Source: Allosediminivita pacifica | Lineage (GTDB): Bacteria; Pseudomonadota; Alphaproteobacteria; Rhodobacterales; Rhodobacteraceae | DNA: 64,000 nucleotides | Reading direction: 5' to 3' | Assembly: GCF_003054175.1 (NCBI RefSeq) | Contig: NZ_QBKN01000001.1 | Span: 62,001 to 126,000, forward strand | In this document: positions 1-64,000 of the stretch, in pieces | How positions within the stretch are numbered: position 1 is the first letter of the stretch | How the letters are laid out: every line of letters starts with the position of its first letter | The notes under the pieces: model-generated | The model's input: only the letters and a program-made list of their open reading frames with translations | Told to the model about the DNA's origin: nothing | Database searches by the model: none | Position numbers and translations under genes: made by a program

Positions 1-176
1 TGGGCCATGACCGCGTGCTGCTTGTGGGCGATGCGCCCTACTACGGGCGCTTCGGTTTCACCCGGCTCGAGGACGTCACCATGCCGCCGCCGACGAACCC
101 GGACCGGGTGCTCGGCGTTTCCCTCACGCCCGGCGCCTGGCAGGGCGTGTCGGGGGATGTGACACGCGCGGCTTGA
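1..176 (+). CDS. GNAT N-acetyltransferase, C-terminal fragment
   Basis: The reading frame is open from the left window edge and ends at TGA 174-176, giving 57 visible residues. The fragment contains DAPYYGRFGF, the motif of the last strand and helix of YhbS-like GNAT acetyltransferases, where a Tyr-Phe rich segment closes the acetyl-CoA fold. The start and the acetyl-CoA binding loop lie outside the window, so the substrate cannot be judged. The next gene begins 53 bp downstream in the same direction, so co-transcription is possible. Confidence 0.7.
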   Translation, partial: GHDRVLLVGDAPYYGRFGFTRLEDVTMPPPTNPDRVLGVSLTPGAWQGVSGDVTRAA

Positions 177-229
177 ACCGGGGCGCGCAACCGCCAATCT
201 GGGTAGGGCAGGGCAACGGAGGCAGTGCC

Positions 230-988
230 ATGACGGGAACCGAGATCATCGCCATCGACGTGCAGGGGGAATTGGCCGCGCTCGAGAAGCGGCACCGTGC
301 CGCCAACTCGGTGGGGATGCAGGTGCTCAACATCGTGGGCACGCAGGCCGAGAACCTGCTTGAACGCCTGCCGGACCGTGTGAAGGACCGGCTGGAGGAA
401 ACCACGGGTCGGGCGCTCGAAACAGCAGCCCGCGCGGCGGCCGGGTCGCGCGCCGTGGTGCCGGATCAGAAGGGCTGGCTCAACACCGCGATGACCACGG
501 CCATGGGGGCCGTGGGCGGAGCCGGCGGCCTGCCCACTGCGCTGGCCGAGCTACCCGTGACCACGACGGTGCTGCTGCGCGCGATCCAGGGGATCGCCGC
601 CGAGCACGGCTTCGATCCGGCCGATCCCGAGATCCTGCGCGCCTGCCTGGCCGTGTTTGCCTCGGCCGGGCCGCTGGCCGAGGATGATGGCGCCGACATG
701 GCCTTTCTCTCGGCGCGGCTGACGCTGACGGGGGCCACGATGCACGGCGTGATCGCCCGCGTGGCGCCGCGGCTTGCCACCGTTCTGGGGCAGAAGCTTG
801 CGGCGCAGACGATCCCGATCCTGGGGGCCGCTGCGGGGGCTGCGACGAACTATGCCTATACCAGCTACTACCAGCAGATGGCGCATGTGAGCTTTGGCCT
901 TCGGGCCCTGTCAGAGCGCAGCGGCATCCCGCAGGAGCATCTGACCGCGGATCTGCGCAGCCGTTTGCAGGTGCAGAAACAGCGCTGA
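230..988 (+). CDS. EcsC family protein
   Basis: This 252-residue protein resembles the EcsC family, named after the third gene of the Bacillus ecs ABC operon but found without transporter genes in many alphaproteobacteria. Its molecular function is unknown. Visible features are a helical N-terminus, a small-residue segment rich in Gly/Ala (TTAMGAVGGAGGLPTALAELP), and a second Ala/Gly-rich stretch near residue 200 (ILGAAAGAATNYAYTSYY). Both may associate with membranes, although neither is a convincing transmembrane helix. ATG 230 was chosen because ACGGAGG sits 8 bp upstream; a TTG at 173 in the same frame lacks a ribosome site and would overlap the previous gene. Confidence 0.75.
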   Translation: MTGTEIIAIDVQGELAALEKRHRAANSVGMQVLNIVGTQAENLLERLPDRVKDRLEETTGRALETAARAAAGSRAVVPDQKGWLNTAMTTAMGAVGGAGGLPTALAELPVTTTVLLRAIQGIAAEHGFDPADPEILRACLAVFASAGPLAEDDGADMAFLSARLTLTGATMHGVIARVAPRLATVLGQKLAAQTIPILGAAAGAATNYAYTSYYQQMAHVSFGLRALSERSGIPQEHLTADLRSRLQVQKQR

Positions 989-1034
989 CCGGGGAGGGTT
1001 TCTAACCTCACCTTAACCTTACCCCTCTATCAAG

Positions 1035-1266
1035 GGAATCGAGCGGAGTTCGGGCGGAACAGCCCGCCGCGAGAGGCCCTCGATTCCGGCACGGCCCCGG
1101 CGGGCGATTCAAAATGGATCGCCCGCTTCTTCGGGGCGGGAAGAAACGGTCAAAGGCCGGTCGCGCAGAACGTGCGGCACAGGCGCGGGCACCAAAAGGT
1201 GTGACCGCGCGGGAAATCCGGAACCTCGGTCCCGGTCGCGGCGAAATCCTGCGGCCGGGCTTTTTT
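1035..1266 (+). ncRNA. candidate structured RNA or long structured 3' UTR
   Basis: The 295-bp gap between the EcsC gene and ptsP has no convincing ORF but contains a chain of perfect inverted repeats. GGAATCGAG at 1035-1043 pairs with 1079-1087. GCGGGCGAT at 1100-1108 pairs with 1118-1126 across a 9-nt loop. GCGCGG at 1183-1188 pairs with 1205-1210, with an inner CACC/GGTG stem and AAAA loop. A 9-bp stem followed by six T residues comes last. Such order is more than expected from GC content alone. It could be an independent sRNA or the 3' UTR of the EcsC mRNA. I see no clear promoter between 989 and 1034, and it matches none of the RNAs I know (RNase P, tmRNA, SRP). Confidence 0.35.
1231..1266 (+). 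terminator. Rho-independent terminator
   Basis: CCCGGTCGC (1231-1239) pairs fully, with one G-U pair, with GCGGCCGGG (1251-1259) around an 11-nt loop and is followed by C and six T residues at 1261-1266. It works on the plus strand only and ends 17 bp before the stop codon of the convergent ptsP gene. Confidence 0.75.
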
Positions 1267-1283
1267 GTCTTCGTGCCGCGTCC

Positions 1284-3524
1284 TCAGGTCAGTTCGCGCA
1301 GGTAGTCCATCACCGCCGGCCGTACGGTTTGTTCTCCGTCCGCGATGGCCCTATCGATGACCCCCCGCAGGTCGTCGAGCCGGGTGCGCATCATGAGGCT
1401 CTTGACCGGGCCGATGGAGGCCGGGCGCATGGAGAGCATCCGGAAGCCCATCGCGGCCAGCACCAACGCCTCGATCGGCCGGCCGGCGTCCTCGCCGCAG
1501 AAGGACAGCGGCGTGCCGCTCGTTTCGCAGCGCTCCACGATGCGTTCGAGGAAGGACAGGAACGAGGCGTTGAGCGTGTCGTAGCGACGCCGGACCAGCT
1601 CGTTTTCTCGATCTGCGGCAAAGAAGAACTGCTTGAGATCGTTGCCGCCCACCGAGAGGAAATCGACCTCGTCGAAAAGCTTCTGGCTCGCGAAGCCGAG
1701 GCTCGGGGTCTCGAGCATGGCGCCGATCTCGAGTTTCTCGGGCAGGGTGTGGCCCAGCCGTTCCTCGCGGGCGACGGCCTTGCTGACTTCTTCGCGGGCG
1801 GCCAAGAATTCCTCGTACTGCGCGATGAAGGGGAACATGACGGCGAGCGGCCGCCCGTTGGCGGCGCGCAGGAGCGCCTGAAGCTGCATTCGCAGCACGC
1901 CCGGCTTGTCGAGCCCGACGCGGATCGCGCGCCAGCCGAGCGCGGGGTTCGGCTCGTCTATGGGCTTCATGTAGGGCAGCACCTTGTCGGAGCCGATGTC
2001 GAGCGTGCGGAACACCACGCGGCGGTCTTCGGCCGCGTCGAGAACGCGCGAATAGAGCTGCACCAGCTCGGTCCGGCGGGGCATCTTGTTGCGGATCAGG
2101 AACTGCAGCTCGGTGCGGAACAGACCGACGCCCTCGGCCCCCGATCCGTGGAGCGAGGGGAGGTCCGCCATGAGCCCGGCGTTCATGTGCAGCCCGATCC
2201 GGGTACCGCAGGCGCTGATGCAGTCGGTATCGCGGATCGAGGCATAGCGTTCCTGGGCCTTGGCCTGCATGGCCATCTTGTCGCGGAAGGCGTTGTTGAC
2301 GGAATCGTCGGGGCGCAGGTGCACCACGCCCTGGTCGCCATCGACCAGGATTCGATCCCCGTTCAGCGCCTCGTTGGTGATCCGTTCAGCGTGGATGACC
2401 AGCGGGATCGCCAGTGCGCGCGCCACGATGGCGGCGTGACTGCCGACCGAGCCTTCTTCGAGCACCACGCCCCTGAGCTGGCGACCGTATTCGAGCAGTT
2501 CCCCGGGGCCGATGTTGCGGGCGATGAGGATCGGGTCGTCGGGCATCTCGGAGCCGGTCTCGCGGCCCTGGCCGGTCAGGATGCGCAGCAGGCGGTTCGA
2601 CAGGTCATCGAGATCGTGCAACCGGTCGCGCAGGTAGGCGTCGGTCGCCTGCGCGAGTCGGGCGCGGGCCTGGCTCTGTTCCTTCTCGACGGCGGCCTCG
2701 GCCGAGAGGCCGCGTGCGATGTCCTCTTCCATGCGACGCAGCCAGCCCTTCGAATTGGCGAACATCCGGTAGGCCTCGAGCACCTGGGCCTGATCACCCT
2801 CGGCCCCGGCACCGGCCAGCATCTCGTCGACGCCGATCCGAAGCCGGTCGACGGCCTCGACCAGCCGCTTGCGTTCGCTTTCGGGGTCGTCGGCGACCAT
2901 GTTGGTGACCACGACGCGGGGTTCGTGCAGCCAGACATGGCCCATGGCCGCGCCCTCCTGTCCGGTGGTGCCGCGGAACAGGACCGCCTGCGTGTGCCGC
3001 GCGCTGAGGGCCGCGCCCTCGCCGACAAAGGCGCCGAGTTCGGCCATCTCGGCCAGCACCATGGCGACGACCTCGAGCGCGTAGACTTCGTCGTCGGTGA
3101 AGCGGCGCTGGTGCTTGGACTGCACGACGAGTACGCCGAGCTTTTCGCCCAGACGCTGGATCGGCACGCCGAGAAAGCTGGAATAGATCTCCTCGCCCGT
3201 CTCGGGCATGTAGCGGAAGCCGCGCTCTGCGGGGGCATCGGCGGTGTTCACGATCTTGCCAGTCCGGGCGACGCGACCGACAAGGCCTTCGCCCAGTCGC
3301 ATGCGTGTCTGGTGAACGGCCTCGGGCTTCAGGCCCTCGGTCGCGCAGAGTTCGAGCGTTTCGTCGTCGCGGAAGAGGTAGATCGAGCAGACCTCGGTGC
3401 CGATGGAATCGGCCGTGAGGAAGGTGATCTTGTCGAGCCGGGCCTGTCCGGCGGCCTCTTCGGCCATCGTGTCGCGCAGGCGCCGCAGCAGTTTGCGGCT
3501 TTCGCTTTCAAGACCATCCGCCAT
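1284..3524 (-). CDS. ptsP: Phosphoenolpyruvate-protein phosphotransferase PtsP (EI-Ntr)
   Basis: This is enzyme I of the nitrogen phosphotransferase system: it takes phosphate from PEP onto a histidine and passes it to NPr, a regulatory rather than a sugar-uptake chain. The 746 residues contain an N-terminal GAF domain (about 17-165), the HPr-binding/phosphohistidine part with GSHAAIVAR (active His about 363), and a C-terminal PEP-binding TIM barrel ending with the conserved SFCGEDAG and LSMRPASIG segments. The start ATG 3524 gives the usual family length and begins MADGLESESRK; GGGAGGAG lies about 12 bp upstream, a slightly long spacing. It shares orientation with the chemoreceptor and lysC upstream, but the 195-bp gap suggests a separate promoter. 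Confidence 0.95.
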   Translation of the reverse strand: MADGLESESRKLLRRLRDTMAEEAAGQARLDKITFLTADSIGTEVCSIYLFRDDETLELCATEGLKPEAVHQTRMRLGEGLVGRVARTGKIVNTADAPAERGFRYMPETGEEIYSSFLGVPIQRLGEKLGVLVVQSKHQRRFTDDEVYALEVVAMVLAEMAELGAFVGEGAALSARHTQAVLFRGTTGQEGAAMGHVWLHEPRVVVTNMVADDPESERKRLVEAVDRLRIGVDEMLAGAGAEGDQAQVLEAYRMFANSKGWLRRMEEDIARGLSAEAAVEKEQSQARARLAQATDAYLRDRLHDLDDLSNRLLRILTGQGRETGSEMPDDPILIARNIGPGELLEYGRQLRGVVLEEGSVGSHAAIVARALAIPLVIHAERITNEALNGDRILVDGDQGVVHLRPDDSVNNAFRDKMAMQAKAQERYASIRDTDCISACGTRIGLHMNAGLMADLPSLHGSGAEGVGLFRTELQFLIRNKMPRRTELVQLYSRVLDAAEDRRVVFRTLDIGSDKVLPYMKPIDEPNPALGWRAIRVGLDKPGVLRMQLQALLRAANGRPLAVMFPFIAQYEEFLAAREEVSKAVAREERLGHTLPEKLEIGAMLETPSLGFASQKLFDEVDFLSVGGNDLKQFFFAADRENELVRRRYDTLNASFLSFLERIVERCETSGTPLSFCGEDAGRPIEALVLAAMGFRMLSMRPASIGPVKSLMMRTRLDDLRGVIDRAIADGEQTVRPAVMDYLRELT

Positions 3525-3719
3525 CTGGGCCGTCGGCTCCTCCCGGGTGCGTTCCGGGCACCAGCTATAGGCGAGTTGAGCGGGGAAGGGAAAGCGGATT
3601 GCTTGCCGCAGCGCAATGGCGTCCATGCTGCGTTGCGGCATTCGGGGGCCTTGCCCGCTTCGGCAGCACGCGGGGGTCGTGGTCCGGACCGCGGGCCAAG
3701 GCCGCGCTTACGGGAGGGC

Positions 3720-5243
3720 TCAGGAGGCTGCTTCCTCGCCGATCGGCAGGTCCGCGCGGCGGCGGCCGTATTGCTCGCCGTTGTCCTTGCGCCACTTCTC
3801 GACGATGCTCGCGCGCGTGTCGTTCTCGGGCTCGTCGGTCTGCAGCGTGCCCATGAGCTTCTGCACCCGGTCCGCGTCGGCATGAAGCGCGTTCATGCGG
3901 TCGTTGGTCTGGTCGACCATCGCCGCGTTCTGCTGCGTGATGGTGTCGAGCTGGGTGACGCTGACGTTCACCTCGTCGAGGCCGCGGGACTGCTGGCGGC
4001 TGGCTTCGTTGATCTCGCTCGAGAGCTTGGAAACCTGTTCGAAGCTTTGGATCAGGCCGGTAAGGCTGGTCTTCGCGCGGCCTACCAGCGTCACGCCGTG
4101 TTCCACCTGGTCGCGGCTTTCGCTGATCAGCACCTTGATCTCGCGCGCGGCCTCGGAGGAGTGGGCGGCGAGCGAGCGGACTTCGCCCGCGACGACGGCA
4201 AAGCCGCGGCCTGCCTCTCCGGCACGGGCGGCTTCGACCCCGGCGTTGAGCGCGAGCAGGTTGGTCTGGAAGGCGATGTCGTCGATGAGGGTCGTGATCT
4301 GGGAGATCTGCTCGGACGATGTCTTGATCCCGTCCATGGCCTGGGCGGTTTCCTCGACGATGGAGGCGCTGTTTCCCGCTTCGTGCGCGGCTTCGCGCGC
4401 AACGCCATCGGCGTTGACCGTGTACTTGGATGTTTCGGCCACGCTGTTGGTGATCTCTTCCATGGCGGCGGCGGTTTCCTCGAGCGAGGCGGCCTGGCTG
4501 TTGGTGCGCTGCGACAGGTCCTCGGCCGAGCCGCGAACCTCTTCGACAAGCGCCATGAGCGTGGTCATGGCCTCCTTCACGTTGCGCAGCACGTAGCTCA
4601 ACCGGTCGATGGCGCCATTAAGCTTCTCGCGAAGGAACTCGTACCTGACCGGGAAATCGCTCACCTCGGAGGAGGGGATGCGATAGGTCAGGTTACCTGT
4701 GGCGATGGCCTCGATCGCGAGGTCGAGGTGGTGAACTGCGAGGGTCTGTTCCTCGTTCCAGACCTGGAAGGTGACGGTGGTGACCCGTTCGGTGTCGAGC
4801 GCGAAGGCGCGGCTGAGCGCACCGATGAGCTTCTTGGTGCGCTGGCGCTTGCCCGGGCGGAAGCCCTTGCAGCACTCGTCAACGAGCATGTCCATCATGC
4901 AGGCGGAAGCATCGGCGTAGGCCGACATGTAGATGTGCAGCGGCAGGTCGATGCGGGCATGCGTGCGGCCGATCCGTTCGATCGAGGCTTCGTAGTCGGC
5001 ATCGAACGTGCCGGAGAAGAGCCGTTCCCAGTGTTTCTTCTGGGCGTTGCGGGCGCCGCGAACCATGTCGTCGCCGTCGAAGAAGCCCGCGGCCTCCGGG
5101 TCGGCCAGTGCGCGGGCGTAGAAGCGTTCCAGTACCTTGTCGACCTTGGGCATCAGGATGCGGCCGGCCTCGGCGACATGGGCGCGCGTGGCCTCGTTCA
5201 GGTCGAACTGCTGCAGTTTCTTGTTCAGGTCATCGCTGCGCAA
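3720..5243 (-). CDS. Globin-coupled methyl-accepting chemotaxis protein
   Basis: This is a soluble chemoreceptor of 507 residues with no transmembrane helix. Residues about 10-160 form a protoglobin domain; [10 protein letters not shown] carries the likely proximal heme histidine (about His95), as in HemAT aerotaxis sensors. A HAMP-like segment follows near 195-245. The C-terminal half is an MCP signalling domain with the hairpin tip [19 protein letters not shown] (about 365-385). The start is TTG 5243, chosen because GAGGAGG lies 7 bp upstream, whereas the longer frame has no ribosome site. By family knowledge it senses oxygen or another diatomic gas and signals to CheA. No che genes are nearby, so it must work with kinases encoded elsewhere. 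Confidence 0.9.
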
Positions 5244-5423
5244 GGCGTCGCCTCCTCGTCTCGGGTGGGAGGTGCATAGCGCAGGGGTGAAGAACAAAGG
5301 TTTAACGGCGGCCGGGCAGAGGGCGGACTACCGCCATCCGTCGCGGAAGAAAAATCTGGGGTATTTTCGATAATGCAGGGGGCTGCCCGGCCCGGTGGCC
5401 CGGGGCGGGCTGGATCCGTCCGT

Positions 5424-5450
5424 CAGGGTGTCCCTTCGCGGGACACCGCT
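5424..5450 (-). terminator. Stem-loop just after lysC
   Basis: GGTGTCCC (5427-5434) pairs perfectly with GGGACACC (5440-5447) over a 5-nt loop and begins within a few bases of the lysC stop. There is no T run on either strand, so it is not a classical terminator; it could protect the 3' end or mark Rho-dependent termination. Confidence 0.4.
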
Positions 5451-5451
5451 G

Positions 5452-6690
5452 TCAGCCTTCCTTTTCGAGCTCGAAAGCGTCGTGCAGCGCCTGCACGGCA
5501 AGCTCCATGTATTTCCGGTCGATCAGGACCGAGATCTTGATCTCCGAGGTGGTGATGACCTTGATGTTGATCCCCTCGTCCGAGAGCACCTTGAACATCT
5601 TCGAGGCCACACCCGCCGCCGACCGCATGCCGATGCCCACGACCGATACCTTGGAGACGCGGTCGTCGGTGACGAGACCGTGGAAGTTGACCGAACCGCT
5701 GTCCTTGGCGGCGTTCAGCGCCTTCTCTGCCCGCGTGATCTGGTTGATCGGCAGCGAGAAGGTCATGTCGGTGCGACCCTCCTCCGAGATGTTCTGGACG
5801 ATCATGTCCACGTTCACCCCGGCCTCGGCCAGCGGACCGAAGATGGCCGCGGCGATACCGGGCCGGTCGGCGACGCTCACCAGGGTCATCTTGGCCTCGT
5901 CCCGCGAATGGGCAACGCCCGCCACAACCTTGCTTTCCATGATGTCCTCCTCGTCGCAGACCAGCGTCCCGGCCGCGTCCGACTGTTCCTCGAAACTCGA
6001 CAGCACCCGCAGGCGCACCTTGTAGCGCATCGCCAGCTCGACCGAGCGGGTCTGCAGGACCTTCGCCCCGAGGCTGGCCAGTTCCAGCATCTCCTCGAAG
6101 GCGATCTTGTCCAGCTTGCGGGCCTTCTCGCAGATCCGCGGGTCGGTGGTGTAGACCCCGTCCACGTCGGTGTAGATGTCGCAGCGCTCCGCGCCGAAGG
6201 CCGCAGCGAAGGCCACAGCCGTGGTGTCGCTCCCGCCCCGGCCCAGCGTGGTGATGCGGCCCTCGGGGCTGATGCCCTGGAAGCCCGCGACCACGGCCAC
6301 CTTCATTCCTTCGCCGAACTTGCGGCTGATGTTGTCGGTGGGGATTTCCTCGATCCGGGCCGAGGAATGCGCCGAATTGGTCTTGAGCGGCACCTGCCAG
6401 CCCTGCCAGCTGCGTGCGGGCACGTCCATTTCCTGAAGGGTGAGGGCCATGAGCCCGGCGGTCACGTTCTCGCCCGAGCTGACGACGGCGTCGTATTCCC
6501 GTGCGTCGAAGAAGGGCGAGGTTTCCTCTACCATGCCGACGAGCTTGTTGGTCTCGCCCGACATGGCGCTGACGATGACGATGACGTCATAGCCCTTGGA
6601 TACTTCCACTCCGACGCGCTTGGCGGCGCGCCGGATGCGGTCGAGGGTGGCGACGGAGGTGCCGCCGAATTTCATGACGAGAACGGGCAT
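5452..6690 (-). CDS. lysC: Aspartate kinase
   Basis: Aspartokinase phosphorylates aspartate, the first step to lysine, threonine, methionine and diaminopimelate. The 412 residues start with MPVLVMKFGGTSVA, the nucleotide-binding KFGGTS motif. The kinase domain runs to about 245 (with FQGISPEGRITTLGRGGSDT) and is followed by two ACT domains for feedback inhibition (about 265-405), as in monofunctional class aspartokinases. ATG 6690 is preceded by GGGGAGC about 5 bp away and gives the normal length; further upstream the frame has no conserved sequence. It stands alone between the chemoreceptor gene and an NTF2-like gene. Confidence 0.96.
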   Translation of the reverse strand: MPVLVMKFGGTSVATLDRIRRAAKRVGVEVSKGYDVIVIVSAMSGETNKLVGMVEETSPFFDAREYDAVVSSGENVTAGLMALTLQEMDVPARSWQGWQVPLKTNSAHSSARIEEIPTDNISRKFGEGMKVAVVAGFQGISPEGRITTLGRGGSDTTAVAFAAAFGAERCDIYTDVDGVYTTDPRICEKARKLDKIAFEEMLELASLGAKVLQTRSVELAMRYKVRLRVLSSFEEQSDAAGTLVCDEEDIMESKVVAGVAHSRDEAKMTLVSVADRPGIAAAIFGPLAEAGVNVDMIVQNISEEGRTDMTFSLPINQITRAEKALNAAKDSGSVNFHGLVTDDRVSKVSVVGIGMRSAAGVASKMFKVLSDEGINIKVITTSEIKISVLIDRKYMELAVQALHDAFELEKEG

Positions 6691-6801
6691 GTGTGCTCCC
6701 CGGGGTCTTCGATTGCCGGGCGTCTTAGGCTTGCCCCTGCGAAAGGGCAAGAGAGTGCAGGGCGATGTGGCAACGGGCGGACCATATTTGCCGCCTTGTG
6801 C

Positions 6802-7269
6802 CTAATGGCTGTAACGGGTCGCTTCCAGATCGCCGGTGTTCACGTGGGTTTCCTTGCCGGGCGCCACATCGGTGTTTTGCGCGCTGACGGCAAGCCAGCC
6901 ATCGGAAAAGCGCCGCATGACGAAGGTGAGGATGGTCTGGCGCGGGCCCGCGGTGCTGCCGTCGGGGGCAAGCTGGCCGGTCATGTGCAGCCGGCAGCGC
7001 ACGACGGCGCTGTCATCGCACAATAGGCGGGTCTCGGTCCGGCCGGCGCGGAGGGTCGTTTCGGCGAAGAAGCTCTTCAGCGCATAGTCATGGGGTGCCG
7101 CAATCGCGTCGCGCCCGCGCCACCAGAGCCCGGTGACGTTCACGAAATCCGCATCCTCGGTGAAGAGGGCCGCGATACCGGTGCCGCTGCGGGCGTGCCA
7201 GGCCCTGATGAAGGCCGCGACGATGTCGCCCGGGGACGCGAGCGGCTCAGAAGGGATGGGGCTGGCCAT
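6802..7269 (-). CDS. NTF2-like (SgcJ/DUF4440 type) protein
   Basis: A 155-residue protein with the SnoaL/NTF2-like fold signature: an N-terminal helix (IVAAFIRAWHARSGTGIAAL), FTEDADFVNVTGLWWRGRDAI, and C-terminal strands ending ILTFVMRRFSDGWLAVSAQN. Members called SgcJ/EcaC/oxidoreductase family or DUF4440 have varied or unknown ligands, so no reaction is assigned. Its ATG lies inside the 3' end of the upstream SDR gene (23-bp overlap), so the two are translationally linked and likely form an operon with DUF1178. Confidence 0.75.
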   Translation of the reverse strand: MASPIPSEPLASPGDIVAAFIRAWHARSGTGIAALFTEDADFVNVTGLWWRGRDAIAAPHDYALKSFFAETTLRAGRTETRLLCDDSAVVRCRLHMTGQLAPDGSTAGPRQTILTFVMRRFSDGWLAVSAQNTDVAPGKETHVNTGDLEATRYSH

Positions 7270-7894
7270 CCCAGGTCTCGAAACAGCCGGTGTTGGCAAG
7301 GCCGAGGGCGTCGAGGCGCGCCATGAGGCCTTGGGCCGATTCTTCGACCGAGATCGCGGCGCTCTCGCCGCCCATGTCGGTGCGCACCCAGCCGGGGTGG
7401 TAGATCCCGACGGCAATGCCCTCTGACTTCAAATCGACGGCGAGGTTGCGCCCGAGGTTCAGCGCGGCCGCCTTGGAGGCGCGGTAGATGTAGCTGCCGC
7501 CCGGGGCCCGTTCGTCCGAGGCCATCTGCGAGCTGATGATCGCGATGCGGGGATCGGTGCCCTGCCGCAGGTTCGGCAGCAGCGCCTGAACGGCGAGGAA
7601 GACGCCGGTGACGTTGGTGGCAAAGGTCTCGGCCCACATCTCGGGCGGATAACCACGTTCGAGCGACTGTCCCTTGTCGGGATAGATGCCGGCGTTGCAG
7701 ATCAGCGCGTCGAGCGGCTGGCCCTCCAGCCGGTCGGCCAGCGCGCGCTGCGATCCCGGGTCGGTCACGTCGAGCGGCAGGAGGCCGTCGCCTGCGCTGC
7801 GGGCGGTGCCCTGCGCGTCGTCGCCCCGGGCGGTAAAGCCCTGCAGAAGTGCCGCGCCGATGCCGCGGCTGGCGCCGGTGATCAGGACCCGCAT
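7247..7894 (-). CDS. SDR family oxidoreductase
   Basis: A 215-residue short-chain dehydrogenase/reductase. The Rossmann motif is ITGASRGIGAAL near the N-terminus, NAG appears as LICNAGIYP, the catalytic Ser is in ISSQMAS, and the Tyr-Lys pair is in YIYRASKAAALN. The PG motif after the active site is present as YHPGWVRTDMGG. Substrate and cofactor preference cannot be read; the short length resembles the C-factor/carbonyl reductase-like SDRs. Start ATG 7894 lies 7 bp after the DUF1178 stop, and the 3' end overlaps the NTF2-like gene, so the three form a compact operon. Confidence 0.85.
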   Translation of the reverse strand: MRVLITGASRGIGAALLQGFTARGDDAQGTARSAGDGLLPLDVTDPGSQRALADRLEGQPLDALICNAGIYPDKGQSLERGYPPEMWAETFATNVTGVFLAVQALLPNLRQGTDPRIAIISSQMASDERAPGGSYIYRASKAAALNLGRNLAVDLKSEGIAVGIYHPGWVRTDMGGESAAISVEESAQGLMARLDALGLANTGCFETWDGQPHPF

Positions 7895-7901
7895 GATGAC
7901 C

Positions 7902-8327
7902 TCAGTTGCTGTTTCGCGTGGGACGGAAGGGCAGGGGGGCGATGGGCACGCCATCCTCGACGAGCTTGCGGGCCTCTTCGCCGCGCGTCTCGCCCCAGAT
8001 GGGGCGCTGGTCGACCTCGCCCGCGTGCATGGCCCGCGCTTCGCGCGCGAAGGAGGTGCCCACGTATTCCGAGTTCGCCTCGACATGGGCGCGCAGCTTT
8101 GCCAGCGCCTGTTCGGCCTCGGAGCGTGGCTCGGACAGGCGGGTGCCGCGGTCGGCCTTGTCCTTGGTCGCGACATTCGGTGCCATGAGCGATTTTTCGA
8201 CATCGGTGGCGCCACAGGTGGTGCAGGCGACCATCCCCGCCTGCTGAAGCTTGTCAAAGGCGCCCGCCGACTGGAACCAGCTGTCGAACTCGTGCCCCTT
8301 GGTGCATTTGAGGGTGTAGTGGATCAT
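7902..8327 (-). CDS. DUF1178 family protein
   Basis: A 141-residue conserved alphaproteobacterial protein of unknown function. The N-terminus MIHYTLKCTKGHEFDSWFQS and the later ACTTCGATDVEKSLMAP form a zinc-ribbon-like arrangement: one Cys near residue 7 and a CxxC pair near 37-40. A basic linker is followed by a conserved C-terminal segment containing GEARAMHAGEVD-like residues and ending PLPFRPTRNSN. ATG 8327 gives the common family start. The SDR gene follows after 7 bp. Zinc binding is inference from the Cys pattern. Confidence 0.85.
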   Translation of the reverse strand: MIHYTLKCTKGHEFDSWFQSAGAFDKLQQAGMVACTTCGATDVEKSLMAPNVATKDKADRGTRLSEPRSEAEQALAKLRAHVEANSEYVGTSFAREARAMHAGEVDQRPIWGETRGEEARKLVEDGVPIAPLPFRPTRNSN

Positions 8328-8377
8328 CTGCCCGAACTTTCTACGTCCGCCGCAAGATAGGGATCGCACGTCCGGCT

Positions 8378-9622
8378 TCAAGTTTCATGAACGGGTGGCA
8401 GCAGGGGGATGAAGCGTGCCATCAGATCGTCGAGATCGCTTTCCTGGCGCAGAGCCTCGGCGGCGGCCTTGCCGGCGCGACGCTGGCCCTCGCCACTTTC
8501 GAGCGCGTGCAGGGCGGTGGTGAGGCTGTCGGCATCGTGGATTTCACTTGCCGCACCTGCCTTCGACAGCCTTGTGAAGGGCGCCCGGAAATTGGCCACG
8601 TCGGGACCGTGCAGGATGGCGGCGCCGAAGGCCGCGGGCTCGTAGGGCGTGTGCCCGCCGCGGTCGTTGAGCGTGCCACCGATGAAGACGCGGCCCGCAA
8701 GCGCGTACCAGAGAGGCATCTCGCCCATGGTGTCGGCAAGGTAGACCTGCGCGTCACCTGGCGCCTCGCCCAGACTGCGACGGGCAAGGGTGAGACCGGT
8801 CGCATTTACGAGTTCGGCCACCTCGGCGCCGCGTCGCGGGTGGCGGGGGGCGAGGATGAGGCGTGCCTGCGGTTCGGAGCCGCGCAGCTTGCGATGCGCC
8901 GCGATCACGATCTCTTCCTCGCCGGGGTGGGTGGAGGCCGCGAGCCATGTCTGATCGCGCGAGAAGGCCTCGGCCAAGGCGGAATCGGGCGCCATGTCGG
9001 GCGGCGTGTAGAGCGACTTCAGGTCCATCACGGGCGCCTCGGCCCGTTCGGGCAGCCCCAGCGCGCGCAGCCGGTCACGGCTGTCGGGATCCTGCGCCGA
9101 GGCGAGCGTCACATGGTCGAGCAGGCGACGCCCCAGCCGACCGAAGCGATGCCAGAGCCGCGCCGTGCCCGGCCGCATGCGAGCGCCGAGCAGGATCACG
9201 GGGCCGGGGCAGTTCAGCAGTCTGTGCGGCCAGAGCTCCGATTCGAGCGCGACATGGGCGACGACGTTCCAGCGCCGGATGACGCGGCGGGTGACCCAGC
9301 CGAGGTCGACCGGCGCGGGGCGGGCGGTGACGCCCTCGAGGTTCCAGCGGCCCACCATCTCGACCCCGGTTGTGCTGTTGCAGGTCACCAGAAGCGACAG
9401 GTCCGGACGGCGGGCCCGCAGTGCCTCGATTACCGGGCGGGCCGAGGCGAGTTCGCCGTTCGAGGCACCGTGCAGCCAGATGTGCGGACGGTCGTCCGGC
9501 GGCGCTGATCCGCCACCGAGCCGCGCGCGCAGCACGTCGCGGCCATCGCGACGCAGCGCGCGGCTGAGCGCGTGAAGTGCGAAGAGCGTGATGAGCAGGC
9601 GATAGAGCAGCAAATGGGCCAT
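8378..9622 (-). CDS. waaA: 3-deoxy-D-manno-octulosonic acid (Kdo) transferase
   Basis: Inner-membrane glycosyltransferase that adds Kdo from CMP-Kdo to lipid IVA in lipopolysaccharide synthesis. The 414 residues begin with a membrane-anchoring hydrophobic helix (LLLYRLLITLFALHALSRAL). The N-terminal Rossmann domain carries IWLHGASNGELASA with the catalytic Glu at about 57. The C-terminal domain has the CMP-Kdo site region FIGGTLNDRGGHTPYEPAAF. ATG 9622 was preferred because the longer frame upstream is low-complexity basic sequence. It is upstream of DUF1178 by 50 bp on the same strand and could be the first gene of that transcript. Confidence 0.93.
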   Translation of the reverse strand: MAHLLLYRLLITLFALHALSRALRRDGRDVLRARLGGGSAPPDDRPHIWLHGASNGELASARPVIEALRARRPDLSLLVTCNSTTGVEMVGRWNLEGVTARPAPVDLGWVTRRVIRRWNVVAHVALESELWPHRLLNCPGPVILLGARMRPGTARLWHRFGRLGRRLLDHVTLASAQDPDSRDRLRALGLPERAEAPVMDLKSLYTPPDMAPDSALAEAFSRDQTWLAASTHPGEEEIVIAAHRKLRGSEPQARLILAPRHPRRGAEVAELVNATGLTLARRSLGEAPGDAQVYLADTMGEMPLWYALAGRVFIGGTLNDRGGHTPYEPAAFGAAILHGPDVANFRAPFTRLSKAGAASEIHDADSLTTALHALESGEGQRRAGKAAAEALRQESDLDDLMARFIPLLPPVHET

Positions 9623-9844
9623 CCGGTCCGGAACAGAGGCCCGCTTAGAAGGCGGGGAAGGCCTTGGCAAGCGCGGGGAGGGGCGACGGATCTGCACCGG
9701 CCTGGGCCGGAAACGGAGGGTGGGATGCGGAGGCAACCTGAGCGCACGCCGGATTTCGCTTCGATGGCAATGCCTTGAGGCGGTCCGACCAGACGTCGCG
9801 GTGGCAGGTTATGCAAGTGTCGCAGGGGATCTCGGGAAGGGGAA

Positions 9845-9919
<75 letters not shown>

Positions 9920-10012
9920 CCGTTTCCGAATGTGGGCGGTGCTTAGACGCAAATTTCGCGGCACGCAAGCGCAATCTGGACGCTTTTTTTCGCCTGCGGT
10001 AGACAGGGGCCC

Positions 10013-10189
10013 ATGGATCGCAAACCACCCCGCAACGACCGCTCCGAGGCAAGCCGCGAAGACCGGCTCAAGGCCGCGCTTAAGTCGAATCTCGCGCGCC
10101 GCAAGCAGCAGGCGCGTGCCCGCGCGGAGCCCCCCGCCCCCGAAACGTCGGAAGAAACCGACGGCACACCGAGCAGAAACAAGGACTGA
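10013..10189 (+). CDS. Small basic protein upstream of murA
   Basis: A 58-codon ORF beginning [19 protein letters not shown] and ending with TGA at 10187-10189, 5 bp before the murA start. The composition is strongly charged, with a predicted helix ([20 protein letters not shown]) followed by an acidic, Pro-rich tail. Small proteins of this style, with an LKAALKANLARRK-type helix, precede murA in many Rhodobacteraceae, so I take it as real; its function is unknown. It probably shares the murA transcript and may be translationally coupled to it. Confidence 0.7.
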
Positions 10190-10194
10190 CAGGC

Positions 10195-11466
10195 ATGGAC
10201 CAGATCATCGTCACGGGGAACGGCGCGCTCAGCGGCGACATCCCCATCGCGGGCGCGAAGAATGCCTGCCTCACCCTGATGCCGGCCACGCTGCTGTCGG
10301 ATGAACCGCTGACGCTGACCAACGCGCCGCGGCTTTCCGACATCCGGACCATGACCGAGCTTCTGAGCTCGCTCGGCTCCGAGGTGTCGTCGCTGGCCGA
10401 CGGGCACGTGCTGGCGCTGTCGTCGCACAATGTCACGAGCCGCCGGGCCGACTACGACATCGTGCGCAAGATGCGAGCCTCGATCCTCGTGCTCGGTCCC
10501 ATGCTCGCACGCGAGGGCTATGCCGAGGTGTCGCTGCCCGGCGGTTGCGCCATCGGTGCGCGGCCCGTGGACCTGCACCTTCAGGCGCTCGAGGCGATGG
10601 GCGCCGAAATGGACCTGCGCGACGGCTATGTGCACGCCACCGCGCCCGACGGCGGGCTGAAGGGGGCCACCTTCGAATTCCCGCTGGTCTCGGTCGGGGC
10701 GACCGAAAACGCGCTGCTGGCCGCGACACTGGCCAAGGGCACCACGGTCCTCAAGAACGCCGCCCGCGAACCCGAGATCGTCGACCTGGCCGAGTGCCTC
10801 CGCAAGATGGGCGCCCAGATCGAGGGCGAGGGCACCCACACCATCACCATCGAGGGCGTCGAGCGCCTTGGCGGGGCCACCCATCGCGTGGTGACCGATC
10901 GGATCGAGCTTGGCACCTACATGCTGGCCCCCGCGATCTGCGGCGGCGACGTCACCTGCCTCGGCGGGCGCATCGACCTGTTGCAGGCCTTCTGCGAGAA
11001 ACTCGACGCGGCCGGTATTTCGGTCGAGGAGACCGAAAAGGGCCTGCGCGTGCGGCGCGGCAATGGCCGGGTCAAGGCCGTCGACGTCACGACCGAGCCC
11101 TTCCCGGGCTTCCCCACCGACCTGCAGGCGCAGATGATGGCGCTGCTCTGCACCGCCGAGGGCACCAGCGTGCTCGAAGAGAAGATCTTCGAAAACCGCT
11201 TCATGCACGCGCCCGAACTCATGCGGATGGGGGCGAGCATCGACGTGCACGGCGGCACCGCCCGCGTGAGCGGCGTCGACAAGCTGCGCGGCGCGCCGGT
11301 CATGGCGACCGACCTGCGGGCCTCGGTCTCTCTGATCCTGGCCGGGCTCGCCGCCGAGGGCGAGACCGTGGTGAGCCGCGTCTACCACCTCGACCGCGGC
11401 TACGAGCACGTGGTGCGCAAGCTGTCGGGTGTCGGCGCCAAGATTCAGCGGGTCGCGGCCCAATGA
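10195..11466 (+). CDS. murA: UDP-N-acetylglucosamine 1-carboxyvinyltransferase
   Basis: MurA transfers enolpyruvate from PEP to UDP-GlcNAc, the first committed step of peptidoglycan synthesis in the cytoplasm. The 423 residues have the EPSP-synthase-type two-domain fold. GAKNA near residue 20 carries the conserved Lys22 and Asn23, and [15 protein letters not shown] carries the catalytic Cys at about 118, the fosfomycin target. [19 protein letters not shown] and [14 protein letters not shown] are further family signatures. The next gene starts inside its stop codon (ATGA overlap), marking an operon with DUF2948. Confidence 0.97.
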
Positions 11467-11936
11467 CCGAGGACGCCCGTTTCGAGGACGGCGGCGAGAA
11501 GCCGCTCTATCTGGGGGCGCTCGACCCCGACGATCTGCAGGTGATCTCGGCGTTGGTGCAGGACGCGGTCCTGCAGGTGTCCGAGATCCGCTGGCAGGCG
11601 GGGCAGCGCCGGCTGGCGCTGCTCGTCAACCGTCTGCGGCGCGAGGCCTCGGTCGCGGAACCGCAGGCCCCCGAACGCGTTCGCGCCTTGATGGTTGTCG
11701 ACAACGTTCTTCGGGTGGCCAGCCAGGGCATCGACCGCTCCGATCCGGATCTCGTGCTGTCCATCCTCTCCGTCGGCTTCGAGCCGGGCGAGGACGGGAC
11801 AGGCGCCGTGGTTTTCACCCTTGCCGGGGACGGGGCCATCAAGGCCGAGGTCGAGGCGCTCGACGTGGTGCTGCGCGACGTGACGCGGCCTTACCTTGCG
11901 CCATCGGGGAAGGTGCCGGTCCACCCGGAAGACTGA
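11463..11936 (+). CDS. DUF2948 family protein
   Basis: A 157-residue conserved protein of unknown function that is found next to murA and hisD in Rhodobacterales. It starts [20 protein letters not shown], followed by [18 protein letters not shown] and an LLVNRLRRE segment. The C-terminal part has an Asp/Glu-rich conserved stretch ([20 protein letters not shown]). The ATGA overlap with murA implies coupled translation. No catalytic motif or membrane segment is visible. Confidence 0.9.
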
Positions 11937-11998
11937 GCTTGGGGTAACGCTCCATAAGACGTGTAAGTGAACAGGAAGCCGCGACCCGCATTCTGCCC

Positions 11999-12514
11999 GT
12001 GGGCTACGAGATCGACCAGAAGGACCGGCTGCGCGCGCTGGTCGGCGACTGGGCCGGTTTCGCGCAGGGCAACGACGGGATCGGCTTGTCGGAACGCTCG
12101 GTGCTGGGCCGCAGCGTCTGGCGCTATTTCAGCGGGGGCGAGATCGCCGACCTGATGGAGCGGCTTTTCCGCGCGACCCGGCAGCAGGGCGTTCCGCTTT
12201 CGGTGGCGCAGCGCTGCGACGCGCCGGGGATGATCCGCCGCTACGAGATGAGGATCGTTCCGCTCAGCCGAGGTGGATTGCGCATCACCCATGTGCCGCG
12301 TGGCGTGACCCCCTGTGGCCCGGTGACCCCGGGCCACCCGGTCTGGCACACCAAGCCGCTGGAGCGTTGTGCCGTGTGCTGCGACTACAAGCTTGGTGAG
12401 CGTTGGCAGATGGTGCCGCTGGGGGAACGGCAGCTGCCCGAGGTCGATCACTACACGGTCTGTCCGAAGTGCAGGGCCCGCGCCGAGGCCGCCATGGGAG
12501 CCACGGGCCGCTAG
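11999..12514 (+). CDS. PAS-like protein with C-terminal Cys cluster
   Basis: A protein of about 171 residues. The N-terminal two thirds (ALVGDWAGFAQGNDG, VLGRSVWRYFSGGEIADLMERLF) resemble the PAS folds of small alphaproteobacterial signalling proteins. The C-terminus carries CAVCC and CPKC about 30 residues apart, a possible zinc site. The start is uncertain: GTG 11999 is the first common start codon, but the frame is open back to 11948 and continues with plausible coding sequence, so an unusual upstream start is possible; no good ribosome site was found for either. It sits between two genes (DUF2948, hisD) that are usually close neighbours in the family, so it looks like an insertion. Confidence 0.65.
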   Translation: MGYEIDQKDRLRALVGDWAGFAQGNDGIGLSERSVLGRSVWRYFSGGEIADLMERLFRATRQQGVPLSVAQRCDAPGMIRRYEMRIVPLSRGGLRITHVPRGVTPCGPVTPGHPVWHTKPLERCAVCCDYKLGERWQMVPLGERQLPEVDHYTVCPKCRARAEAAMGATGR

Positions 12515-12574
12515 CGGCGCTTGAGGCGACAGGCCCGGCGCGCTATGTGGCGCGAAATTTCCCGGAGGTCTGCC

Positions 12575-13876
12575 ATGCCCGTCTTTCTCGACACCACCGA
12601 GACCGGCTTCGACGCCGCGTTCGAGGCGCTGCTCACCGCCAAGCGCGAGGACAGCCCCGACGTCGATGAGACCGTGGCCGGGATCATCGCGGACGTGCGC
12701 GCCCGCGGCGACGCGGCCCTGATCGAGCTGACGGCCAAATTCGACAGGCTCGCTCTGTCGCAACAGACGCTCGCCGTCTCGCGCGCCGAGGTCGATGCCG
12801 AGATCGCCAAGGTCTCGGCCGAGGACCGCGCGGCGCTTGAACTGGCCGCGCAGCGCATCCGGGCCTACCACGTCCGCCAGATGCCCGAGGATGCCAAATG
12901 GACCGATCCCGAGGGCGCCATGCTGGGCTGGCGCTGGACGCCGGTCTCGGCCGCGGGGCTTTACGTGCCCGGGGGGCTGGCCTCCTATCCTTCCTCGGTG
13001 CTGATGAACGCCATTCCCGCCAAAGTGGCGGGGGTCGGGCGGCTCGCCATCACCGTGCCCACGCCTGACGGGGTGATGAACCCGCTTGTGCTGCTCGCCG
13101 CGCGCATCGCAGGGGTGGACGAGATCTACCGCGTGGGCGGCGCGCAGGCCATCGCAGCGCTGGCCTACGGGACCGAGACAATCGCGCCGGTGGACAAGAT
13201 CACCGGGCCGGGCAATGCTTTCGTGGCGGCGGCCAAGCGGCGCGTCTTCGGCAAGGTGGGCATCGACATGATCGCGGGCCCCTCGGAAATCCTGGTGATC
13301 GCCGAGGGCGACAACGATCCCGACTGGGTGGCGCTCGACCTGCTGAGCCAGGCCGAACACGACGAGAGCGCCCAGTCGATCCTGATCACCCCCGACGCGG
13401 CCTTCGGCCGGGCGGTGGCCGAGGCGGTTGAAAAACGCCTGCCCGATCTCGAACGCGGCCAGATCGCGGGTGCGAGCTGGCGCGATTTCGGCGCCGTCAT
13501 CGTGACCCGCGACCTCGACGAGGCGGCGGCCCTGTCGAACCGCGTCGCCCCCGAGCACCTCGAACTCTGCGTCGCCGACCCCGAGGCGCTGTCGGAGAAG
13601 ATCACCCACGCGGGCGCCATCTTCCTCGGCCAGTGGACGCCCGAGGCGATCGGGGATTACGTGGGCGGACCGAACCACGTGCTGCCCACGGCGCGCTCGG
13701 CGCGGTTCAGCTCGGGGCTTTCGGTGATGGACTTCCTCAAGCGGACCACGCTGGCGAAGATGACCCCCGAAAGCCTGCGCGCCATCGGGCCGGCGGCGGC
13801 GACGCTGGCCACCTCGGAGAGCCTCGAGGCGCATGGGCTGAGCGTGCTGGCGCGGCTCGACAAGCTGAACCGCTGA
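12575..13876 (+). CDS. hisD: Histidinol dehydrogenase
   Basis: HisD oxidises L-histidinol to L-histidine in two NAD-dependent steps, the end of histidine synthesis. The 433 residues show the family signature around IDMIAGPSEILVIA and the NAD/zinc region LLSQAEHDESAQSILIT. The catalytic pair Glu327-His328 lies in APEHLEL. A final [20 protein letters not shown] segment is typical. ATG 12575 is preceded by GGAGGTC. By family knowledge the active site holds zinc and the enzyme is a cytoplasmic dimer. Confidence 0.97.
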   Translation: MPVFLDTTETGFDAAFEALLTAKREDSPDVDETVAGIIADVRARGDAALIELTAKFDRLALSQQTLAVSRAEVDAEIAKVSAEDRAALELAAQRIRAYHVRQMPEDAKWTDPEGAMLGWRWTPVSAAGLYVPGGLASYPSSVLMNAIPAKVAGVGRLAITVPTPDGVMNPLVLLAARIAGVDEIYRVGGAQAIAALAYGTETIAPVDKITGPGNAFVAAAKRRVFGKVGIDMIAGPSEILVIAEGDNDPDWVALDLLSQAEHDESAQSILITPDAAFGRAVAEAVEKRLPDLERGQIAGASWRDFGAVIVTRDLDEAAALSNRVAPEHLELCVADPEALSEKITHAGAIFLGQWTPEAIGDYVGGPNHVLPTARSARFSSGLSVMDFLKRTTLAKMTPESLRAIGPAAATLATSESLEAHGLSVLARLDKLNR

Positions 13877-13991
13877 AAGGGCGTCCCGGGCCGGGACATC
13901 TTTCCGTTCTATATGAATCAATGGCTTACAGAGACGAATTTACCGTTTCTTAGGAATGTCCCGCGAAAGGGGCAGCCCGGGAGGGCAACAC

Positions 13992-14285
13992 ATGAGCGAC
14001 AATGAGGCCGCCCAGGTCCACCTCAACGGCCATCTGATCTGCAGCAGCCCTGACGAGCTGGCGACGGTCGAGACTTACCTGCCCGACCACATCCGCCTGA
14101 CCCGCGCGGAGCCCGGCTGCCTGTCCTTCGATGTCACGCAGACCGAGGACCCGATGGTCTGGCGCGTCGCCGAATGCTTCATCGACCGCGCCGCCTTCGA
14201 GGCGCACCAGAGACGCGTGAAAGCCTCGGATTGGGGCCGGGCCACCGCGGGCATCCGACGCGCCTACGAGGTGACCGGGACCTGA
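13992..14285 (+). CDS. Antibiotic biosynthesis monooxygenase (ABM) family protein
   Basis: A 97-residue protein of the dimeric alpha/beta barrel ABM type (YgiN-like putative quinol monooxygenases). VHLNGHLICSSPDELATV is followed by HIRLTRAEPGCLSFDVTQ, the conserved helix and strand of the family, and then VAECFIDRAAFEAHQ. The substrate is unknown. It lies 116 bp after hisD and is followed by a dispersed intergenic repeat, so it may end the hisD transcript. A start at ATG 13992 was chosen; the upstream in-frame ATG adds 12 residues without similarity. Confidence 0.8.
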   Translation: MSDNEAAQVHLNGHLICSSPDELATVETYLPDHIRLTRAEPGCLSFDVTQTEDPMVWRVAECFIDRAAFEAHQRRVKASDWGRATAGIRRAYEVTGT

Positions 14286-14286
14286 C

Positions 14287-14343
14287 GCCGCCCCTTCTTC
14301 TTGGCAGAAATACTCCGGGGAGCGCGAGGGGCTGGCCCCTCGC
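14287..14343 (-). repeat. Dispersed Rhodobacteraceae-type intergenic element, copy 1
   Basis: Read on the minus strand the element has a perfect hairpin (CGAGGGGC/GCCCCTCG at 14325-14342), then CCCCGGAGTATTT, then a purine-rich GCCAAGAAGAAGG tail. The second copy (33620-33683) has the same order: GC hairpin, CCCCGAGGTATTT, GCGAAAAGAAG. Elements of this layout are common between genes in Rhodobacteraceae. A role as terminator or transcript end is inference. Confidence 0.55.
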
Positions 14344-14367
14344 TTCCGCACTCAGCCACCCGCGCCG

Positions 14368-14946
14368 TCAGTCGCAGAGCGCACGCCGGGTGAGATCCTG
14401 CATCCGCACCACATAGACCTCTTCGCTCCAGCCGCAGTCGCGGCAGAGGTGGTCCCAGTTGCGCACCGACAGCAGTGTCCAGAGCAGGTCGATGGCCTGC
14501 TGCTCGGACAGATCGACCCGCAGGCAGCCGTCCGCCGACAGCGCCCGCACCGCCGCCGCGCAGCCATCGCGCATGGCGGCCATGCGGTCGTCCCAGGCGG
14601 CGCGGGCCTCGGCGTCGGTGTCGTACATGGCCATGAGGGCTCGTGCGACGGCGTGCACCTTGGGGATGTAGCTGCCCCAGGCCGCGACCCAGGCATCGAG
14701 CCGGGCGGGTCCGTCGGGGGCTGTGCGACTGGGGGCGAGGAGCCGGTCGATCTCGTTCACCTCGTCCATCCAGCGGGTCAGCGCCACCAGCAGGTCGGCG
14801 CGGGTGGAAAAATGCAGGTAGACGGCCTGACGGCTGATGCCTGCGGCCTTGGCGATATCGGACATGCGAACCTGTCCGCCCCCTTCGAGAAGCTGGCGAG
14901 CGGCGGCGAGGATTTTCGTGCGGGTGTGGGAAGACTCACTTGACAT
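14368..14946 (-). CDS. TetR family transcriptional regulator
   Basis: A 192-residue repressor-type regulator. The N-terminal helix-turn-helix is MSDIAKAAGISRQAVYLHFS (residues about 28-47), preceded by TRTKILAAARQLLEGGG. The C-terminal half is a helical ligand-binding and dimerisation domain. It is divergent from the NAD(P)-binding protein gene, and two perfect palindromes lie between them, one covering its own start codon, so autorepression and control of the neighbour are likely. The inducer is unknown. Confidence 0.9.
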   Translation of the reverse strand: MSSESSHTRTKILAAARQLLEGGGQVRMSDIAKAAGISRQAVYLHFSTRADLLVALTRWMDEVNEIDRLLAPSRTAPDGPARLDAWVAAWGSYIPKVHAVARALMAMYDTDAEARAAWDDRMAAMRDGCAAAVRALSADGCLRVDLSEQQAIDLLWTLLSVRNWDHLCRDCGWSEEVYVVRMQDLTRRALCD

Positions 14947-14956
14947 GGCGTCAAGT
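14938..14956. promoter_or_regulatory. TetR operator 1 (over the regulator's start codon)
   Basis: ACTTGAC-N5-GTCAAGT is a perfect inverted repeat of 19 bp. It covers the ATG of the TetR gene (14944-14946). Together with operator 2, centred 42 bp away (four helical turns), it is the likely binding site of the TetR protein. Confidence 0.75.
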
Positions 14957-14978
14957 ACGACGCAGAAGCTCCCCTGTC

Positions 14979-14999
14979 AACTTGACACTATGTCAAGTT
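14979..14999. promoter_or_regulatory. TetR operator 2 (upstream of the NAD-binding protein gene)
   Basis: AACTTGAC-N5-GTCAAGTT is a perfect inverted repeat of 21 bp whose half-site matches operator 1. It ends 21 bp before ATG 15021, so bound repressor would block transcription or initiation of the target gene. Confidence 0.75.
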
Positions 15000-15020
15000 C
15001 ATCCCGAAAAGGAAATTGCC

Positions 15021-15680
15021 ATGACCGTCCCCTCCCATCCCGCCCAGCCGCGTTCCGTCATCGTCTTCGGCGCCACCGGTTCCGTCGGATCCCTTGCAGT
15101 GCAGAGCTTGCTCGACGAGGGCCACGCCGTGACCGCCTTTGCCCGGCGTCCCGAAAGGCTCGGGGTGCAGCATGCAAGGCTGCGCCGCATCGCGAGCGAT
15201 GCGCTGGATTTCGAAAGCGTCAGCGCGGCCATGCCGGGGCACGATGCGGCGATCGTGACGCTCGGAGCCGGGTCCGCGCTGCGCTCGCGCATCCGTTCGG
15301 AAGGCACGCTGAACGTGATCCGCGCGATGCAGGTGCATGGCGTGCCCCGGCTGGTGGTGCAGAGCACGCTCGGCGCGCATGAAAGCTGGGGCAATCTCGA
15401 TTTCTGGTGGAAGCGGGTGATGTTCGGCGCGCTGCTGCGGCCGGTGCACCGCGACCACGAGTTGCAGGAACAGCTTGTCCGGGCGAGCGGGCTCGATTGG
15501 ACCATCGTGCGCCCTTCGGCCTTTGTCGACGGTCCCGCGACGGGCGCCTTCCGCGTGGGTTTCGCGCCCGTCGAGCGGAACCTGAAGCTCAGGATCGCGC
15601 GGGCGGACGTGGCGGAGTTCCTGGCGCGGCAGTTGTGCGAGCGGGCCTGGTCGGGCCGCGCGGTCGGGATCTCGACCTGA
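15021..15680 (+). CDS. NAD(P)-binding protein (atypical SDR, NmrA-like)
   Basis: A 219-residue protein with a Rossmann start SVIVFGATGSVGSLAVQSLL (GxTGxxG type). It continues FARRPERLG, GHDAAIVTLGAG and LDWTIVRPSAFVDG, the pattern of NmrA-like atypical SDRs related to biliverdin reductase B and flavin reductases. It lacks the classical Tyr-x-x-x-Lys pair, so a redox sensor or quinone/flavin reductase role is as likely as a dehydrogenase. It is the apparent target of the divergent TetR regulator. ATG 15021 follows AAGGAAA 6 bp upstream. Confidence 0.85.
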   Translation: MTVPSHPAQPRSVIVFGATGSVGSLAVQSLLDEGHAVTAFARRPERLGVQHARLRRIASDALDFESVSAAMPGHDAAIVTLGAGSALRSRIRSEGTLNVIRAMQVHGVPRLVVQSTLGAHESWGNLDFWWKRVMFGALLRPVHRDHELQEQLVRASGLDWTIVRPSAFVDGPATGAFRVGFAPVERNLKLRIARADVAEFLARQLCERAWSGRAVGIST

Positions 15681-15762
15681 GGGCGGGCATGTCCCGCAGG
15701 ACATATTGTCAAGTCGTGCGGGCGGCTGCTATCCCTGATGCCGCACCTGCGAAAGTCCGCCC

Positions 15763-16242
15763 ATGAGCCGCATCGCGCATATCGACCTGGACGACGCCAA
15801 CCTGCCGCCGCCGACGCCCGAGATCGAGCAGGAGCGGCGGGTGGCGATGTTCGACCTGATGGAGCAGAACAGCTTTGTCCTTCCGGCGCGGGCGGACCGC
15901 GAGGTGCCGCCCGGGCCCTACAACGTGGGCCTGTCGATCCGGGACAAGCGGCTGGTCTTCGACGTGGCGACCGAGGCGCAGGAACAGGCGGCCGAGTTCC
16001 ACCTGTCGCTGTCGCCCTTCCGGCAGGTGGTCAAGGACTACTTCCAGATCTGCAAGAGCTACTTCGACGCCGTGAAGACCCTGCCGCCCAGCCAGATCGA
16101 GACCATCGACATGGCCCGGCGCGGCATCCACAACGAGGGCGCGCGCATCCTGCAGGAGCGCCTGGAGGGCAAGGTCGAGGTCGACGACGATACCGCGCGG
16201 CGGCTTTTCACCCTTGTCTGCGTTCTGCACTTCGGGGTCTGA
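15763..16242 (+). CDS. UPF0262 family protein
   Basis: A 159-residue conserved alphaproteobacterial protein of unknown function. Recognisable segments are MSRIAHIDLDDANLPPPTPE near the start, then NVGLSIRDKRLVFDV, LSPFRQVVKDYFQICKSY and IDMARRGIHNEGARIL. It is usually found between hisD and a low-molecular-weight phosphatase gene, as here, although an accessory block lies between it and hisD in this genome. The phosphatase gene starts 3 bp after its stop, indicating an operon. Confidence 0.93.
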   Translation: MSRIAHIDLDDANLPPPTPEIEQERRVAMFDLMEQNSFVLPARADREVPPGPYNVGLSIRDKRLVFDVATEAQEQAAEFHLSLSPFRQVVKDYFQICKSYFDAVKTLPPSQIETIDMARRGIHNEGARILQERLEGKVEVDDDTARRLFTLVCVLHFGV

Positions 16243-16245
16243 GGC

Positions 16246-16710
16246 GTGGGCGGGCTTCCCCAGTCGATCCTCTTCTGCTGCGACCACAACACCGTCCGGT
16301 CCCCGATGGCCGAAGGCATCATGAAGAAGGTCTTCGGGACCGAGATCTACGTGCAGTCCGTGGGCGTGGTGAACGACCTGGAAATCGACGGTTTCGCCAT
16401 CGCGGTCTGTTCCGAGATCGGAGTGGAACTGGCGCGACACCGGGCGCGCAGCTTCGAGGAACTCGAAAGCATGGGCGAGGCGCTGTCGGGTTTCGACCTG
16501 GTCGTGGCGATGTCCGATGCCTCGCGGCGGGTGGCGCTTGAGATGACGCGCTATTACCACCTCAGCGTGGAATACTGGCCGATCCTCGACCCCACGGGGC
16601 TGGGCGAGACGCGGGAATGCAAGCTCAACGCCTATCGCCAGACGCGGGACCAGATCCGCGGGCGCGTGGTCGACAAATGGGGGCACGCGCGGACGCGTCC
16701 CCTGGTGTGA
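16246..16710 (+). CDS. Low molecular weight protein-tyrosine-phosphatase family protein
   Basis: A 154-residue protein with the phosphate-binding loop C-x5-R as CCDHNTVRSP (Cys12, Arg18), the signature of LMW phosphotyrosine phosphatases and of related arsenate reductases. The general acid is probably the Asp in ILDPTGLGE. Whether it dephosphorylates a protein or reduces arsenate cannot be told; there are no ars genes nearby. It starts with GTG 16246, 3 bp after UPF0262, so translation is coupled. The UPF0262-phosphatase-infA order is conserved in the family, apart from the three genes inserted here. Confidence 0.87.
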   Translation: MGGLPQSILFCCDHNTVRSPMAEGIMKKVFGTEIYVQSVGVVNDLEIDGFAIAVCSEIGVELARHRARSFEELESMGEALSGFDLVVAMSDASRRVALEMTRYYHLSVEYWPILDPTGLGETRECKLNAYRQTRDQIRGRVVDKWGHARTRPLV

Positions 16711-16722
16711 AGGAGTACGAAC

Positions 16723-17124
16723 TTGAACGAGACGCGTGCGGTGATCGAGGCCTATTTCAGGGCCTTCAACGCGGATGACACGGCGGCGATGCTGGACTGC
16801 CTCGCCGAGGACGTGGCCCACCACGTGAACGAGGGGCAGGTGCGCGTGGGCCGTCAGGCCTTTGGCGAGTTCTGCACCCACATGAGCTACTGCTACGCCG
16901 AGCAACTGACCGACATGGTCGTCTTCGCGAGCGAGGACGGCACGCGGGCGGCGGCGGAATACACGGTGAACGGTACCTACAAGGCGACCGACAGCGGGCT
17001 GCCCGAGGCGACGGGCCAGACCTACCGGCTGCCGGCGGGGTCGTTCTTCTCGGTGCGCGACGGGCTCATCAGCCGCGTGGTCACCTACTACAATCTCGCC
17101 GACTGGATCCGGCAGGTGTCTTGA
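16723..17124 (+). CDS. NTF2-like (ketosteroid isomerase-type) protein
   Basis: A 133-residue SnoaL/NTF2-like protein: VIEAYFRAFNADDTAAMLDCLAEDV at the N-terminus and RLPAGSFFSVRDGLISRVVTYYNLADWI at the C-terminus, typical of the ketosteroid-isomerase-related group. It starts with TTG 16723 behind a good site (AAGGAG, 8 bp). Its stop overlaps the next start (TGATG), so it forms a tight unit with the GNAT and carbon-nitrogen hydrolase genes. The three together suggest a small modification pathway, but the substrate is unknown. Confidence 0.82.
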   Translation: MNETRAVIEAYFRAFNADDTAAMLDCLAEDVAHHVNEGQVRVGRQAFGEFCTHMSYCYAEQLTDMVVFASEDGTRAAAEYTVNGTYKATDSGLPEATGQTYRLPAGSFFSVRDGLISRVVTYYNLADWIRQVS

Positions 17125-17705
17125 TGCGGGTCGAGGTGCTGACGGGGGCGGCGCTGGACGCGGCGCTCGACGACGTGGCGCGGTTGCGGATCGAGGTGTT
17201 CCGGGCCTTTCCCTACCTCTACGACGGGGATCTCGCCTACGAGCGGGAGTATCTGCAGACTTACCGCGACAGCGCGGGCGCGGTGCTCGTGGGCGCCTTC
17301 GACGGTGCGCGGCTGGTGGGGGCGGCCACGGGCACCCCCATGGAGGACCACGCCGAAGATTTCGCGGGGGCCTTCGACGGCACGGGATACGCGCTGGGCG
17401 ACATCTTTTACTGCGCCGAATCCGTGCTGCTGCCCGAGTACCGCGGGCGCGGCGTAGGGCCCCGGTTCTTCGACCTGCGCGAGGATCACGCGCGGGCGAT
17501 GGGGCGGCACTACAGCGCCTTCTGCGGCGTGGTGCGGTCCGCCGACCACCCGCTGCGGCCCGACGATCACGCCCCGCTCGACCCCTTCTGGCGCAAGCGC
17601 GGCTACGCGCCGCTGGACGGCGTCGTCGCCCATTTCCGCTGGAAGGACGTGGATGCGGCCGAGGAAACGGCAAAGCCACTGCAGTTCTGGATCAAGGCGC
17701 TCTGA
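17124..17705 (+). CDS. GNAT family N-acetyltransferase
   Basis: A 193-residue acetyltransferase-like protein. The N-terminal ARLRIEVFRAFPYLYDGDLAYE-like region is followed by the acetyl-CoA loop ESVLLPEYRGRGVGPRFFD (R/Q-x-x-G-x-G/A as RGRGVG). The C-terminal half has FWRKRGYAPLDGVVAHFRWKD, the closing strand of the GNAT fold. Its ATG overlaps the previous stop. It directly precedes a nitrilase-superfamily hydrolase, a pairing seen in other proteobacteria. The acceptor amine is unknown. Confidence 0.85.
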   Translation: MRVEVLTGAALDAALDDVARLRIEVFRAFPYLYDGDLAYEREYLQTYRDSAGAVLVGAFDGARLVGAATGTPMEDHAEDFAGAFDGTGYALGDIFYCAESVLLPEYRGRGVGPRFFDLREDHARAMGRHYSAFCGVVRSADHPLRPDDHAPLDPFWRKRGYAPLDGVVAHFRWKDVDAAEETAKPLQFWIKAL

Positions 17706-17748
17706 CAAGGTAGAGCGGCGCCAGCGCAGAGCCGCGAAAGGAATCGCT

Positions 17749-18633
17749 ATGAAACTCGCCGCCGCCGCATACCCGATGGAGTTTCTCGACAGCTGGGATG
17801 CCTATGCCGACAAGATCGGCCACTGGGTTGCCGACGCTGCCGGGCAGGGGGCCGATCTGCTGGTTTTCCCCGAGTACGGGGCCATGGAGCTTGCCACGCT
17901 GGCGGGCGAGAAGGTGGCGGGGGACCTGGAAGCGTCGCTTCACGCGGTGTCCGAGCGTCTGCCCGAGGCCGACGCGCTGCACGCCGAGTTGGCCGCGCGC
18001 CACGGGGTGCACATCCTCGCGGCCTCTGCCCCGGCCTTCGATCCCGAGCTGGGCGACCGCCCTGTGAACCGCGCACGGCTTTTCGCGCCATCGGGCGCCA
18101 TGGGCGTGCAGGACAAGCAGCTCATGACGCGATTCGAGCGCGACGACTGGGGCGTCGAGGGCGGCGGTCCGCTGCGGCTGTTCGATACGGAGCTGGGCCG
18201 GATCGGCGTGCTGATCTGCTATGACAGCGAATTTCCCCTCTTGGGCCGGGCGCTGGCCGAGGCCGACATACTGCTGGTCCCCTCCTGCACCGAGGCGCTG
18301 TCGGGCTACTGGCGCGTGCGCATCGGGTCCATGGCCCGGGCACTGGAAAATCAGTGCGTGACGGTCATGTCCTCGACCATCGGCGACTGCGCGTGGTCAC
18401 CGGCGGTGGACACCAACTGCGGCTGCGGCGGCATCTTCGGCCCGCCGGACACGGGCTTTCCGGCCACCGGCGTGCTGGCCGAGGGGCAGCTCAACCGCGA
18501 GGGCTGGACCTATGCCGAGATCGACACGGATGCCATCGCGCGGGTGCGCGCCGACGGGGTGGTTCTGAACCGTACGCACTGGAACGAGCAGCATGGCCGC
18601 GACGGTGCGGTGCCGGTGACGCCGCTGCGCTGA
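17749..18633 (+). CDS. Carbon-nitrogen hydrolase (nitrilase superfamily)
   Basis: A 294-residue cytoplasmic hydrolase with the nitrilase-superfamily triad: Glu42 in LLVFPEYGAME, Lys123 in GVQDKQLMTRFE and Cys157 in GVLICYDSEFP. Such enzymes split amides, carbamoyl groups or nitriles; the exact class cannot be read. AAAGGA upstream of ATG 17749 is a good ribosome site, 43 bp after the GNAT gene. With the GNAT and NTF2-like genes it separates the phosphatase gene from infA. Confidence 0.88.
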   Translation: MKLAAAAYPMEFLDSWDAYADKIGHWVADAAGQGADLLVFPEYGAMELATLAGEKVAGDLEASLHAVSERLPEADALHAELAARHGVHILAASAPAFDPELGDRPVNRARLFAPSGAMGVQDKQLMTRFERDDWGVEGGGPLRLFDTELGRIGVLICYDSEFPLLGRALAEADILLVPSCTEALSGYWRVRIGSMARALENQCVTVMSSTIGDCAWSPAVDTNCGCGGIFGPPDTGFPATGVLAEGQLNREGWTYAEIDTDAIARVRADGVVLNRTHWNEQHGRDGAVPVTPLR

Positions 18634-18715
18634 TTCCCGCTTGAAAAGCAGCGGGATTGGGCCCATATGACCGCATGTTTCGCATATGAGCGAAGCGGCA
18701 AAGGACGGAGTGACC

Positions 18716-18934
18716 ATGGCCAAGGAAGACACGCTCGAATTCCCCGGTGTCGTCAAGGAACTCCTGCCGAATGCGACGTTTCGGGTCGAGCTGGATAACG
18801 GCCATGAGATCATCGCACACACGGCAGGCAAGATGCGCAAGAACCGTATCCGGGTTCTCGCCGGCGACCGGGTTCAGGTTGAAATGACCCCCTACGACCT
18901 CACCAAGGGCCGTATCAATTATCGCTTCAAGTAA
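18716..18934 (+). CDS. infA: Translation initiation factor IF-1
   Basis: A 72-residue OB-fold protein nearly identical to bacterial IF-1 ([52 protein letters not shown]). It binds the ribosomal A site during initiation and assists IF-2 and IF-3. The start ATG 18716 follows GGACGGAGTG; an in-frame ATG at 18686 would add ten residues not found in the family. The maf gene begins 30 bp downstream. Confidence 0.98.
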
Positions 18935-18964
18935 GACGGCGGGCGCCGTGCCTGCCGCTTTCAG

Positions 18965-19555
18965 ATGAACCAGCGCCCCCGACTCATCCTCGGCTCCGGA
19001 AGCCCGCGCCGGCGCGAATTGCTCGCGCAGCTCGGGGTCGTGGCCGACGACATCCGCCCCCCCGACATCGACGAGGATCCCCGCAAGGGGGAACTGCCAC
19101 GGCCCTACTGCCTGCGGCTCGCACGCGAGAAGGCGCTGGCCGTTCAGGCCTCGGACGACGAGATCGTGCTCAGCGCCGACACCACTGTCGCCATGGGCCG
19201 CCGCATCATGGGCAAACCCGCCGACGCCGACGAGGCGCGCGGCTTCCTGAAGGCGCTGTCGGGCCGCCGCCACCGCGTCGTGACGGCCATGGCCGTGCGC
19301 CGCGGCGACAAGGTCTGGGAGCGTGACGTGGTCACGCAGGTCAAGCTCAAGCATCTCTCGGTCGCCGAGGTCGAGGCCTACATCGCCAGCGGCGACTGGC
19401 AGGGCAAGGCCGGCGGCTACGGCATCCAGGGGCCCGCCGGGGCCTTTGTTCCGTGGATCTCGGGCAGCTTCACCGCCGTGGTGGGCCTGCCGCTGTCGGA
19501 AACCGCCAACCTGCTGGTGGCCGCGGGCTACCCGCTCTACGAGGTGACGACATGA
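18965..19555 (+). CDS. maf: Maf-like nucleoside triphosphate pyrophosphatase
   Basis: A 196-residue protein of the Maf/HAM1 superfamily, which hydrolyses non-canonical or excess nucleotides (dTTP, UTP or modified forms) to monophosphates. Signatures are [14 protein letters not shown] at the N-terminus, [17 protein letters not shown] in the middle, and [15 protein letters not shown] near the C-terminus. Its stop overlaps the start of the ribonuclease gene. The subclass (YhdE or YceF type) was not determined. Confidence 0.93.
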
Positions 19556-20580
19556 AGGGTGTGACCATCGCGCTCGACCACGTGAAAGGCCGCGAGGCCG
19601 CCGCGCTGATCCGCGACGGCAAGCTCGAGGACCTGCTCATCGACAGCGACCGGCCGCGCCCCGGCCATATCTACCGCGCCGTGGCCGATCGCCCGGTGAA
19701 GGGGCAGGGCGGCATCTTCCTCAGGACACCCGACGGCAATGCCTTCCTGCGCCAGATCAAGGGCGTGGCCCCGGGGGACGAGATGCTGGTGCAGGTGACG
19801 GGCTACGCCGAGCCGGGCAAGGCGATCCCGGTGACGCCGCGCCTGCTGTTCAAGTCGCGCTACGCCATCGTCACGCCCGGTGCGCCGGGGCTGAACATCT
19901 CGCGCCAGATCCGCGAGGACGACGAGCGCGACGCCCTTCTGGAAATCGCCCACGAGGCCGTGGCGGAAACGCCGCTGCCCGAGGGCGCGGGCCTGATCCT
20001 GCGCTCTGCCGCCGCCGGCGCGGATGCCGATGAGGTGGCCGAGGACATCGCCGCCATGGCCGCGCTTGCCGCCAAGGTGCTCGAAGATGCGGGCTCCGGC
20101 CCCGAGCTGCTGCTCGAGGGCGACGGGCCGCACCTGCTGGCCTGGCGCGACTGGACCGATCCGGCCTCGGTCGACGCGGAGGAAGGCAGCTTTGATCGCC
20201 ATGGCGTGACCGACGAGATCGAGGCCCTGAGCCGTGCCTCGGTGCCCGTGGGCAGCGCCGAGATGCGCATCGAACCCACCAGCGCGCTGGTGGCCGTCGA
20301 CATCAACACGCGCGGCGACACCTCGCCCGCCGCCGGGCTCAAGGCCAATCTCGCCGCGCTGCGCGATCTGCCGCGCCAGCTGCGCCTGCGGGGCCTTGGC
20401 GGCCAGGTGGTGGTCGATCCCGCGCCGTGCCCCAAGAAGGAGCGCAAGCAGATCGACGGCATGCTGCGCGCCGCCTTCAAGCGCGAGACGGCGGAGACCA
20501 CGCTGGTGGGCTGGACGCAGATGGGGCTGATCGAGATCCAGCGCCAGCGCGACCGTCTGCCGCTTTCGGAAAGCCTCTGA
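19552..20580 (+). CDS. Ribonuclease E/G family protein
   Basis: A 342-residue protein of the RNase E/G family, shorter than RNase G (about 490) and RNase E. The first 80 residues resemble the S1-like RNA-binding part, and the catalytic part contains [19 protein letters not shown] (metal-binding Asp of the DNase I-like subdomain) and [20 protein letters not shown]. The zinc-link and C-terminal small domain of RNase E are missing. Short members like this between maf and yacG are usual in Rhodobacterales. It overlaps maf by 4 bp (ATGA) and precedes yacG by 24 bp. Confidence 0.88.
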
Positions 20581-20604
20581 CCAGGCCCTGACAGGGAGGA
20601 AGCC

Positions 20605-20796
20605 ATGAGCTGCCCAATCTGCAACAAGGACAGCGTGGAGCGCTACAAGCCCTTCTGCTCGGCGCGCTGCGCGGACGTGGACCTCGCCCGCTGGATGGGC
20701 GGGCGCTACGCGATCCCTGCCGAGGATCCGCCCGACGCCGAAGAGGCCGAGCAGATCCTGCGCGCTCTCGAAGAGGGCAACGACACCCTGCACTGA
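20605..20796 (+). CDS. yacG: DNA gyrase inhibitor YacG
   Basis: A 63-residue zinc-binding protein. CPICNK and FCSARCADVDLARWMGGRYAIP form the family's four-Cys zinc site followed by the conserved LARWMGGRYxIP helix, then an acidic tail. In E. coli YacG binds GyrB and inhibits gyrase. GGGAGGA precedes ATG 20605. It is the last gene of the conserved block; no T-rich hairpin was seen after it. Confidence 0.94.
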   Translation: MSCPICNKDSVERYKPFCSARCADVDLARWMGGRYAIPAEDPPDAEEAEQILRALEEGNDTLH

Positions 20797-21031
20797 ACTG
20801 CGGTTCCGGGGGCGGCGTCGAGGTTGCGCCATCCGCCGATGACATGCCCGGGCCCTTCCGCATCGGCGGGGCGGGCACGAATGTCCGCAAACGTGGATCT
20901 CTCGTGTCGGACGGGGGCATCACTCTGCCGGCATGTCCCACCGCGACGAAGGGGCGGTTCGGCCGAGGGTAAGCAGGCCGCCTGACACAACCTGTGGCGG
21001 CAGGGGAACTTCGCTTGACGCAGCGGTTCGC

Positions 21032-22303
21032 ATGACCCCACATGCGCCTATGACCCCCTCCTCCCCCCGGCACGTGGTGGTGGTCGGCGCCGGCATCGTC
21101 GGCACCGCCACCGCAATATGGCTGCGCCGTTTCGGCGCCGACGTCACGCTCATCGACCGCGATCCGCCAGGGCAGGGGGCGTCGTTCGGCAACGCCGGGG
21201 TGCTCGCCGCGGGCGCGGTCGTGCCGGTTACGACGCCGGGGCTCTGGAAGAAGGCGCTTCCCATGCTGCTGCGGCGGGACTCGCCGCTGTTCCTGCGCTG
21301 GGGCCATCTCCCGAAGCTCGCGCCCTTCCTCACGCGTTACATGTCACATGCAACCGACGCGGATGTGCGCGAGGCGGCCGCCGCGCTGGCGCCGCTGACC
21401 TCGGACAGCGCGGAGCAGCATCTCGCGCTGACCGAAGGGCTGACGGCGCGGCGCCACGTCGTCCCGGGCGAGTACCTGCACGCCTATGCCGACCGCGCGG
21501 CGTTTGACGCCGACGGCTATGCTTGGGGCCTGAAGGCCGAGTACGGCTTCGGCGCCGAGGAGGTTCTGACCGGCGGCGCGGTGCAGGAGGCCGAGCCGAG
21601 CCTCGGCGACAGCGTGGGCTGTCTCGCTATCCAGAAGCACCACGGGCATATCACCGACCCCGGGGCCTATGTCGCGGCACTCGCCCGAGACTTCGAAGCC
21701 ATGGGCGGTCGGGTGATGCGTGCGGGCGTAAAGGCGATCACGGTGGAGCATGCGAAGTTCACGCACCTCGAGACCGACGCCGGGCCGGTGCCCTGTGACC
21801 GGGCCGTGATCGCCTGTGGCGCGCATTCGGCGCCGCTGCTTCAGGGACTGGGACTGACCCTGCCGCTCGAGACCGAGCGCGGCTATCACCTGCATTTCAA
21901 GGGTGGCAGTGGCGGGCCCTCGCGGCCGGTCATGGTCGCCGCGGGCGCCTTCGTCGCCACGCCGATGGAGACCGGCGTGCGCTGCGCGGGCGTGCTGGAG
22001 TTCGGCGGGCTCGACAGGGGGCCGTCGCGGGCACCCCTCGCGATGCTGCGCCGGCTGTCGGCACGGGCCTTCCCGGGGCTTGCCGCGCCGGAGGTCGAGG
22101 AATGGATGGGCCACCGCCCGGCGTTGCCTGACAGCCTGCCGGTGATCGGCGAGGTTGGACAGAGCGGCGTGCACGCGGCACTGGGGCATCACCACGTGGG
22201 GCTGACCGCGGGGCCGCGCACCGGGCGCCTGGTCGCGGCCGAGATCATGGGCAAGCGTGAGAACCTCGATCTTACGCCCTACAGCCCCGCGCGTTTCAGT
22301 TGA
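21032..22303 (+). CDS. FAD-dependent oxidoreductase (DadA-like)
   Basis: A protein of about 424 residues of the DAO family (D-amino acid dehydrogenase/glycine oxidase type). The dinucleotide-binding motif VVVVGAGIVGTATAIWLRRFG lies near the N-terminus, followed by IDRDPPGQGASFGNAGVLA, the FAD-contacting segment typical of DadA proteins. The C-terminal FAD motif region is GEVGQSGVHAALGHHHVGLT. It likely oxidises a D-amino acid or an N-substituted amino acid, passing electrons to the respiratory chain. ATG 21032 or 21050 could be the start; neither has a clear ribosome site. It converges with the next gene 10 bp away. Confidence 0.87.
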   Translation: MTPHAPMTPSSPRHVVVVGAGIVGTATAIWLRRFGADVTLIDRDPPGQGASFGNAGVLAAGAVVPVTTPGLWKKALPMLLRRDSPLFLRWGHLPKLAPFLTRYMSHATDADVREAAAALAPLTSDSAEQHLALTEGLTARRHVVPGEYLHAYADRAAFDADGYAWGLKAEYGFGAEEVLTGGAVQEAEPSLGDSVGCLAIQKHHGHITDPGAYVAALARDFEAMGGRVMRAGVKAITVEHAKFTHLETDAGPVPCDRAVIACGAHSAPLLQGLGLTLPLETERGYHLHFKGGSGGPSRPVMVAAGAFVATPMETGVRCAGVLEFGGLDRGPSRAPLAMLRRLSARAFPGLAAPEVEEWMGHRPALPDSLPVIGEVGQSGVHAALGHHHVGLTAGPRTGRLVAAEIMGKRENLDLTPYSPARFS

Positions 22304-22312
22304 CGGGTCCTG

Positions 22313-23353
22313 TCAGGGTGCGGCGGTTTCGGGCCGGAAGGAGTCGTCCCAGAGTTGGAACAGCGCCGCGCGGCGGCTGGCGTCGCGGGCCACGAGCAGG
22401 GCAGGCGAGAGTGCGATGAAGCGGCGGGCGCTGGGGGTCAGGCCGCTTTCGGCGGCGTCGAGCGTCGTGACCAGCCCGGCGCGTGCCATCATCTCCTGTG
22501 CCTCGGGCGAGAGAAGGAATTCGAGCAGGCGTGTCGCGGCCGCGGGTGCAGCGGCCTCCTTCGGGATCATGTAGCCACGCGAAAGCACCAGCGTGTAATC
22601 CTCGGGCAGCACCATGCCGACCTCGGCGGTGTCCGCGGCGGCCAGCACGTAGGAGCCGAGCACGTTGTAGGCCATCAGGTAGCGGCCTTCGGCCACGCCG
22701 CGGATGATCTCGGCCGAGCAGCAGGTGGCCACGGCGTCGATGCGGGCGAAGCCTTCGAGCAGCGAGCCGAAGGTGGTGGCTTCGAGGCTGTCGGCATGGG
22801 CGAATAGAAAGCCCAGCCCGGAATCGGCGATGTCGTAGGTGGCGATGCGCCCGCGCAGCAGGTCCGGCCGGCTGCGCATCATGTCGAGCAGGGCGAAACG
22901 GTCGCGCGGCACCTCGTCCCCGGCGATGGCGGCCTTGTTGTAGACGATCACGGCCGGTTCGGTCGTGATGCCCCAGAGTTCATCGCGCCAGCGGCGTGCC
23001 TCGGGAAGGGCGGCGGTCGCGGGCGAGCGATAGGGCGCGGCGCAGGCGGCATTCACCAGCCAGACCATCTGCTGCACTGCCGAGGACAGCACTGCGTCGG
23101 CGGGCGCGGCCTCGCCGCGGCAGGCGGCGCGGCTCTGCGCGAAGAGCGCGTTGGAGCCCCATTGCTCGTAGTGCAGGGCGAGGTCGGGATTGGATGCGGC
23201 AAAGCGTTCCATGACCGGGCGGAGGATGGCGATGTCGGTGGTCGAGCGCACGAGCAACCGGGTGTCGCCCGTCCCGAAGCGGGCGGCGGCCTCCTGCGCC
23301 GGTGAGGGGCGCGGCGCGAGGGCGAGCAGCAGGAGGAACAGCAGGCGGATCAT
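22313..23353 (-). CDS. ABC-type periplasmic binding protein of the TctDE operon
   Basis: A 346-residue exported protein with a signal peptide (MIRLLFLLLLALAPRPSPAQ). The fold is that of iron/thiamine-type binding proteins: LVRSTTDIAILRPVMERFAA, then GITTEPAVIVYNKAAIAGDE, and MVLPEDYTLVLSRGYMIPKEA near the C-terminus. There is no ABC permease or ATPase nearby. It is the last gene of a three-gene operon with a response regulator and histidine kinase, overlapping the kinase stop by 4 bp, so it may act as a periplasmic ligand sensor for the kinase rather than as a transporter part. That role is inference. Confidence 0.82.
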   Translation of the reverse strand: MIRLLFLLLLALAPRPSPAQEAAARFGTGDTRLLVRSTTDIAILRPVMERFAASNPDLALHYEQWGSNALFAQSRAACRGEAAPADAVLSSAVQQMVWLVNAACAAPYRSPATAALPEARRWRDELWGITTEPAVIVYNKAAIAGDEVPRDRFALLDMMRSRPDLLRGRIATYDIADSGLGFLFAHADSLEATTFGSLLEGFARIDAVATCCSAEIIRGVAEGRYLMAYNVLGSYVLAAADTAEVGMVLPEDYTLVLSRGYMIPKEAAAPAAATRLLEFLLSPEAQEMMARAGLVTTLDAAESGLTPSARRFIALSPALLVARDASRRAALFQLWDDSFRPETAAP

Positions 23354-24741
23354 GGGGTCTCCGGTTCGGCGGGAAGCACAAGCGCGGTGCGGAAGCCTGG
23401 GGCTTCCCGTGTCATCTCGACGGTCCCGTCGAAGGCCTCGGCCACGGACGTCACGATGGAAAGCCCGATGCCCGCGCCCTCTTCGCGGCTGCCGGAGGAA
23501 CGGTTGAAGCGCTCGCCCAGCCGCGCGGCGGTGGCGTGGCTGGGGCCTTCGCCGCAGTCGCGGACCCAGAGCACGGCCTGCGGCCCGTGCCGTTCGGCGC
23601 CGATGGTGACGGGCGGCGTGCCGTGCCGGAGCGCGTTGGAGAGCAGGTTGCGGGCCGCCTCGCGCAGCGAGAAGGCGTCGGCGCGCACCATGACCGGGTC
23701 CTCGCCGATCTCGAGCCGTATCTCGACCCCGGGGGCGAGCAGCTCGTGGTCCTGCGTCTCGAGGATCTCGAGGGCCACCTCGCGCAGGTCCACGGGCAGG
23801 CGCGGGGCGCTGTCGGTGCGGTGGATGACCATGGCGCGCGACAGGAGCTGATCGAGCAGCGTGCCGAGCGAGCGGGTGCGCGCCAGCAGACGCTCCTGCG
23901 CGCGGCTGCGATCCTGTTCGGTGGTTGCCGCCTGCGCGCTTTCGGCCTGGACGCGGATCGCCGCGACCGGCGTGCGCAGCTGGTGGGCGGTGTCGGAGAT
24001 CAGGTTGCGCATGGCCTCGACCTGCCGGTCGAGGCGGGACATGAAGCGGTTCATCGCCTGAAGCATGACCTGAAGTTCGGCGGGCAGGCGGTCGGTCTGC
24101 ATGGGGGTCAGATCCTGCGGATCGCGCCGGGCAAGGTCCTCCGACAGGGCCTCGAGCGGGCGCAGGGCCGAGCGGGTGACCACCCAGGAGATCGCCATGA
24201 GCACGGCGCCCGCCACCGCCAGCGGCCAGAGCGCGTCGACCACGAGCTGTACCGTCAGCGCCTGTCGTGCGCGGCGGGTCTGGCCCACCAGCACCTCGAC
24301 CTCGCCCGAAAAGGCGCGTTCCGCGAAGCGTCGGGTGACGCGGACGAAGCGGGCGGGTTCGCCGTGAAGTGCCGCGTCGAAGTAGGCGGGGCCTGTATCG
24401 TCCGTCGCGGGGGCATCGATGCTCAGCGTGGGGTCGAGCCCGGTGATGAAGCGCCCGCCGTGGCCGCGCACGTCGTAGTAGATGCGGTCCTCGGGCGCCT
24501 GGGCGAGCAGTTCGAAGGCCGAGACCGGCAGGTCCACGAAGGGCGCGCCGCCTTGGACGCGGATCGACTCCGCGATGTCCTGCGCCGCCCCGAGAAGCAG
24601 CCGGTCGTAGGCGGCCCGCGCCGCCTGGCGTCCGTTGAGATAGGTCGAGCCGGTCACCAGCAGGGCACCGAGCAGCAGCAGCAGGAAGACCGCGGCCAGC
24701 ACCCGCGTGGCAAGGCTGCGCGGGGCCCGTGTCTCAGCCAT
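23350..24741 (-). CDS. Sensor histidine kinase (TctE-like)
   Basis: A 463-residue inner-membrane kinase: transmembrane helix at about 13-32, a periplasmic domain of about 120 residues, a second helix near 170-190 (WPLAVAGAVLMAISWVVTRSAL), HAMP-like linker, the H-box ISDTAHQLRTPVAAIRVQAE (phosphorylated His), an N-box (EAARNLLSNALRHG) and glycine boxes (VRDCGEGP, GAGIGLSIV). It overlaps the response-regulator stop by 8 bp. Its position next to tctCBA, and similarity to TctE-type kinases with a TctE N-terminal domain, suggest it senses a tricarboxylate or related acid. Confidence 0.9.
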   Translation of the reverse strand: MAETRAPRSLATRVLAAVFLLLLLGALLVTGSTYLNGRQAARAAYDRLLLGAAQDIAESIRVQGGAPFVDLPVSAFELLAQAPEDRIYYDVRGHGGRFITGLDPTLSIDAPATDDTGPAYFDAALHGEPARFVRVTRRFAERAFSGEVEVLVGQTRRARQALTVQLVVDALWPLAVAGAVLMAISWVVTRSALRPLEALSEDLARRDPQDLTPMQTDRLPAELQVMLQAMNRFMSRLDRQVEAMRNLISDTAHQLRTPVAAIRVQAESAQAATTEQDRSRAQERLLARTRSLGTLLDQLLSRAMVIHRTDSAPRLPVDLREVALEILETQDHELLAPGVEIRLEIGEDPVMVRADAFSLREAARNLLSNALRHGTPPVTIGAERHGPQAVLWVRDCGEGPSHATAARLGERFNRSSGSREEGAGIGLSIVTSVAEAFDGTVEMTREAPGFRTALVLPAEPETP

Positions 24742-25405
24742 CGAGGCCGATCCGGTAGCCCACGCCGCGGCGGGTGGAGATGCTGACACCGCTGCCGGCG
24801 AACTTCTTGCGCAGCCGCGCGATGTAGAGCTCGATGGCGTTCACGCCGACGTCCGCATCGTCGAAGCCGTAGAGGGAGTTGTAGAGCCGGGTCTTCGACA
24901 GGAATTGGCCCTGGTGGCGGACGAGCGCGTCGAGAAGCGCCGCCTCGCGCCGGGTGAGATCGAGCCGCTTGCCGCCAAGCACGGCGCTGCGGTCGCTGGG
25001 CGTGTAACTGAGCGGGCCGAGCTCGATGTCGTGGCTCTTGCGCTCCGCCTCGCGGCGCAGGAGCGCGCGCAGTCGGGCCTCCAGCTCGCGCTGGTCGAAG
25101 GGCTTGCCGAGGTAGTCGTCGGCGCCCGCGTCGAGCGCCGTCACCCGGTCGTCGACCGAGGCCAGCGCGGTCAGCATCAGCACCGGGGTCCGGTCGCCAC
25201 CTGCCCGGATTTCGCGCAGGAGGCCCAGTCCCGAGCCGTCGGGCAGGTTAATGTCGAGCACCAGCGCGTCGTAGTCTTGCACGGCACGGAAATCGCGCGC
25301 AGCCTCGATCGTGGATGCGAGGTCGCAGACCATGCCCGCGCGCGACAGCTGCGCGATCACGCCCTCGGCCAGGTCCTCGGCATCCTCGATCATCAGGAAT
25401 CTCAT
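24734..25405 (-). CDS. tctD: OmpR-family response regulator (TctD-like)
   Basis: A 223-residue regulator. The receiver domain has the acidic pair in MIEDAEDLAEG, the phosphorylated Asp in ALVLDINLPDGSG (about Asp51) and Lys in GKPFDQRELE. The C-terminal winged helix has FDDADVGVNAIELYIARLRKK and RGVGYRIGLDG. TctD-type regulators control tripartite tricarboxylate transporters. The gene is divergent from tctC, and direct repeats lie between them. ATG 25405 begins the receiver domain at the usual place; longer frames upstream run through the promoter region. Confidence 0.9.
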   Translation of the reverse strand: MRFLMIEDAEDLAEGVIAQLSRAGMVCDLASTIEAARDFRAVQDYDALVLDINLPDGSGLGLLREIRAGGDRTPVLMLTALASVDDRVTALDAGADDYLGKPFDQRELEARLRALLRREAERKSHDIELGPLSYTPSDRSAVLGGKRLDLTRREAALLDALVRHQGQFLSKTRLYNSLYGFDDADVGVNAIELYIARLRKKFAGSGVSISTRRGVGYRIGLDG

Positions 25406-25443
25406 GCGTGCCGTCGCCCCCCCGCGGCATGTCCTGTCCCCGG

Positions 25444-25462
25444 TGACAGGTTGTTGACAGGT
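25444..25462. promoter_or_regulatory. Possible TctD binding site (direct repeats)
   Basis: TGACAGGT occurs at 25444-25451 and again at 25455-25462, an 11-bp period suited to tandem OmpR-type subunits. CCTGTC upstream forms an inverted repeat with the first GACAGG. The site lies between the divergent tctD and tctC genes, 113 bp before the tctC start. Confidence 0.45.
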
Positions 25463-25575
25463 ATCTTCGTTACATATTCCCGACCCCGCAGGAAAGGGCC
25501 GCGACACGGTGGTGGCTGCGGGGGGCACGGTTACCGGCTCGAAGGAGCGAGGCGGGCCTACCTGAGGAGGGATAC

Positions 25576-26553
25576 ATGAGATTTTCCGCAACCCGCAGCG
25601 CGATTGCCGCTGCCATCCTGTCGCTGTCCGCCGTGGCGGTATCCGCACAGGAAAGCCCCGAGTGCATCGCCCCGGCCAACCCGGGCGGTGGCTGGGACTT
25701 CACCTGCCGCCAAGTCGGCAAGACGCTGCAGGACCTTGGCCTGATCGACAGCACCATGCAGGTCGTGAACCTGGCCGGCGGCGGCGGCGGCGTGGCCTTT
25801 GCCGAGGTCGTGAACAAGCGCGGCGACGACGACAACCTGATCGTCGCGGCCAGCACGGCCACCGCGACCCGTCTTGCCCAGGGCGCCTACCCGGGCAACA
25901 CCATGGACCAGGTCCGCTGGGTGTCCTCGATCGGCGCCGACTACGGCGTGATCGCCGTCGCCGCCGACAGCGAGATCGACACGCTGCCGCAACTGCTGGA
26001 TGCCATCAAGGAAGACCCCCGGTCGACCTCGGTCGCGGGCGGTTCGGCCGTGGGCGGCTGGGACCACCTGAAGGTGCTGATCGCCGCCAATGCCTATGGC
26101 ATCGAGGACGTGCGCCAGGTGAAATACATCGCCTTCGACGGCGGCGGCGAGGCCGTGACCCAGCTTCTGGCAGGTTCCGTGCAGGCCTTCACCGGCGACC
26201 TTTCGGAGGCCAAGGGCTTTGTCGACAGCGGCGACATCAAGGTCATTGCCGTGCTCGCGCCCGAGCGTCTGGATGGCGAGTTCGCCGAGTTCCCGACCGC
26301 CCGCGAGCAGGGTGTCGAGGCCATCGGCGCCAACTGGCGCGGCTTCTACGCGCCCGGCAACATGAGCGACGAGGCCTACGAGAGCTGGGTGTCGCATATT
26401 TCCGAGCTTTATGCCTCGGACGAGTGGAAGCAGATCATGGCCGCCAACGGCCTGGCGCCGCTCGACCTACAGGGCGCCGAGTTCGAGCAGTTCGTCTCCG
26501 ATTCGGTCAGCCAGATCCAGGACATCTCGCGCGAGATTGGCATCATCCGCTGA
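25576..26553 (+). CDS. tctC: Tripartite tricarboxylate transporter binding protein
   Basis: A 325-residue periplasmic receptor of the TctC/Bug family. It has a signal peptide (MRFSATRSAIAAAILSLSA, cleavage near ASA/QE), then ECIAPANPGGGWDFTCR, the conserved ligand-loop of Bug proteins, and later SVAGGSAVGGWDHLKVLI, GGGEAVTQLLAGSVQAF and WRGFYAPGNMSDEAY. It captures a carboxylate (citrate or similar) for the TctAB membrane parts encoded next. GAGGAGG lies 6 bp before ATG 25576. Its expression is likely under the divergent TctDE system. Confidence 0.93.
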   Translation: MRFSATRSAIAAAILSLSAVAVSAQESPECIAPANPGGGWDFTCRQVGKTLQDLGLIDSTMQVVNLAGGGGGVAFAEVVNKRGDDDNLIVAASTATATRLAQGAYPGNTMDQVRWVSSIGADYGVIAVAADSEIDTLPQLLDAIKEDPRSTSVAGGSAVGGWDHLKVLIAANAYGIEDVRQVKYIAFDGGGEAVTQLLAGSVQAFTGDLSEAKGFVDSGDIKVIAVLAPERLDGEFAEFPTAREQGVEAIGANWRGFYAPGNMSDEAYESWVSHISELYASDEWKQIMAANGLAPLDLQGAEFEQFVSDSVSQIQDISREIGIIR

Positions 26554-26636
26554 CCGCGTGACAGGTCACGATTTCCGGGCGCCGCGCTTCCGCGCGGCGC
26601 CCCATCCATAATCAGACACCCGACAAGGAGTTCGCC

Positions 26637-27068
26637 ATGAGCGATCGTATCTTCGGGGTCGTCGGTATTCTCCTCGCCATCGGTTTCGCGATCTCAGCGC
26701 TCGCGATCGAGGAGAGCTTTCTCTCGGATGCCGTCGGCCCAAAGGCCTTCCCCCTGATCATCGCCGCCGTGCTGGGCCTCTCGAGCCTGGCGATTGTGCT
26801 GCGCCCCGACCTTGAGCCGGAGTGGCCCGCGCTCGGACGGCTGGCCGAGATCGCCGCGGCGGTCGTGGTCATGATCCTCTACGCGCAGCTGCTGACGGTC
26901 GTGGGCTTCGTCATCGCGACGGCCTTTGCCGCGGCCTACCTGGCCTGGCGGTTGGGATCGTCGGCACTAGAAGCCGTGGCCGTGGGCATCGGCAGCTCGG
27001 TCGGCATCTACGTCATCTTTCACCTGATCCTCGGCCTGTCGCTGGCCGAAGGGCCACTCGGCTTCTGA
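26637..27068 (+). CDS. tctB: Tripartite tricarboxylate transporter small membrane subunit
   Basis: A 143-residue protein with four predicted transmembrane helices: IFGVVGILLAIGFAISALA near residue 5, FPLIIAAVLGLSSLAIVL near 40, IAAAVVVMILYAQLLTVVGF near 80, and VGIGSSVGIYVIFHLILGL near 118. Size, topology and place between tctC and tctA identify it as the small subunit TctB. AAGGAG precedes ATG 26637, 83 bp after tctC; tctA follows after 10 bp. Confidence 0.92.
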   Translation: MSDRIFGVVGILLAIGFAISALAIEESFLSDAVGPKAFPLIIAAVLGLSSLAIVLRPDLEPEWPALGRLAEIAAAVVVMILYAQLLTVVGFVIATAFAAAYLAWRLGSSALEAVAVGIGSSVGIYVIFHLILGLSLAEGPLGF

Positions 27069-27078
27069 GGGGGCGCGC

Positions 27079-28617
27079 ATGGAAATTCTCGCATCACTCG
27101 GAGACGGCTTCGGCATCGCGCTGACCTGGCAGAACCTTCTGCTGGCACTGCTGGGCTGCTTCCTCGGCACGATCATGGGTGCGCTGCCCGGGCTCGGGCC
27201 CTCCAACGGCGTGGCGATCCTGATCCCGCTTGCCTTTACCCTCGGCCTTGGCGCGACGCCCTCGCTCATCCTGCTGACTTCGGTCTACTACGGCGCCATG
27301 TACGGCGGCCGGATCTCGTCGATCCTGCTGGGCATTCCCGGCGACGAGCCGGCGATGATGACCGTTCTGGACGGCCACCCCATGGCCAAGAAGGGCATGG
27401 CGGGCGAGGCGCTATCGCTTTCGGGCATCGCCTCCTTCGTGGGCGCGTTCTTTGCCACCTGGGGCCTGATCCTTCTGGCTCCGCAGCTCGTGAAGATCGC
27501 GCTGCTCTTCGGCCCGGCCGAGTACTTCGCGCTCTTCGCGCTGGCCTTCATGACGCTGGGCGGCGTGTCCTCGACCAACCAGGCGAAATCGGCCTTCGCC
27601 GCGGCGCTGGGCCTTGGCCTTGCCACCATCGGCGTCGATACGCAGACCGGCGTGCCGCGCTTCACCTTCGGCGAGGTGCACCTCTACGACGGGCTCGATT
27701 TTCTCGTGGCCATCGTCGGGCTCTTCGCTCTGTCCGAGGTCTTCATCTTCCTCGAGCACCGTCACGGCGGCTCGGACGCGGAAGGGCGCAAGTTGAACAT
27801 CGGGCGGCTCTACCCGCCGATGTCGATGCTCAAGCGGTGCACGCCGACCATGCTGCGCACCTCGGTGCTGGGCTTCGTGGCGGGCGTTCTGCCGGGGGCG
27901 GGCGCCTCGCTGGGCTCGTTCATCTCGTACTCGATGGAAAAGCGGCTGGTGGACAAGGACAAGACCTTCGGCACCGGCGATCCGCGCGGCGTGGCCGCGC
28001 CCGAGGCGGGCAACAACGCCGCGGCCGGTGGTGCGCTGGTGCCTATGCTGGCGCTGGGCGTGCCCGGGTCGGGCACCACGGCGGTGCTTCTCGCGGTGCT
28101 GCTGTCGCTCAACATCACGCCGGGGCCGCTGCTCTTCTCGCAGAACCCCGATGTGGTCTGGGGCCTGATCGCGGCGCTCTTCATCGCCAACTTCATGCTG
28201 CTGGCGCTGAACATCCCGATGGTGGGGCTTTTCACGCGGGTGCTCATGGTGCCTTCGCGGATCCTGATGCCCATCGTGGCCATGGTCAGCTTCGTCGGCA
28301 TCTACGGCATTTCGGGCAGCAGCTTCGACCTCATGGTCATGATCGGCTTCGGCGTCATGGGCTGGGTGCTGCGCAAGCTCGACGTGCCGCTGGTGCCGAT
28401 CATCCTCGGGACGCTGCTGGGCAACTCGATGGAGAACAACCTGCGCCGCGCGGTGACCATCGACAACGGCAACTGGCTCACGCTGGTGGACAGTCCGCTG
28501 TCGCTGATGCTCTGGGCGATCGCCATCATCGGCTTCGTGCTGCCGCTTATCGTGGGCGCGCGGGTGAAGGCCAAGATGCACGAACGCCGCGACGAGGAAG
28601 GCTCGATCAGCGACTGA
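27079..28617 (+). CDS. tctA: Tripartite tricarboxylate transporter large membrane subunit
   Basis: A 512-residue integral membrane protein with about twelve helices. The N-terminal GTIMGALPGLGPSNGVAILI is the conserved TctA motif (GxxxGAxPGxGxxxG), repeated as GFVAGVLPGAGASLGSFISY in the second half, which fits the internal duplication of this family. It moves the ligand delivered by TctC using the proton or sodium gradient. GGGGCG precedes ATG 27079. Two hairpins follow the gene (28630-28692). Confidence 0.95.
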   Translation: MEILASLGDGFGIALTWQNLLLALLGCFLGTIMGALPGLGPSNGVAILIPLAFTLGLGATPSLILLTSVYYGAMYGGRISSILLGIPGDEPAMMTVLDGHPMAKKGMAGEALSLSGIASFVGAFFATWGLILLAPQLVKIALLFGPAEYFALFALAFMTLGGVSSTNQAKSAFAAALGLGLATIGVDTQTGVPRFTFGEVHLYDGLDFLVAIVGLFALSEVFIFLEHRHGGSDAEGRKLNIGRLYPPMSMLKRCTPTMLRTSVLGFVAGVLPGAGASLGSFISYSMEKRLVDKDKTFGTGDPRGVAAPEAGNNAAAGGALVPMLALGVPGSGTTAVLLAVLLSLNITPGPLLFSQNPDVVWGLIAALFIANFMLLALNIPMVGLFTRVLMVPSRILMPIVAMVSFVGIYGISGSSFDLMVMIGFGVMGWVLRKLDVPLVPIILGTLLGNSMENNLRRAVTIDNGNWLTLVDSPLSLMLWAIAIIGFVLPLIVGARVKAKMHERRDEEGSISD

Positions 28618-28629
28618 TCGCGCCGGACT

Positions 28630-28697
28630 GTCCCGGTACCGGCAAGCCGGGACACAGCGATCCGCCCGTATCCCCACGCGCGGGCGGATCGCGCCTT
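28630..28697 (+). terminator. Tandem hairpins after tctA
   Basis: TGTCCCGG/CCGGGACA (28630-28655) is followed by a stronger hairpin with GCGATCCGCCCG at 28657-28668 and CGGGCGGATCGC at 28681-28692 (12 perfect pairs). A short T run (CTTTCC) comes after the second. They are a likely end of the tctCBA transcript, though the T tract is weak. From here to the tRNA at 28861 I see no further feature. Confidence 0.55.
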
Positions 28698-28860
28698 TCC
28701 CATCGGGCGGGTCGCCCGGATCCCTTGAAAATGACAGACGCGCTACCGCGCCGCCCGACCAACGGGACAGCGCGCGCCGTTCCGACGCGTCTTGCGCGGA
28801 GCCGTCACCGGGCGGGGATGCCGCGGGGCCTTGCGGCCGGTCAACGATGGGGTGGGGGGA

Positions 28861-28944
28861 TGGTGGGCGACCCTGGAATCGAACCAGGCGTGGGTCTCCC
28901 CGGCGGATTTACAGTCCGCTGCCGCACCTTGCAGCGCGTCGCCC
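28861..28944 (-). tRNA. tRNA-Tyr (anticodon GTA)
   Basis: On the minus strand an 84-nt type II tRNA begins GGGCGAC at 28944 and ends GTCGCCC-A-CCA at 28861, with CCA encoded. The anticodon stem GCGGA/TCCGC encloses CTGTAAA, giving anticodon GTA for tyrosine. The long variable arm (GGGGAGACCC) and the T-arm CCTGG TTCGATT CCAGG are clear. Confidence 0.95.
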
Positions 28945-29073
28945 ATACCGGGCATCGCCCGGCAGTGGGGAGGCGGATACCGAACCCCCAAAGCGGCGTC
29001 AACAGGAAATTCCCTTGCACGCGGGGGTGCCCCCGGGGCATGACACGGGCCTCGCGAAGGGAAGGTCCGCACC

Positions 29074-29847
29074 ATGGTCAAGAAGCCCAAATGGGTGGTC
29101 GAGAAGGAGCGCACGCGCAAGGTCGCGGCGCAGGAAACGCTGTGGCTGTTCGGCCTGCACGCGGTGCGCGACGCGCTGGAAAATCCGCGCCGCGAAAGGC
29201 TGAGGCTGATCGTGACGCCCAATGCCGAGGCCAAGCTTGCCGATGCCATCGCCGCCTCTGGCATGACGCCAGAGGTCAGCGATCCGCGCAGGTTTTCCGC
29301 CCCGCTCGATCCCGGGTCGGTCCACCAGGGTGCCGCGCTCGAGGTGAAGCCGCTCGACTGGGGCAGTCTCGAGGAGGTGGCGCTGGGCGACGGGCCCATG
29401 CGGCTGGTGCTGCTCGACCGGGTGAGCGATCCGCACAACGTGGGCGCCATCCTGCGTTCGGCCGAGGTGCTGGGCGCGCGCGCCGTGATCGGCACGCGCC
29501 ACCATTCGGCGCCAGAGACGGGCTCGCTCGCCAAGGTGGCCTCGGGCGCGCTGGAACGGCAGCCCTATCTGCGCGAGACCAACCTTGCCGACACCATCCT
29601 GAAGCTGCGTGACATGGGCTGGATCGTGCTCGGCCTCGACGGCGAGGCCGAGCAGACCATCGAGGAAGCCGTCGAGGGGCGCCGCGACCGGCCCGTTGCG
29701 CTGGTGCTGGGCGCCGAGGGGCCGGGGCTGCGTCCGCGCACCCGCGAGGTCTGCGATCAGCTGGTGCGCATCCGCGCGGCGGGCGCCTTCGGCTCGCTCA
29801 ACGTGTCGAACGCCGCCGCCGTCGCGCTTTACGCCGCCGCGGCCTGA
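29074..29847 (+). CDS. rlmB: 23S rRNA 2'-O-methyltransferase RlmB (SpoU family)
   Basis: A 257-residue SPOUT methyltransferase, which by family methylates the 2'-O of G2251 in 23S rRNA. The N-terminal substrate-binding part starts after a basic extension with LWLFGLHAVRDALEN. The catalytic knot has LVLLDRVSDPHNVGAILRSA (motif 1), LVLGAEGPGLRPRTRE (motif 2) and GSLNVSNAAAVALY (motif 3). GGGAAGG precedes ATG 29074. The 3' end overlaps the convergent membrane protein gene by 19 bp. Confidence 0.92.
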   Translation: MVKKPKWVVEKERTRKVAAQETLWLFGLHAVRDALENPRRERLRLIVTPNAEAKLADAIAASGMTPEVSDPRRFSAPLDPGSVHQGAALEVKPLDWGSLEEVALGDGPMRLVLLDRVSDPHNVGAILRSAEVLGARAVIGTRHHSAPETGSLAKVASGALERQPYLRETNLADTILKLRDMGWIVLGLDGEAEQTIEEAVEGRRDRPVALVLGAEGPGLRPRTREVCDQLVRIRAAGAFGSLNVSNAAAVALYAAAA

Positions 29848-30791
29848 ACCGCGGCGCGGCGGGGATTGGGTTCGCCCCGGTCGCGCAGCACGGCGAAGAT
29901 GCGGCCCTTGACGCTCCAGGAGATGCCGAAGGCGAAAAGCGCCAGCGCCTCGACCCAGAAGGTGCCGTTGGCGGCGTTCCAGACGATCTTGAGGCCGTTG
30001 GGCAGAATCGCGAACTGCACCGCCAGCGCCACGAGGCAGCCGATGATGACGGCCCCGCAGGCGCGGTAGATCACGTTGCGCCACCACTTGCGGGTGAAGC
30101 GGACCGGTTCGGCGTCCTCGGGGCCGGCTTTCTGGTTCCGGGTGAAGACCACCAGCGAATAATAGGCGAGGATCGCGAACATCACCGCCGCCGAGGCGTA
30201 GTGGATGGCGCCGAACACGAAATTCTCGAATTTCAGGGCGTGCCAGAGATCGAAGCGGGCGACGCCCGCCGCCGCGGGCTGCTGGTCGAGGGGGAGGTCG
30301 GGGATTCGCAGCGCCTCGGGCAGGCCGACAATGTCGCCGCCCTGCGTCCCGATCAGGAAGGTCCGGATCGCGCTGCCGGCGAAATCCTCACAGCCTGTCC
30401 CGCCCGTGGGCGAGAAGGCCACGCCGAAGGCGCAGAGCCCGGCCAGCCGCGCCAGCCAGATGTCGCGGGGGTGGTGGCCCTTGTAGCCCTCGACCGGGAT
30501 CTGCCCGCCGCGCGGTGCCTTGGGCAGCTTGTAGAAGAACAGCATCAGCACCCCGATGACCGAGAGCGCGCCGACCAGGATGTCGCCGCCGAGGGGGCTG
30601 TAGTAGTAGTGGCTGATCGAGTTGATGCCAGGGCAGATGGCGTCGAAGGCTCCGACCGCGAGCAGCGCCAGCGGCAGGCCGAGCGCGATGAGGCCCACGG
30701 CCCGGTTGGCGGATTCGAGGCTGATGCGGAATGGCAGCGCCTCGCGTTCCTGTGCGGTCAGGATCGCCGCGTCCTGCGCCTTCTCGGTCAT
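29829..30791 (-). CDS. Multi-pass membrane protein of unknown function
   Basis: A 320-residue protein with about six transmembrane helices, for example VGLIALGLPLALLAVGAF (about 33-50), ILVGALSVIGVLMLFFYK (about 70-87), ASAAVMFAILAYYSLVVF (about 205), CGAVIIGCLVALAVQFAIL (about 245) and WVEALALFAFGISWSVKG (about 278). CPGINSISHYYYSPLGGDI between the first two helices looks conserved and resembles a motif of widespread uncharacterised membrane proteins (SIS-YYY followed by a VGAL helix). No enzymatic motif was recognised. GGAGAT lies 6 bp before ATG 30791. Confidence 0.75.
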   Translation of the reverse strand: MTEKAQDAAILTAQEREALPFRISLESANRAVGLIALGLPLALLAVGAFDAICPGINSISHYYYSPLGGDILVGALSVIGVLMLFFYKLPKAPRGGQIPVEGYKGHHPRDIWLARLAGLCAFGVAFSPTGGTGCEDFAGSAIRTFLIGTQGGDIVGLPEALRIPDLPLDQQPAAAGVARFDLWHALKFENFVFGAIHYASAAVMFAILAYYSLVVFTRNQKAGPEDAEPVRFTRKWWRNVIYRACGAVIIGCLVALAVQFAILPNGLKIVWNAANGTFWVEALALFAFGISWSVKGRIFAVLRDRGEPNPRRAAVQAAAA

Positions 30792-30889
30792 GCAAATCTC
30801 CTGCAGATACAATCAACGCGCGAATTCTGCGCGTATTCCGGAGATCGGACAATTCAAATGTGCCAGGGCCGTGCGCGGGTGGGCGGCAA

Positions 30890-30923
30890 GAGAAAACGCC
30901 CGCACCTTGCGGTACGGGCGTTT
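30890..30923 (-). terminator. rpsO terminator
   Basis: On the minus strand AAACGCCCG (from 30923) pairs with CGGGCGTTT (ending 30894) over a 12-nt loop, which itself can form CC/GG pairs, and the final T run continues TTTTCT. It lies 30 bp after the rpsO stop. Confidence 0.8.
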
Positions 30924-30952
30924 CCGGGAAACTCGTGATGAGGCTCCGTGCC

Positions 30953-31222
30953 TTAGCGGCGGATGCCTAGGCTCTTGATGAGGTCGCGGTAGCGGTCCTC
31001 GTTCTTGGCCTTGAGGTAGTCCAGCAGCTTCCGGCGCTGTGCGACCAGCTTGAGAAGGCCACGGCGCGAGTGGTTGTCCTTCTTGTGGGTCTTGAAGTGC
31101 TCGGTCAGCGTGCTGATGCGCGAGGTCAGGATGGCCACCTGGACTTCCGGCGAACCGGTGTCGCCTTCCTTGGTGGCGTATTCCTTCATCAGGCGGGTCT
31201 TTTCTTCCGCGGTAATCGACAT
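30953..31222 (-). CDS. rpsO: 30S ribosomal protein S15
   Basis: An 89-residue S15: [20 protein letters not shown], then [41 protein letters not shown] and [12 protein letters not shown]. It binds the central domain of 16S rRNA early in 30S assembly. AAGGAG precedes ATG 31222. In many bacteria rpsO lies directly upstream of pnp on one strand; here pnp is divergent and 2.8 kb away. The gene has its own terminator. Confidence 0.98.
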
Positions 31223-31385
31223 CGGGGTCTCCTTTCAGAAAACATGTGGGTCATGGCGCAAGCCGGGATGTCGTCCAGCAGGGCCCGTGGAGAAACACCA
31301 CCCCGGACGCGCGGGACGCGCCGGGGGGGATGCTCGCGTATAGGCCAGGCGCGCGCGCTTGAAAACCCCTGCGTTGGCATTGGGA

Positions 31386-31937
31386 TCAGATAGGGCGCCC
31401 GGACGGGGCCAGGTCGGGCATGACCCAGACCACCTCGATGATCTCGGGCAGCTCGGCGGCCCGCAGCGTCGCAAGCACCTGCCCCCCGGCCACGATCTCT
31501 CGCACCCCGGGATCGGCCGCAGCCGGGCGGAACGCGATACCCTGCGGGGCAGGGAGGTCGGACAGGATCACGATCTGGTCGTGGGCCGGGTCGAAGGACC
31601 CAAGATCGGTGACCGAGGGGGCATGGGCGGGCGGCGCGGGCAGGGGGAGTGCGGTTTCGCCGTTGTCGACGCGCAGGAGCGGGGCGGAGCTCGGACGCGC
31701 CCCCGCGGCCCGCGGATCGACGCGATCGGCGGCGGTCAGCGTCCCGTGGCGGCGCAGGGCGTCCGGGGCCGTCCTGTGTGCTTGGCGCCTGGGGGCCGGC
31801 AGCGACGTGACCGAATCACTATATGTCTCGCTGAGGGGGATATCGCGACCGGGCCTGTGAGAGGGTGTGTGCCAGGGAACCGTCCAGGGGACCGCGCACA
31901 GGAGAACCAGGCCCAGCAGCCCGCTCATCAACAGCAT
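31386..31937 (-). CDS. Hypothetical exported protein
   Basis: A 183-residue protein that starts with a hydrophobic signal-like segment (MLLMSGLLGLVLLCAVPWTV). A Pro/Ala/Arg-rich middle part of low complexity follows. The C-terminal 60 residues, beginning GSFDPAHDQIVILSDLPA and including VREIVAGGQVLATLRAAELP, resemble an end module seen in other Rhodobacteraceae surface or secreted proteins, by memory only. GGGAGGAT lies 6 bp before ATG 31937, which supports translation. Codon use fits neighbouring genes. Function unknown. Confidence 0.6.
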   Translation of the reverse strand: MLLMSGLLGLVLLCAVPWTVPWHTPSHRPGRDIPLSETYSDSVTSLPAPRRQAHRTAPDALRRHGTLTAADRVDPRAAGARPSSAPLLRVDNGETALPLPAPPAHAPSVTDLGSFDPAHDQIVILSDLPAPQGIAFRPAAADPGVREIVAGGQVLATLRAAELPEIIEVVWVMPDLAPSGRPI

Positions 31938-32012
31938 TCCGATCCTCCCGCCAGTTGCTCCGCAGCGCGCCGCACTGCAGCGCCCTTCCCGGAAGTGCTA
32001 CCTCGAACATGG

Positions 32013-32546
32013 TTAATCGTTCATCAAGCCCAATTCCGGGTAACGAGCATCAATCGGCCAAGCGGCGGGCAACACGGCGTAGGAGCGGTAGAGCGGATGG
32101 CGGGGGTGGCCGTCACGTGTCAGGCCGAGATGGCGCACGTCGCCGGGCAGCCAGGCGGCCACCTCGGGGCCGCGCCCGAGCAGGGCGCCATGCACGCCCC
32201 AGGCCGCCAGGACCTGCGCCGCGTCCTGCGCCCAGTCGCGAAGCAACAGATCGTTCTCGGGCCCCACCGGGGCCTCGGCCCGGGCGAGATCGCGGGGGCG
32301 GGTGGCGCGGTAACCGAACAGGTTGGCGATGCGCATGGCGCCGAACCCGAGTTGTTGTGCGCGCCGCTGGCAGCGCGCGATGGTCGGGTCGTTTGCTTCT
32401 TCGGTCGCCGTCGAGGGGTTCAGCATCACGAAGAGCAGCGCGCCGCCGGTGCCCCAGCGACGCTCCAGCCCGTAGCGGTAGGCCTCGCAGGGGGAATACC
32501 AGGCGGCGCTGCGGATGCCGTCTGCCTCTGCCCGTCTCTCGATCAT
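32013..32546 (-). CDS. DUF1643 family protein
   Basis: A 177-residue protein with the DUF1643 signature: YRYGLERRWGTGGALLFVML followed by NPSTATEEANDPTIARCQRR, then ANLFGYRATRPRDLA and a final HPRHPLYRSYAVLP. The family is found as stand-alone genes in bacteria and has no proven function. ATG 32546 has AGG 9 bp upstream; an in-frame ATG at 32555 is also possible. It is divergent from the dehydratase gene, with a 93-bp shared promoter region. Confidence 0.85.
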   Translation of the reverse strand: MIERRAEADGIRSAAWYSPCEAYRYGLERRWGTGGALLFVMLNPSTATEEANDPTIARCQRRAQQLGFGAMRIANLFGYRATRPRDLARAEAPVGPENDLLLRDWAQDAAQVLAAWGVHGALLGRGPEVAAWLPGDVRHLGLTRDGHPRHPLYRSYAVLPAAWPIDARYPELGLMND

Positions 32547-32639
32547 GGCGCGCATCCTGCCCCGGGTCGCGGGGGGCGGCAAGCATTGACAAGCCCGCTC
32601 GACCTGCCCCTGATCGCGGCGACAGGAAAGGACTGCCCA

Positions 32640-33611
32640 ATGGACATCGCCCGTATCGAAGCCGCCGCCGCCCGCCTGGAGGGCCACGTGCGCCGAACGC
32701 CTCTGCTTTCGTCGCACGCGCTCGACGCGATCGCCGGCCGCCGGGTGCTGGTTAAGGCGGAGTGCCTGCAGCACACCGGCAGCTTCAAGGCACGCGGCGC
32801 CTGGGCGGCGCTTTCGGCCCTGCCCGAGGAGGTGCGGGCCAATGGCGTCATCGCCTTTTCCTCGGGGAACCACGCGCAGGGTGTGGCGCGCGCGGCGCAG
32901 GCCTTTGGCGTGCCGGCCGTCATCATCATGCCCTCGGACGCTCCGGCGCTGAAGATCGAGGGTACCAGGGCGCTGGGCGCGGAGGTGGTGCTTTACGAGC
33001 GGGCCGGCGGCAGCCGCGAGGAACTGGGCGCGCGGCTGGCTGCGGAACGGGGGCTGACGCTGGTCAAGCCCTACGACGAGCCCGAGGTGATTGCCGGGCA
33101 GGCCACCTGCGGGCTCGAGATCGCCGAGCAGGTGGCCGAGGAGGGGGTGCGCGAGGCGGATCTGCTGACCTGCTGCGGGGGCGGGGGGCTCACCGCGGGC
33201 ATCGCGCTCGCGGTCGAGGCGAAGGCGCCGGGGCTGTGCGTGCGCCCGGTCGAACCCGAGGGCTACGACGACACCGCCCGCTCGCTCGCCGCGGGGCGGC
33301 GGCTGCGCAACGAGGTCGAGGCCGGCGGGCTCTGCGATGCGATCCTGACGCCCACGCCGGGTGAGATCACCTTTCCGGTGCTCGCGCGGCTTTGCGGACC
33401 TGGGCTGGTGGTGAACGAGGCGGAGGTGCTGCGGAGCATGGCGCTGGCGGCGCGTCACCTGAAGATCGTGGCCGAGCCGGGCGGTGTGGTGGCGCTGGCC
33501 GCCGCGCTGTTCCGGGGGGACGAGATCGAGGGCGATGCGGTGATCTGCACCGTCTCGGGCGGCAATGCCGACCCGAAAGTGCTCGCACGCGCCATGGCGC
33601 TGGAGGTCTGA
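32640..33611 (+). CDS. PLP-dependent threonine/serine dehydratase family protein
   Basis: A 323-residue fold-type II PLP enzyme. The PLP Lys is in LQHTGSFKARGAWAAL (about Lys51), the phosphate-binding loop is CCGGGGLTAG near 180, and FSSGNHAQGVARAAQAFGVP gives the SSGNH motif that holds the carboxylate. There is no C-terminal ACT domain, so it is the catabolic or racemase-like short type (TdcB/serine racemase group) rather than feedback-regulated IlvA. Substrate (threonine, serine or hydroxyaspartate) cannot be decided. AGGAAAGGA precedes ATG 32640. Confidence 0.9.
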   Translation: MDIARIEAAAARLEGHVRRTPLLSSHALDAIAGRRVLVKAECLQHTGSFKARGAWAALSALPEEVRANGVIAFSSGNHAQGVARAAQAFGVPAVIIMPSDAPALKIEGTRALGAEVVLYERAGGSREELGARLAAERGLTLVKPYDEPEVIAGQATCGLEIAEQVAEEGVREADLLTCCGGGGLTAGIALAVEAKAPGLCVRPVEPEGYDDTARSLAAGRRLRNEVEAGGLCDAILTPTPGEITFPVLARLCGPGLVVNEAEVLRSMALAARHLKIVAEPGGVVALAAALFRGDEIEGDAVICTVSGGNADPKVLARAMALEV

Positions 33612-33619
33612 GCGCGGCG

Positions 33620-33683
33620 CGGGAGGGGGCTCTGCCCCCGGCCCTGCGGGCCTCCCCCGAGGTATTTGGGGCGAAAAGAAGCG
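33620..33683 (+). repeat. Dispersed Rhodobacteraceae-type intergenic element, copy 2
   Basis: Begins about 10 bp after the dehydratase stop. It has a GC hairpin (GGGGGC at 33625-33630 with GCCCCC at 33634-33639, enclosed by GGGAGG/CCTCCC), then CCCCGAGGTATTTGGGGC and a GAAAAGAAG tail. The same order occurs in reverse at 14287-14343. Confidence 0.55.
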
Positions 33684-33987
33684 GGCGGGGCGGCGCCGAC
33701 CTGCGGGCCGGGGCGGGGGCGGCTGTGCCTGTTGTCGGGCTTGTTGCTGCCGCGGATGGTCCAGAAGGGCCTGCGGGTCGCGCGCTGGCCTGCCGATCCT
33801 GACCCGCACGGCAGATCGGCGCTTTGCAAGAGACGCAAAAACCTGTATCGGCGGCCCCACATCTGAGACGTGGCGCGACGACCCCCGCGCCGTGGAATCA
33901 TTGGTGAAGAGGGGTCGGCGGCAATGGGGCCGCCATTGACACGGGGACCCGGGATACGCCCGAGGAGCGCCCCAATAGGATAGACGC
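33684..33987. other. Leader region of pnp, no gene seen
   Basis: About 300 bp between the intergenic element and the pnp start. ORFs here are not protein-like. The leader must contain the pnp promoter, but no strong -35/-10 pair is visible; TTGACA at 33937-33942 (in CATTGACACGG) is the best -35 candidate, 46 bp before the start. The region may hold an RNA leader for pnp autoregulation as in other bacteria, but no clear hairpin was found. Confidence 0.4.
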
Positions 33988-36126
33988 ATGTTCAAAGAGA
34001 CGAAGAAGACGATGCAGTGGGGGGAGGAAACCCTCACTCTGGAAACGGGCAAGGTGGCCCGCCAGGCCGACGGCACCGTCATCGCGACGCTGGGCGAGAC
34101 CTCGGTCATGGCCAACGTGACCTTCGCCAAGCAGGCCAAGGAAGGTCAGGATTTCTTCCCGCTGACCGTCCACTACCAGGAAAAATACTATGCTGCCGGC
34201 AAGGTGCCCGGTGGCTTCTTCAAGCGCGAGGCGCGTCCGACCGAGAAGGAAACGCTGACCGCGCGCCTGATCGACCGCCCGATCCGCCCGCTTTTCGTGC
34301 CCGGCTTCAAGCATGAAGTGCTGGTGATGTGCACCGTGCTGAGCCACGATCTCGTCAACGATCCCGACGTCGTCGCGATGATCGCCGCCTCGGCCGCGCT
34401 GACGATTTCCGGCGTGCCTTTCATGGGCCCGATCGCGGGCTGCCGCGTGGGCTACGAGGGTGGCGAATACGTCCTGAACCCCACCGTGGATGACATGAAC
34501 ATCCTGCGCGACCAGCCCGAGCAGCGGCTCGACCTCGTGGTGGCGGGCACCAAGGACGCCGTGATGATGGTCGAATCCGAGGCCTACGAGCTGTCGGAAG
34601 AGGAAATGCTGGGCGCGGTCCTGTTCGCGCACGAGCAGATCCAGCCGGTCGTGGACCTGATCATCGACCTGGCCGAGGACGCCGCCAAGGAGCCCTTCGA
34701 CTTCACCCCGCCGGATTACTCCGAGCTTTTCGCGGCGGTGAAGAAGCTGGGCGAGACCAAGATGCGCGAGGCCTACGCGATCCTCGACAAGCAGGAGCGC
34801 ACCGCCGCCGTCGCCGCCGCCAAGGAGGCCATCAAGGCCGAGCTGAGCGAAGAGCAGCTCGAGGATGCGAACCTCGGCTCCGCCATCAAGAAGCTGGAAT
34901 CCAGCGTTCTGCGCGGTGACGTGGTCAAGAACGGCCGCCGCATCGACGGCCGGGCGCTCGACGAGGTCCGCCCGATCGTGTCCGAGACCGGCCTGCTGCC
35001 GCGGACCCACGGCTCGGCGCTGTTCACCCGTGGCGAGACGCAGGCGCTGGTCGTGACCACGCTGGGCACTGGCGACGACGAGCAGTTCATCGACGCGCTG
35101 CACGGCAACTTCAAATCGAACTTCCTGCTGCACTACAACTTCCCGCCGTACTCGGTCGGTGAAGTGGGCCGCGTGGGCAGCCCTGGCCGCCGCGAGATCG
35201 GCCACGGCAAGCTTGCCTGGCGCGCGCTGCAGGCGGTTCTGCCGGCGGCGACGGATTTCCCCTACACGATCCGCATCGTGTCGGAGATCACCGAGTCCAA
35301 CGGCTCGTCCTCGATGGCCTCCGTCTGCGGCGGGTCGCTGTCGATGATGGACGCGGGCGTGCCGCTCAAGGCGCCGGTTGCGGGTGTGGCCATGGGCCTG
35401 ATCCTCGAGGACGACGGCGAGTACGCGGTCCTGACCGACATCCTTGGCGACGAGGATCACCTCGGCGACATGGACTTCAAGGTCGCGGGCACCGAGAACG
35501 GCATCACCTCGCTCCAGATGGACATCAAGGTGGCCGGCATCACGCCCGAAATCATGCGCAAGGCGCTGGCCCAGGCCAAGGACGGCCGGATGCACATCCT
35601 GTCCGAGATGGGCAAGGCACTGAGCGAAGTGGGCGAATTCTCGGTCCACGCGCCGCGCATCGAGACCATGCACATCCCCACCGACAAGATCCGCGAAGTG
35701 ATCGGGTCGGGCGGCAAGGTGATCCGCGAGATCGTGGAAACCTCGGGTGCCAAGGTCGACATCAACGACGACGGCGTGGTGAAGATCGCGTCCTCGGACG
35801 GCGAGGCCATCAAGCGCGCCTACGACATGATCCACTCGATCGTGGCGGAGCCGGAAGAGGGCCACATCTACAAGGGCAAGGTCGTGAAGATCGTCGACTT
35901 CGGTGCCTTCGTGAACTTCTTCGGCAAGCGGGACGGTCTTGTGCACGTGAGCCAGATCGTGCCGCGCCGCCTGAACCATCCTTCGGACGAGCTGAAGGAA
36001 GGCCAGGAGGTCTGGGTCAAGCTGCTCGGCTTCGACGATCGCGGCAAGGTGCGCCTGTCGATGAAGGTTGTCGACCAAGAGACCGGCGAGGAAGTCGTCG
36101 AGAAGAAGGAAGAGAACGCGGAGTGA
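33988..36126 (+). CDS. pnp: Polyribonucleotide nucleotidyltransferase (PNPase)
   Basis: A 712-residue 3'-5' phosphorolytic exoribonuclease, core of RNA decay. Order of parts: first RNase PH domain (about 10-145), linker helical domain, second RNase PH domain (about 310-545; [17 protein letters not shown], and [20 protein letters not shown] with the catalytic site), KH domain ([17 protein letters not shown], near 570), and S1 domain ([19 protein letters not shown], near 630). GATAGACGC rather than a strong ribosome site precedes ATG 33988; GGAGCG lies further upstream. It ends with an acidic tail. A strong terminator follows. Confidence 0.98.
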
Positions 36127-36150
36127 TCCGCAACCTCTGACCGGCTTTCG

Positions 36151-36177
36151 AAGGGCGCCCAGCGGGGCGCCCTTTTT
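36151..36177 (+). terminator. pnp terminator
   Basis: AGGGCGCC (36152-36159) pairs with GGCGCCCT (36166-36173), with a further C-G pair inside, and is followed by TTTTT. It begins 25 bp after the pnp stop. Confidence 0.85.
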
Positions 36178-36184
36178 CGTGGGC

Positions 36185-36523
36185 TCAGGGGTGTTCGACG
36201 TGCGGGAGGGGCAGGTCCGGCGCGTGGTGGCGCGGCGGGTGACGGAAATGATCCGGCCGCTTGCGGGGACGGGTCTGTGGCACGTAGCTGGCCGCTGCGC
36301 CAATGAGCCCGGCGGCCACCATGGCATCCAGCATCTGCGGCGAGAGCGTGGTATAGCCCTGTCCGCCAAGCGGGTCGGCCGCGTTGCGTGAAGCGGCGCT
36401 GTGATGCGCGCCATTGAACACCGGGGGTGGGGCCACCGGGCCACCATCGTCGGCGGGTGTGCCGCCGGCATGGAGCGGCACTGCCAGCAGCGCGGCGAGA
36501 CAGGTCGGGATGATACGGAACAT
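36185..36523 (-). CDS. Hypothetical small exported protein
   Basis: A 112-residue ORF starting MFRIIPTCLAALLAVPLHAG, a good signal peptide with possible cleavage after LHA. The mature part is rich in Ala, Pro and His, has a helix-like TTLSPQMLDAMVAAGLIGAA, and ends in a His/Arg-rich tail. No family was recognised. An in-frame ATG at 36553 would add ten residues in front of the signal peptide and seems less likely. Convergent with pnp, 8 bp after its terminator. Confidence 0.55.
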   Translation of the reverse strand: MFRIIPTCLAALLAVPLHAGGTPADDGGPVAPPPVFNGAHHSAASRNAADPLGGQGYTTLSPQMLDAMVAAGLIGAAASYVPQTRPRKRPDHFRHPPRHHAPDLPLPHVEHP

Positions 36524-36768
36524 GCGCGTGCCCTTCGCTTTTGGAGCCGCCATGGTGACAGCGAAGCCTTACCGCGTCCTTACACCCTTTCCTTCAAAGG
36601 CCTGCAGTTTCCTCTGCGGCTTTTTACGGGCTGTTAGACCCTTGCGGCGATGGTGCCCCCAGAGGTGCTCGGCAGGCGAGGTACCGGCGTGAGGTGATGG
36701 GGACAGGCGCGACGGATTCCGGCCGTCCTACTGCCTTCGTCCGGGGCGCGACCCCGGCGCTGGCCGTG

Positions 36769-36803
36769 GGGCAGACACCTCTGGCTACGGTCGGTGTCTG
36801 CCC
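36769..36803. repeat. Perfect 11-bp inverted repeat
   Basis: GGGCAGACACC (36769-36779) and GGTGTCTGCCC (36793-36803) are perfect complements around a 13-nt spacer. No T run follows on either strand, so it is not a standard terminator. It could be an RNA hairpin or a protein site. Confidence 0.6.
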
Positions 36804-37069
36804 GCCCCGCTGCGGCGAACCCCTTCATGATTGGCCGAAAGGCGAGGGAAGACTGTCTCGGGCGCTATCCCGCGCGCCCGGTGGAGTGCCGCAGGGAAAC
36901 CTCTTCACCGTTCACCGCATCTTGCAGCCTTCGCGGCATGCCAAGTTGCTCGTCGAAGCCGGTGCTCGCAACTGGGTTGCCGGGGCGCGCCAGAAATCTC
37001 GTCGGGGAGGGGAGGGGGCGCTTTGCCGGCGCGTGCATCGCGCGCACGGAAAACCTTCGGTCGCACGAC

Positions 37070-37097
37070 AAAAAAGGCCGGGCTGAAAAGCCCGGCC
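37070..37097 (-). terminator. Rho-independent terminator
   Basis: On the minus strand GGCCGGGCT (37097-37089) pairs with AGCCCGGCC (37084-37076) over a TTTC loop, followed by six T residues. It lies about 185 bp after the response-regulator stop, a long 3' UTR unless a separate RNA is made here. Confidence 0.88.
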
Positions 37098-37140
37098 AGG
37101 TCCAACAGGGAGGTGCATGTGATAACCCGCACATGCAACG
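37070..37140 (-). ncRNA. Candidate sRNA or regulator mRNA 3' end
   Basis: On the minus strand there is an 8-bp hairpin (TGCATGTG/CACATGCA, loop CGGGTTAT; 37137-37114), then a single-stranded linker starting CCTCCCTG, then the terminator hairpin. A CCTCC stretch between two hairpins is the layout of alphaproteobacterial sRNAs with an anti-Shine-Dalgarno motif. The 5' end is unknown; it could start anywhere up to 37280, or be the 3' UTR of the response-regulator gene. Confidence 0.35.
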
Positions 37141-37280
37141 GGATCTGGTTAGCCCCCCGACGCAACACCATGAGGGGAGCGCGGCGCCGGGAAGCTGGCC
37201 TTGACGTGCCTTACTCCATCAAAACCTATCATTCCTTTAACACCATCAGAGCCGGGTTCGGTTCCCGCCTCAATCGGATT

Positions 37281-37967
37281 TTATGACATCAGCCGGTATC
37301 CGCCGGATTCCGTTACCAGGAGTCGGGCGTTCGAGGGGTCGGGTTCGATCTTCTGGCGCAGGCGATAGATGTGGGTTTCGAGCGTGTGCGTGGTCGCCCC
37401 GGCGTTGTAGCCCCAGACCTCGTGCAGGAGCGTTTCGCGCGGCACGACGCCCTCTGTCGCCCGGTAAAGGAACTTGAGGATGTTGGTTTCCTTCTCCGTC
37501 AGGCGGATCTTCTTGTCGTCGTCGGTGACAAGCATCTTCATCGCCGGCTTGAAGCTGTAGGGCCCCACGGTGAAGACCGCGTCCTCGGACTGCTCGTGCT
37601 GGCGCAGCTGGGCGCGGATGCGGGCCAGCAGCACAGGGAACTTGAAGGGCTTGGTGATGTAGTCGTTCGCCCCGGCGTCTAGGCCGAGGATCGTGTCCGC
37701 GTCGGTGTCATGCCCGGTGAGCATGAGGATCGGTGCCTTGACGCCCTGCTTGCGCATCAGGCGGCAAAGCTCGCGACCGTCGGTGTCGGGCAGGCCGACA
37801 TCGAGGATGACGAGATCGTAGGACTGCTCCTTGGTGCGCGCCATCGCGCTCGAGCCGTTCTCGGCCTCGAAGACCTCGAAGTCCTCGGTCATCACGAGCT
37901 GTTCTGCCAGCGCCTCGCGCAGGTCGTCGTCATCGTCCACCAGAAGGATGTTCTTTAGCTGGGCCAT
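37281..37967 (-). CDS. OmpR-family response regulator
   Basis: A 228-residue regulator: receiver domain with ILLVDDDDDLREALAEQL, phospho-Asp in LVILDVGLPDTDGREL (about Asp55) and Lys in YITKPFKFPVLLARI; winged helix with LTEKETNILKFLYRA, HEVWGYNAGATTHTLETHIY and LVTESGGYRLMS. No kinase gene is adjacent. It resembles the orphan or CenR-like regulators conserved in alphaproteobacteria, but I do not assign a name. AAGGAGAT lies 9 bp before ATG 37967. It is divergent from ribA. Confidence 0.9.
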   Translation of the reverse strand: MAQLKNILLVDDDDDLREALAEQLVMTEDFEVFEAENGSSAMARTKEQSYDLVILDVGLPDTDGRELCRLMRKQGVKAPILMLTGHDTDADTILGLDAGANDYITKPFKFPVLLARIRAQLRQHEQSEDAVFTVGPYSFKPAMKMLVTDDDKKIRLTEKETNILKFLYRATEGVVPRETLLHEVWGYNAGATTHTLETHIYRLRQKIEPDPSNARLLVTESGGYRLMS

Positions 37968-38122
37968 GTTGCTCGTATCTCCTTGACGTTAGGGGGGATG
38001 TGGCCGGCGGGGCGGGGCTCGGCAAGTTTTGCTGCACTTCGGTCACGCCGTCGTGTACGGGGCATGGGAATGTTACAGTATCCGGCCTATGTTGCCGGCT
38101 TCGAGTACCAAGGACAGCCCCC

Positions 38123-39226
38123 ATGACCGACGGCCCCGCCCCCCTTTCGCCTGACCTGACCGAGACGCTGGCGCGCGGGCGCGCGGACCTGCGCATGGGG
38201 GTGCCGGTGGTCCTGGCGGCGCATGGCGGCGGGGCGCTCATCATGGCGGCCGAGACCGGCGTGGCGGGGCGGCTCGACGCGCTGCGGGCGGCGGGGCCGG
38301 TGGACGTGGTGCTGACCGGGCGGCGCGCGGCGACGCTGAAGGCGCGGCCCTACGACGGCGACGTGGCGCGCGTGGCGCTGCCCGAGGATGCCGACATGGC
38401 CTGGGTGCAGGCGCTGGCCGATCCATCGGGCGATCTGGCCAACCCGATGAAGGGGCCGCTGTCGACCCGGCGGGGCGGCGACGCGAGCCTGCACCGGCTG
38501 GCGTCGGAACTGGTGAAGTCCGCGCGGCTGCTGCCCGCGGCGCTTGTCGTCCCGGTCGAGGACGCGGCGCACTGGGCCGCGACCCACGGGCTGACGCTTC
38601 TGCACGCGGGAGAGGTCGCGCCCTACCTCGAGGCGCTGCCGACGCTGGCGCATGTGGTGTCGGCGCGCGTGCCGTTGCGCGCGGCCGAGAACGCCCGGTT
38701 GCACATCTTCCGCCCCGGTGACGGGTCGGAGGAGCATTACGCCATCGAGATCGGGCGCCCCGACCGGGACCAGCCGGTGCTGAGCCGCCTGCATTCGGCC
38801 TGCTTTACCGGGGACCTGCTGGGGTCGCTCAAGTGCGACTGCGGCCCGCAGCTCAACGCCGCGCTGAACCAGATGGGGCAGGAGGGGGCGGGCGTGCTGC
38901 TCTACCTCAACCAGGAGGGACGCGGCATCGGGCTTGCCAACAAGATGCGGGCCTACGCGCTGCAGGACCAGGGCTTCGACACGGTCGAGGCCAACCACCG
39001 GCTGGGGTTCGAGGACGACGAGCGGGATTTCCGGCTGGGTGCCGAGATCCTGACGCGCATGGGCTTTTCCGCCGTGCGGCTGCTGACCAACAACCCCGCC
39101 AAGATCGAGATGATGGAGCGCTGCGGCATCCGCGTGCCCGAGCGCGTGCCGCTGAAGGTGGGCCACACCCACCACAACGCCCGCTACCTTGCCGTCAAGG
39201 CAGCGAAATCCGGGCACCTGCTGTGA
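38123..39226 (+). CDS. ribA: GTP cyclohydrolase II, N-terminally extended
   Basis: RibA opens GTP to start riboflavin synthesis. The C-terminal 200 residues are typical: zinc Cys residues in SACFTGDLLGSLKCDCGPQL, the catalytic loop LYLNQEGRGIGLANKMRAY, and LLTNNPAKIEMMERCGI. The N-terminal 165 residues are an extension. They are not a functional dihydroxybutanone-phosphate synthase (its acidic active-site motif is absent) but contain a GGGALIMAAETG segment that could be its remnant. Rhodobacterales RibA proteins commonly have such a front part. ATG 38123 follows AAGGAC. E. coli RibA is 196 residues, this one 367. Confidence 0.92.
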   Translation: MTDGPAPLSPDLTETLARGRADLRMGVPVVLAAHGGGALIMAAETGVAGRLDALRAAGPVDVVLTGRRAATLKARPYDGDVARVALPEDADMAWVQALADPSGDLANPMKGPLSTRRGGDASLHRLASELVKSARLLPAALVVPVEDAAHWAATHGLTLLHAGEVAPYLEALPTLAHVVSARVPLRAAENARLHIFRPGDGSEEHYAIEIGRPDRDQPVLSRLHSACFTGDLLGSLKCDCGPQLNAALNQMGQEGAGVLLYLNQEGRGIGLANKMRAYALQDQGFDTVEANHRLGFEDDERDFRLGAEILTRMGFSAVRLLTNNPAKIEMMERCGIRVPERVPLKVGHTHHNARYLAVKAAKSGHLL

Positions 39227-39274
39227 CTTGCGCCGCGGCGCCGCGCGCATAGGTATCGGACGAAAGGAGCTCTC

Positions 39275-40276
39275 ATGCGTTATTCCCTTCTCGATCTTTC
39301 CCCTGTGCCCGAGGGCTCGACCCCGGCAGAGTCGCTGCGCAACACCGTGGACCTCGCCCGCCATGCCGAGGCCTGGGGCTATCACCGCTACTGGCTGGCC
39401 GAGCATCACAACATGCCCGGCATCGCCAGCGCCGCCACCGCCGTTCTGGTGGGGCAGGTCGCGGCCCACACCCGCGCCATGCGTGTGGGGGCAGGGGGCA
39501 TCATGCTGCCCAACCACGCTCCGCTCGCCGTGGCCGAGGCATTTGGCACGCTGGCGACGCTCTATCCCGATCGCATCGACCTCGGCCTTGGCCGCGCGCC
39601 GGGCGGCGACGCCGCGGTGATGCAGGCGCTTGGCGTCAATCACGCGCGCGCCGAGCGTTTCCACGAGGAAGTTGCCGAACTGCGGGCGCTGCTGGGCGAC
39701 GAACAGCCGGGCCGGCAGGTCCGCGCGCTGCCGGGCGAGGGCACGCATGTGCCGCTGTGGATCCTCGGCAGCTCGCTGCACGGGGCGCAGGTGGCCGCGA
39801 TGCTGGGCCTGCCCTATGCCTTCGCCTCGCACTTTGCGCCCGCCGCGATGGAGCAGGCGCTCGAGGTCTATCGCCGCTACTTCAAGCCGTCGGAGACGCT
39901 GGAGAAGCCCCACGCGATGATCGCCGTGAACGTATTTGCCGCGGAGACCGAGGCCGAGGCGGTGAAGATGCGCACGACGATGCAGCAGAGCTTCTACCGG
40001 CTGCGCACGGGCCAGCCGGGCAAGATGCCCGCGCCGGTGGACGACATCTCGACCGTGATCCCGGCGGGCGCGCAGCGCCAGATCGACGCCGCGCTGCAGG
40101 TCAACGCCACGGGCACGCGCGAGCAGGTGGCCGACCAGATGCGCGCCATCGTGGAGCGCTACCAGCCGGACGAGGTGATCCTGACCGGCCAGATCTTCCA
40201 CCACGAGCAACGGTTGCGGTCCTTCGAGCTGGCCGCCGAGGTCATGCGCGACGTCGGCGTGGCCGAGGCGGCATGA
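39275..40276 (+). CDS. LLM-class flavin-dependent oxidoreductase
   Basis: A 333-residue luciferase-like monooxygenase (YhbW/MsnO8-type). Typical segments are [20 protein letters not shown] (FMN site), [35 protein letters not shown]-like [15 protein letters not shown], and [21 protein letters not shown]. It probably uses reduced FMN and oxygen; the substrate is unknown and no flavin reductase is adjacent. The L,D-transpeptidase gene starts inside its stop codon. GGAGCTC lies before ATG 39275. Confidence 0.92.
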
Positions 40277-40800
40277 ACGCGCGGGATCTTGTCCTGACGG
40301 GGCAGGGCGTCCGGTTCGACGGGCGGCTCTGGCCCTGCACGGTGGGGCGCGGGGGCGTGACCGCCGACAAGCGCGAGGGCGACGGCGCCACGCCGGTGGG
40401 CGCGCATGACATCGTCGGCATGCTCTACCGGCCCGACCGGATCGCCAAGCCCGCCGGTTGGGCGGTGCCGATCCGGCCCGGGGACCTGTGGTCCGACGAT
40501 CCCGAGCACGAGGATTACAACCTCATGGTGCGCGCGCCCTACCACGCCAGCCACGAGGCGCTGCGGCGGGCCGATCCGCTTTACGACTTGGTGATCGTGA
40601 CCGACTGGAACTGGCCCGACGCGCAGCCCGGGGCCGGGTCGGCGATCTTCCTGCATCGCTGGCGCAGGCCTGGCTACCCGACGGCGGGCTGCGTGGCCCT
40701 CGATCCGGTGGACCTGCGCGAGATCGCGGCGCGGATCACGCCGGAGACGCGGCTGATCGTTCCCGAGAGTCTTGCGGGGCGGCTGCCGAGAGGCGCCTGA
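40273..40800 (+). CDS. L,D-transpeptidase catalytic domain protein (YkuD-like)
   Basis: A 175-residue protein with the YkuD active site [16 protein letters not shown] (His128, Cys140). It begins with [22 protein letters not shown] and [15 protein letters not shown], the usual front part of the small YbbR/ErfK-unlike group. No signal peptide or membrane anchor is visible, so its location is unclear; true L,D-transpeptidases act in the periplasm. It overlaps the LLM gene by 4 bp (ATGA) and the convergent GntR gene by 65 bp. Confidence 0.88.
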
Positions 40801-41422
40801 AGCTCATGGAGATATGGGCGCGGCGCAGCAGCGCCGCCGCCCGCATGTCGCCCGCCTCGAGCGCGCCCTGAAGCTGGCGCAGCTCGTCCGCGAAGATCGC
40901 GCATTCGTGGGCGAGGTCCATGCCCGGGATCGACTGGAGCCAGATCCGCGCGGTCTGGTAGAACAGCCGGTCGGTGACCTCGCGCAGGGCGGGGTTGTCG
41001 ATCAGCGTCAGCGTGAAGGCGTGGTGGTCGATGTTGAGCGCGGCGAAGGCCCGCGCGTGGGGGGCCTCGGCGAGCGCTTCACCCCGGGCCACGAATTCGG
41101 TCATGCGGGCCAGCCGTTCGGCGGTCATCGGCGCGGGCGAAAGCGTGCCGGCAAGCTGCGCCAGTTCCATCCGTAGATCGTAGACCTGTGCCATCTCGCG
41201 CAGGTCGATCTCGGTCACCAGCGTGCCGACGCCGTGGCGCGACTGCACCAGCCCCTCGTCCTCGAGCCTGGCCAGCACCCGGCGCAGCGGCGTGCGGGAA
41301 ATGCCGAACTCGGCGGCCAGCTGTTCCTCGGAAAGCCGCGTGCCGGGCGGGTAGTCGAGCAGGCAGATCCGGGCCCGAAGCTCGGTATAGAGCCTCAGGT
41401 GCCGATCCGCCGCGCCGGTCAT
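40736..41422 (-). CDS. GntR family regulator (FadR/FCD type)
   Basis: A 228-residue regulator. The winged helix is GTRLSEEQLAAEFGISRTPL followed by RRVLARLEDEGLVQSRHGVG (residues about 25-65). The C-terminal FCD domain has metal-ligand-like His/Asp positions (ALNIDHHAFTLTLIDNPALREV). It is the last gene of a three-gene operon with the M20 deacylase and the creatinase-like hydrolase and overlaps the deacylase stop by 4 bp. Two palindromes of GntR type (TTGTGTACAA, TTGTGCACAA) lie upstream of the operon, so it probably represses the operon and the divergent transporter until its ligand appears. The extreme C-terminus overlaps the transpeptidase gene. Confidence 0.9.
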   Translation of the reverse strand: MTGAADRHLRLYTELRARICLLDYPPGTRLSEEQLAAEFGISRTPLRRVLARLEDEGLVQSRHGVGTLVTEIDLREMAQVYDLRMELAQLAGTLSPAPMTAERLARMTEFVARGEALAEAPHARAFAALNIDHHAFTLTLIDNPALREVTDRLFYQTARIWLQSIPGMDLAHECAIFADELRQLQGALEAGDMRAAALLRRAHISMSFRRLSAAAPQDSRERSAASPA

Positions 41423-42579
41423 GCCTCGAGCGATGCTGCCAACCCCTGAAGCATGTCGAGGCATTGCGACAGCTGGTCCCGCGCGATGAACTCGTCGGGC
41501 TTGTGGGCCTGCTCGATGCTGCCCGGGCCGCAGACCACGACGCTCATCCCCATGCCCTGGAAGAGCCCCGCCTCGGTGTTGAAGGGGACAAGCTCGCAGG
41601 TGTTCTGGCCGGTCAGGCGAGCGACGAGATCGCGGGCGGCGTTCTCTTCCATGGGTTCGAGCGAGGTGACCTCGCCGATGACCTCGGTCGCGATGTCGGC
41701 CTTGGGGTGCACGGCGCGCATGGCAGGCAGGAGCGTGCCCTCGACGTAGGCGCCGATGGCGTCCTTCACGAACTCGGCGTCGCCCGCCTGCATGGGGCGC
41801 ATTTCCCATTCGACCTCGGCGCGGCCGGGGATGACGTTGTGCGCCACGCCGCCCGACAGCCGCCCGATGTTGAGCGTGGTCCACGGCGGATCGAAGCGCG
41901 AGGAGGCGGGGGCGCGGGTCTTGAGCTCTTCGGCCAGTTCGAGCAGGCGGGTCACGTAGCGCACGGCGTAGGAGACCGCGTTCACGCCGCGGTCGGGGGC
42001 CGATCCGTGGCCTTCGAGGCCGGTGAAGCGCGCGGTGTATTCGCAGCAGCCCTTGTGGCCCTCGATGATGCGCATCATCGTCGGTTCGCCCACGATGGCG
42101 GTGGCGGGGCGGTAGCCGCGCTTTTGCAGCTCCGGCACCAGCGCCTGCGCGCCAAGACAGCCGACCTCTTCGTCGTGGGTGAAGCAGAAGTGCACCGGGC
42201 GCTTCAGATCCATCTTCGACAGCGGCTCGGCCATGGCGAGCGCGCAGGCGATGAAGCCCTTCATGTCGCAGGACCCGCGCCCGTAGAGCAGCCCGCCCTC
42301 TTCGCGCACGGCGAAGGGATCGGTGGTCCAGTCCTGGTCGGCCACGGGCACCACGTCGGAATGGCCCGACAGCACCACGCCGCCCTCGATGTCGGGACCG
42401 ATGGTGGCAAAGAGGTTGGCCTTGGAGCCGTCCTCGTTCTGGAACAGCTCCACCCGCGCGCCGTGGCGTTCCAGCCAGCCGCGCATGTAAGCCATCATGT
42501 CGAGGTTGCTGTCGGCCGAGATGGTCGGAAAGGCGATCAGCTCGGCCAGGATGGCCTCTGTCCGCTCCTGCAGGGTCAT
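41419..42579 (-). CDS. M20 family deacylase (ArgE-like)
   Basis: A 386-residue metallohydrolase of the ArgE/DapE/ACY1 family. Zinc and catalytic residues are visible: VVLSGHSDVVPV (His73, Asp75), GRGSCDMKGF (Asp105), FTHDEEVGCLG (Glu137, Glu138) and VGEPTMMRIIEGHKG. GLEGHGSAPDRGVNAV begins the dimerisation domain. It would be annotated acetylornithine deacetylase, but its position between a creatinase/ectoine-hydrolase-like gene and a GntR gene argues for a catabolic N-acyl (probably N-acetyl) diamino-acid or amino-acid deacylase. It overlaps the upstream gene by 4 bp. Substrate not proven. Confidence 0.9.
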   Translation of the reverse strand: MTLQERTEAILAELIAFPTISADSNLDMMAYMRGWLERHGARVELFQNEDGSKANLFATIGPDIEGGVVLSGHSDVVPVADQDWTTDPFAVREEGGLLYGRGSCDMKGFIACALAMAEPLSKMDLKRPVHFCFTHDEEVGCLGAQALVPELQKRGYRPATAIVGEPTMMRIIEGHKGCCEYTARFTGLEGHGSAPDRGVNAVSYAVRYVTRLLELAEELKTRAPASSRFDPPWTTLNIGRLSGGVAHNVIPGRAEVEWEMRPMQAGDAEFVKDAIGAYVEGTLLPAMRAVHPKADIATEVIGEVTSLEPMEENAARDLVARLTGQNTCELVPFNTEAGLFQGMGMSVVVCGPGSIEQAHKPDEFIARDQLSQCLDMLQGLAASLEA

Positions 42580-43772
42580 TGCTTCACGTACATCTGGCGG
42601 GGGCGGTTGCAGAAGCATTCCGCCGGGCCGCTGTCCTTGATCAGGATGCTTTCGGTGATTTCCAGACCCCAGTCGGACATCCACAGGCCCGGCATGAAGT
42701 GGAAGGTCATGCCGGGTTTCAGCACGGTCTCGTCCTCGGCCCGGAGCGAGATGGTCCGCTCGCCCCAGTCGGGCGGGTAGGAGATACCGATGGGATAGCC
42801 GCAGCGCGCACCGCGTTCGATGCCCGCGCGTTCCAGCGGGGCAGCCAGCGCCTGGGCGATGTCGCAGGCGCGGTTGCCGGCGCGGGCGGCGTCGAGGCCG
42901 GCCTCCAGCCCCTCGACCAGCGCCGCCTCGGCCGAGCGGAAGATGTCCGGCGGATCGCCAAGGAAGATCGTCCGGCAGAAGGGGGCGTGGTAGCGACGGA
43001 AGCAGCCCGAGATCTCGAAGAAGGTCGCCTCGCCCTTGCGGAAGGGCTCGCCATCCCATGTCAGGTGCGGCGCGGCGGCGTCCGAGCCCGAGGGCAAGAG
43101 CGGCACGATGGCCGCGTAGTCGCCCCAGCCTTCTTCCGTGCCGATCAGCGCGTCGCGCTGGATCTCGGCCACCACCTCGTTCTTGGGCACGCCGGGCTCG
43201 ACGCGTTCCAGCAGGCCATCGACGATCTTTTCCGAGATCCGCGCCGCCTTGCGCATGAAGTCGATCTCCTCGCGCGACTTCACGCCACGTTCCCAGTTCA
43301 CCAGCGCCGTGGCGTCGACGATCGTGGCCTTGGGCATGTTCTCGAGCAGCGCGAGATAGGCCTTGGCCGAAAAGTAGTAGTTCTCGAGCTCGACCCCCAG
43401 GCGCGGTGCCTCGTAACCCATGACGGTCAGACGGTAGGCCAGGTCCTCCATCGGGTGCAACTCGGTGTTCTGCACGTAGGGGTCGGCGTAACCGAAGACG
43501 TCATCGTCGCTCATCCAGACGGTGCGGACGGCGCCGTTCGTGTCCTGGTTGCGGCCCCACCAGACCGGGTCGCGGTCGTGGAAGACCAGCACGCCCTGAT
43601 GCACGTAGAAGGACCAGCCGTCATAGCCCGTCAGCCAAGCCATGTTGGACGGATCGGTGACCAGCAGGACCTCGATCCCCCGTCGGTCCATCGCCGCACG
43701 GGTTTGTCGCAAGCGGCGTTGGTACTCGGCCTCGGAGAAGGGAAGATCCTTCTGGAAACGGTGCTGACGCAT
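42576..43772 (-). CDS. Creatinase/ectoine hydrolase-like (DoeA-like) M24 protein
   Basis: A 398-residue pita-bread fold protein of the M24 superfamily. The N-terminal domain has LLVTDPSNMAWLTGYDGWSF, recalling ectoine hydrolase DoeA. In the C-terminal domain the metal-binding Asp pair of M24 peptidases is missing: the region reads ATFFEISGCFRRYHAPFCRT. A creatinase-like His (about His236, in DAAAPHLTW) and Glu residues (Glu253; LEITESILI) remain, so a metal-free C-N hydrolase like creatinase or DoeA is more likely than a peptidase. AAAGGAGAAG precedes ATG 43772. It is the first gene of the operon. Ectoine or another cyclic amidine or guanidino compound is a possible substrate. Confidence 0.87.
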   Translation of the reverse strand: MRQHRFQKDLPFSEAEYQRRLRQTRAAMDRRGIEVLLVTDPSNMAWLTGYDGWSFYVHQGVLVFHDRDPVWWGRNQDTNGAVRTVWMSDDDVFGYADPYVQNTELHPMEDLAYRLTVMGYEAPRLGVELENYYFSAKAYLALLENMPKATIVDATALVNWERGVKSREEIDFMRKAARISEKIVDGLLERVEPGVPKNEVVAEIQRDALIGTEEGWGDYAAIVPLLPSGSDAAAPHLTWDGEPFRKGEATFFEISGCFRRYHAPFCRTIFLGDPPDIFRSAEAALVEGLEAGLDAARAGNRACDIAQALAAPLERAGIERGARCGYPIGISYPPDWGERTISLRAEDETVLKPGMTFHFMPGLWMSDWGLEITESILIKDSGPAECFCNRPRQMYVKQ

Positions 43773-43809
43773 GGGCTTCTCCTTTGGGGCTGCGGGGCCA
43801 GCTAGGCAC

Positions 43810-43819
43810 TTGTGTACAA
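43810..43819. promoter_or_regulatory. GntR operator-like palindrome 1
   Basis: TTGTGTACAA fits the GntR-family pattern TNGTnnACNA (half-site TTGT/ACAA). It lies 38 bp upstream of the start codon of the hydrolase gene. Confidence 0.6.
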
Positions 43820-43906
43820 CAGGGGATGCCGGAAAACGACACCCGCACGCTGAAAATGGACGTAAACCGCAAATCCGGCGCGACCACGCCTGATTGTGCC
43901 GTGTTG

Positions 43907-43916
43907 TTGTGCACAA
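43907..43916. promoter_or_regulatory. GntR operator-like palindrome 2
   Basis: TTGTGCACAA is a perfect 10-bp palindrome with the same half-sites as palindrome 1, 97 bp away (about nine helical turns), so a loop between two bound dimers is possible. Confidence 0.6.
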
Positions 43917-44212
43917 TAGAAACGGTACATTTCGCGCTCCTAAGGTCGCTTACCTAGCGGGACTGGTCGTCATTGAGCCTTGCGCGGTTTGCCAGAAGCT
44001 GCTTCCATTCAGGCAAGGCCCCGACATGGCACGCCCGCCAACGGCCTCTGCAGACGGTGGAGTGCGGTGCATGAAAACTGCGCACACTCCCGTAAATCGC
44101 CTTTGCGACAAGGGATTTCCGTCGATGCAGTTGCAACGCCGGAGGATGCGCGCTTTAGTCGGATCAACAAAGCGGAGCAAAAATCCGCAGCCAACAAAAC
44201 AGGGAGTTGCTC

Positions 44213-45319
44213 TTGCTGGATCAGGGCACTGACGACGCTTTCGTCGCGTTTGAACGCGTGCAGAAAAGCTACGATGGCGAAACGCTGGTCGTGAAGGACC
44301 TCAACCTCTCGATGCCCAAGGGCGAGTTTCTCACGATGCTCGGGCCCTCCGGCTCCGGCAAGACAACCTGCCTCATGATGCTCGCCGGGTTCGAGACCGC
44401 CACCCACGGCGAGATCAAGCTCGACGGCCAGCCCATCAACAACATCTCGCCACACAAGCGCGGCATCGGGATGGTGTTCCAGAACTACGCGCTCTTCCCG
44501 CACATGACCGTGGCCGAGAACCTGTCGTTCCCGCTCGAGGTGCGCAAGATCGGCAAGTCCGACCGCGAACAGAAGGTCAAGCGCGCGCTCGACATGGTCC
44601 AGATGGGCGCCTTCGGCGGCCGCCGCCCGGCGCAGCTTTCGGGCGGCCAGCAGCAGCGGATCGCGCTGGCCCGCGCGCTGGTGTTCGAACCGGAACTGGT
44701 TCTCATGGACGAACCGCTGGGCGCGCTCGACAAGCAGCTGCGCGAGCACATGCAGTTCGAGATCACCAACCTGGCGCACCAGCTTGGCATCACCACGGTC
44801 TACGTGACCCACGATCAGACCGAGGCGCTGACCATGTCGGACCGCGTCGCCGTCTTTGACGATGGCCGCATCCAGCAGCTCGACGCGCCGGACCGGCTTT
44901 ACGAGGAGCCGCAGAACAGCTTCGTCGCCCAGTTCATCGGCGAGAACAACACGCTCGAGGGCAAGGTGCTCGAGATGACCGGCAGCGATCGCTGCGTCGT
45001 CCAGCTGGACGATGGCCAGAAGATCGAGGCCAAGCCCGTGAACGTCGAGAAGGCCGGCGACCGCACCCGCGTGTCGATCCGCCCCGAACGTGTCGAGTTC
45101 AACAAGGACCGGATGCAGGAAGGCGCCCTGACGCTCAAGGCCGAGGTGCTCGAGTTCATCTACATGGGCGACATTTTCCGGACCCGCCTGCGGGTGGCCG
45201 GCAACGACGATTTCGTCATCAAGACGCGTAACGCGCCCGACCAGGTGCGCCTCACACCCGGCAGCCAGATCGAAATCGGCTGGATGCCCGAGGACTGTCG
45301 CGCGCTCGACGCGTCCTGA
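44213..45319 (+). CDS. Polyamine-type ABC transporter ATP-binding protein
   Basis: A 368-residue ATPase like PotA/PotG. Walker A is GPSGSGKTT (about 44-52), signature LSGGQQQRIALARAL, Walker B VLMDEPLGALD, switch TVYVTHDQTEAL; a C-terminal TOBE domain follows (from about 275). The start is TTG 44213 with AGGGAG 6 bp upstream. It energises the importer formed with the binding protein and two permeases downstream. The substrate class (spermidine/putrescine-like) is a family label only; related systems import many amines, opines and acids. Confidence 0.92.
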   Translation: MLDQGTDDAFVAFERVQKSYDGETLVVKDLNLSMPKGEFLTMLGPSGSGKTTCLMMLAGFETATHGEIKLDGQPINNISPHKRGIGMVFQNYALFPHMTVAENLSFPLEVRKIGKSDREQKVKRALDMVQMGAFGGRRPAQLSGGQQQRIALARALVFEPELVLMDEPLGALDKQLREHMQFEITNLAHQLGITTVYVTHDQTEALTMSDRVAVFDDGRIQQLDAPDRLYEEPQNSFVAQFIGENNTLEGKVLEMTGSDRCVVQLDDGQKIEAKPVNVEKAGDRTRVSIRPERVEFNKDRMQEGALTLKAEVLEFIYMGDIFRTRLRVAGNDDFVIKTRNAPDQVRLTPGSQIEIGWMPEDCRALDAS

Positions 45320-45443
45320 TCCGATCCGAAGTGTCGCGCAACCCGCCAGGGGATGGACGGGCCGCGCGATTCAATGCGGTGCCGGACAAAAGACGCCCGT
45401 GATCCGGTACCCCAAGTCAAACGGGCAACTTAGGGAGCAACAC

Positions 45444-46556
45444 ATGAAACTCACCAAGACGCTTCTGGCCACCACGGCGCTGACCGTGTCCGCCGGTGCA
45501 GTCGCCGCACAGGAAATGGCCGACAGCATGACGCTCGTCAGCTGGGGCGGTGCCTACCAGAACAGCCAGCAACAGGCCTACGTGGTGCCCTATCTCGAGA
45601 TGCACCCCGAGGTTTCCGTGACCTGGGATGAAAGCTCGAACGAGGCCGTGGCCAAGCTGCGCGCCATGAACGAGGCCGGCAACATCACCTGGGATCTCGT
45701 GGACGTGGTGGCCGCCGACGCCATCCGCCTCTGCGACGAAGGCCTGGCGATGGAATACGATCCCGAAGACCTTCTCGCCGAAGGCGACGACGGCACCTCG
45801 GCGGAAGACGACTTCGGCGACCTGATCGTCTCCGACTGCTTCATTCCGCAGATCGTCTACTCCACGACGTTCGGCTACCGCACCGACATGGTGCCCGAGG
45901 GCGTCGAGCCGCCGAGCGACATCTGCGACGTCTGGGATCTTGAGACCTACCCGGGCAAGCGGTCGCTCGAGAAGCGTCCGATCAACAACATGGAATGGGC
46001 CCTTCTGTGCGACGGCGTCGCCAAGGAAGACGTCTATGACGTACTCGAGACCGAGGAAGGCCAGGACCAGGCGCTCGCCAAGCTCGACGAGATCAAGGAC
46101 GACGTCATCTGGTGGTCGGCCGGCGCCGACACGCCGCAGCTTCTGGCTGACGGCGAAGTCTTCATGGGCTCGACCTACAACGGTCGTCTGTTCTCGCTCA
46201 TCGAGGAGCAGGATCAGCCCGTGGGCATGATGTGGGACGCACAGGTCTTCGATCTCGATGGCTGGATCATCCCCGAGGGTCTCGGCGATGCAGAGCTGGC
46301 CCGCGTGAAGGACTTCGTGAAGTTCGCCACCGACACCCAGCGTCTGGCCGATCAGGCGGCCTACATCTCGTACGGCCCCGCGCGCGACAGCTCGGCCCCG
46401 CTCGTGGGTCAGCACGCCGAACTGGGCATCGACATGGCGCCGCACATGCCGACCGACCCCGACAACTCGCAGAACACCTTCGTGTACAACTACGAGTTCT
46501 GGGCGGACTACCGCGACGACATCGACGCGAAGTTCCAGTCCTGGCTGGCGCAATAA
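45444..46556 (+). CDS. Polyamine-type periplasmic binding protein
   Basis: A 370-residue PotD/PotF-like receptor with signal peptide MKLTKTLLATTALTVSAGAV (cleavage near VAA/QE). Then MTLVSWGGAYQNSQQQAYVV, the typical start of this family, followed by an unusually acidic stretch near 110-125 (DPEDLLAEGDDGTSAEDDFG). The ligand region includes LADGEVFMGSTYNGRLFSL. The acidic middle could favour a cationic ligand or reflect a marine salt-adapted surface. AGGGAG lies 6 bp before ATG 45444. Stable hairpins follow the gene, often used to keep the binding-protein part of the mRNA abundant. Confidence 0.92.
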   Translation: MKLTKTLLATTALTVSAGAVAAQEMADSMTLVSWGGAYQNSQQQAYVVPYLEMHPEVSVTWDESSNEAVAKLRAMNEAGNITWDLVDVVAADAIRLCDEGLAMEYDPEDLLAEGDDGTSAEDDFGDLIVSDCFIPQIVYSTTFGYRTDMVPEGVEPPSDICDVWDLETYPGKRSLEKRPINNMEWALLCDGVAKEDVYDVLETEEGQDQALAKLDEIKDDVIWWSAGADTPQLLADGEVFMGSTYNGRLFSLIEEQDQPVGMMWDAQVFDLDGWIIPEGLGDAELARVKDFVKFATDTQRLADQAAYISYGPARDSSAPLVGQHAELGIDMAPHMPTDPDNSQNTFVYNYEFWADYRDDIDAKFQSWLAQ

Positions 46557-46564
46557 GCCACTGA

Positions 46565-46619
46565 CCGGCCGGGCCTTCGGGGCCGGCCCTTCGGCCTGCC
46601 GGGTACGCCCGGCAGGCCA
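46565..46619 (+). terminator. Two strong hairpins after the binding protein gene
   Basis: The first hairpin has a TTCG loop and GGCC-rich arms (about 46565-46590). The second is perfect: GGCCTGCCGGG (46593-46603) and CCCGGCAGGCC (46608-46618) with loop TACG. No T run follows, so partial termination or 3'-end protection inside the operon is more likely than full termination. Confidence 0.6.
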
Positions 46620-46632
46620 GACGGAGACGGCG

Positions 46633-46920
46633 ATGCCAAAGGGCTACATCATCGGCCATATCTCGGTGCACGATCCCGAGGGCTACCGCGACTATGTCGA
46701 GCGCGACACGCCCATCCTTCTCGGTCTCGGCGGACGCTTCATCGTACGCGGCGGCGCCTCGGAGACGGTGGAGGGCGAAAGCGGTGACCGGCACGTGGTG
46801 ATCGAGTTCGACGACTACGAGACCGCACGGCGCGCCTACAACGATCCCGAATATCAGGCCGTTGCCGACATCCGCCGGCGCACCGCCACATCCACAATCA
46901 TTCTCGTCGAGGGCAGCTGA
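46633..46920 (+). CDS. DUF1330 family protein
   Basis: A 95-residue ferredoxin-like (dimeric alpha/beta barrel) protein: YIIGHISVHDPEGYRDYVER, GGRFIVRGGASETVEGE, VIEFDDYETARRAYNDPEYQ. DUF1330 members have no settled function. It lies between the binding protein and permease genes of the transporter, 3 bp before the permease start, so it is translated with the system and may act on the imported compound. GGAGA precedes ATG 46633. Confidence 0.9.
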   Translation: MPKGYIIGHISVHDPEGYRDYVERDTPILLGLGGRFIVRGGASETVEGESGDRHVVIEFDDYETARRAYNDPEYQAVADIRRRTATSTIILVEGS

Positions 46921-46923
46921 TCC

Positions 46924-48621
46924 ATGACCGATGCCACCTCTGATCCGGACAAGATCGAGGCGCCCACGCCCGACAACGCGCTCCGGGCCGCCGACGCCGC
47001 CGATGGCCCCATGCTGGCCGCGGACGGTACCCCGCTCAAGAAGTCGCTGAACCGGGCGCTGCGCGCCCAGAAGCTGCGGGCGCTGTTGCTGATCGCGCCG
47101 CTGCTGATCTTCGTGCTGCTGACCTTCATCGCGCCGATCGTCGACATGCTGTTCCGCTCGGTCGAGAACCAGATCGTCTCGGAAACGCTGCCGCGCACCA
47201 CCCGCGCGCTGGCAGACTTCGATGCCGGCACGGGCGAGATCCCGGGCGAGCCGGTCTACGAGGCCGCCTACTACGACATTTTCCTCGCCTCCGAGCGCAA
47301 GGAACACACGCGGCTCGGCTCGCGGCTGAACTACGAACAGACCGGGGCCTCGTCGCTCTTCCGCCGCTCCGGCCGCGGCCTCGACGACATCGGCGAGGTC
47401 TACCAGGACCAGTTCGAGGACCTGGACGAGAACTGGGACGAGGCCGAACCCTGGGCCGAGATGATGGGCTCGCCCGAATGGCTCAACGCGCAGCGCGGCT
47501 GGACCGAGGAAGACGGCGCCATGCCGGAGTTCGAGCTGCGCGAGGGCGTGGCCGAGGTGCTGCCGAAGACCGCCGAGTTCTACGAGATTTTCGCCCGCTT
47601 CACGCAGGTCGAGGACGAGGACAGCCCGCTCGAGGAAGAGCCGTGGAGCATGGTGCACACCGCGCTCTACCAGGATCTCGCCGCGGGCGACGTGTCGGGC
47701 TACGACGGTCCGCACGCGGAGATGCTGCAGGCGGCGGATGAGCTGGTCGACAGCCCCGATTTCGAGACCGTCTCCTTTACCGACGGCTTCGAGGAGGTGG
47801 ACGAGGACTGGGCCGACCCCGAGATCTGGAACACCATCAAGATGTACGCCCCGCCCTATACCACGGGCTACTTCCTGAACGCCGTGGACATGGAAAAGAC
47901 CGTCGACGGCCCGCAGCTTCGGGACGAGGACGAACGCATCTACGGGCTGCTCTTCAAGCGCACGATGTTCATGTCCATGGTCATCACCTTCAGCTGCATC
48001 GCGCTGGGCTATCCGGTGGCCTACCTGCTGTCGAACCTGCCCGCGCGCAGCGCCAACCTGCTGATGATCCTCGTGCTTCTGCCGTTCTGGACCTCGCTTC
48101 TGGTGCGGACTTCGGCCTGGAAGGTCATGCTGCAGCAGCAGGGCGTCATCAACGACGTTCTGGTCTGGCTGGGGCTGGTGGCCGACGACTCGCGATTGGT
48201 AATGATCAACAACCAGTTCGGCACGATCGTGGCCATGACCCACATCCTGCTGCCCTTCATGATCCTGCCGATGTATTCGGTCATGTCGACGATCCCGCCC
48301 AGCTTCGTCCGCGCGGCACGTTCGCTCGGGGCGACCAACTGGACGGCCTTCTGGCGGGTCTACTTCCCGCAGTCGGTGCCGGGCATCGGCGCGGGGAGCA
48401 TCCTCGTCTTCATCCTGTCGATCGGCTACTACATCACGCCCGAGATCGTCGGCGGCACCACCGGCACCTTCATCTCGAACCGGATCGCCTACCACATCTC
48501 CAGCTCGCTCAACTGGGGCCTCGCGGCCGCGCTGGGCACCATCCTGCTGGTCGTGGTGCTGGTTCTCTACTGGGCCTACGACCGGATCGTGGGCATCGAC
48601 AACGTGAAACTGGGGGGCTGA
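46924..48621 (+). CDS. Polyamine-type ABC permease with a large insertion
   Basis: A 565-residue permease, about twice the usual PotB length. After a cytoplasmic start comes helix 1 (LLLIAPLLIFVLLTFIAPIV, about 55-75). A strongly acidic segment of about 265 residues follows before the next helix (MSMVITFSCIALGYPVAYLL, about 348-367). The rest is a normal PotB core with the EAA loop FVRAARSLGATNWTAFWRVY (about 459-478). The insertion should lie in the periplasm and has no recognised fold; it may dock the binding protein or be salt-adapted filler. Starts 3 bp after DUF1330; the next permease starts 1 bp after its stop. Confidence 0.9.
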   Translation: MTDATSDPDKIEAPTPDNALRAADAADGPMLAADGTPLKKSLNRALRAQKLRALLLIAPLLIFVLLTFIAPIVDMLFRSVENQIVSETLPRTTRALADFDAGTGEIPGEPVYEAAYYDIFLASERKEHTRLGSRLNYEQTGASSLFRRSGRGLDDIGEVYQDQFEDLDENWDEAEPWAEMMGSPEWLNAQRGWTEEDGAMPEFELREGVAEVLPKTAEFYEIFARFTQVEDEDSPLEEEPWSMVHTALYQDLAAGDVSGYDGPHAEMLQAADELVDSPDFETVSFTDGFEEVDEDWADPEIWNTIKMYAPPYTTGYFLNAVDMEKTVDGPQLRDEDERIYGLLFKRTMFMSMVITFSCIALGYPVAYLLSNLPARSANLLMILVLLPFWTSLLVRTSAWKVMLQQQGVINDVLVWLGLVADDSRLVMINNQFGTIVAMTHILLPFMILPMYSVMSTIPPSFVRAARSLGATNWTAFWRVYFPQSVPGIGAGSILVFILSIGYYITPEIVGGTTGTFISNRIAYHISSSLNWGLAAALGTILLVVVLVLYWAYDRIVGIDNVKLGG

Positions 48622-48622
48622 G

Positions 48623-49816
48623 ATGTCGGACGCAGTGGTCATCACCGAAACCAGGACGCTTCCCTACAGCTTCACCCTTCCGGTGATCGGCGCGGCGGGG
48701 GCCTTCTTCGGCATCTTCGTCGGCGCGGCGCAGGGCTCGACCCTGATGGGCATAATCGGGGGGGCGGTCATCTGCGCCGCCATCGCCTGGCTCGCGCTTC
48801 AGGTCTTCGGCACCGATCAGGAAAAGACCTTCCGCTGGGCCATCGTGGCGGTCGCTGCCGTCGCGGGCTTCCTGCTGGGCGGCCTGCCGGGGCTGGTCGT
48901 GGGCGCGCTCTTCGGGTGGTTCATCGGCTGGTTCACCTACTGGATCGGGCGGTCGCGCTACCGGGCTTTCCTTCCGCCCTATCTGACCGGCGGGCAGGTG
49001 CTGTGGCACTACAGCTTCCGGGTGCTCTGCGGGGCGATCTTCGTCTTCCTCATCACACCGATCCTCGTGGTGATGCCGCTCAGCTTCAACGCCGAGAACT
49101 TCTTCACCTTCACGCCCGAGATGCTGTCCTTCGACCCCGAGGGCTACAGCCTGCGGCACTACCGCGACTTCTTCACCTCCAATGACTGGCAGCAGGCGCT
49201 CTGGAACTCGGTCAAGATCGCGCCGATGGCGACATTGCTCGCGGTCAGCTTCGGCACGCTGGCGGCCATCGGCCTCAGTTCCGAACACGTGCCCTTCCGC
49301 CGCGCGATCATGGCAATCCTGATCTCGCCGATGATCGTGCCGCTGATCATCTCGGCTGCCGGCATGTACTTCTTCTACAGCCGCATCGGGCTGCAGGGCA
49401 CCTACCTGGGCGTCGTGCTGGCGCACGCGGCGCTGGGGATTCCCTTCGTCATCATCACCGTCACGGCGACGCTGGTGGGCTTCGACCGCTCGCTGACGCG
49501 CGCAGCGGCGAACCTCGGGGCGGACCCGATCACCACCTTCTTCCGGGTGCAGATGCCGCTGATCCTGCCGGGCGTGATCTCGGGCGGGCTCTTCGCCTTC
49601 ATCACCTCGTTCGACGAGGTGGTCGTGGTGATATTCGTGGGCTCGGCCAACCAGCAGACGCTTCCCTGGCAGATGTTCACCGGCCTGCGCGAGCAGATCT
49701 CGCCGACGATTCTCGCCGTGGCGACGATCCTCGTGGCGATCTCCATCGCGCTGCTCAGCACGGTCGAGATCCTGCGCCGCCGCTCCGAGAAGATGCGGGG
49801 CATGTCACCGAGCTGA
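48623..49816 (+). CDS. Polyamine-type ABC permease with extra N-terminal helices
   Basis: A 397-residue PotC-like permease. The first 125 residues contain about four extra hydrophobic helices (IGAAGAFFGIFVGAA, LMGIIGGAVICAAIAWLAL, AIVAVAAVAGFLLGG, LVVGALFGWFIGWFTYWIG) before the usual first helix (GAIFVFLITPILVVMPLSF, about 137-155). The EAA loop is SLTRAAANLGADPITTFFRV. PotC normally has about 265 residues. With the long partner permease, this points to a distinct transporter subgroup. A strong terminator follows 28 bp later. Confidence 0.9.
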   Translation: MSDAVVITETRTLPYSFTLPVIGAAGAFFGIFVGAAQGSTLMGIIGGAVICAAIAWLALQVFGTDQEKTFRWAIVAVAAVAGFLLGGLPGLVVGALFGWFIGWFTYWIGRSRYRAFLPPYLTGGQVLWHYSFRVLCGAIFVFLITPILVVMPLSFNAENFFTFTPEMLSFDPEGYSLRHYRDFFTSNDWQQALWNSVKIAPMATLLAVSFGTLAAIGLSSEHVPFRRAIMAILISPMIVPLIISAAGMYFFYSRIGLQGTYLGVVLAHAALGIPFVIITVTATLVGFDRSLTRAAANLGADPITTFFRVQMPLILPGVISGGLFAFITSFDEVVVVIFVGSANQQTLPWQMFTGLREQISPTILAVATILVAISIALLSTVEILRRRSEKMRGMSPS

Positions 49817-49844
49817 CCCCACGCGAAAATTGTCGCAAAACATG

Positions 49845-49875
49845 ACCGCCGCGCCCCAAAAGGCGCGGCGGTTTT
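49845..49875 (+). terminator. Terminator of the ABC transporter operon
   Basis: ACCGCCGCGCC (49845-49855) pairs with GGCGCGGCGGT (49862-49872) over CCAAAA, followed by TTT. It ends the transporter transcript. Confidence 0.85.
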
Positions 49876-49934
49876 CACGCTTTGGAAACGTCTTGCCGCC
49901 ATGTTCCCTGTGTCTAGGCCCACAGGATCCCGAC

Positions 49935-51182
49935 ATGACGCATCACGATCAAACCCTCGCCGCTCAGTCCGGCAGTACGGCCTCGGGCGAGGTGCCCTTC
50001 GACCCCGCCGACCTGTTCTATTCGCGTACCGACGAACGGGGCGTCATCATCGAGGGCAACGGGATCTTCCGCCGGATCTCGGGCTACGGCTGGTCCGAGC
50101 TCAAGGGCGCGCCACACAAGATCATCCGCCACCCGGATTCGCCCAAGGGGCTGTTCCACCTCTACTGGCAGCGGCTCAAGGCCGGGAAATCGGTCGTCGC
50201 CTACGTCAAGAACCGTGCCAAGGACGGGCGGCTCTACTGGGTGATAGCGCTCGCCTGGAACATCGAGGGCGGCTACATAGCCATCCGGGCCAAGCCCCAT
50301 TCCGAGCTCTTCGACAAGGTCCGCGACATCTACCGGGTGCTCCGCGAGGAAGAGGACCAGGGCCTTTCCCCCGAACGCAGCGCTGCCCGTCTGCAGGAGG
50401 AAATCGCCAAGCTCGGCTTCCAATCCTACGATTCCTTCATGGCTGCCGCGCTCGCGGCCGAGCTGAAGTCGCGCGCCGATCTTATCGGCGTGCCGGTGAC
50501 CCAGTTGCAGAGCCGCTTCCTCGAGATGCACGAGACCATCCTGCGCATCCGCAAGGAAACCGACGAGATGACCGAGATCTTCAAGGCCATCCGCACAGTG
50601 CCCATGAACATGCGCATCATCGCCTCGCGGCTCGAGAATGCGGGCGGGCCGATCAGCGCGATCTCGGTGAACTACGGCCAGATGCTGGACGAGATGGCCA
50701 TGTGGGTCCGTGAATTCGTCGATGGCGACAAGAGCACCTTTTCGCGCATCTACCACTCGATCGAGCATGGGCAACTGGTGGTTAATGCCGCGGCGCTGCA
50801 GGAAGAGATGTCGAACCTCTTCGAGGAGGATCTGAAGGGTGCGGCCAATACCGAGCACCTTGACCACGACCGCAAGCTGCTCGTCGACGAGGCCGCGAAT
50901 TTCAAGAAGGTCGCGGCGCAATCGCTCAAGGTGGTCGAGACCGAGGCCGCGCGGCTGAGCCGCAGCGTGCTGGACATGAAGCGCTACGTGACCGGGCTCA
51001 GTTCCACGCGGATGATGTGCAAGATCGAGAGTGCGACGCTCTCGGGGTCTGGCAACGCACTCGTCGGTATCGTCGACCAGCTCGACAACTGCCAGGATGA
51101 GATCGAGGCGCGCCTTGCCCGGATCGTCGAGCACAACACCGTGATCCAGAACAACACCGCCATGCTGCGGGCAAGCGACTGA
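49935..51182 (+). CDS. Soluble PAS-domain protein, Aer-like sensor without MCP tip
   Basis: A 415-residue cytoplasmic protein. The N-terminal PAS domain is of Aer type: GNGIFRRISGYGWSELKGAP, HKIIRHPDSPKGLFHLYWQR, VAYVKNRAKDGRLYWV (about 25-120). The remaining 290 residues are predicted long helices (for example ETILRIRKETDEMTEIFKAI). The MCP signalling hairpin (EAARAGE-type), HAMP and kinase motifs are absent, and no membrane helix is seen. It may be a sensory adaptor or a chemoreceptor relative that lost its tip. ATG 49935 is preceded by GGATCCCGAC, a weak ribosome site. Confidence 0.8.
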   Translation: MTHHDQTLAAQSGSTASGEVPFDPADLFYSRTDERGVIIEGNGIFRRISGYGWSELKGAPHKIIRHPDSPKGLFHLYWQRLKAGKSVVAYVKNRAKDGRLYWVIALAWNIEGGYIAIRAKPHSELFDKVRDIYRVLREEEDQGLSPERSAARLQEEIAKLGFQSYDSFMAAALAAELKSRADLIGVPVTQLQSRFLEMHETILRIRKETDEMTEIFKAIRTVPMNMRIIASRLENAGGPISAISVNYGQMLDEMAMWVREFVDGDKSTFSRIYHSIEHGQLVVNAAALQEEMSNLFEEDLKGAANTEHLDHDRKLLVDEAANFKKVAAQSLKVVETEAARLSRSVLDMKRYVTGLSSTRMMCKIESATLSGSGNALVGIVDQLDNCQDEIEARLARIVEHNTVIQNNTAMLRASD

Positions 51183-51210
51183 CCCGTCACTACTCACGGA
51201 ACGGGACGGA

Positions 51211-51244
51211 AAAGGGCCGCATCCAGCTGGATGCGGCCCTTTTT
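51211..51244. terminator. Bidirectional terminator between the PAS gene and ilvE
   Basis: AAGGGCCGCATCC (51212-51224) pairs with GGATGCGGCCCTT (51229-51241) over AGCT. T residues at 51240-51244 serve the plus strand and A residues at 51211-51213 the minus strand, so both convergent genes may stop here. Confidence 0.85.
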
Positions 51245-51266
51245 GATTTCACGCGAAAGCCGCGGC

Positions 51267-52139
51267 TCAGCTGCGCACGAAATCCTCGTAGTCCTGCGCG
51301 ATGTCGCGGGTCATGGCACCGACCTCGAAGGTGTAGTCGCCGATCTGCCCGACGGGCGTGACCTCGGCGGCGGTGCCGGTCAGCCAGCACTGTTCGAAGC
51401 CTTCCAGCTCTTCGGGCATGATGTGGCGCTCGTGCACCGTCACGCCGCGCTCCTTCAGCATCTCGATCACGGTCTGCCGCGTCAGACCGTTCAGGAAGCA
51501 GTCGGGCAGGGGGGTGTGCACCTCACCGTCCTTGACGAAGAAGATGTTGGCGCCCGTCGCCTCGGCCACGTAGCCGCGATAGTCCATGAAGAGCGCGTCC
51601 GAGCAGCCCTTGGCCTCGGCCGCGTGCTTGGAGGTGGTGCAGATCATGTAGAGACCCGCCGCCTTGGCATGCACCGGGATGGTCTCGGGGCTCGGCCGCT
51701 TCCACTTGGCGATGTCGAGCTTGGCGCCCTTCATCTTGGCGTCGCCGTAGTAGTTGCCCCAGCCCCAGGCGGCGATCGCCAGCCGGACGGGGTTGCGCGC
51801 CGAAGCGACGCCCATGTCCTCGCCCGCGCCGCGCCAGGCCACCGCCCGGACGTAGCCGTCGGTCAGGCCGTTCGCCTCGAGCACCTGGGCCTTGGCGGCC
51901 TCGATCTCGTCGACCGAGAAGGGGATCTCGAAGTCCAGCTCGCCCGCGGAATAATGCAGCCGCTCGGAGTGCTTGCGCGACAGGAAGATCTTGCCGTTGT
52001 AGGCGCGCTCGCCCTCGAAGACGGAACTGGCGTAGTGCAGCGCATGGGTCAGCACGTGTACCTGCGCCGCCCGCCAATCGATCAGCTTGCCGTCCATCCA
52101 GATCTTGCCGTCGCGGTCGTCGTAGGCTCCGTCAGCCAT
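51267..52139 (-). CDS. ilvE: Branched-chain amino acid aminotransferase
   Basis: A 290-residue fold-type IV PLP enzyme that makes or degrades leucine, isoleucine and valine. Signatures: VHVLTHALHYASSVFEGERA near the start, the PLP Lys at about 159 in IPVHAKAAGLYM, and the family pattern EATGANIFFVKDGEVHTP through FLNGLTRQTVIEML. AAGGAGAAAGG precedes ATG 52139. It is divergent from petP. Confidence 0.95.
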   Translation of the reverse strand: MADGAYDDRDGKIWMDGKLIDWRAAQVHVLTHALHYASSVFEGERAYNGKIFLSRKHSERLHYSAGELDFEIPFSVDEIEAAKAQVLEANGLTDGYVRAVAWRGAGEDMGVASARNPVRLAIAAWGWGNYYGDAKMKGAKLDIAKWKRPSPETIPVHAKAAGLYMICTTSKHAAEAKGCSDALFMDYRGYVAEATGANIFFVKDGEVHTPLPDCFLNGLTRQTVIEMLKERGVTVHERHIMPEELEGFEQCWLTGTAAEVTPVGQIGDYTFEVGAMTRDIAQDYEDFVRS

Positions 52140-52174
52140 GGCCTTTCTCCTTCATCTTCGCTCTTTTTTGCGAT

Positions 52175-52213
52175 TGTTGCGCAATTTGCGTCCGGATCGG
52201 ACGTAATGTTGCG
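52175..52213. promoter_or_regulatory. Possible MarR (PetP) binding sites
   Basis: TGTTGCG occurs at 52175-52181, where it is part of the palindrome TTGCGCAA (52177-52184), and again at 52207-52213, 32 bp later. They lie between the divergent ilvE and petP genes. MarR regulators often bind near their own gene, but the link is inference. Confidence 0.3.
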
Positions 52214-52293
52214 TGAAAACTGGGGATCGCTACCAATTCCGGGTTGGAGTGTCAACAACGCTGACTTAAAGTGCGCCAAAAGACGGAGGCGAC

Positions 52294-52803
52294 ATGACCG
52301 AGGCACCGGGCGGACAGGCCAGCGGCGAGACCCTGCTCTACCTGACGGACGAACAGCTGCGTCAGGGCGCGGAGGCGATGTTCTTTGCGTATCGGGGGTT
52401 TACGGCCGATCCCGACCGCATCCTTGCGGGCCTCAGCTACGGGCGGGCGCACCACCGGGCGTTGCATTTCATTCACGGCGCGCCGGGCACCACGGTCAAC
52501 AACCTGCTCTCGATCCTAGGCGTCACCAAGCAGTCCCTGAACCGCGTCCTGCGCACGCTGATCGCCGACGGGCTGGTCGAGTCGCGCGTCGGTCGCGACG
52601 ACAAGCGCGAACGCCACCTTCACCTGACCGAGGCCGGTCGCGCGCTCGAACAGGAGCTGACCGACGTGCAGCGCGCTCGCATGCGCACCGCCTACCGCCA
52701 GGCCGGGCCCGAGGCCGTCGCCGGTTTCCGGAAGGTGCTCGAGGCAATGATGGACCCAGAGCAGCGCCGACAGTACAAGGCTCTGCGGGAGGGCCGAGGA
52801 TGA
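52294..52803 (+). CDS. petP: MarR family regulator (PetP-like)
   Basis: A 169-residue winged-helix protein: LGVTKQSLNRVLRTLIADGL is the recognition helix region and VGRDDKRERHLHLTEAGRAL the wing with the DxR motif of MarR proteins. It overlaps the following response-regulator gene by 4 bp (ATGA). This pairing matches PetP-PetR of Rhodobacter capsulatus, where petR and petP affect cytochrome bc1 genes. The name rests on that arrangement and remembered similarity. Ligand unknown. GGAGGCGAC precedes ATG 52294. Confidence 0.85.
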   Translation: MTEAPGGQASGETLLYLTDEQLRQGAEAMFFAYRGFTADPDRILAGLSYGRAHHRALHFIHGAPGTTVNNLLSILGVTKQSLNRVLRTLIADGLVESRVGRDDKRERHLHLTEAGRALEQELTDVQRARMRTAYRQAGPEAVAGFRKVLEAMMDPEQRRQYKALREGRG

Positions 52804-53501
52804 GCGCACCGGAACCGCACCTGCTGATCGTCGATGACGACGAACGCATCAGGGGACTCTTGCAGAAATATCTCATGCGTGCCGGCTTTCTTGTCACCGC
52901 CGCGCGGGACGCGGCCCATGCCCGCCGGATCCTGTCGGGGCTGGATTTCGACCTGCTGGTGCTCGACGTGATGATGCCGGGCGAGGACGGCGTCAGCCTG
53001 ACCCGTTCGATCCGCGAGACCCGCGACACGCCGATCCTGCTGCTGACGGCCAGGTCCGAGACCGAGGACCGCATCAAGGGATTGGAGGCAGGGGCCGACG
53101 ACTACCTGACCAAGCCCTTCGAGCCCAAGGAACTGCTGCTGCGGATCAACGCCATCCTGCGCCGCGTGCCAGAGGCCCCCGATGAGAGCGTCGCGCCCAA
53201 GCTGCTGACGCTCGGGCCTTGCCGCTATGACATCGAGCGGGGCGAGATGTGGCGCGGCGAGCAGCTCGTCCGCCTGACCGCCACCGAAAGCGCGCTGATG
53301 AAGATCTTCTCGGGCCGCCCCGGAGAGCCGATCAGCCGCGCGCAGCTGGTCGAGGATCTGGGCCGCGACCGTGGCCAGAGCCAGGAACGCGCCGTCGACG
53401 TGCAGATCACCCGCCTGCGCCGCAAGCTTGAAACGGACCCCAAGCAGCCGCGCTATTTGCAGACGGTGCGCGGGGCCGGTTACATGCTGGCACCGGACTG
53501 A
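52800..53501 (+). CDS. petR: OmpR-family response regulator (PetR-like)
   Basis: A 233-residue regulator. Receiver domain: LLIVDDDERIRGLLQKYLMR, phospho-Asp in LLVLDVMMPGEDGVSL (about Asp58), Lys in YLTKPFEPKELLLRI. Winged helix: LTATESALMKIFSGRPGEP, SQERAVDVQITRLRRKLE and VRGAGYMLAPD. There is no kinase gene next to it. With the coupled MarR gene it corresponds to PetR of Rhodobacter. Target genes here cannot be read. Confidence 0.9.
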   Translation: MSAPEPHLLIVDDDERIRGLLQKYLMRAGFLVTAARDAAHARRILSGLDFDLLVLDVMMPGEDGVSLTRSIRETRDTPILLLTARSETEDRIKGLEAGADDYLTKPFEPKELLLRINAILRRVPEAPDESVAPKLLTLGPCRYDIERGEMWRGEQLVRLTATESALMKIFSGRPGEPISRAQLVEDLGRDRGQSQERAVDVQITRLRRKLETDPKQPRYLQTVRGAGYMLAPD

Positions 53502-53544
53502 TCCCGAAAAGGGACGTCCCCACAAATCACAGGAGGCGGGCACC

Positions 53545-54468
53545 ATGAGCACGGCACTGATCACCCATGCCGATGCGCTCGGGCACGTGACGCCCGAGGG
53601 CCACCCCGAACGCGTTGCACGGATGGAACACGCGCTGCACGCGATCCAGGATCTGCCACTTGAGCGCGTGAGCGCCCCCGAGGCATCCGACGAGGAGCTG
53701 AGGCTCTGCCATCCGCAGCGCTATGTCGACCGCATCCGCGGGGCGATCCCCTCCAGCGGTACGCGGCAGCTCGACGCCGATACCTGGCTGTCGCCCGGCT
53801 CGATGTATGCCGCGCGGCGCGGCGCGGGCGGCGGGCTTCAGGCCGTGGACATGGTGCTGAAGGGCGAGGTCAAGAACGCCTTCGTCGCCATGCGCCCGCC
53901 CGGCCACCATGCCGAGCTCGAGACGCCCATGGGCTTTTGCCTCTTCGGCAACGCGGCCATCGCGGCGAAATACGCGCTCGAGACCCACGGGCTGAAACGC
54001 GTGGCGGTGGTCGATTTCGACGTGCACCACGGCAACGGCACGCAGAACCTGCTCTGGGACGAGGCGCGCACGCTCTTCGTGTCCTCGCAGCAGATGCCGC
54101 TCTGGCCCGGCACTGGCGCCGCGACCGAACGCGGCGCGCATGACAACGTGCTGAACCTGCCGCTGGCCCCGGGCAGCGGCAGCGCCGAGATGCGCAGCGC
54201 CTGGGAGGCCGCCATCCGCCGGATCGAGGCCTGGGCGCCCGAGCTGCTGATCATCTCGGCCGGCTTCGACGCCCATCAGGACGATCCGCTGGCCAACCTC
54301 AACTGGGTGACCGAGGATTACCGCTGGATCACCCGCGCGCTCTGCGCCATGGCGCAGCGCAGCAACGGGGGCCGTGTCGTCTCGACTCTGGAGGGCGGCT
54401 ATGATCTTGAAGCACTGAGCGAGGGCGTGCGCGCCCATGTGGAGGTACTGTTGGAGGCGGGATCGTGA
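53545..54468 (+). CDS. Histone deacetylase family protein (acetylamide hydrolase)
   Basis: A 307-residue zinc hydrolase of the arginase/deacetylase fold. Active-site features: FVAMRPPGHHAELETPMGFC (His pair), VVDFDVHHGNGTQNLL (Asp and His zinc ligands), ISAGFDAHQDDPL (Asp ligand) and EGGYDLEALSEGV (catalytic Tyr). Bacterial members deacetylate acetoin-related, polyamine or other small acetylamides. It begins a five-gene-like run with xseB, whose GTG start overlaps its stop. AGGAGG precedes ATG 53545. Confidence 0.94.
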   Translation: MSTALITHADALGHVTPEGHPERVARMEHALHAIQDLPLERVSAPEASDEELRLCHPQRYVDRIRGAIPSSGTRQLDADTWLSPGSMYAARRGAGGGLQAVDMVLKGEVKNAFVAMRPPGHHAELETPMGFCLFGNAAIAAKYALETHGLKRVAVVDFDVHHGNGTQNLLWDEARTLFVSSQQMPLWPGTGAATERGAHDNVLNLPLAPGSGSAEMRSAWEAAIRRIEAWAPELLIISAGFDAHQDDPLANLNWVTEDYRWITRALCAMAQRSNGGRVVSTLEGGYDLEALSEGVRAHVEVLLEAGS

Positions 54469-54707
54469 GCGAATCCGATGTCGACGAAATGAGCTTCGAG
54501 GCGGCCATGGCCGAGCTGGAGCAGGTGGTCACGCAGCTCGAACGCGGCGAGGTCCCGCTCGAGGAATCGATCAAGCTCTATGAACGCGGCGCGCTGCTGC
54601 GCAAGCGTTGCGAGAAGAAGCTCAAGGAAGCCGAAGAGAAGGTCGCCCAGATCACGCTCGACGCCGAGGGCAACCCCGCCGGCACCAAGCCCGTCGAAGG
54701 GCTCTGA
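54465..54707 (+). CDS. xseB: Exodeoxyribonuclease VII small subunit
   Basis: An 80-residue helical protein: SFEAAMAELEQVVTQLERGE, VPLEESIKLYERGALLRKRC, EKKLKEAEEKVAQITLD. It binds several copies to XseA, the large subunit, which is encoded elsewhere; together they degrade single-stranded DNA. Starts with GTG 54465 overlapping the deacetylase stop (GTGA). The order xseB-ispA-dxs is widely conserved. Confidence 0.95.
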   Translation: MSESDVDEMSFEAAMAELEQVVTQLERGEVPLEESIKLYERGALLRKRCEKKLKEAEEKVAQITLDAEGNPAGTKPVEGL

Positions 54708-54712
54708 CGCCC

Positions 54713-55582
54713 ATGTTCGAGGAAGGGCTGCGCACCGCCGCCGCCGCCATCCGGCAGCACATGAAGCAGGTCATGGACGGGCTGCCCGCGGTGCCCGTGG
54801 CCGAGGCCATGCGCTATGCCAGCGCCGGCGGCAAGCGCCTGCGCGGCTACCTCGTGCTGGAAAGCGCCCGCATGCACGGCGTGGACGAGGCGCAGGCCAT
54901 CTGGCCAGCCACCGGCATCGAGGCGGTGCATGCCTACAGCCTCGTGCACGACGATCTGCCCAGCATGGACGACGACGACCTGCGCCGTGGTCAGCCGACG
55001 GTGCACCGCCGCTGGGATGAACCGACCGCGGTTCTTGCGGGGGATGCCCTGCAGACGCTGGGCTTCGAACTTGTCGCCAACCCCCAGTGCCATCCGGACC
55101 CGGCGGTGCGCGCGGAACTCGCGCTGACCCTGGCCCGCGCGGCGGGGGCACGCGGCATGGTGCTGGGGCAGGCGCTCGACATGGCGGCCGAGGCCACCGA
55201 CACGCCACTGGGCTTGTCGGAGATCACCGCGCTGCAGGCCGGCAAGACCGGCGCCCTGATCCGCTGGTCGGCCGAGGCGGGCGCGCGGATGGGCGGCGGT
55301 GACGTGGCACCGCTCACGCTCTACGCCGAGAAGCTGGGCCTCGCCTTCCAGATCGCGGACGACATCCTCGACGTCGAGGGCGATCCCGACGCCGTCGGCA
55401 AGGCGGTGGGCAAGGACGCCGGACGCGGCAAGGCGACCTTCGTGTCGCTGCTGGGGCTGGACGGCGCGAAAAAGCGGGCCACCCTTCTGGTGGACGAGGC
55501 CTGCACCGCGCTCGATCCCTACGGCGAGGAGGGCGAGAACTTGCGACAGGCCGCCCGTTTCGTTATTTCCCGCCGGAACTGA
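54713..55582 (+). CDS. ispA: Farnesyl diphosphate synthase (geranyltranstransferase)
   Basis: A 289-residue prenyltransferase joining IPP to DMAPP and GPP. First Asp-rich motif: [20 protein letters not shown] (about 79-92); second: [13 protein letters not shown] (about 220). [13 protein letters not shown] near 40 carries the IPP-binding residues. It supplies farnesyl diphosphate for quinones, carrier lipid and, in phototrophic relatives, carotenoids. It starts 5 bp after xseB; dxs follows after 16 bp. Confidence 0.94.
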
Positions 55583-55598
55583 CAACCGAGGTACAGTC

Positions 55599-57524
55599 AT
55601 GTCGGATCGTCCCGCCACCCCGCTTCTCGACACGGTGGCGACACCTGCCGATCTCAAGCGTTTCGACGATGCCCAGCTACGACAGCTGGCCGACGAGCTG
55701 CGCGAGGAGACGATCTCGGCGGTATCCGTGACCGGCGGGCACCTCGGCGCAGGTCTTGGCGTGGTCGAACTGACCGTCGCGCTGCATGCGGTCTTCGACG
55801 CCCCGCGCGACAAGATCGTCTGGGACGTGTCGCACCAGACCTACCCGCACAAGATCCTGACCGGGCGCCGCGACCGCATCCGCACCCTGCGCCAGAAGGA
55901 CGGGCTGAGCGGCTTCACCAAGCGCAGCGAAAGCCCCTTCGATCCCTTCGGCGCGGCCCACAGCTCCACCTCGATCAGCGCGGCGCTGGGCTTTGCCGCC
56001 GCGCGCGACTTGGGCGGGGCCTGCGACACCGGCCACGGCGACAGCATCGCGGTGATCGGCGACGGCGCGCTCAGCGCCGGCATGGCCTACGAGGCGCTCA
56101 ACAACGCGGGCCACATGGGCAAGCGGATGATCGTCATCCTCAACGACAACGAGATGTCCATCGCGCCCCCAACCGGCGCCATGTCGTCCTACCTGTCGCG
56201 GCTTTACGCCGAGGCGCCTTTCCAGGACCTGAAAAGCGCGGCCAAGCACGCCGTGAGCCTGCTGCCCCCGCCCTTCCAGGAGGGCGCACGCCGCGCCAAG
56301 GACCTGCTCAAGGGCATGACCATGGGCGGCACGCTTTTCGAGGAACTCGGCTTCAGCTACCTCGGCCCCATCGACGGGCACGACCTCGACCAGCTCCTGC
56401 CGATCCTGCGCACGGTCAAGACGCGCGCCAAGGGGCCGATCCTGATCCATGCGATCACCAAGAAGGGCAAGGGCTACCACCCGGCCGAGCACGCCCCCGA
56501 CAAGGGCCACGCGCGGTCCAAGTTCGACGTGGCCACCGGCGAGCAGAAGAAGGCGCCCTCCAACGCGCCCGCCTATACCAAGGTCTTCGCCCGCGCGCTG
56601 ATGGATCAGGCCGAGGGCGATCCGCGCATCTGCGCCGTGACCGCCGCCATGCCCGACGGCACCGGGCTCGACCTCTTTGCCGAGAAATTCCCCGCCCGCA
56701 CCTTCGACGTGGGCATCGCTGAACAGCACGGCGTGACCTTCTGCGCTGGCCTCGCGGCGGGCGGCATGCGGCCCTTCTGCGCCATGTATTCCACCTTCCT
56801 GCAGCGTGGCTACGACCAGATCGTGCACGACGTGGCGATCCAGCGTCTGCCCGTGCGCTTCGCCATCGACCGCGCGGGGCTCGTGGGCGCTGACGGCGCC
56901 ACCCACGCAGGCAGCTACGACGTGGCGTACCTGTCGAACCTGCCGGGCTTCACCGTCATGGCCGCCGCCGACGAGGCCGAGCTTGTTCACATGGTCGCCA
57001 CCGCCGCCGCGCATGACGACGGCCCCATCGCCTTCCGCTACCCGCGCGGCGAAGGCGAGGGCGTGACCATGCCCGAAAAGGGCGTCCCGCTGGAAATCGG
57101 CAAGGGCCGGATGATCCGCGAGGGCGGCCGCGTGGCGATCCTGTCCTTCGGCACCCGCCTGGGCGAGACCCTGCGCGCCTGCGAGGCGCTCGAGGCGCGC
57201 GGCATCACGCCGACCGTGGCCGACGCGCGTTTCGCCAAGCCGCTGGACCGCGATCTGATCCTGACCCTTGCCCGCGATCATGAGGCGCTGATCACCATCG
57301 AGGAGGGCGCCGTGGGCGGGTTCGGCAGCCACGTGGCGCAGCTTCTGTCCGACGAGGGCGTCTTCGACCACGGGCTGAAGTTCCGCTCGATGGTGCTGCC
57401 CGACATCTTCATCGACCAGGCCAGCCCCCGCGACATGTACGAGGCCGCGGGCCTTAACGCCGAGCAGATCGAGGCCAAGGTGTTGTCGGTGCTGGGCGTT
57501 GACGTGCTGGAAAAGCGGGCCTGA
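55599..57524 (+). CDS. dxs: 1-deoxy-D-xylulose-5-phosphate synthase
   Basis: A 641-residue thiamine-diphosphate enzyme that condenses pyruvate and glyceraldehyde 3-phosphate, entry to the MEP isoprenoid pathway. Landmarks: [19 protein letters not shown] (about 45-65), the ThDP motif [34 protein letters not shown], the transketolase middle domain ([17 protein letters not shown] with the catalytic Glu) and a C-terminal domain with [19 protein letters not shown] lies 6 bp before ATG 55599. The gene is clustered with xseB and ispA. Confidence 0.97.
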
Positions 57525-57767
57525 GGGCAGGGGGGCACAGATACGCCCCAGAGCGGAATCAAGGGGCGTCAGCCCGCCGCGCATCGTCATGCTGAAAGCA
57601 TGCCTTCGGCATGACCGCGCCCCCACGCGGCGGCGATTTGGCAGAGGCTTGGTTCTTCGTGTCAGGGTCGTCCGGATTTGCCGGGATAAACCGAGAAGCT
57701 CAGAGGTCCGGATCGCCACCGCGCGCGGCTGCGATGCGCGGCTTCGACGCCCGCCCGGCTCTTCCCC

Positions 57768-58358
57768 TCAGACCAGTCCCTGCCAGATGCTGACCAGCAG
57801 CGTCAGCAGCCCGCCGAGGAACACGTAGCCCATCACCACGATCACCCCGTCGCGCACCATGAGGCCAAGCGCCAGCAGCGACACGCCCGTGGCCCCGATC
57901 GAGGTCACCATGGGCAGCGGCTCCAGCAGTGGCCAGGGCAGGGCGGTCAGCAGGATCGCCACTTGCGCCAGCCGCGCCAGCGGCGGCACGGTCAGGAAAT
58001 GCCAGCGGTCGCGGCTGTGCCGGTCGACCCAGGCCGCCGGGCCCCGAAGCCAGTTCATCGCCCGCCGCATGCGTGCTGCTGCCACCGACCGGCGCATGAG
58101 CACCCGGGGCAGCCAGAGATGCTGCCGCCCGATCAGCGCCTGCACCGTCACGGTCACGATGATCAGCATGCCCAGCGTGGGCGACCCTGGAATGGCCGAC
58201 AGTGGGGAGACGAGGATCAGCGCGGGCACCAGGATGACCGAGGCAAAGGATCGGCCCCCCACCTTGGCCATGATCTCGGCCACGGTGACGCGTTCGGCGC
58301 CCGGATCGGGGTCGATCGCATCGATCAGTTCCGTGAGAGAGGCGGGCTCCTGCCCCAT
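57768..58358 (-). CDS. ExoD family membrane protein
   Basis: A 196-residue integral membrane protein of the ExoD family (exopolysaccharide synthesis and alkali tolerance in Sinorhizobium). The N-terminus MGQEPASLTELIDAI is followed by ERVTVAEIMAKVGGRSFASV and several helices (VILVPALILVSPLSAIPGSP, ATGVSLLALGLMVRDGVIVV, GYVFLGGLLTLLVSIWQGL). Its biochemical role is not known. ATG 58358 gives the family length; AGGA lies 10-13 bp upstream. In-frame codons further upstream (to 58448) lack a good site. The 243 bp between it and dxs hold only a short CATGCC/GGCATG hairpin. Confidence 0.87.
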   Translation of the reverse strand: MGQEPASLTELIDAIDPDPGAERVTVAEIMAKVGGRSFASVILVPALILVSPLSAIPGSPTLGMLIIVTVTVQALIGRQHLWLPRVLMRRSVAAARMRRAMNWLRGPAAWVDRHSRDRWHFLTVPPLARLAQVAILLTALPWPLLEPLPMVTSIGATGVSLLALGLMVRDGVIVVMGYVFLGGLLTLLVSIWQGLV

Positions 58359-58490
58359 CTGCGCAATCCTGTTTCCCGTCCGCAGCGAGACGCCCGGCGA
58401 GAGGTGGAAGTGTGGTATCCCCCCGGGAAATGCAAGATTATTCGGCACGATTGAAACGCGGGGCGCAAGACGCCGCCGAAAGGCGGGGTC

Positions 58491-59348
58491 TCAGTCGCCC
58501 TCGGCCTCCAGCAGTGCCCGCAGCCCCACGCGGTAGTCGGGGTATTTCAGGCCCACGCCCAGCTCGTCCTTGATGCGGGCGTTGGAGACACGCTTGTTCT
58601 CGGCATAGAAGCTGCGCGCCATAGGGCTCATGTCGGCCTCCTCCAGCGGCACCTCGGGCGGGCGCTCGACGCCCAGCAGGTCGGCGGCCAGCGCGATCAC
58701 GTCCTGCGGCGGGGCGGGATCGTCGTCGCAGACATTGTAGGCCGCGCCGGGGTTCGGATGCTCGATGGAGGCATGAAGAACCTGCGCGATGTCCTCGACG
58801 TGGATGCGCGAGAACACCTGTCCCGGCTTGATCAGCCGCCGCGCCGTACCGCGGCGGACCTTCGCGAAGGGGCCGCGGCCCGGGCCGTAGATGCCCGCGA
58901 TGCGGAAGATGTGAAGCGGCAGACCGGGAATGGACTGCCACTCGCGCTCGGCCATCACACGGAGCTGGCCGCGTTCGGTCGAAGGCTCCAGCGGTGTGCT
59001 TTCGTCCACCCAGCCGCCGTCGTGGTCGCCGTAGACCCCGGTGGTGGACAGGTAGCCCACCCAGTCGAGCGCCGGCGCGCGCTCGCGCAGCGCGTCGCCA
59101 AGCACCGCGATGGAAGGGTCCTCTCCGTCGCGCGGCGAGGCCGAGACGAGAACGTGGGTCGCCTCTGCCAGCGCGGCGCGCAGCGTGATCTCTTCCCACA
59201 TCACCGGCCGCACGCCGGTTTCCGCGATCTCTTCGGCCTTTTCGGCCGAGCGTGTGGTGCCCATGACGGTCCAGCCTAGGGGCATCAGGCGGTGGGCCAG
59301 CGCCTGCGCGCAATAGCCGTGGCCGAGTGTGAGAAGCGTGCGTGTCAT
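58491..59348 (-). CDS. NAD-dependent epimerase/dehydratase-like protein (YeeZ-like)
   Basis: A 285-residue extended-SDR relative. The front reads LLTLGHGYCAQALAHRLMPL, a Rossmann start with GxGYxA as in YeeZ. Then TTGVYGDHDGGWVDESTPLE and IFRIAGIYGPGRGPFAKVRR follow, typical of the family, with RIHVEDIAQVLHASIEHPN later. The usual Tyr-x-x-x-Lys pair is absent or altered, so catalysis is doubtful and the substrate unknown. ATG 59348 is followed by MTRTLLTLGHG. Confidence 0.87.
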   Translation of the reverse strand: MTRTLLTLGHGYCAQALAHRLMPLGWTVMGTTRSAEKAEEIAETGVRPVMWEEITLRAALAEATHVLVSASPRDGEDPSIAVLGDALRERAPALDWVGYLSTTGVYGDHDGGWVDESTPLEPSTERGQLRVMAEREWQSIPGLPLHIFRIAGIYGPGRGPFAKVRRGTARRLIKPGQVFSRIHVEDIAQVLHASIEHPNPGAAYNVCDDDPAPPQDVIALAADLLGVERPPEVPLEEADMSPMARSFYAENKRVSNARIKDELGVGLKYPDYRVGLRALLEAEGD

Positions 59349-59487
59349 TGCGTGAAACTGAGTGTGCGAGCGGTCGATTGCAAGCACGCTTCGGTGGAAA
59401 GCCGCGCGGAATGCGGCAGTGCGGAAACGTCGGACGCACTCCGCGCGTTTGCGGCACAGACCCGAAGCGAATGCGAAAGGTTGTAAC

Positions 59488-59826
59488 ATGCAGGAACTTG
59501 TCGATCTCGAACGCCGCCTCTGGCTCGAAGGGGCCGGGGCCTTTGAAGAGCTTCTTTCCGCCGACGCCATCGCCATCATGCCGATGGAAGAGGGCATACA
59601 CGACCGCGCGGAAACCGTGCGCGCGATCATGAAGGGGGCGCGATGGGACGCCCTGGATCTTGGCGCGATCTACAGCACCAGAGTTTCCGAGGGCGTGGTG
59701 ATGCTCAGCTACGAGGCCGAGGCACGGCGCGGCGACGATCGCTATCGGGCCCTCTGCTCGTCGCTCTGGCGCGAGGACGCCGAGGGCTGGCGGCTGGCGC
59801 ATCACCAGCAGACACCCATCGGCTAG
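59488..59826 (+). CDS. NTF2-like (DUF4440) protein
   Basis: A 112-residue protein with the DUF4440/NTF2-like outline: MQELVDLERRLWLEGAGAFE at the front, a strand-rich middle (YSTRVSEGVVMLSYEAEARR) and CSSLWREDAEGWRLAHHQQT at the end, the typical W-x-LxxHQxTP finish. Function unknown. AAAGG lies 8 bp before ATG 59488. It is the third NTF2-like gene in the window; the three are not close copies. Confidence 0.8.
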   Translation: MQELVDLERRLWLEGAGAFEELLSADAIAIMPMEEGIHDRAETVRAIMKGARWDALDLGAIYSTRVSEGVVMLSYEAEARRGDDRYRALCSSLWREDAEGWRLAHHQQTPIG

Positions 59827-59920
59827 GCGGTCCCCCGCCGACGGTTAACCGCGTGCTTGGCAGGGGGCGGCCTGCTGGCCTACGAAGCTGACTCAGGATC
59901 AACTGCGATAGCTTACCGCC

Positions 59921-60409
59921 ATGCCCCTGCCACGCCTTGCCTGCCTGCTTATCTTGCCGCTCGCGCTTGCCGCCTGTGCGCAGGGCCCGGATCTCGCCAA
60001 GCTCGAGGCCGACGCCCCCCATTTCGCGGCCCAGTCCGTGCCGCTCTACCCGAACGAGACGCCCGAGCTGCGGGCCTCGATCAACAAGTGGGCCGACCAC
60101 TACGAGCTGCCGCGCTCGCTGGTCCACCGCCTCGCCATCCGCGAGAGCACCCACCGCCCCTGGGCTCGCAACGGCCCGTACTGGGGCCTTCTGCAAATCC
60201 TGCCCGCGACCGCCCGGAGCATGGGCTTCCAGGGCTCCTCGCAGGACCTGCTCGATGCGGACACAAATCTTCAATACGCGCTGAAGTACCTGCGCGGGGC
60301 CTATCTCGTCGCCGACGAGGACCCCGACGACGCGATCAAGTGGTACGCGCGCGGATACTATTACGAAGCCAAGAAAAAGGGCCTGCTCGAGGAAACCGGC
60401 CTGCGCTGA
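59921..60409 (+). CDS. Lipoprotein lytic transglycosylase (SLT domain)
   Basis: A 162-residue outer-envelope lipoprotein. The signal MPLPRLACLLILPLALAAC ends in the lipobox LAAC (Cys19). The SLT domain has the catalytic Glu in HRLAIRESTHRPWARNGPYW, then GLLQILPATARSMGF and LQYALKYLRGAYL, the usual order in family 1 transglycosylases. It cleaves peptidoglycan glycan strands to anhydro-muropeptides. The protein is short, with only the catalytic domain. ATG 59921 follows a weak site. Confidence 0.92.
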   Translation: MPLPRLACLLILPLALAACAQGPDLAKLEADAPHFAAQSVPLYPNETPELRASINKWADHYELPRSLVHRLAIRESTHRPWARNGPYWGLLQILPATARSMGFQGSSQDLLDADTNLQYALKYLRGAYLVADEDPDDAIKWYARGYYYEAKKKGLLEETGLR

Positions 60410-60501
60410 GCGCGCGGCGCCTGACCCGGCACCTTCGACATGACGGGGGCGCGAACCTTTACGGTCGTGCCCTCTGTTCGTCCGGCCATGTCAGGTCGTG
60501 C

Positions 60502-61257
60502 TCAGCTCGCGTAGTTCGAGCCTTCCTCGTCGAGGATCGCCTTCAGTTCAGCGAGGTGGCGTTCGCCCTGGTCGGGATAGTTCTCCATCTCGCGGGCGGT
60601 CTTCTCGGCCACCTCGTCCGACAGCACGGCAAGCTCGCGCCCGGTCTGCAGCGCCCGGATGTAGGTCTCGGCCGCCCGCTCGAAGTAGTAGAGCTTGTCG
60701 AAGGTCTCGGCCACGGTCTCGCCGATGACCATGACGCCGTGATGGCCCATCACCATGACCTTGTTCTTCGGGTCCGAGAACATCTCGGCGCAGCGCTCGC
60801 CCTCTTCCTCGAATGCCAGGCCGCCGTACCCCTCGTCGATGACGACGCGGTCGAAGAAACCCGCCGAGGTCTGGTCGATCGGCGGCAGGCGCTTGTCCTT
60901 GAGGCAGGCCAGCACCGTGGCATGGACCGAATGCACGTGCAGCGCGCAGCGCGCGTGCGGCACTTTTCGGTGCAGCGGCGCGTGCAGGCCCCAGGCGGTC
61001 GGGTCGGGTGCACCGGGGCGGTTCAGCGTCTCGGGATCCTCGGCATCGAGTTCGAGGATGTCGGACGCCTTGATGCGCGAGAAATGCATGCCGTTGGGGT
61101 TGATGAGGAACTTGGTCCCGCTCTCGTTCACGGCGAGGCTGAAGTGGTTGGCCACGCCTTCGTGCATGTTCAGCCGCGCGGTCCAGCGAAAGACGGCGGC
61201 AAGATCCGTGCGGGCCTGCATGTGGTCGAGGTTCGGGATGCTCTGGGGGGCGTTCAT
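60502..61257 (-). CDS. Class II aldolase/adducin family protein
   Basis: A 251-residue protein of the class II aldolase/adducin fold. ANHFSLAVNESGTKFLINPN is followed by the zinc His pair in ALHVHSVHATVLACL and a third His in VMVMGHHGVMVIGETVAETF. The substrate cannot be told; related proteins act on sugar phosphates or are only aldolase-like, and the usual fourth-residue Glu is uncertain. ATG 61257 begins MNAPQSIPNLDHMQ. It is divergent from amn. Confidence 0.9.
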   Translation of the reverse strand: MNAPQSIPNLDHMQARTDLAAVFRWTARLNMHEGVANHFSLAVNESGTKFLINPNGMHFSRIKASDILELDAEDPETLNRPGAPDPTAWGLHAPLHRKVPHARCALHVHSVHATVLACLKDKRLPPIDQTSAGFFDRVVIDEGYGGLAFEEEGERCAEMFSDPKNKVMVMGHHGVMVIGETVAETFDKLYYFERAAETYIRALQTGRELAVLSDEVAEKTAREMENYPDQGERHLAELKAILDEEGSNYAS

Positions 61258-61386
61258 TGGGGGTCTCCTTTCGGCGCGGATAGGACCCCCGGGCAGCCGC
61301 GAAGTCAAACCGATGCCGCCGGGGCCAGCTTGAACCCCGCGCGGCAAGCTGTCAGTTTGCCCCGAACACATGCAAGGGGGGCGGGA

Positions 61387-62871
61387 ATGCAGGACCGTTG
61401 GCTGGATCTCAAAGTCGAAACGCCGGAGGCTCCGGACCCCGAAACCTTCGATGACGCGGGCGCGGCCGTCGACCGCCTGATCGAGCTCTACGAGCAGGCG
61501 GCAGGCTTCCTGAAGGACCGCTTCCTCGCGGCCCTGTCCAACGGCCACCCGGGCGTGCGCTACCGGGCCTTCTACCCCCAGATCTCGATCACCACGACGA
61601 CCTACGCGCAGGTCGACAGCCGGCTCAGCTTTGGCCACGTGGCCGCGCCCGGTACCTATGCCACGACGATCACGCGGCCCGACATGTACCGGCACTACCT
61701 CCTGCAGCAGATCGACCTGCTCCTGGAAAACCACGGCGTGCCGGTGCGGATCGGCCTGTCGGACGTGCCCATGCCGGTGCATTTCGCCGTCGCCAACTAT
61801 CCCGAGATCACGGTCCCGCAGGAGGGCGCCGCCGATTTCGTGCTGCGCGACATCTTCGACGTGCCGGACCTGAGCGTGACCAACGACGACATCGTCAACG
61901 GCGTGCACCGCCCCGATGCCGACGGCGCCCAGCCGCTCGCCCCCTTCACCGCGCAGCGCGTGGATTATTCGCTGGCGCGGCTGGCCCACTACACGGCGAC
62001 GGACCCGGCGCATTTCCAGAACCACGTGCTCTTCACCAACTACCAGTTCTACGTGAGCGAGTTCGAGGCCTACGCCCGCGGGCAGCTCGCCGATCCCGAC
62101 AGCGGCTACACGAGCTTCGTATCGACCGGGAATGTCGAGATCACGGGCCCCGACGACACGATCCCGCAGACCCCCAAGACGCCGCAGATGCCCACCTACC
62201 ATCTCAAGCGCAAGAACGGCGCGGGTATCACGCTGGTCAACATCGGGGTGGGGCCCTCGAACGCCAAGACCGCCACGGACCACATCGCCGTGCTGCGTCC
62301 GCATGCCTGGGTCATGGTCGGCCACTGCGCCGGGTTGCGCAACACGCAGGCGCTGGGCGATTTTGTCCTCGCCCACGGCTACGTGCGCGAGGACAAGGTG
62401 CTCGACGACGACCTGCCGGTCTGGGTGCCGATCCCGGCCCTGGCCGAGATCCAGGTCGCGCTCGAGGATGCCGTGGCCGAGGAGACGCAGCTTTCGGGCT
62501 ACGACCTCAAGCGCATCATGCGCACCGGCACCGTGGCCAGCGTCGACAACCGCAACTGGGAACTGCGCGATCACACCGGCCCGGTGCAGCGGCTCAGCCA
62601 GTCGCGCGCTGTCGCGCTCGACATGGAAAGCGCCACCATCGCCGCCAACGGCTTTCGCTTCCGGGTGCCCTACGGCACGCTGCTCTGCGTCAGCGACAAG
62701 CCGCTGCACGGCGAGCTGAAGCTGCCGGGCATGGCGAGCGATTTCTACCGCACGCAGGTCGCGCGACACCTGATGATCGGAATCCGTGCGATGGAGGCGC
62801 TGCGGGAAATGCCGCTGGAGCGCATCCACAGCCGCAAGCTGCGAAGCTTCGAGGAGACGGCGTTTCTCTGA
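61387..62871 (+). CDS. amn: AMP nucleosidase
   Basis: A 494-residue enzyme that splits AMP to adenine and ribose 5-phosphate. The N-terminal regulatory domain (to about 170) has FYPQISITTTTYAQVDSRLS. The C-terminal nucleoside-phosphorylase fold has ITLVNIGVGPSNAKTATDHI, LRPHAWVMVGHCAGLRNTQA and the ribose-binding VALDMESATIAANGFRFRV, with the conserved DMES motif. AAGGGGGG lies before ATG 61387. It works in purine salvage and control of AMP level. Confidence 0.95.
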   Translation: MQDRWLDLKVETPEAPDPETFDDAGAAVDRLIELYEQAAGFLKDRFLAALSNGHPGVRYRAFYPQISITTTTYAQVDSRLSFGHVAAPGTYATTITRPDMYRHYLLQQIDLLLENHGVPVRIGLSDVPMPVHFAVANYPEITVPQEGAADFVLRDIFDVPDLSVTNDDIVNGVHRPDADGAQPLAPFTAQRVDYSLARLAHYTATDPAHFQNHVLFTNYQFYVSEFEAYARGQLADPDSGYTSFVSTGNVEITGPDDTIPQTPKTPQMPTYHLKRKNGAGITLVNIGVGPSNAKTATDHIAVLRPHAWVMVGHCAGLRNTQALGDFVLAHGYVREDKVLDDDLPVWVPIPALAEIQVALEDAVAEETQLSGYDLKRIMRTGTVASVDNRNWELRDHTGPVQRLSQSRAVALDMESATIAANGFRFRVPYGTLLCVSDKPLHGELKLPGMASDFYRTQVARHLMIGIRAMEALREMPLERIHSRKLRSFEETAFL

Positions 62872-63014
62872 GGTGGGGTGACGCAAGGAAAAGATGTTCT
62901 CAAAGCACGGTTTTTCGCTCAAACGCCCCAGCGATTGTTGTGTTTTCCGAATGCTTGCGGTTTTAATGCCGCGGATAATGGCCCAGCGGAACGGGCAGTG
63001 AAGGAGACCAGAAA

Positions 63015-63302
63015 ATGGCCAAACCGATGACCAAGACCCAGCTTGTGGCCGCCCTGGCCGAGAAGATGGACGCGGACAAGAAAACCGCCGGCGCAGCGCT
63101 CGACGCGCTGACCGACATCATCACGTCCGAGGTGGCCGAAGGCGGCGCCGTGACGCTTCCGGGCGTCGGCAAGTTCTACTGCCGCGAGCGCCCCGAGCGC
63201 ATGGTTCGCAACCCCGCGACCGGACAGCAGATCCAGAAGGAAGCCGACAAGCAGGTCAAGGTGACCGTGGCGAAGGCCCTGAAGGACAGCGTCAACAGCT
63301 GA
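63015..63302 (+). CDS. HU family DNA-binding protein
   Basis: A 95-residue nucleoid protein: KTQLVAALAEKMDADKKTAG, ALDALTDIITSEVAEGGAVT, LPGVGKFYCRERPERMVRNP. The last part is the DNA-binding arm (usually GRNPxTG; here RNPATGQQI). A short N-terminal MAKPMT precedes the first helix. The 143-bp upstream gap holds a GATAAT (62974-62979) that may be the -10 box. GAAGGAG lies before ATG 63015. A good terminator follows. Confidence 0.93.
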   Translation: MAKPMTKTQLVAALAEKMDADKKTAGAALDALTDIITSEVAEGGAVTLPGVGKFYCRERPERMVRNPATGQQIQKEADKQVKVTVAKALKDSVNS

Positions 63303-63332
63303 CGCTCCCGCTGCCTTGGCAGCGATCGTTTC

Positions 63333-63364
63333 GGGCCGTCCCGCCGGGGCGGCCCTTTTCTTTT
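63333..63364 (+). terminator. Terminator after the HU gene
   Basis: GGGCCGTCCC (63333-63342) pairs with GGGGCGGCCC (63346-63355), including one G-T pair, over GCC, followed by TTTTCTTTT. Confidence 0.85.
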
Positions 63365-63372
63365 GCGCGGGC

Positions 63373-64000
63373 TTACTGCTGCTCGACCTGCGTCGCCGAA
63401 TGCGGGCGCGCCTTGCCGAGATCGGGTTTCTGCCCTTCGGGCTTCACCTCGTCCCGAACCGAGAATTCGGAGCGTCCGTCAAGCGAAGGTCCCGAGGTCC
63501 AGCGCCCTTCAGGCGTCGGCTCGTCCAGCGAGGTGTTCAGGAAGTAGTAGGAATGCTCCATGGCCTCGTGCTCTTCGGGGGTGGAGTTCGGCACCGGCAG
63601 GGCCTTTTCCCAGCCGCCCAGTTCCTCGATCACGGCCAGCCATTGCTGCTGGTGATAGGTGTCCCGCGCGATGAGGAAGGACAGCATGTCCTTCATGCCG
63701 GCATCGTCGGTCATGTTGTAAAGCCGCGAGGCCAGCACGCGGCCGCCGGATTCGGCCATCGCATTCGCCATCATATCCGCCGCGATGTTCCCCGTGGCGT
63801 AGATGTGGCTCATGTCGAAGGGCACACCATTGGAATTGACGGGCATGGCCGAAAGTCCCGAGGACAGGATGTGCCGCGGATTGGCGCCGCCCATGATCGC
63901 CTTGACGACCGGGTCCCGCGTCGCCTCTTCCTGGACCGTCAGCGGCGCACCTTCGAGGTTCAGCGCCACCGCGTGGCCGAGGAACTCGATGTGGCTGAGC
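63373..64000 (-). CDS. Manganese catalase, C-terminal part (cut by window edge)
   Basis: The frame enters from the right edge and ends at TAA (63375-63373), 209 visible codons including the stop. The first visible residues read LSHIEFLGHAVALN, in which HIE/H carries manganese ligands of the ferritin-like four-helix bundle. MPVNSNGVPFDMSHIYATGN and IARDTYHQQQWLAVIEELGG (His and Glu ligands) are typical of non-heme dimanganese catalases (KatN-like), which split hydrogen peroxide. The C-terminal tail after about residue 180 is polar and Pro-rich. The start lies outside the window. Confidence 0.9.
   Translation of the reverse strand, partial: LSHIEFLGHAVALNLEGAPLTVQEEATRDPVVKAIMGGANPRHILSSGLSAMPVNSNGVPFDMSHIYATGNIAADMMANAMAESGGRVLASRLYNMTDDAGMKDMLSFLIARDTYHQQQWLAVIEELGGWEKALPVPNSTPEEHEAMEHSYYFLNTSLDEPTPEGRWTSGPSLDGRSEFSVRDEVKPEGQKPDLGKARPHSATQVEQQ

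Follow-up and report, generated by a model that had tools for sequence, protein, structure and literature searches.

The divergent gene cluster in the window (the whole 64,000-nucleotide stretch that we analysed, numbered 1–64,000, from Allosediminivita pacifica contig NZ_QBKN01000001.1) is, quite probably, a rebuilt module for (hydroxy)ectoine breakdown with an unrelated second-step enzyme and a different importer. The module rests on gene content, phylogeny, linkage, a pattern of replacement and a conserved site, and all substrates and activities given here are predictions from sequence. The ABC importer would take up ectoine and/or 5-hydroxyectoine, the M24 protein (a DoeA/EutD paralogue) would hydrolyse the ring to N-acetyl-L-2,4-diaminobutyrate, and the M20 protein (acetylornithine-deacetylase family) would remove the acetyl group in place of the unrelated DoeB/EutE. 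A DoeD-like aminotransferase followed by an aldehyde dehydrogenase would then convert diaminobutyrate to aspartate, and hydroxyectoine would be served by EutB and EutC (contig C12) together with an EutA-like protein (contig C19). The divergent promoter is probably under the control of an FCD-type GntR regulator, in EnuR's place, that acts via a GTTGTGCACAAC site. The features are as follows:

40736..41422, minus strand: GntR regulator of the FCD type, encoded by the operon's third gene (Pfam GntR 69.9 bits, FCD 36.6 bits; start ATG at 41422)
41419..42579, minus strand: M20 (ArgE-like) deacylase (PRK07522 468 bits, TIGR01892 382 bits)
42576..43772, minus strand: predicted M24 DoeA-like (hydroxy)ectoine hydrolase (TIGR02993 588 bits; DoeA 6TWJ 519 bits; tree)
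43809..43820, no strand assigned: predicted operator a short distance ahead of the M24 start codon, differing from GTTGTGCACAAC at two positions
43906..43917, no strand assigned: predicted operator with one mismatch to GTTGTGCACAAC, within the divergent intergenic region
44207..45319, plus strand: PotA-like ABC ATPase of the importer (TIGR01187 382 bits, cut-off 355.6)
45444..46556, plus strand: periplasmic binding protein, polyamine/GABA-type (SBP_bac_8 187 bits)
46633..46920, plus strand: DUF1330 small protein within the importer operon (PF07045 107.9 bits)
46924..48621, plus strand: long PotB-like permease of 565 aa (BPD_transp_1 56.5 bits; PRK09497 161 bits, below the cut-off of 348)
48623..49816, plus strand: PotC-like permease of 397 aa (BPD_transp_1 47.8 bits; PRK09500 150 bits, below the cut-off of 326)

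The preliminary description of this DNA had proposed a minus-strand M24–M20–GntR operon facing a polyamine-type ABC importer with a DUF1330 gene, and both gene sets were confirmed: M24/M20 and M20/GntR overlap by 4 bp, the GntR start overlapping the M20 stop, and the importer genes lie on the plus strand at 44207–49816. As also described, no EnuR, DoeC/DoeD or Ueh/Ehu genes were seen near the operon (40–50 kb of the window). When the entire region was searched against plasmids, 209 records were returned, none of them spanning 80% of it, and the top two cover 17%.

Among solved structures, the M24 protein is by far closest to DoeA (6TWJ, 519 bits), with scores of at most 62 bits to prolidases and 41 bits to creatinases, which rules out a prolidase or a creatinase. 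The earlier assignment as creatinase/DoeA-like thus stands on its DoeA side. In an alignment with the prolidase 5CDL, two Asp positions, which we take to be metal ligands, are Glu and Pro in the window protein, in keeping with its description as metal-free-looking. It matches the ectoine_eutD profile TIGR02993 at 588 bits, 25 bits short of the curated cut-off of 613, as do relatives in other genomes (580.7 bits in L069 and 589.2 bits in L196, both below 613). Its score against DoeA_2 is 198 bits, so that it belongs to the first DoeA type. DoeB-linked DoeA proteins share 127 invariant residues, of which 108 are retained by at least 90% of the M24 clade and 19 differ or vary. We predict with high confidence that this enzyme acts on ectoine(s).

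The second-step gene belongs to Pfam Peptidase_M20 and not to the AstE-like DoeB/EutE family (TIGR02994). It passes two ArgE-like profiles (PRK07522, cut-off 412; TIGR01892, cut-off 297.7), and alignment with 7RSF, presumably the E. coli acetylornithine deacetylase ArgE, revealed that His, Asp and Glu positions, which we assume to be the metal ligands of ArgE, are kept. N-alpha-acetyl-diaminobutyrate is N-alpha-acetylornithine minus one methylene, so the proposed substrate is chemically close to that of ArgE; whereas ArgE functions in arginine synthesis, the genomic context here is that of ectoine breakdown. An M20-fold replacement of DoeB is probably already known in DoeB_2 (NF038260), and the window protein, unlike it, falls in the ArgE subfamily. 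Searching the A. pacifica genome with NF038260 (E ≤0.001) gave seven matches, all below 550 bits and none in the window region; a scan of the best (329 bits against a cut-off of 550) identified it as Pfam Peptidase_M20. The ArgE subfamily membership and the missing NF038260 match make an independent recruitment appear likely. DoeA_2 and DoeB_2 (NF038259/NF038260) probably correspond to the doeBDAC type of Methylotuvimicrobium (PMC7192451).

The pairing recurs across genomes more often than chance would allow: in a tree of the M24 clade, from which ten duplicate short loci and three loci without a gene call (L042, L089 and L151) were left out, M20 lies directly downstream in 48 of 57 rows and DoeB in none, whereas a separate DoeA set of 27 rows holds all 11 DoeB-adjacent loci and no M20. 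Strong M20 matches (about 1e-122 or better, the next being 1e-112 or weaker) were found in 156/239 genomes with a DoeA-type M24 (E limit 1e-130) versus 4/155 without; of these four, one (G248) is 99% complete. In the 149 genomes also searched for DoeB, M20 occurs in 61/94 with DoeA versus 1/55 without, M20 and DoeB occur together in only 2/94 DoeA genomes, and genomes with a window-type M24 (exponent 160 or better, including G004 at 1.9e-160) carry M20 in 51 of 55 cases and DoeB in one. The E limits and the M20 gap were chosen after viewing the match lists, and Fisher tests on these counts ignore the shared ancestry of the genomes. M20 is about three times commoner in this sample than DoeB over its cut-off (62/149 versus 21/149), and the ectoine route with replaced parts is most likely commoner in the sampled genomes than the textbook version. 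Neither gene was found over the limits used in 14 of the 94 DoeA genomes, so a further deacetylase may exist. Consistent with the proposal that an M20 enzyme takes DoeB's place, the ArgE-like protein tracks the DoeA-type M24 and nearly excludes DoeB among DoeA genomes, and it is very likely the deacetylase of the ectoine route.

The neighbourhoods in relatives, in which genes were predicted with an in-house codon-score script and not an annotation program, and neighbours were identified by tblastn against cluster members at self-chosen identity limits (looser for M20 loci away from M24), place the pair inside hydroxyectoine clusters of eutB/eutC/asnC/ssd/doeD/atf. Two clusters also carry Ehu genes; in L069, the only Ehu cluster scanned by profile, EhuA, B, C, D and EutB are all over curated cut-offs. 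Of the M24-clade loci, 38 have over 12 kb of sequence each; among these, EutA/B/C or DoeD is present in 20, the Pot importer in 17, Ehu in two and EnuR in none. Carideicomes alvinocaridis (L196) and Pseudooceanicola nanhaiensis (L258) carry pathway genes and the same importer in one block that is largely collinear with the window, the importer genes following eutB–eutC–asnC–ssd–atf on the same strand; the window looks like this locus minus eutB to atf. The parts can also be split, with M20 beside eutB/atf while M24 adjoins the importer (L183/L032 and L184/L034), or with M20 beside the importer and apart from M24 (L170, L171 and L172); 10 of 19 M20 loci away from M24 have no clear partner.

In A. 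pacifica, the whole-genome search located eutB, eutC, asnC, ssd and atf (atf-like, 78%) on contig C12, and uehABC (UehA 76%), usp and a eutA-like gene on contig C19. The preliminary description had considered that canonical doeB, doeC and doeD elsewhere in the genome might mark ordinary ectoine use: doeC- and doeD-like genes are indeed present, but doeB was not found, as the single match to TIGR02994 (on C7) scores 72.9 bits against a cut-off of 402.7. Genome searches likewise rejected EnuR or EhuB elsewhere, the best match to the EnuR/EhuR MocR profile NF052286 being 267.6 bits (cut-off 480). The expectation of no other ectoine importer in the genome was wrong, given UehABC on C19. Regions picked for weaker DoeB, M24 or aminotransferase matches on C7 (L101, L117), C22 (L102) and C46 (L116) contained no recognisable route genes.

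The importer shares with EhuABCD and UehABC/TeaABC a position inside ectoine catabolic clusters but belongs to a different ABC family (PotA/SBP_bac_8/PotB/PotC-like) and is not TRAP. Its ATPase passes the potA cut-off and scores 170 bits against ehuA, below the cut-off of 345.4; the permeases fall far under the PotB and PotC cut-offs, the subunits lie in other Pfam families than those of Ehu/Ueh, and the binding protein has no NCBIfam match at E ≤0.001. The nearest solved relatives of the binding protein are 8JV1 (204 bits), named spermidine/putrescine-binding, and then the GABA-binding 9D57 (147 bits). It is of the same family as the GABA-binding Atu4243 and Pf622 (4EUO and 9D57), and retains the GABA-site Arg and Asp (R249 and D273, numbering of window:45441-46553), one Trp and the Y264-equivalent Tyr, whereas the wall carries three substitutions (Thr to Tyr, Phe to Ile and Trp to Tyr), suggesting another small zwitterion as ligand. 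Searched for independently, the importer has pathway genes within 10 kb in 49 of 80 loci and M24 or M20 in 46; the proposed linkage between enzyme and importer gene sets is therefore real but incomplete, as 31/80 loci have no pathway gene in the flanks covered, 23 of which have more than 19 kb. Pocket residues are nearly identical in linked and unlinked binding proteins. We think it fairly likely that this Pot-type system carries ectoine(s).

An alternative cargo is nonetheless possible, if clearly the less probable reading: M24 and M20 would serve ectoine, and the importer would instead transport some other polyamine or small zwitterion, such as GABA, diaminobutyrate or acetyl-diaminobutyrate, and be placed there because the products join the route. 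The solved relatives that bind GABA or are named polyamine-binding speak for it. So do the lack of any pathway gene within 10 kb at 23 of the 69 importer loci that span over 19 kb, and UehABC in the same genome, with which the Pot importer may be unneeded for ectoine. Against it, the importer continues the eutB-to-atf block of L196 and L258, goes with M20 or M24 in several genomes where the two are apart, and has no Ueh, Ehu, EnuR or DoeB nearby in any of 80 loci at the identity limits used.

The preliminary description had left two options for the enzymes: they might form a parallel pathway acting on a related compound, or they might handle ectoine itself with some parts replaced. In the former, which we judge unlikely, the M24 clade and M20 would open another cyclic amidine or N-acyl diamino compound whose products converge on diaminobutyrate/aspartate, hence the eut/doe neighbours. 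The clade's separation from DoeB-linked DoeA in the tree, its score under the DoeA cut-off, the 19 divergent positions, the retention of UehABC, and one genome (G013) holding both an M24–M20 pair and a DoeA–DoeB set would fit such a pathway. Yet a second pathway is expected to add to the first, and M20 and DoeB scarcely coexist; moreover, Ehu and EutB/EutC adjoin M24–M20 in the same clade, and eut-linked and Pot-linked members interleave within its tree. That M20 is an ordinary arginine-route acetylornithine deacetylase lying beside a DoeA-like gene by chance is very improbable, although it passes the curated ArgE-family cut-offs: such an enzyme is not expected to track DoeA and avoid DoeB, its strong orthologues are nearly confined to genomes with a DoeA-type M24, and it directly follows M24 in most clade rows, and we rejected this candidate on the co-occurrence and the avoidance. 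Ectoine breakdown with replaced parts is well supported by the clusters, the M20/DoeB exclusion, the remaining route genes found on other contigs of this genome and the one-block strains, and a parallel pathway is not needed.

Compared with the eut/doe route, as described in the parts consulted of two sources (PMC8739950 and PMC13188858), the proposed route shares DoeA-type ring opening, deacetylation, the aminotransferase, the aldehyde dehydrogenase, EutB/EutC and an AsnC regulator. It differs in the ArgE-like M20 in place of DoeB/EutE, the FCD GntR where EnuR was not found, a Pot-type ABC importer that accompanies or replaces Ueh/Ehu, and genes split over three contigs in A. pacifica. In the open-licence literature, as far as consulted, we found no description of an ArgE-type M20 enzyme or a Pot-type importer in ectoine use, nor, in the literature searched, of a GntR operator in it. 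From the parts consulted, one survey of ectoine consumers was anchored on adjacent eutD/eutE pairs in 363 genomes (PMC8739950) and another centred on genomes with EutD, EutE and EutB (PMC13188858); both would thus largely miss the M20 version. According to a review (PMC5924519), no importer genes lie close by in 122 of 539 predicted ectoine consumers, and additional importers may still be discovered; the Pot-type system is a concrete candidate for one. On balance, the textbook scheme may be the minority form in most ectoine-eating Rhodobacteraceae, with an ArgE-type deacetylase, a polyamine/GABA-type importer as a further class of ectoine importer, and FCD GntR with GTTGTGCACAAC for EnuR; more boldly still, both the importer and the M24 clade might have moved on to acetyl-diaminobutyrate itself or to a related cyclic amidine not yet described. 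These results bear on the recycling of a nitrogen-rich solute by ocean bacteria and suggest an annotation rule, namely that an ArgE-like gene adjoining a DoeA-like one probably does not serve the arginine route.

The FCD GntR gene lies near 11 of the 38 loci of the M24 clade that have over 12 kb of sequence. No GTTGTGCACAAC site with up to two mismatches occurs in the C12 and C19 stretches examined, so the data do not support one GntR regulon spanning all three places. At the same tolerance, the site is present in 20/22 GntR-linked loci versus 1/28 without a linked GntR, the motif having been derived from the same GntR-linked loci on which it was counted, in a set that includes 10 of the 80 importer loci, hand-picked mostly for showing GntR, and omits the duplicate L022 as well as L024, whose short flank showed no GntR. 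The FCD GntR and its putative GTTGTGCACAAC operator are likely to be the regulator and site of the divergent promoter.

The gene order given in the preliminary description was borne out, with the M24–M20–GntR operon on the minus strand and the importer genes on the plus strand. L-numbers below denote loci from other genomes or from contigs of this genome, G-numbers genomes searched and C-numbers contigs of this genome.

40736-41422, minus: FCD-type GntR gene, 4-bp overlap with M20
41419-42579, minus: M20 gene, 4-bp overlaps with M24 and GntR
42576-43772, minus: M24 gene, 4-bp overlap with M20
43809 and 43906: two predicted operator sites
Plus: importer genes for an ATPase (PotA-like), a periplasmic binding protein, DUF1330 and two permeases (565 and 397 amino acids)
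46633-46920, plus: DUF1330 gene, between the binding-protein and permease genes

In a profile search, the M24 protein scored 588 bits against the DoeA model, 25 under its cut-off, and DoeA is its closest solved relative. The M20 protein exceeded the cut-offs of two ArgE-family profiles and, when aligned, retained what we take to be the metal-ligand positions of ArgE. Taken together with the genomic patterns described below, these genes are best read as a widespread variant of the known ectoine pathway in which the second enzyme appears to have been replaced; the Pot-type system is a probable new importer class and the FCD-type GntR a probable new regulator.

M24 was sought in one genome per genus across the family, 394 in all, of which 255 contained a match at E<=1e-60. 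DoeA-type M24 (E<=1e-130) was present in 239 genomes, while 160 had strong matches to M20 and 156 had both; M20 thus occurred in 156/239 genomes with DoeA-type M24 versus 4/155 without it. These four comprise one genome with partial M24 matches (G147), two incomplete genomes (G212 and G236) and one rated 99% complete (G248). Among genomes with the stronger-matching, window-type M24, 133/147 encoded M20. DoeB was sought in 149 of the 394 genomes, which included 94 with DoeA-type M24, 62 with M20 and 21 with DoeB over the cut-off. In this subset, M20 was found in 61/94 DoeA-type genomes versus 1/55 others, and DoeB in 21/94 versus 0/55. The 94 divided into M20 only (59), DoeB only (19), both (2; G013 and G119) and neither (14), and the 55 with window-type M24 had M20 in 51 cases and DoeB in one. 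Fisher's tests that ignore shared ancestry gave 2.6e-16 for M20 with DoeA and 3.2e-9 for M20 against DoeB. The genomic evidence strongly supports replacement of DoeB by M20.

A quick M24 tree was built with 90 rows: 87 proteins that were fetched or came from the window, a single DoeA reference and two outgroups. The clade containing the window protein (57 rows, SH-aLRT 99) had M20 directly downstream in 48 rows, neither gene in 9 and DoeB in none; a second set (27 rows, SH-aLRT 89) was DoeB-adjacent in 11, had neither in 16 and was never M20-adjacent. Outside both sets fell the M20-adjacent rows L090, L139 and L150 and the 6TWJ reference. Eight DoeA-like proteins with about 53–57% identity to the window M24 (L141, L143, L145, L146, L149, L152, L153 and L156) formed a subclade with neither DoeB nor M20 adjoining; judged by sizes and N-termini only, six directly follow an apparent Pst–PhoU–PhoB block.

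Gene neighbourhoods point to ectoine: M24–M20 pairs were found within clusters of hydroxyectoine and ectoine utilization genes. At L069, EhuB, EhuC, EhuD, EhuA and EutB exceed their cut-offs, and EutC lies slightly under the cut-off of one model and above that of another; an AsnC-type regulator, an aldehyde dehydrogenase and a DoeD-like aminotransferase are also present, with M24–M20–GntR opposite. Subsets of these ectoine genes occur in L084, L060, L061, L062, L072, L074 and L078. Among the 38 loci of the clade for which over 12 kb of sequence was available, EutA, EutB, EutC or DoeD was near 20, the Pot-type importer near 17, Ehu near 2 and EnuR near none; 11 DoeB loci had EnuR in 7 and the Pot-type importer in none. 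Eut-linked and importer-linked M24 members are intermingled in the tree. Where M20 lies apart from M24 (19 loci fetched), ten loci had no partners or weak ones only. The other nine had clear partners: EutB and DoeD with or without EutC at L183 and L184, AsnC and DoeD at L174, L178 and L179, DoeD at L181, and the Pot-type importer at L170, L171 and L172.

The rest of the route could be traced in the same genome. A search for DoeB in this assembly, rated 99.5% complete, did not find it (sole match 72.9 bits, cut-off 402.7), and no second-step candidate besides M20 was recognized in it. Contig C12 carries eutB, eutC, asnC and ssd-like and atf-like genes, arranged as in other clusters, with one extra gene between the last two. 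The end of C19 encodes a UehA that shares 76% identity with its counterpart in a DoeB-type cluster, together with UehB-like, UehC and Usp-like proteins and a EutA-like protein below the cut-off (214.6 versus 318). EnuR and EhuB had no matches over cut-offs in this genome. The route therefore looks complete if M20 performs the second step. Downstream of uehABC-usp-eutA, at the expected place of eutBCDE (L169; C19, 4491-6926), lies an open reading frame resembling pieces of unrelated genes; by eye, it starts like TctB and ends like an acyl-CoA dehydrogenase. This suggests that the remainder of a canonical operon was lost.

The route through DoeA, DoeB, DoeD and DoeC is established in the literature (PMC8739950, PMC5924519, PMC7192451 and PMC13188858). 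NCBIfam DoeA_2/DoeB_2 represents a second known type, and of the seven distant matches to DoeB_2 in this genome the highest-scoring is an M20 protein, so that an M20 enzyme at the second step is probably no novelty in principle. However, the window M20 does not match the DoeB_2 model and belongs instead to the ArgE subfamily, which on sequence grounds probably makes it a third, independent solution. AbgB is presumably also an M20 protein. A 2026 survey, in the sections consulted, describes Bacillota clusters without eutE but with abgB; for Alphaproteobacteria, the only importers it mentions there are of the Ueh or Ehu type (PMC13188858). Published surveys demanded eutE adjoining eutD (PMC8739950) or focused on genomes having both (PMC13188858). 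Neither an ArgE-like enzyme nor a Pot-type importer was described for ectoine use in the portions of the open-licence literature searched.

Upstream of M24, the palindrome GTTGTGCACAAC (<=2 mismatches) was found at 20/22 loci with a linked GntR versus 1/28 without. Because the motif was derived from GntR-linked loci, the GntR-free set is the fair control; chance matches at <=2 mismatches were about 2% in sequence shuffled by twos. No such site was present in the C12 and C19 stretches examined.

A scan seeded from the binding protein alone took the best 80 of 584 relatives as 80 loci. Among these best 80, 49 had pathway genes within 10 kb (M24 or M20 at 46, EutA, EutB or EutC at 10), and none showed Ueh, Ehu, EnuR or DoeB nearby at the identity limits applied. 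In Carideicomes alvinocaridis SCR17 (L196) and Pseudooceanicola nanhaiensis DSM 18065 (L258), GntR–M20–M24 lies opposite eutB-eutC-asnC-ssd-atf-potA-binding protein-DUF1330-permease-permease. The window is collinear with L196 gene by gene over 41.1-55.6 kb, with few exceptions: in L196 the eutB-to-atf block separates M24 from the ATPase, two further genes (259 and 408 amino acids) are unmatched, and the window's PAS-domain gene at 49830-51182 is missing. The window therefore looks like the same locus with the eutB-to-atf block elsewhere.

Another substrate for the importer has to be weighed. The remaining 31 of these best 80 loci, including Thalassospira, Maritalea and Hoeflea, had no pathway gene (23 span more than 19 kb), and the closest solved relative of the binding protein, 8JV1, is named spermidine/putrescine-binding. 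The presence of UehABC in this genome is a real argument against any need for a Pot-type ectoine importer. Two residues of the solved GABA site, Arg and Asp, are conserved in the binding protein (R249 and D273, numbered on 45441-46553); the site residues come from the 9D57 paper (PMC12999171), with a 6-residue numbering offset inferred from matching letters, and three pocket wall residues differ from the solved site. The pocket hardly differs between the 50 linked and the 28 unlinked proteins. These features would suit a small zwitterion, ectoine for example, but fall short of proof. Uptake of ectoine by the Pot-type system is moderately supported by genomics.

Several further arrangements were observed. 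The DUF1330 gene is present in many, not all, importer operons. At L144 (genome G036), a DoeA-type M24 of the other tree set adjoins a Pot-type importer and EutA, without M20. The L084 ectoine cluster holds a second M24 (2999-4147) between asnC and eutC, closest to DoeA_2 (180 bits, cut-off 575), and thus two different M24 hydrolases. A PepQ-like M24 recurs beside EutA in L060, L062, L071 and L078 (clusters c28 and c35), three of which also encode a protein resembling diaminopropionate ammonia-lyase; both are possibly further hydroxyectoine enzymes.
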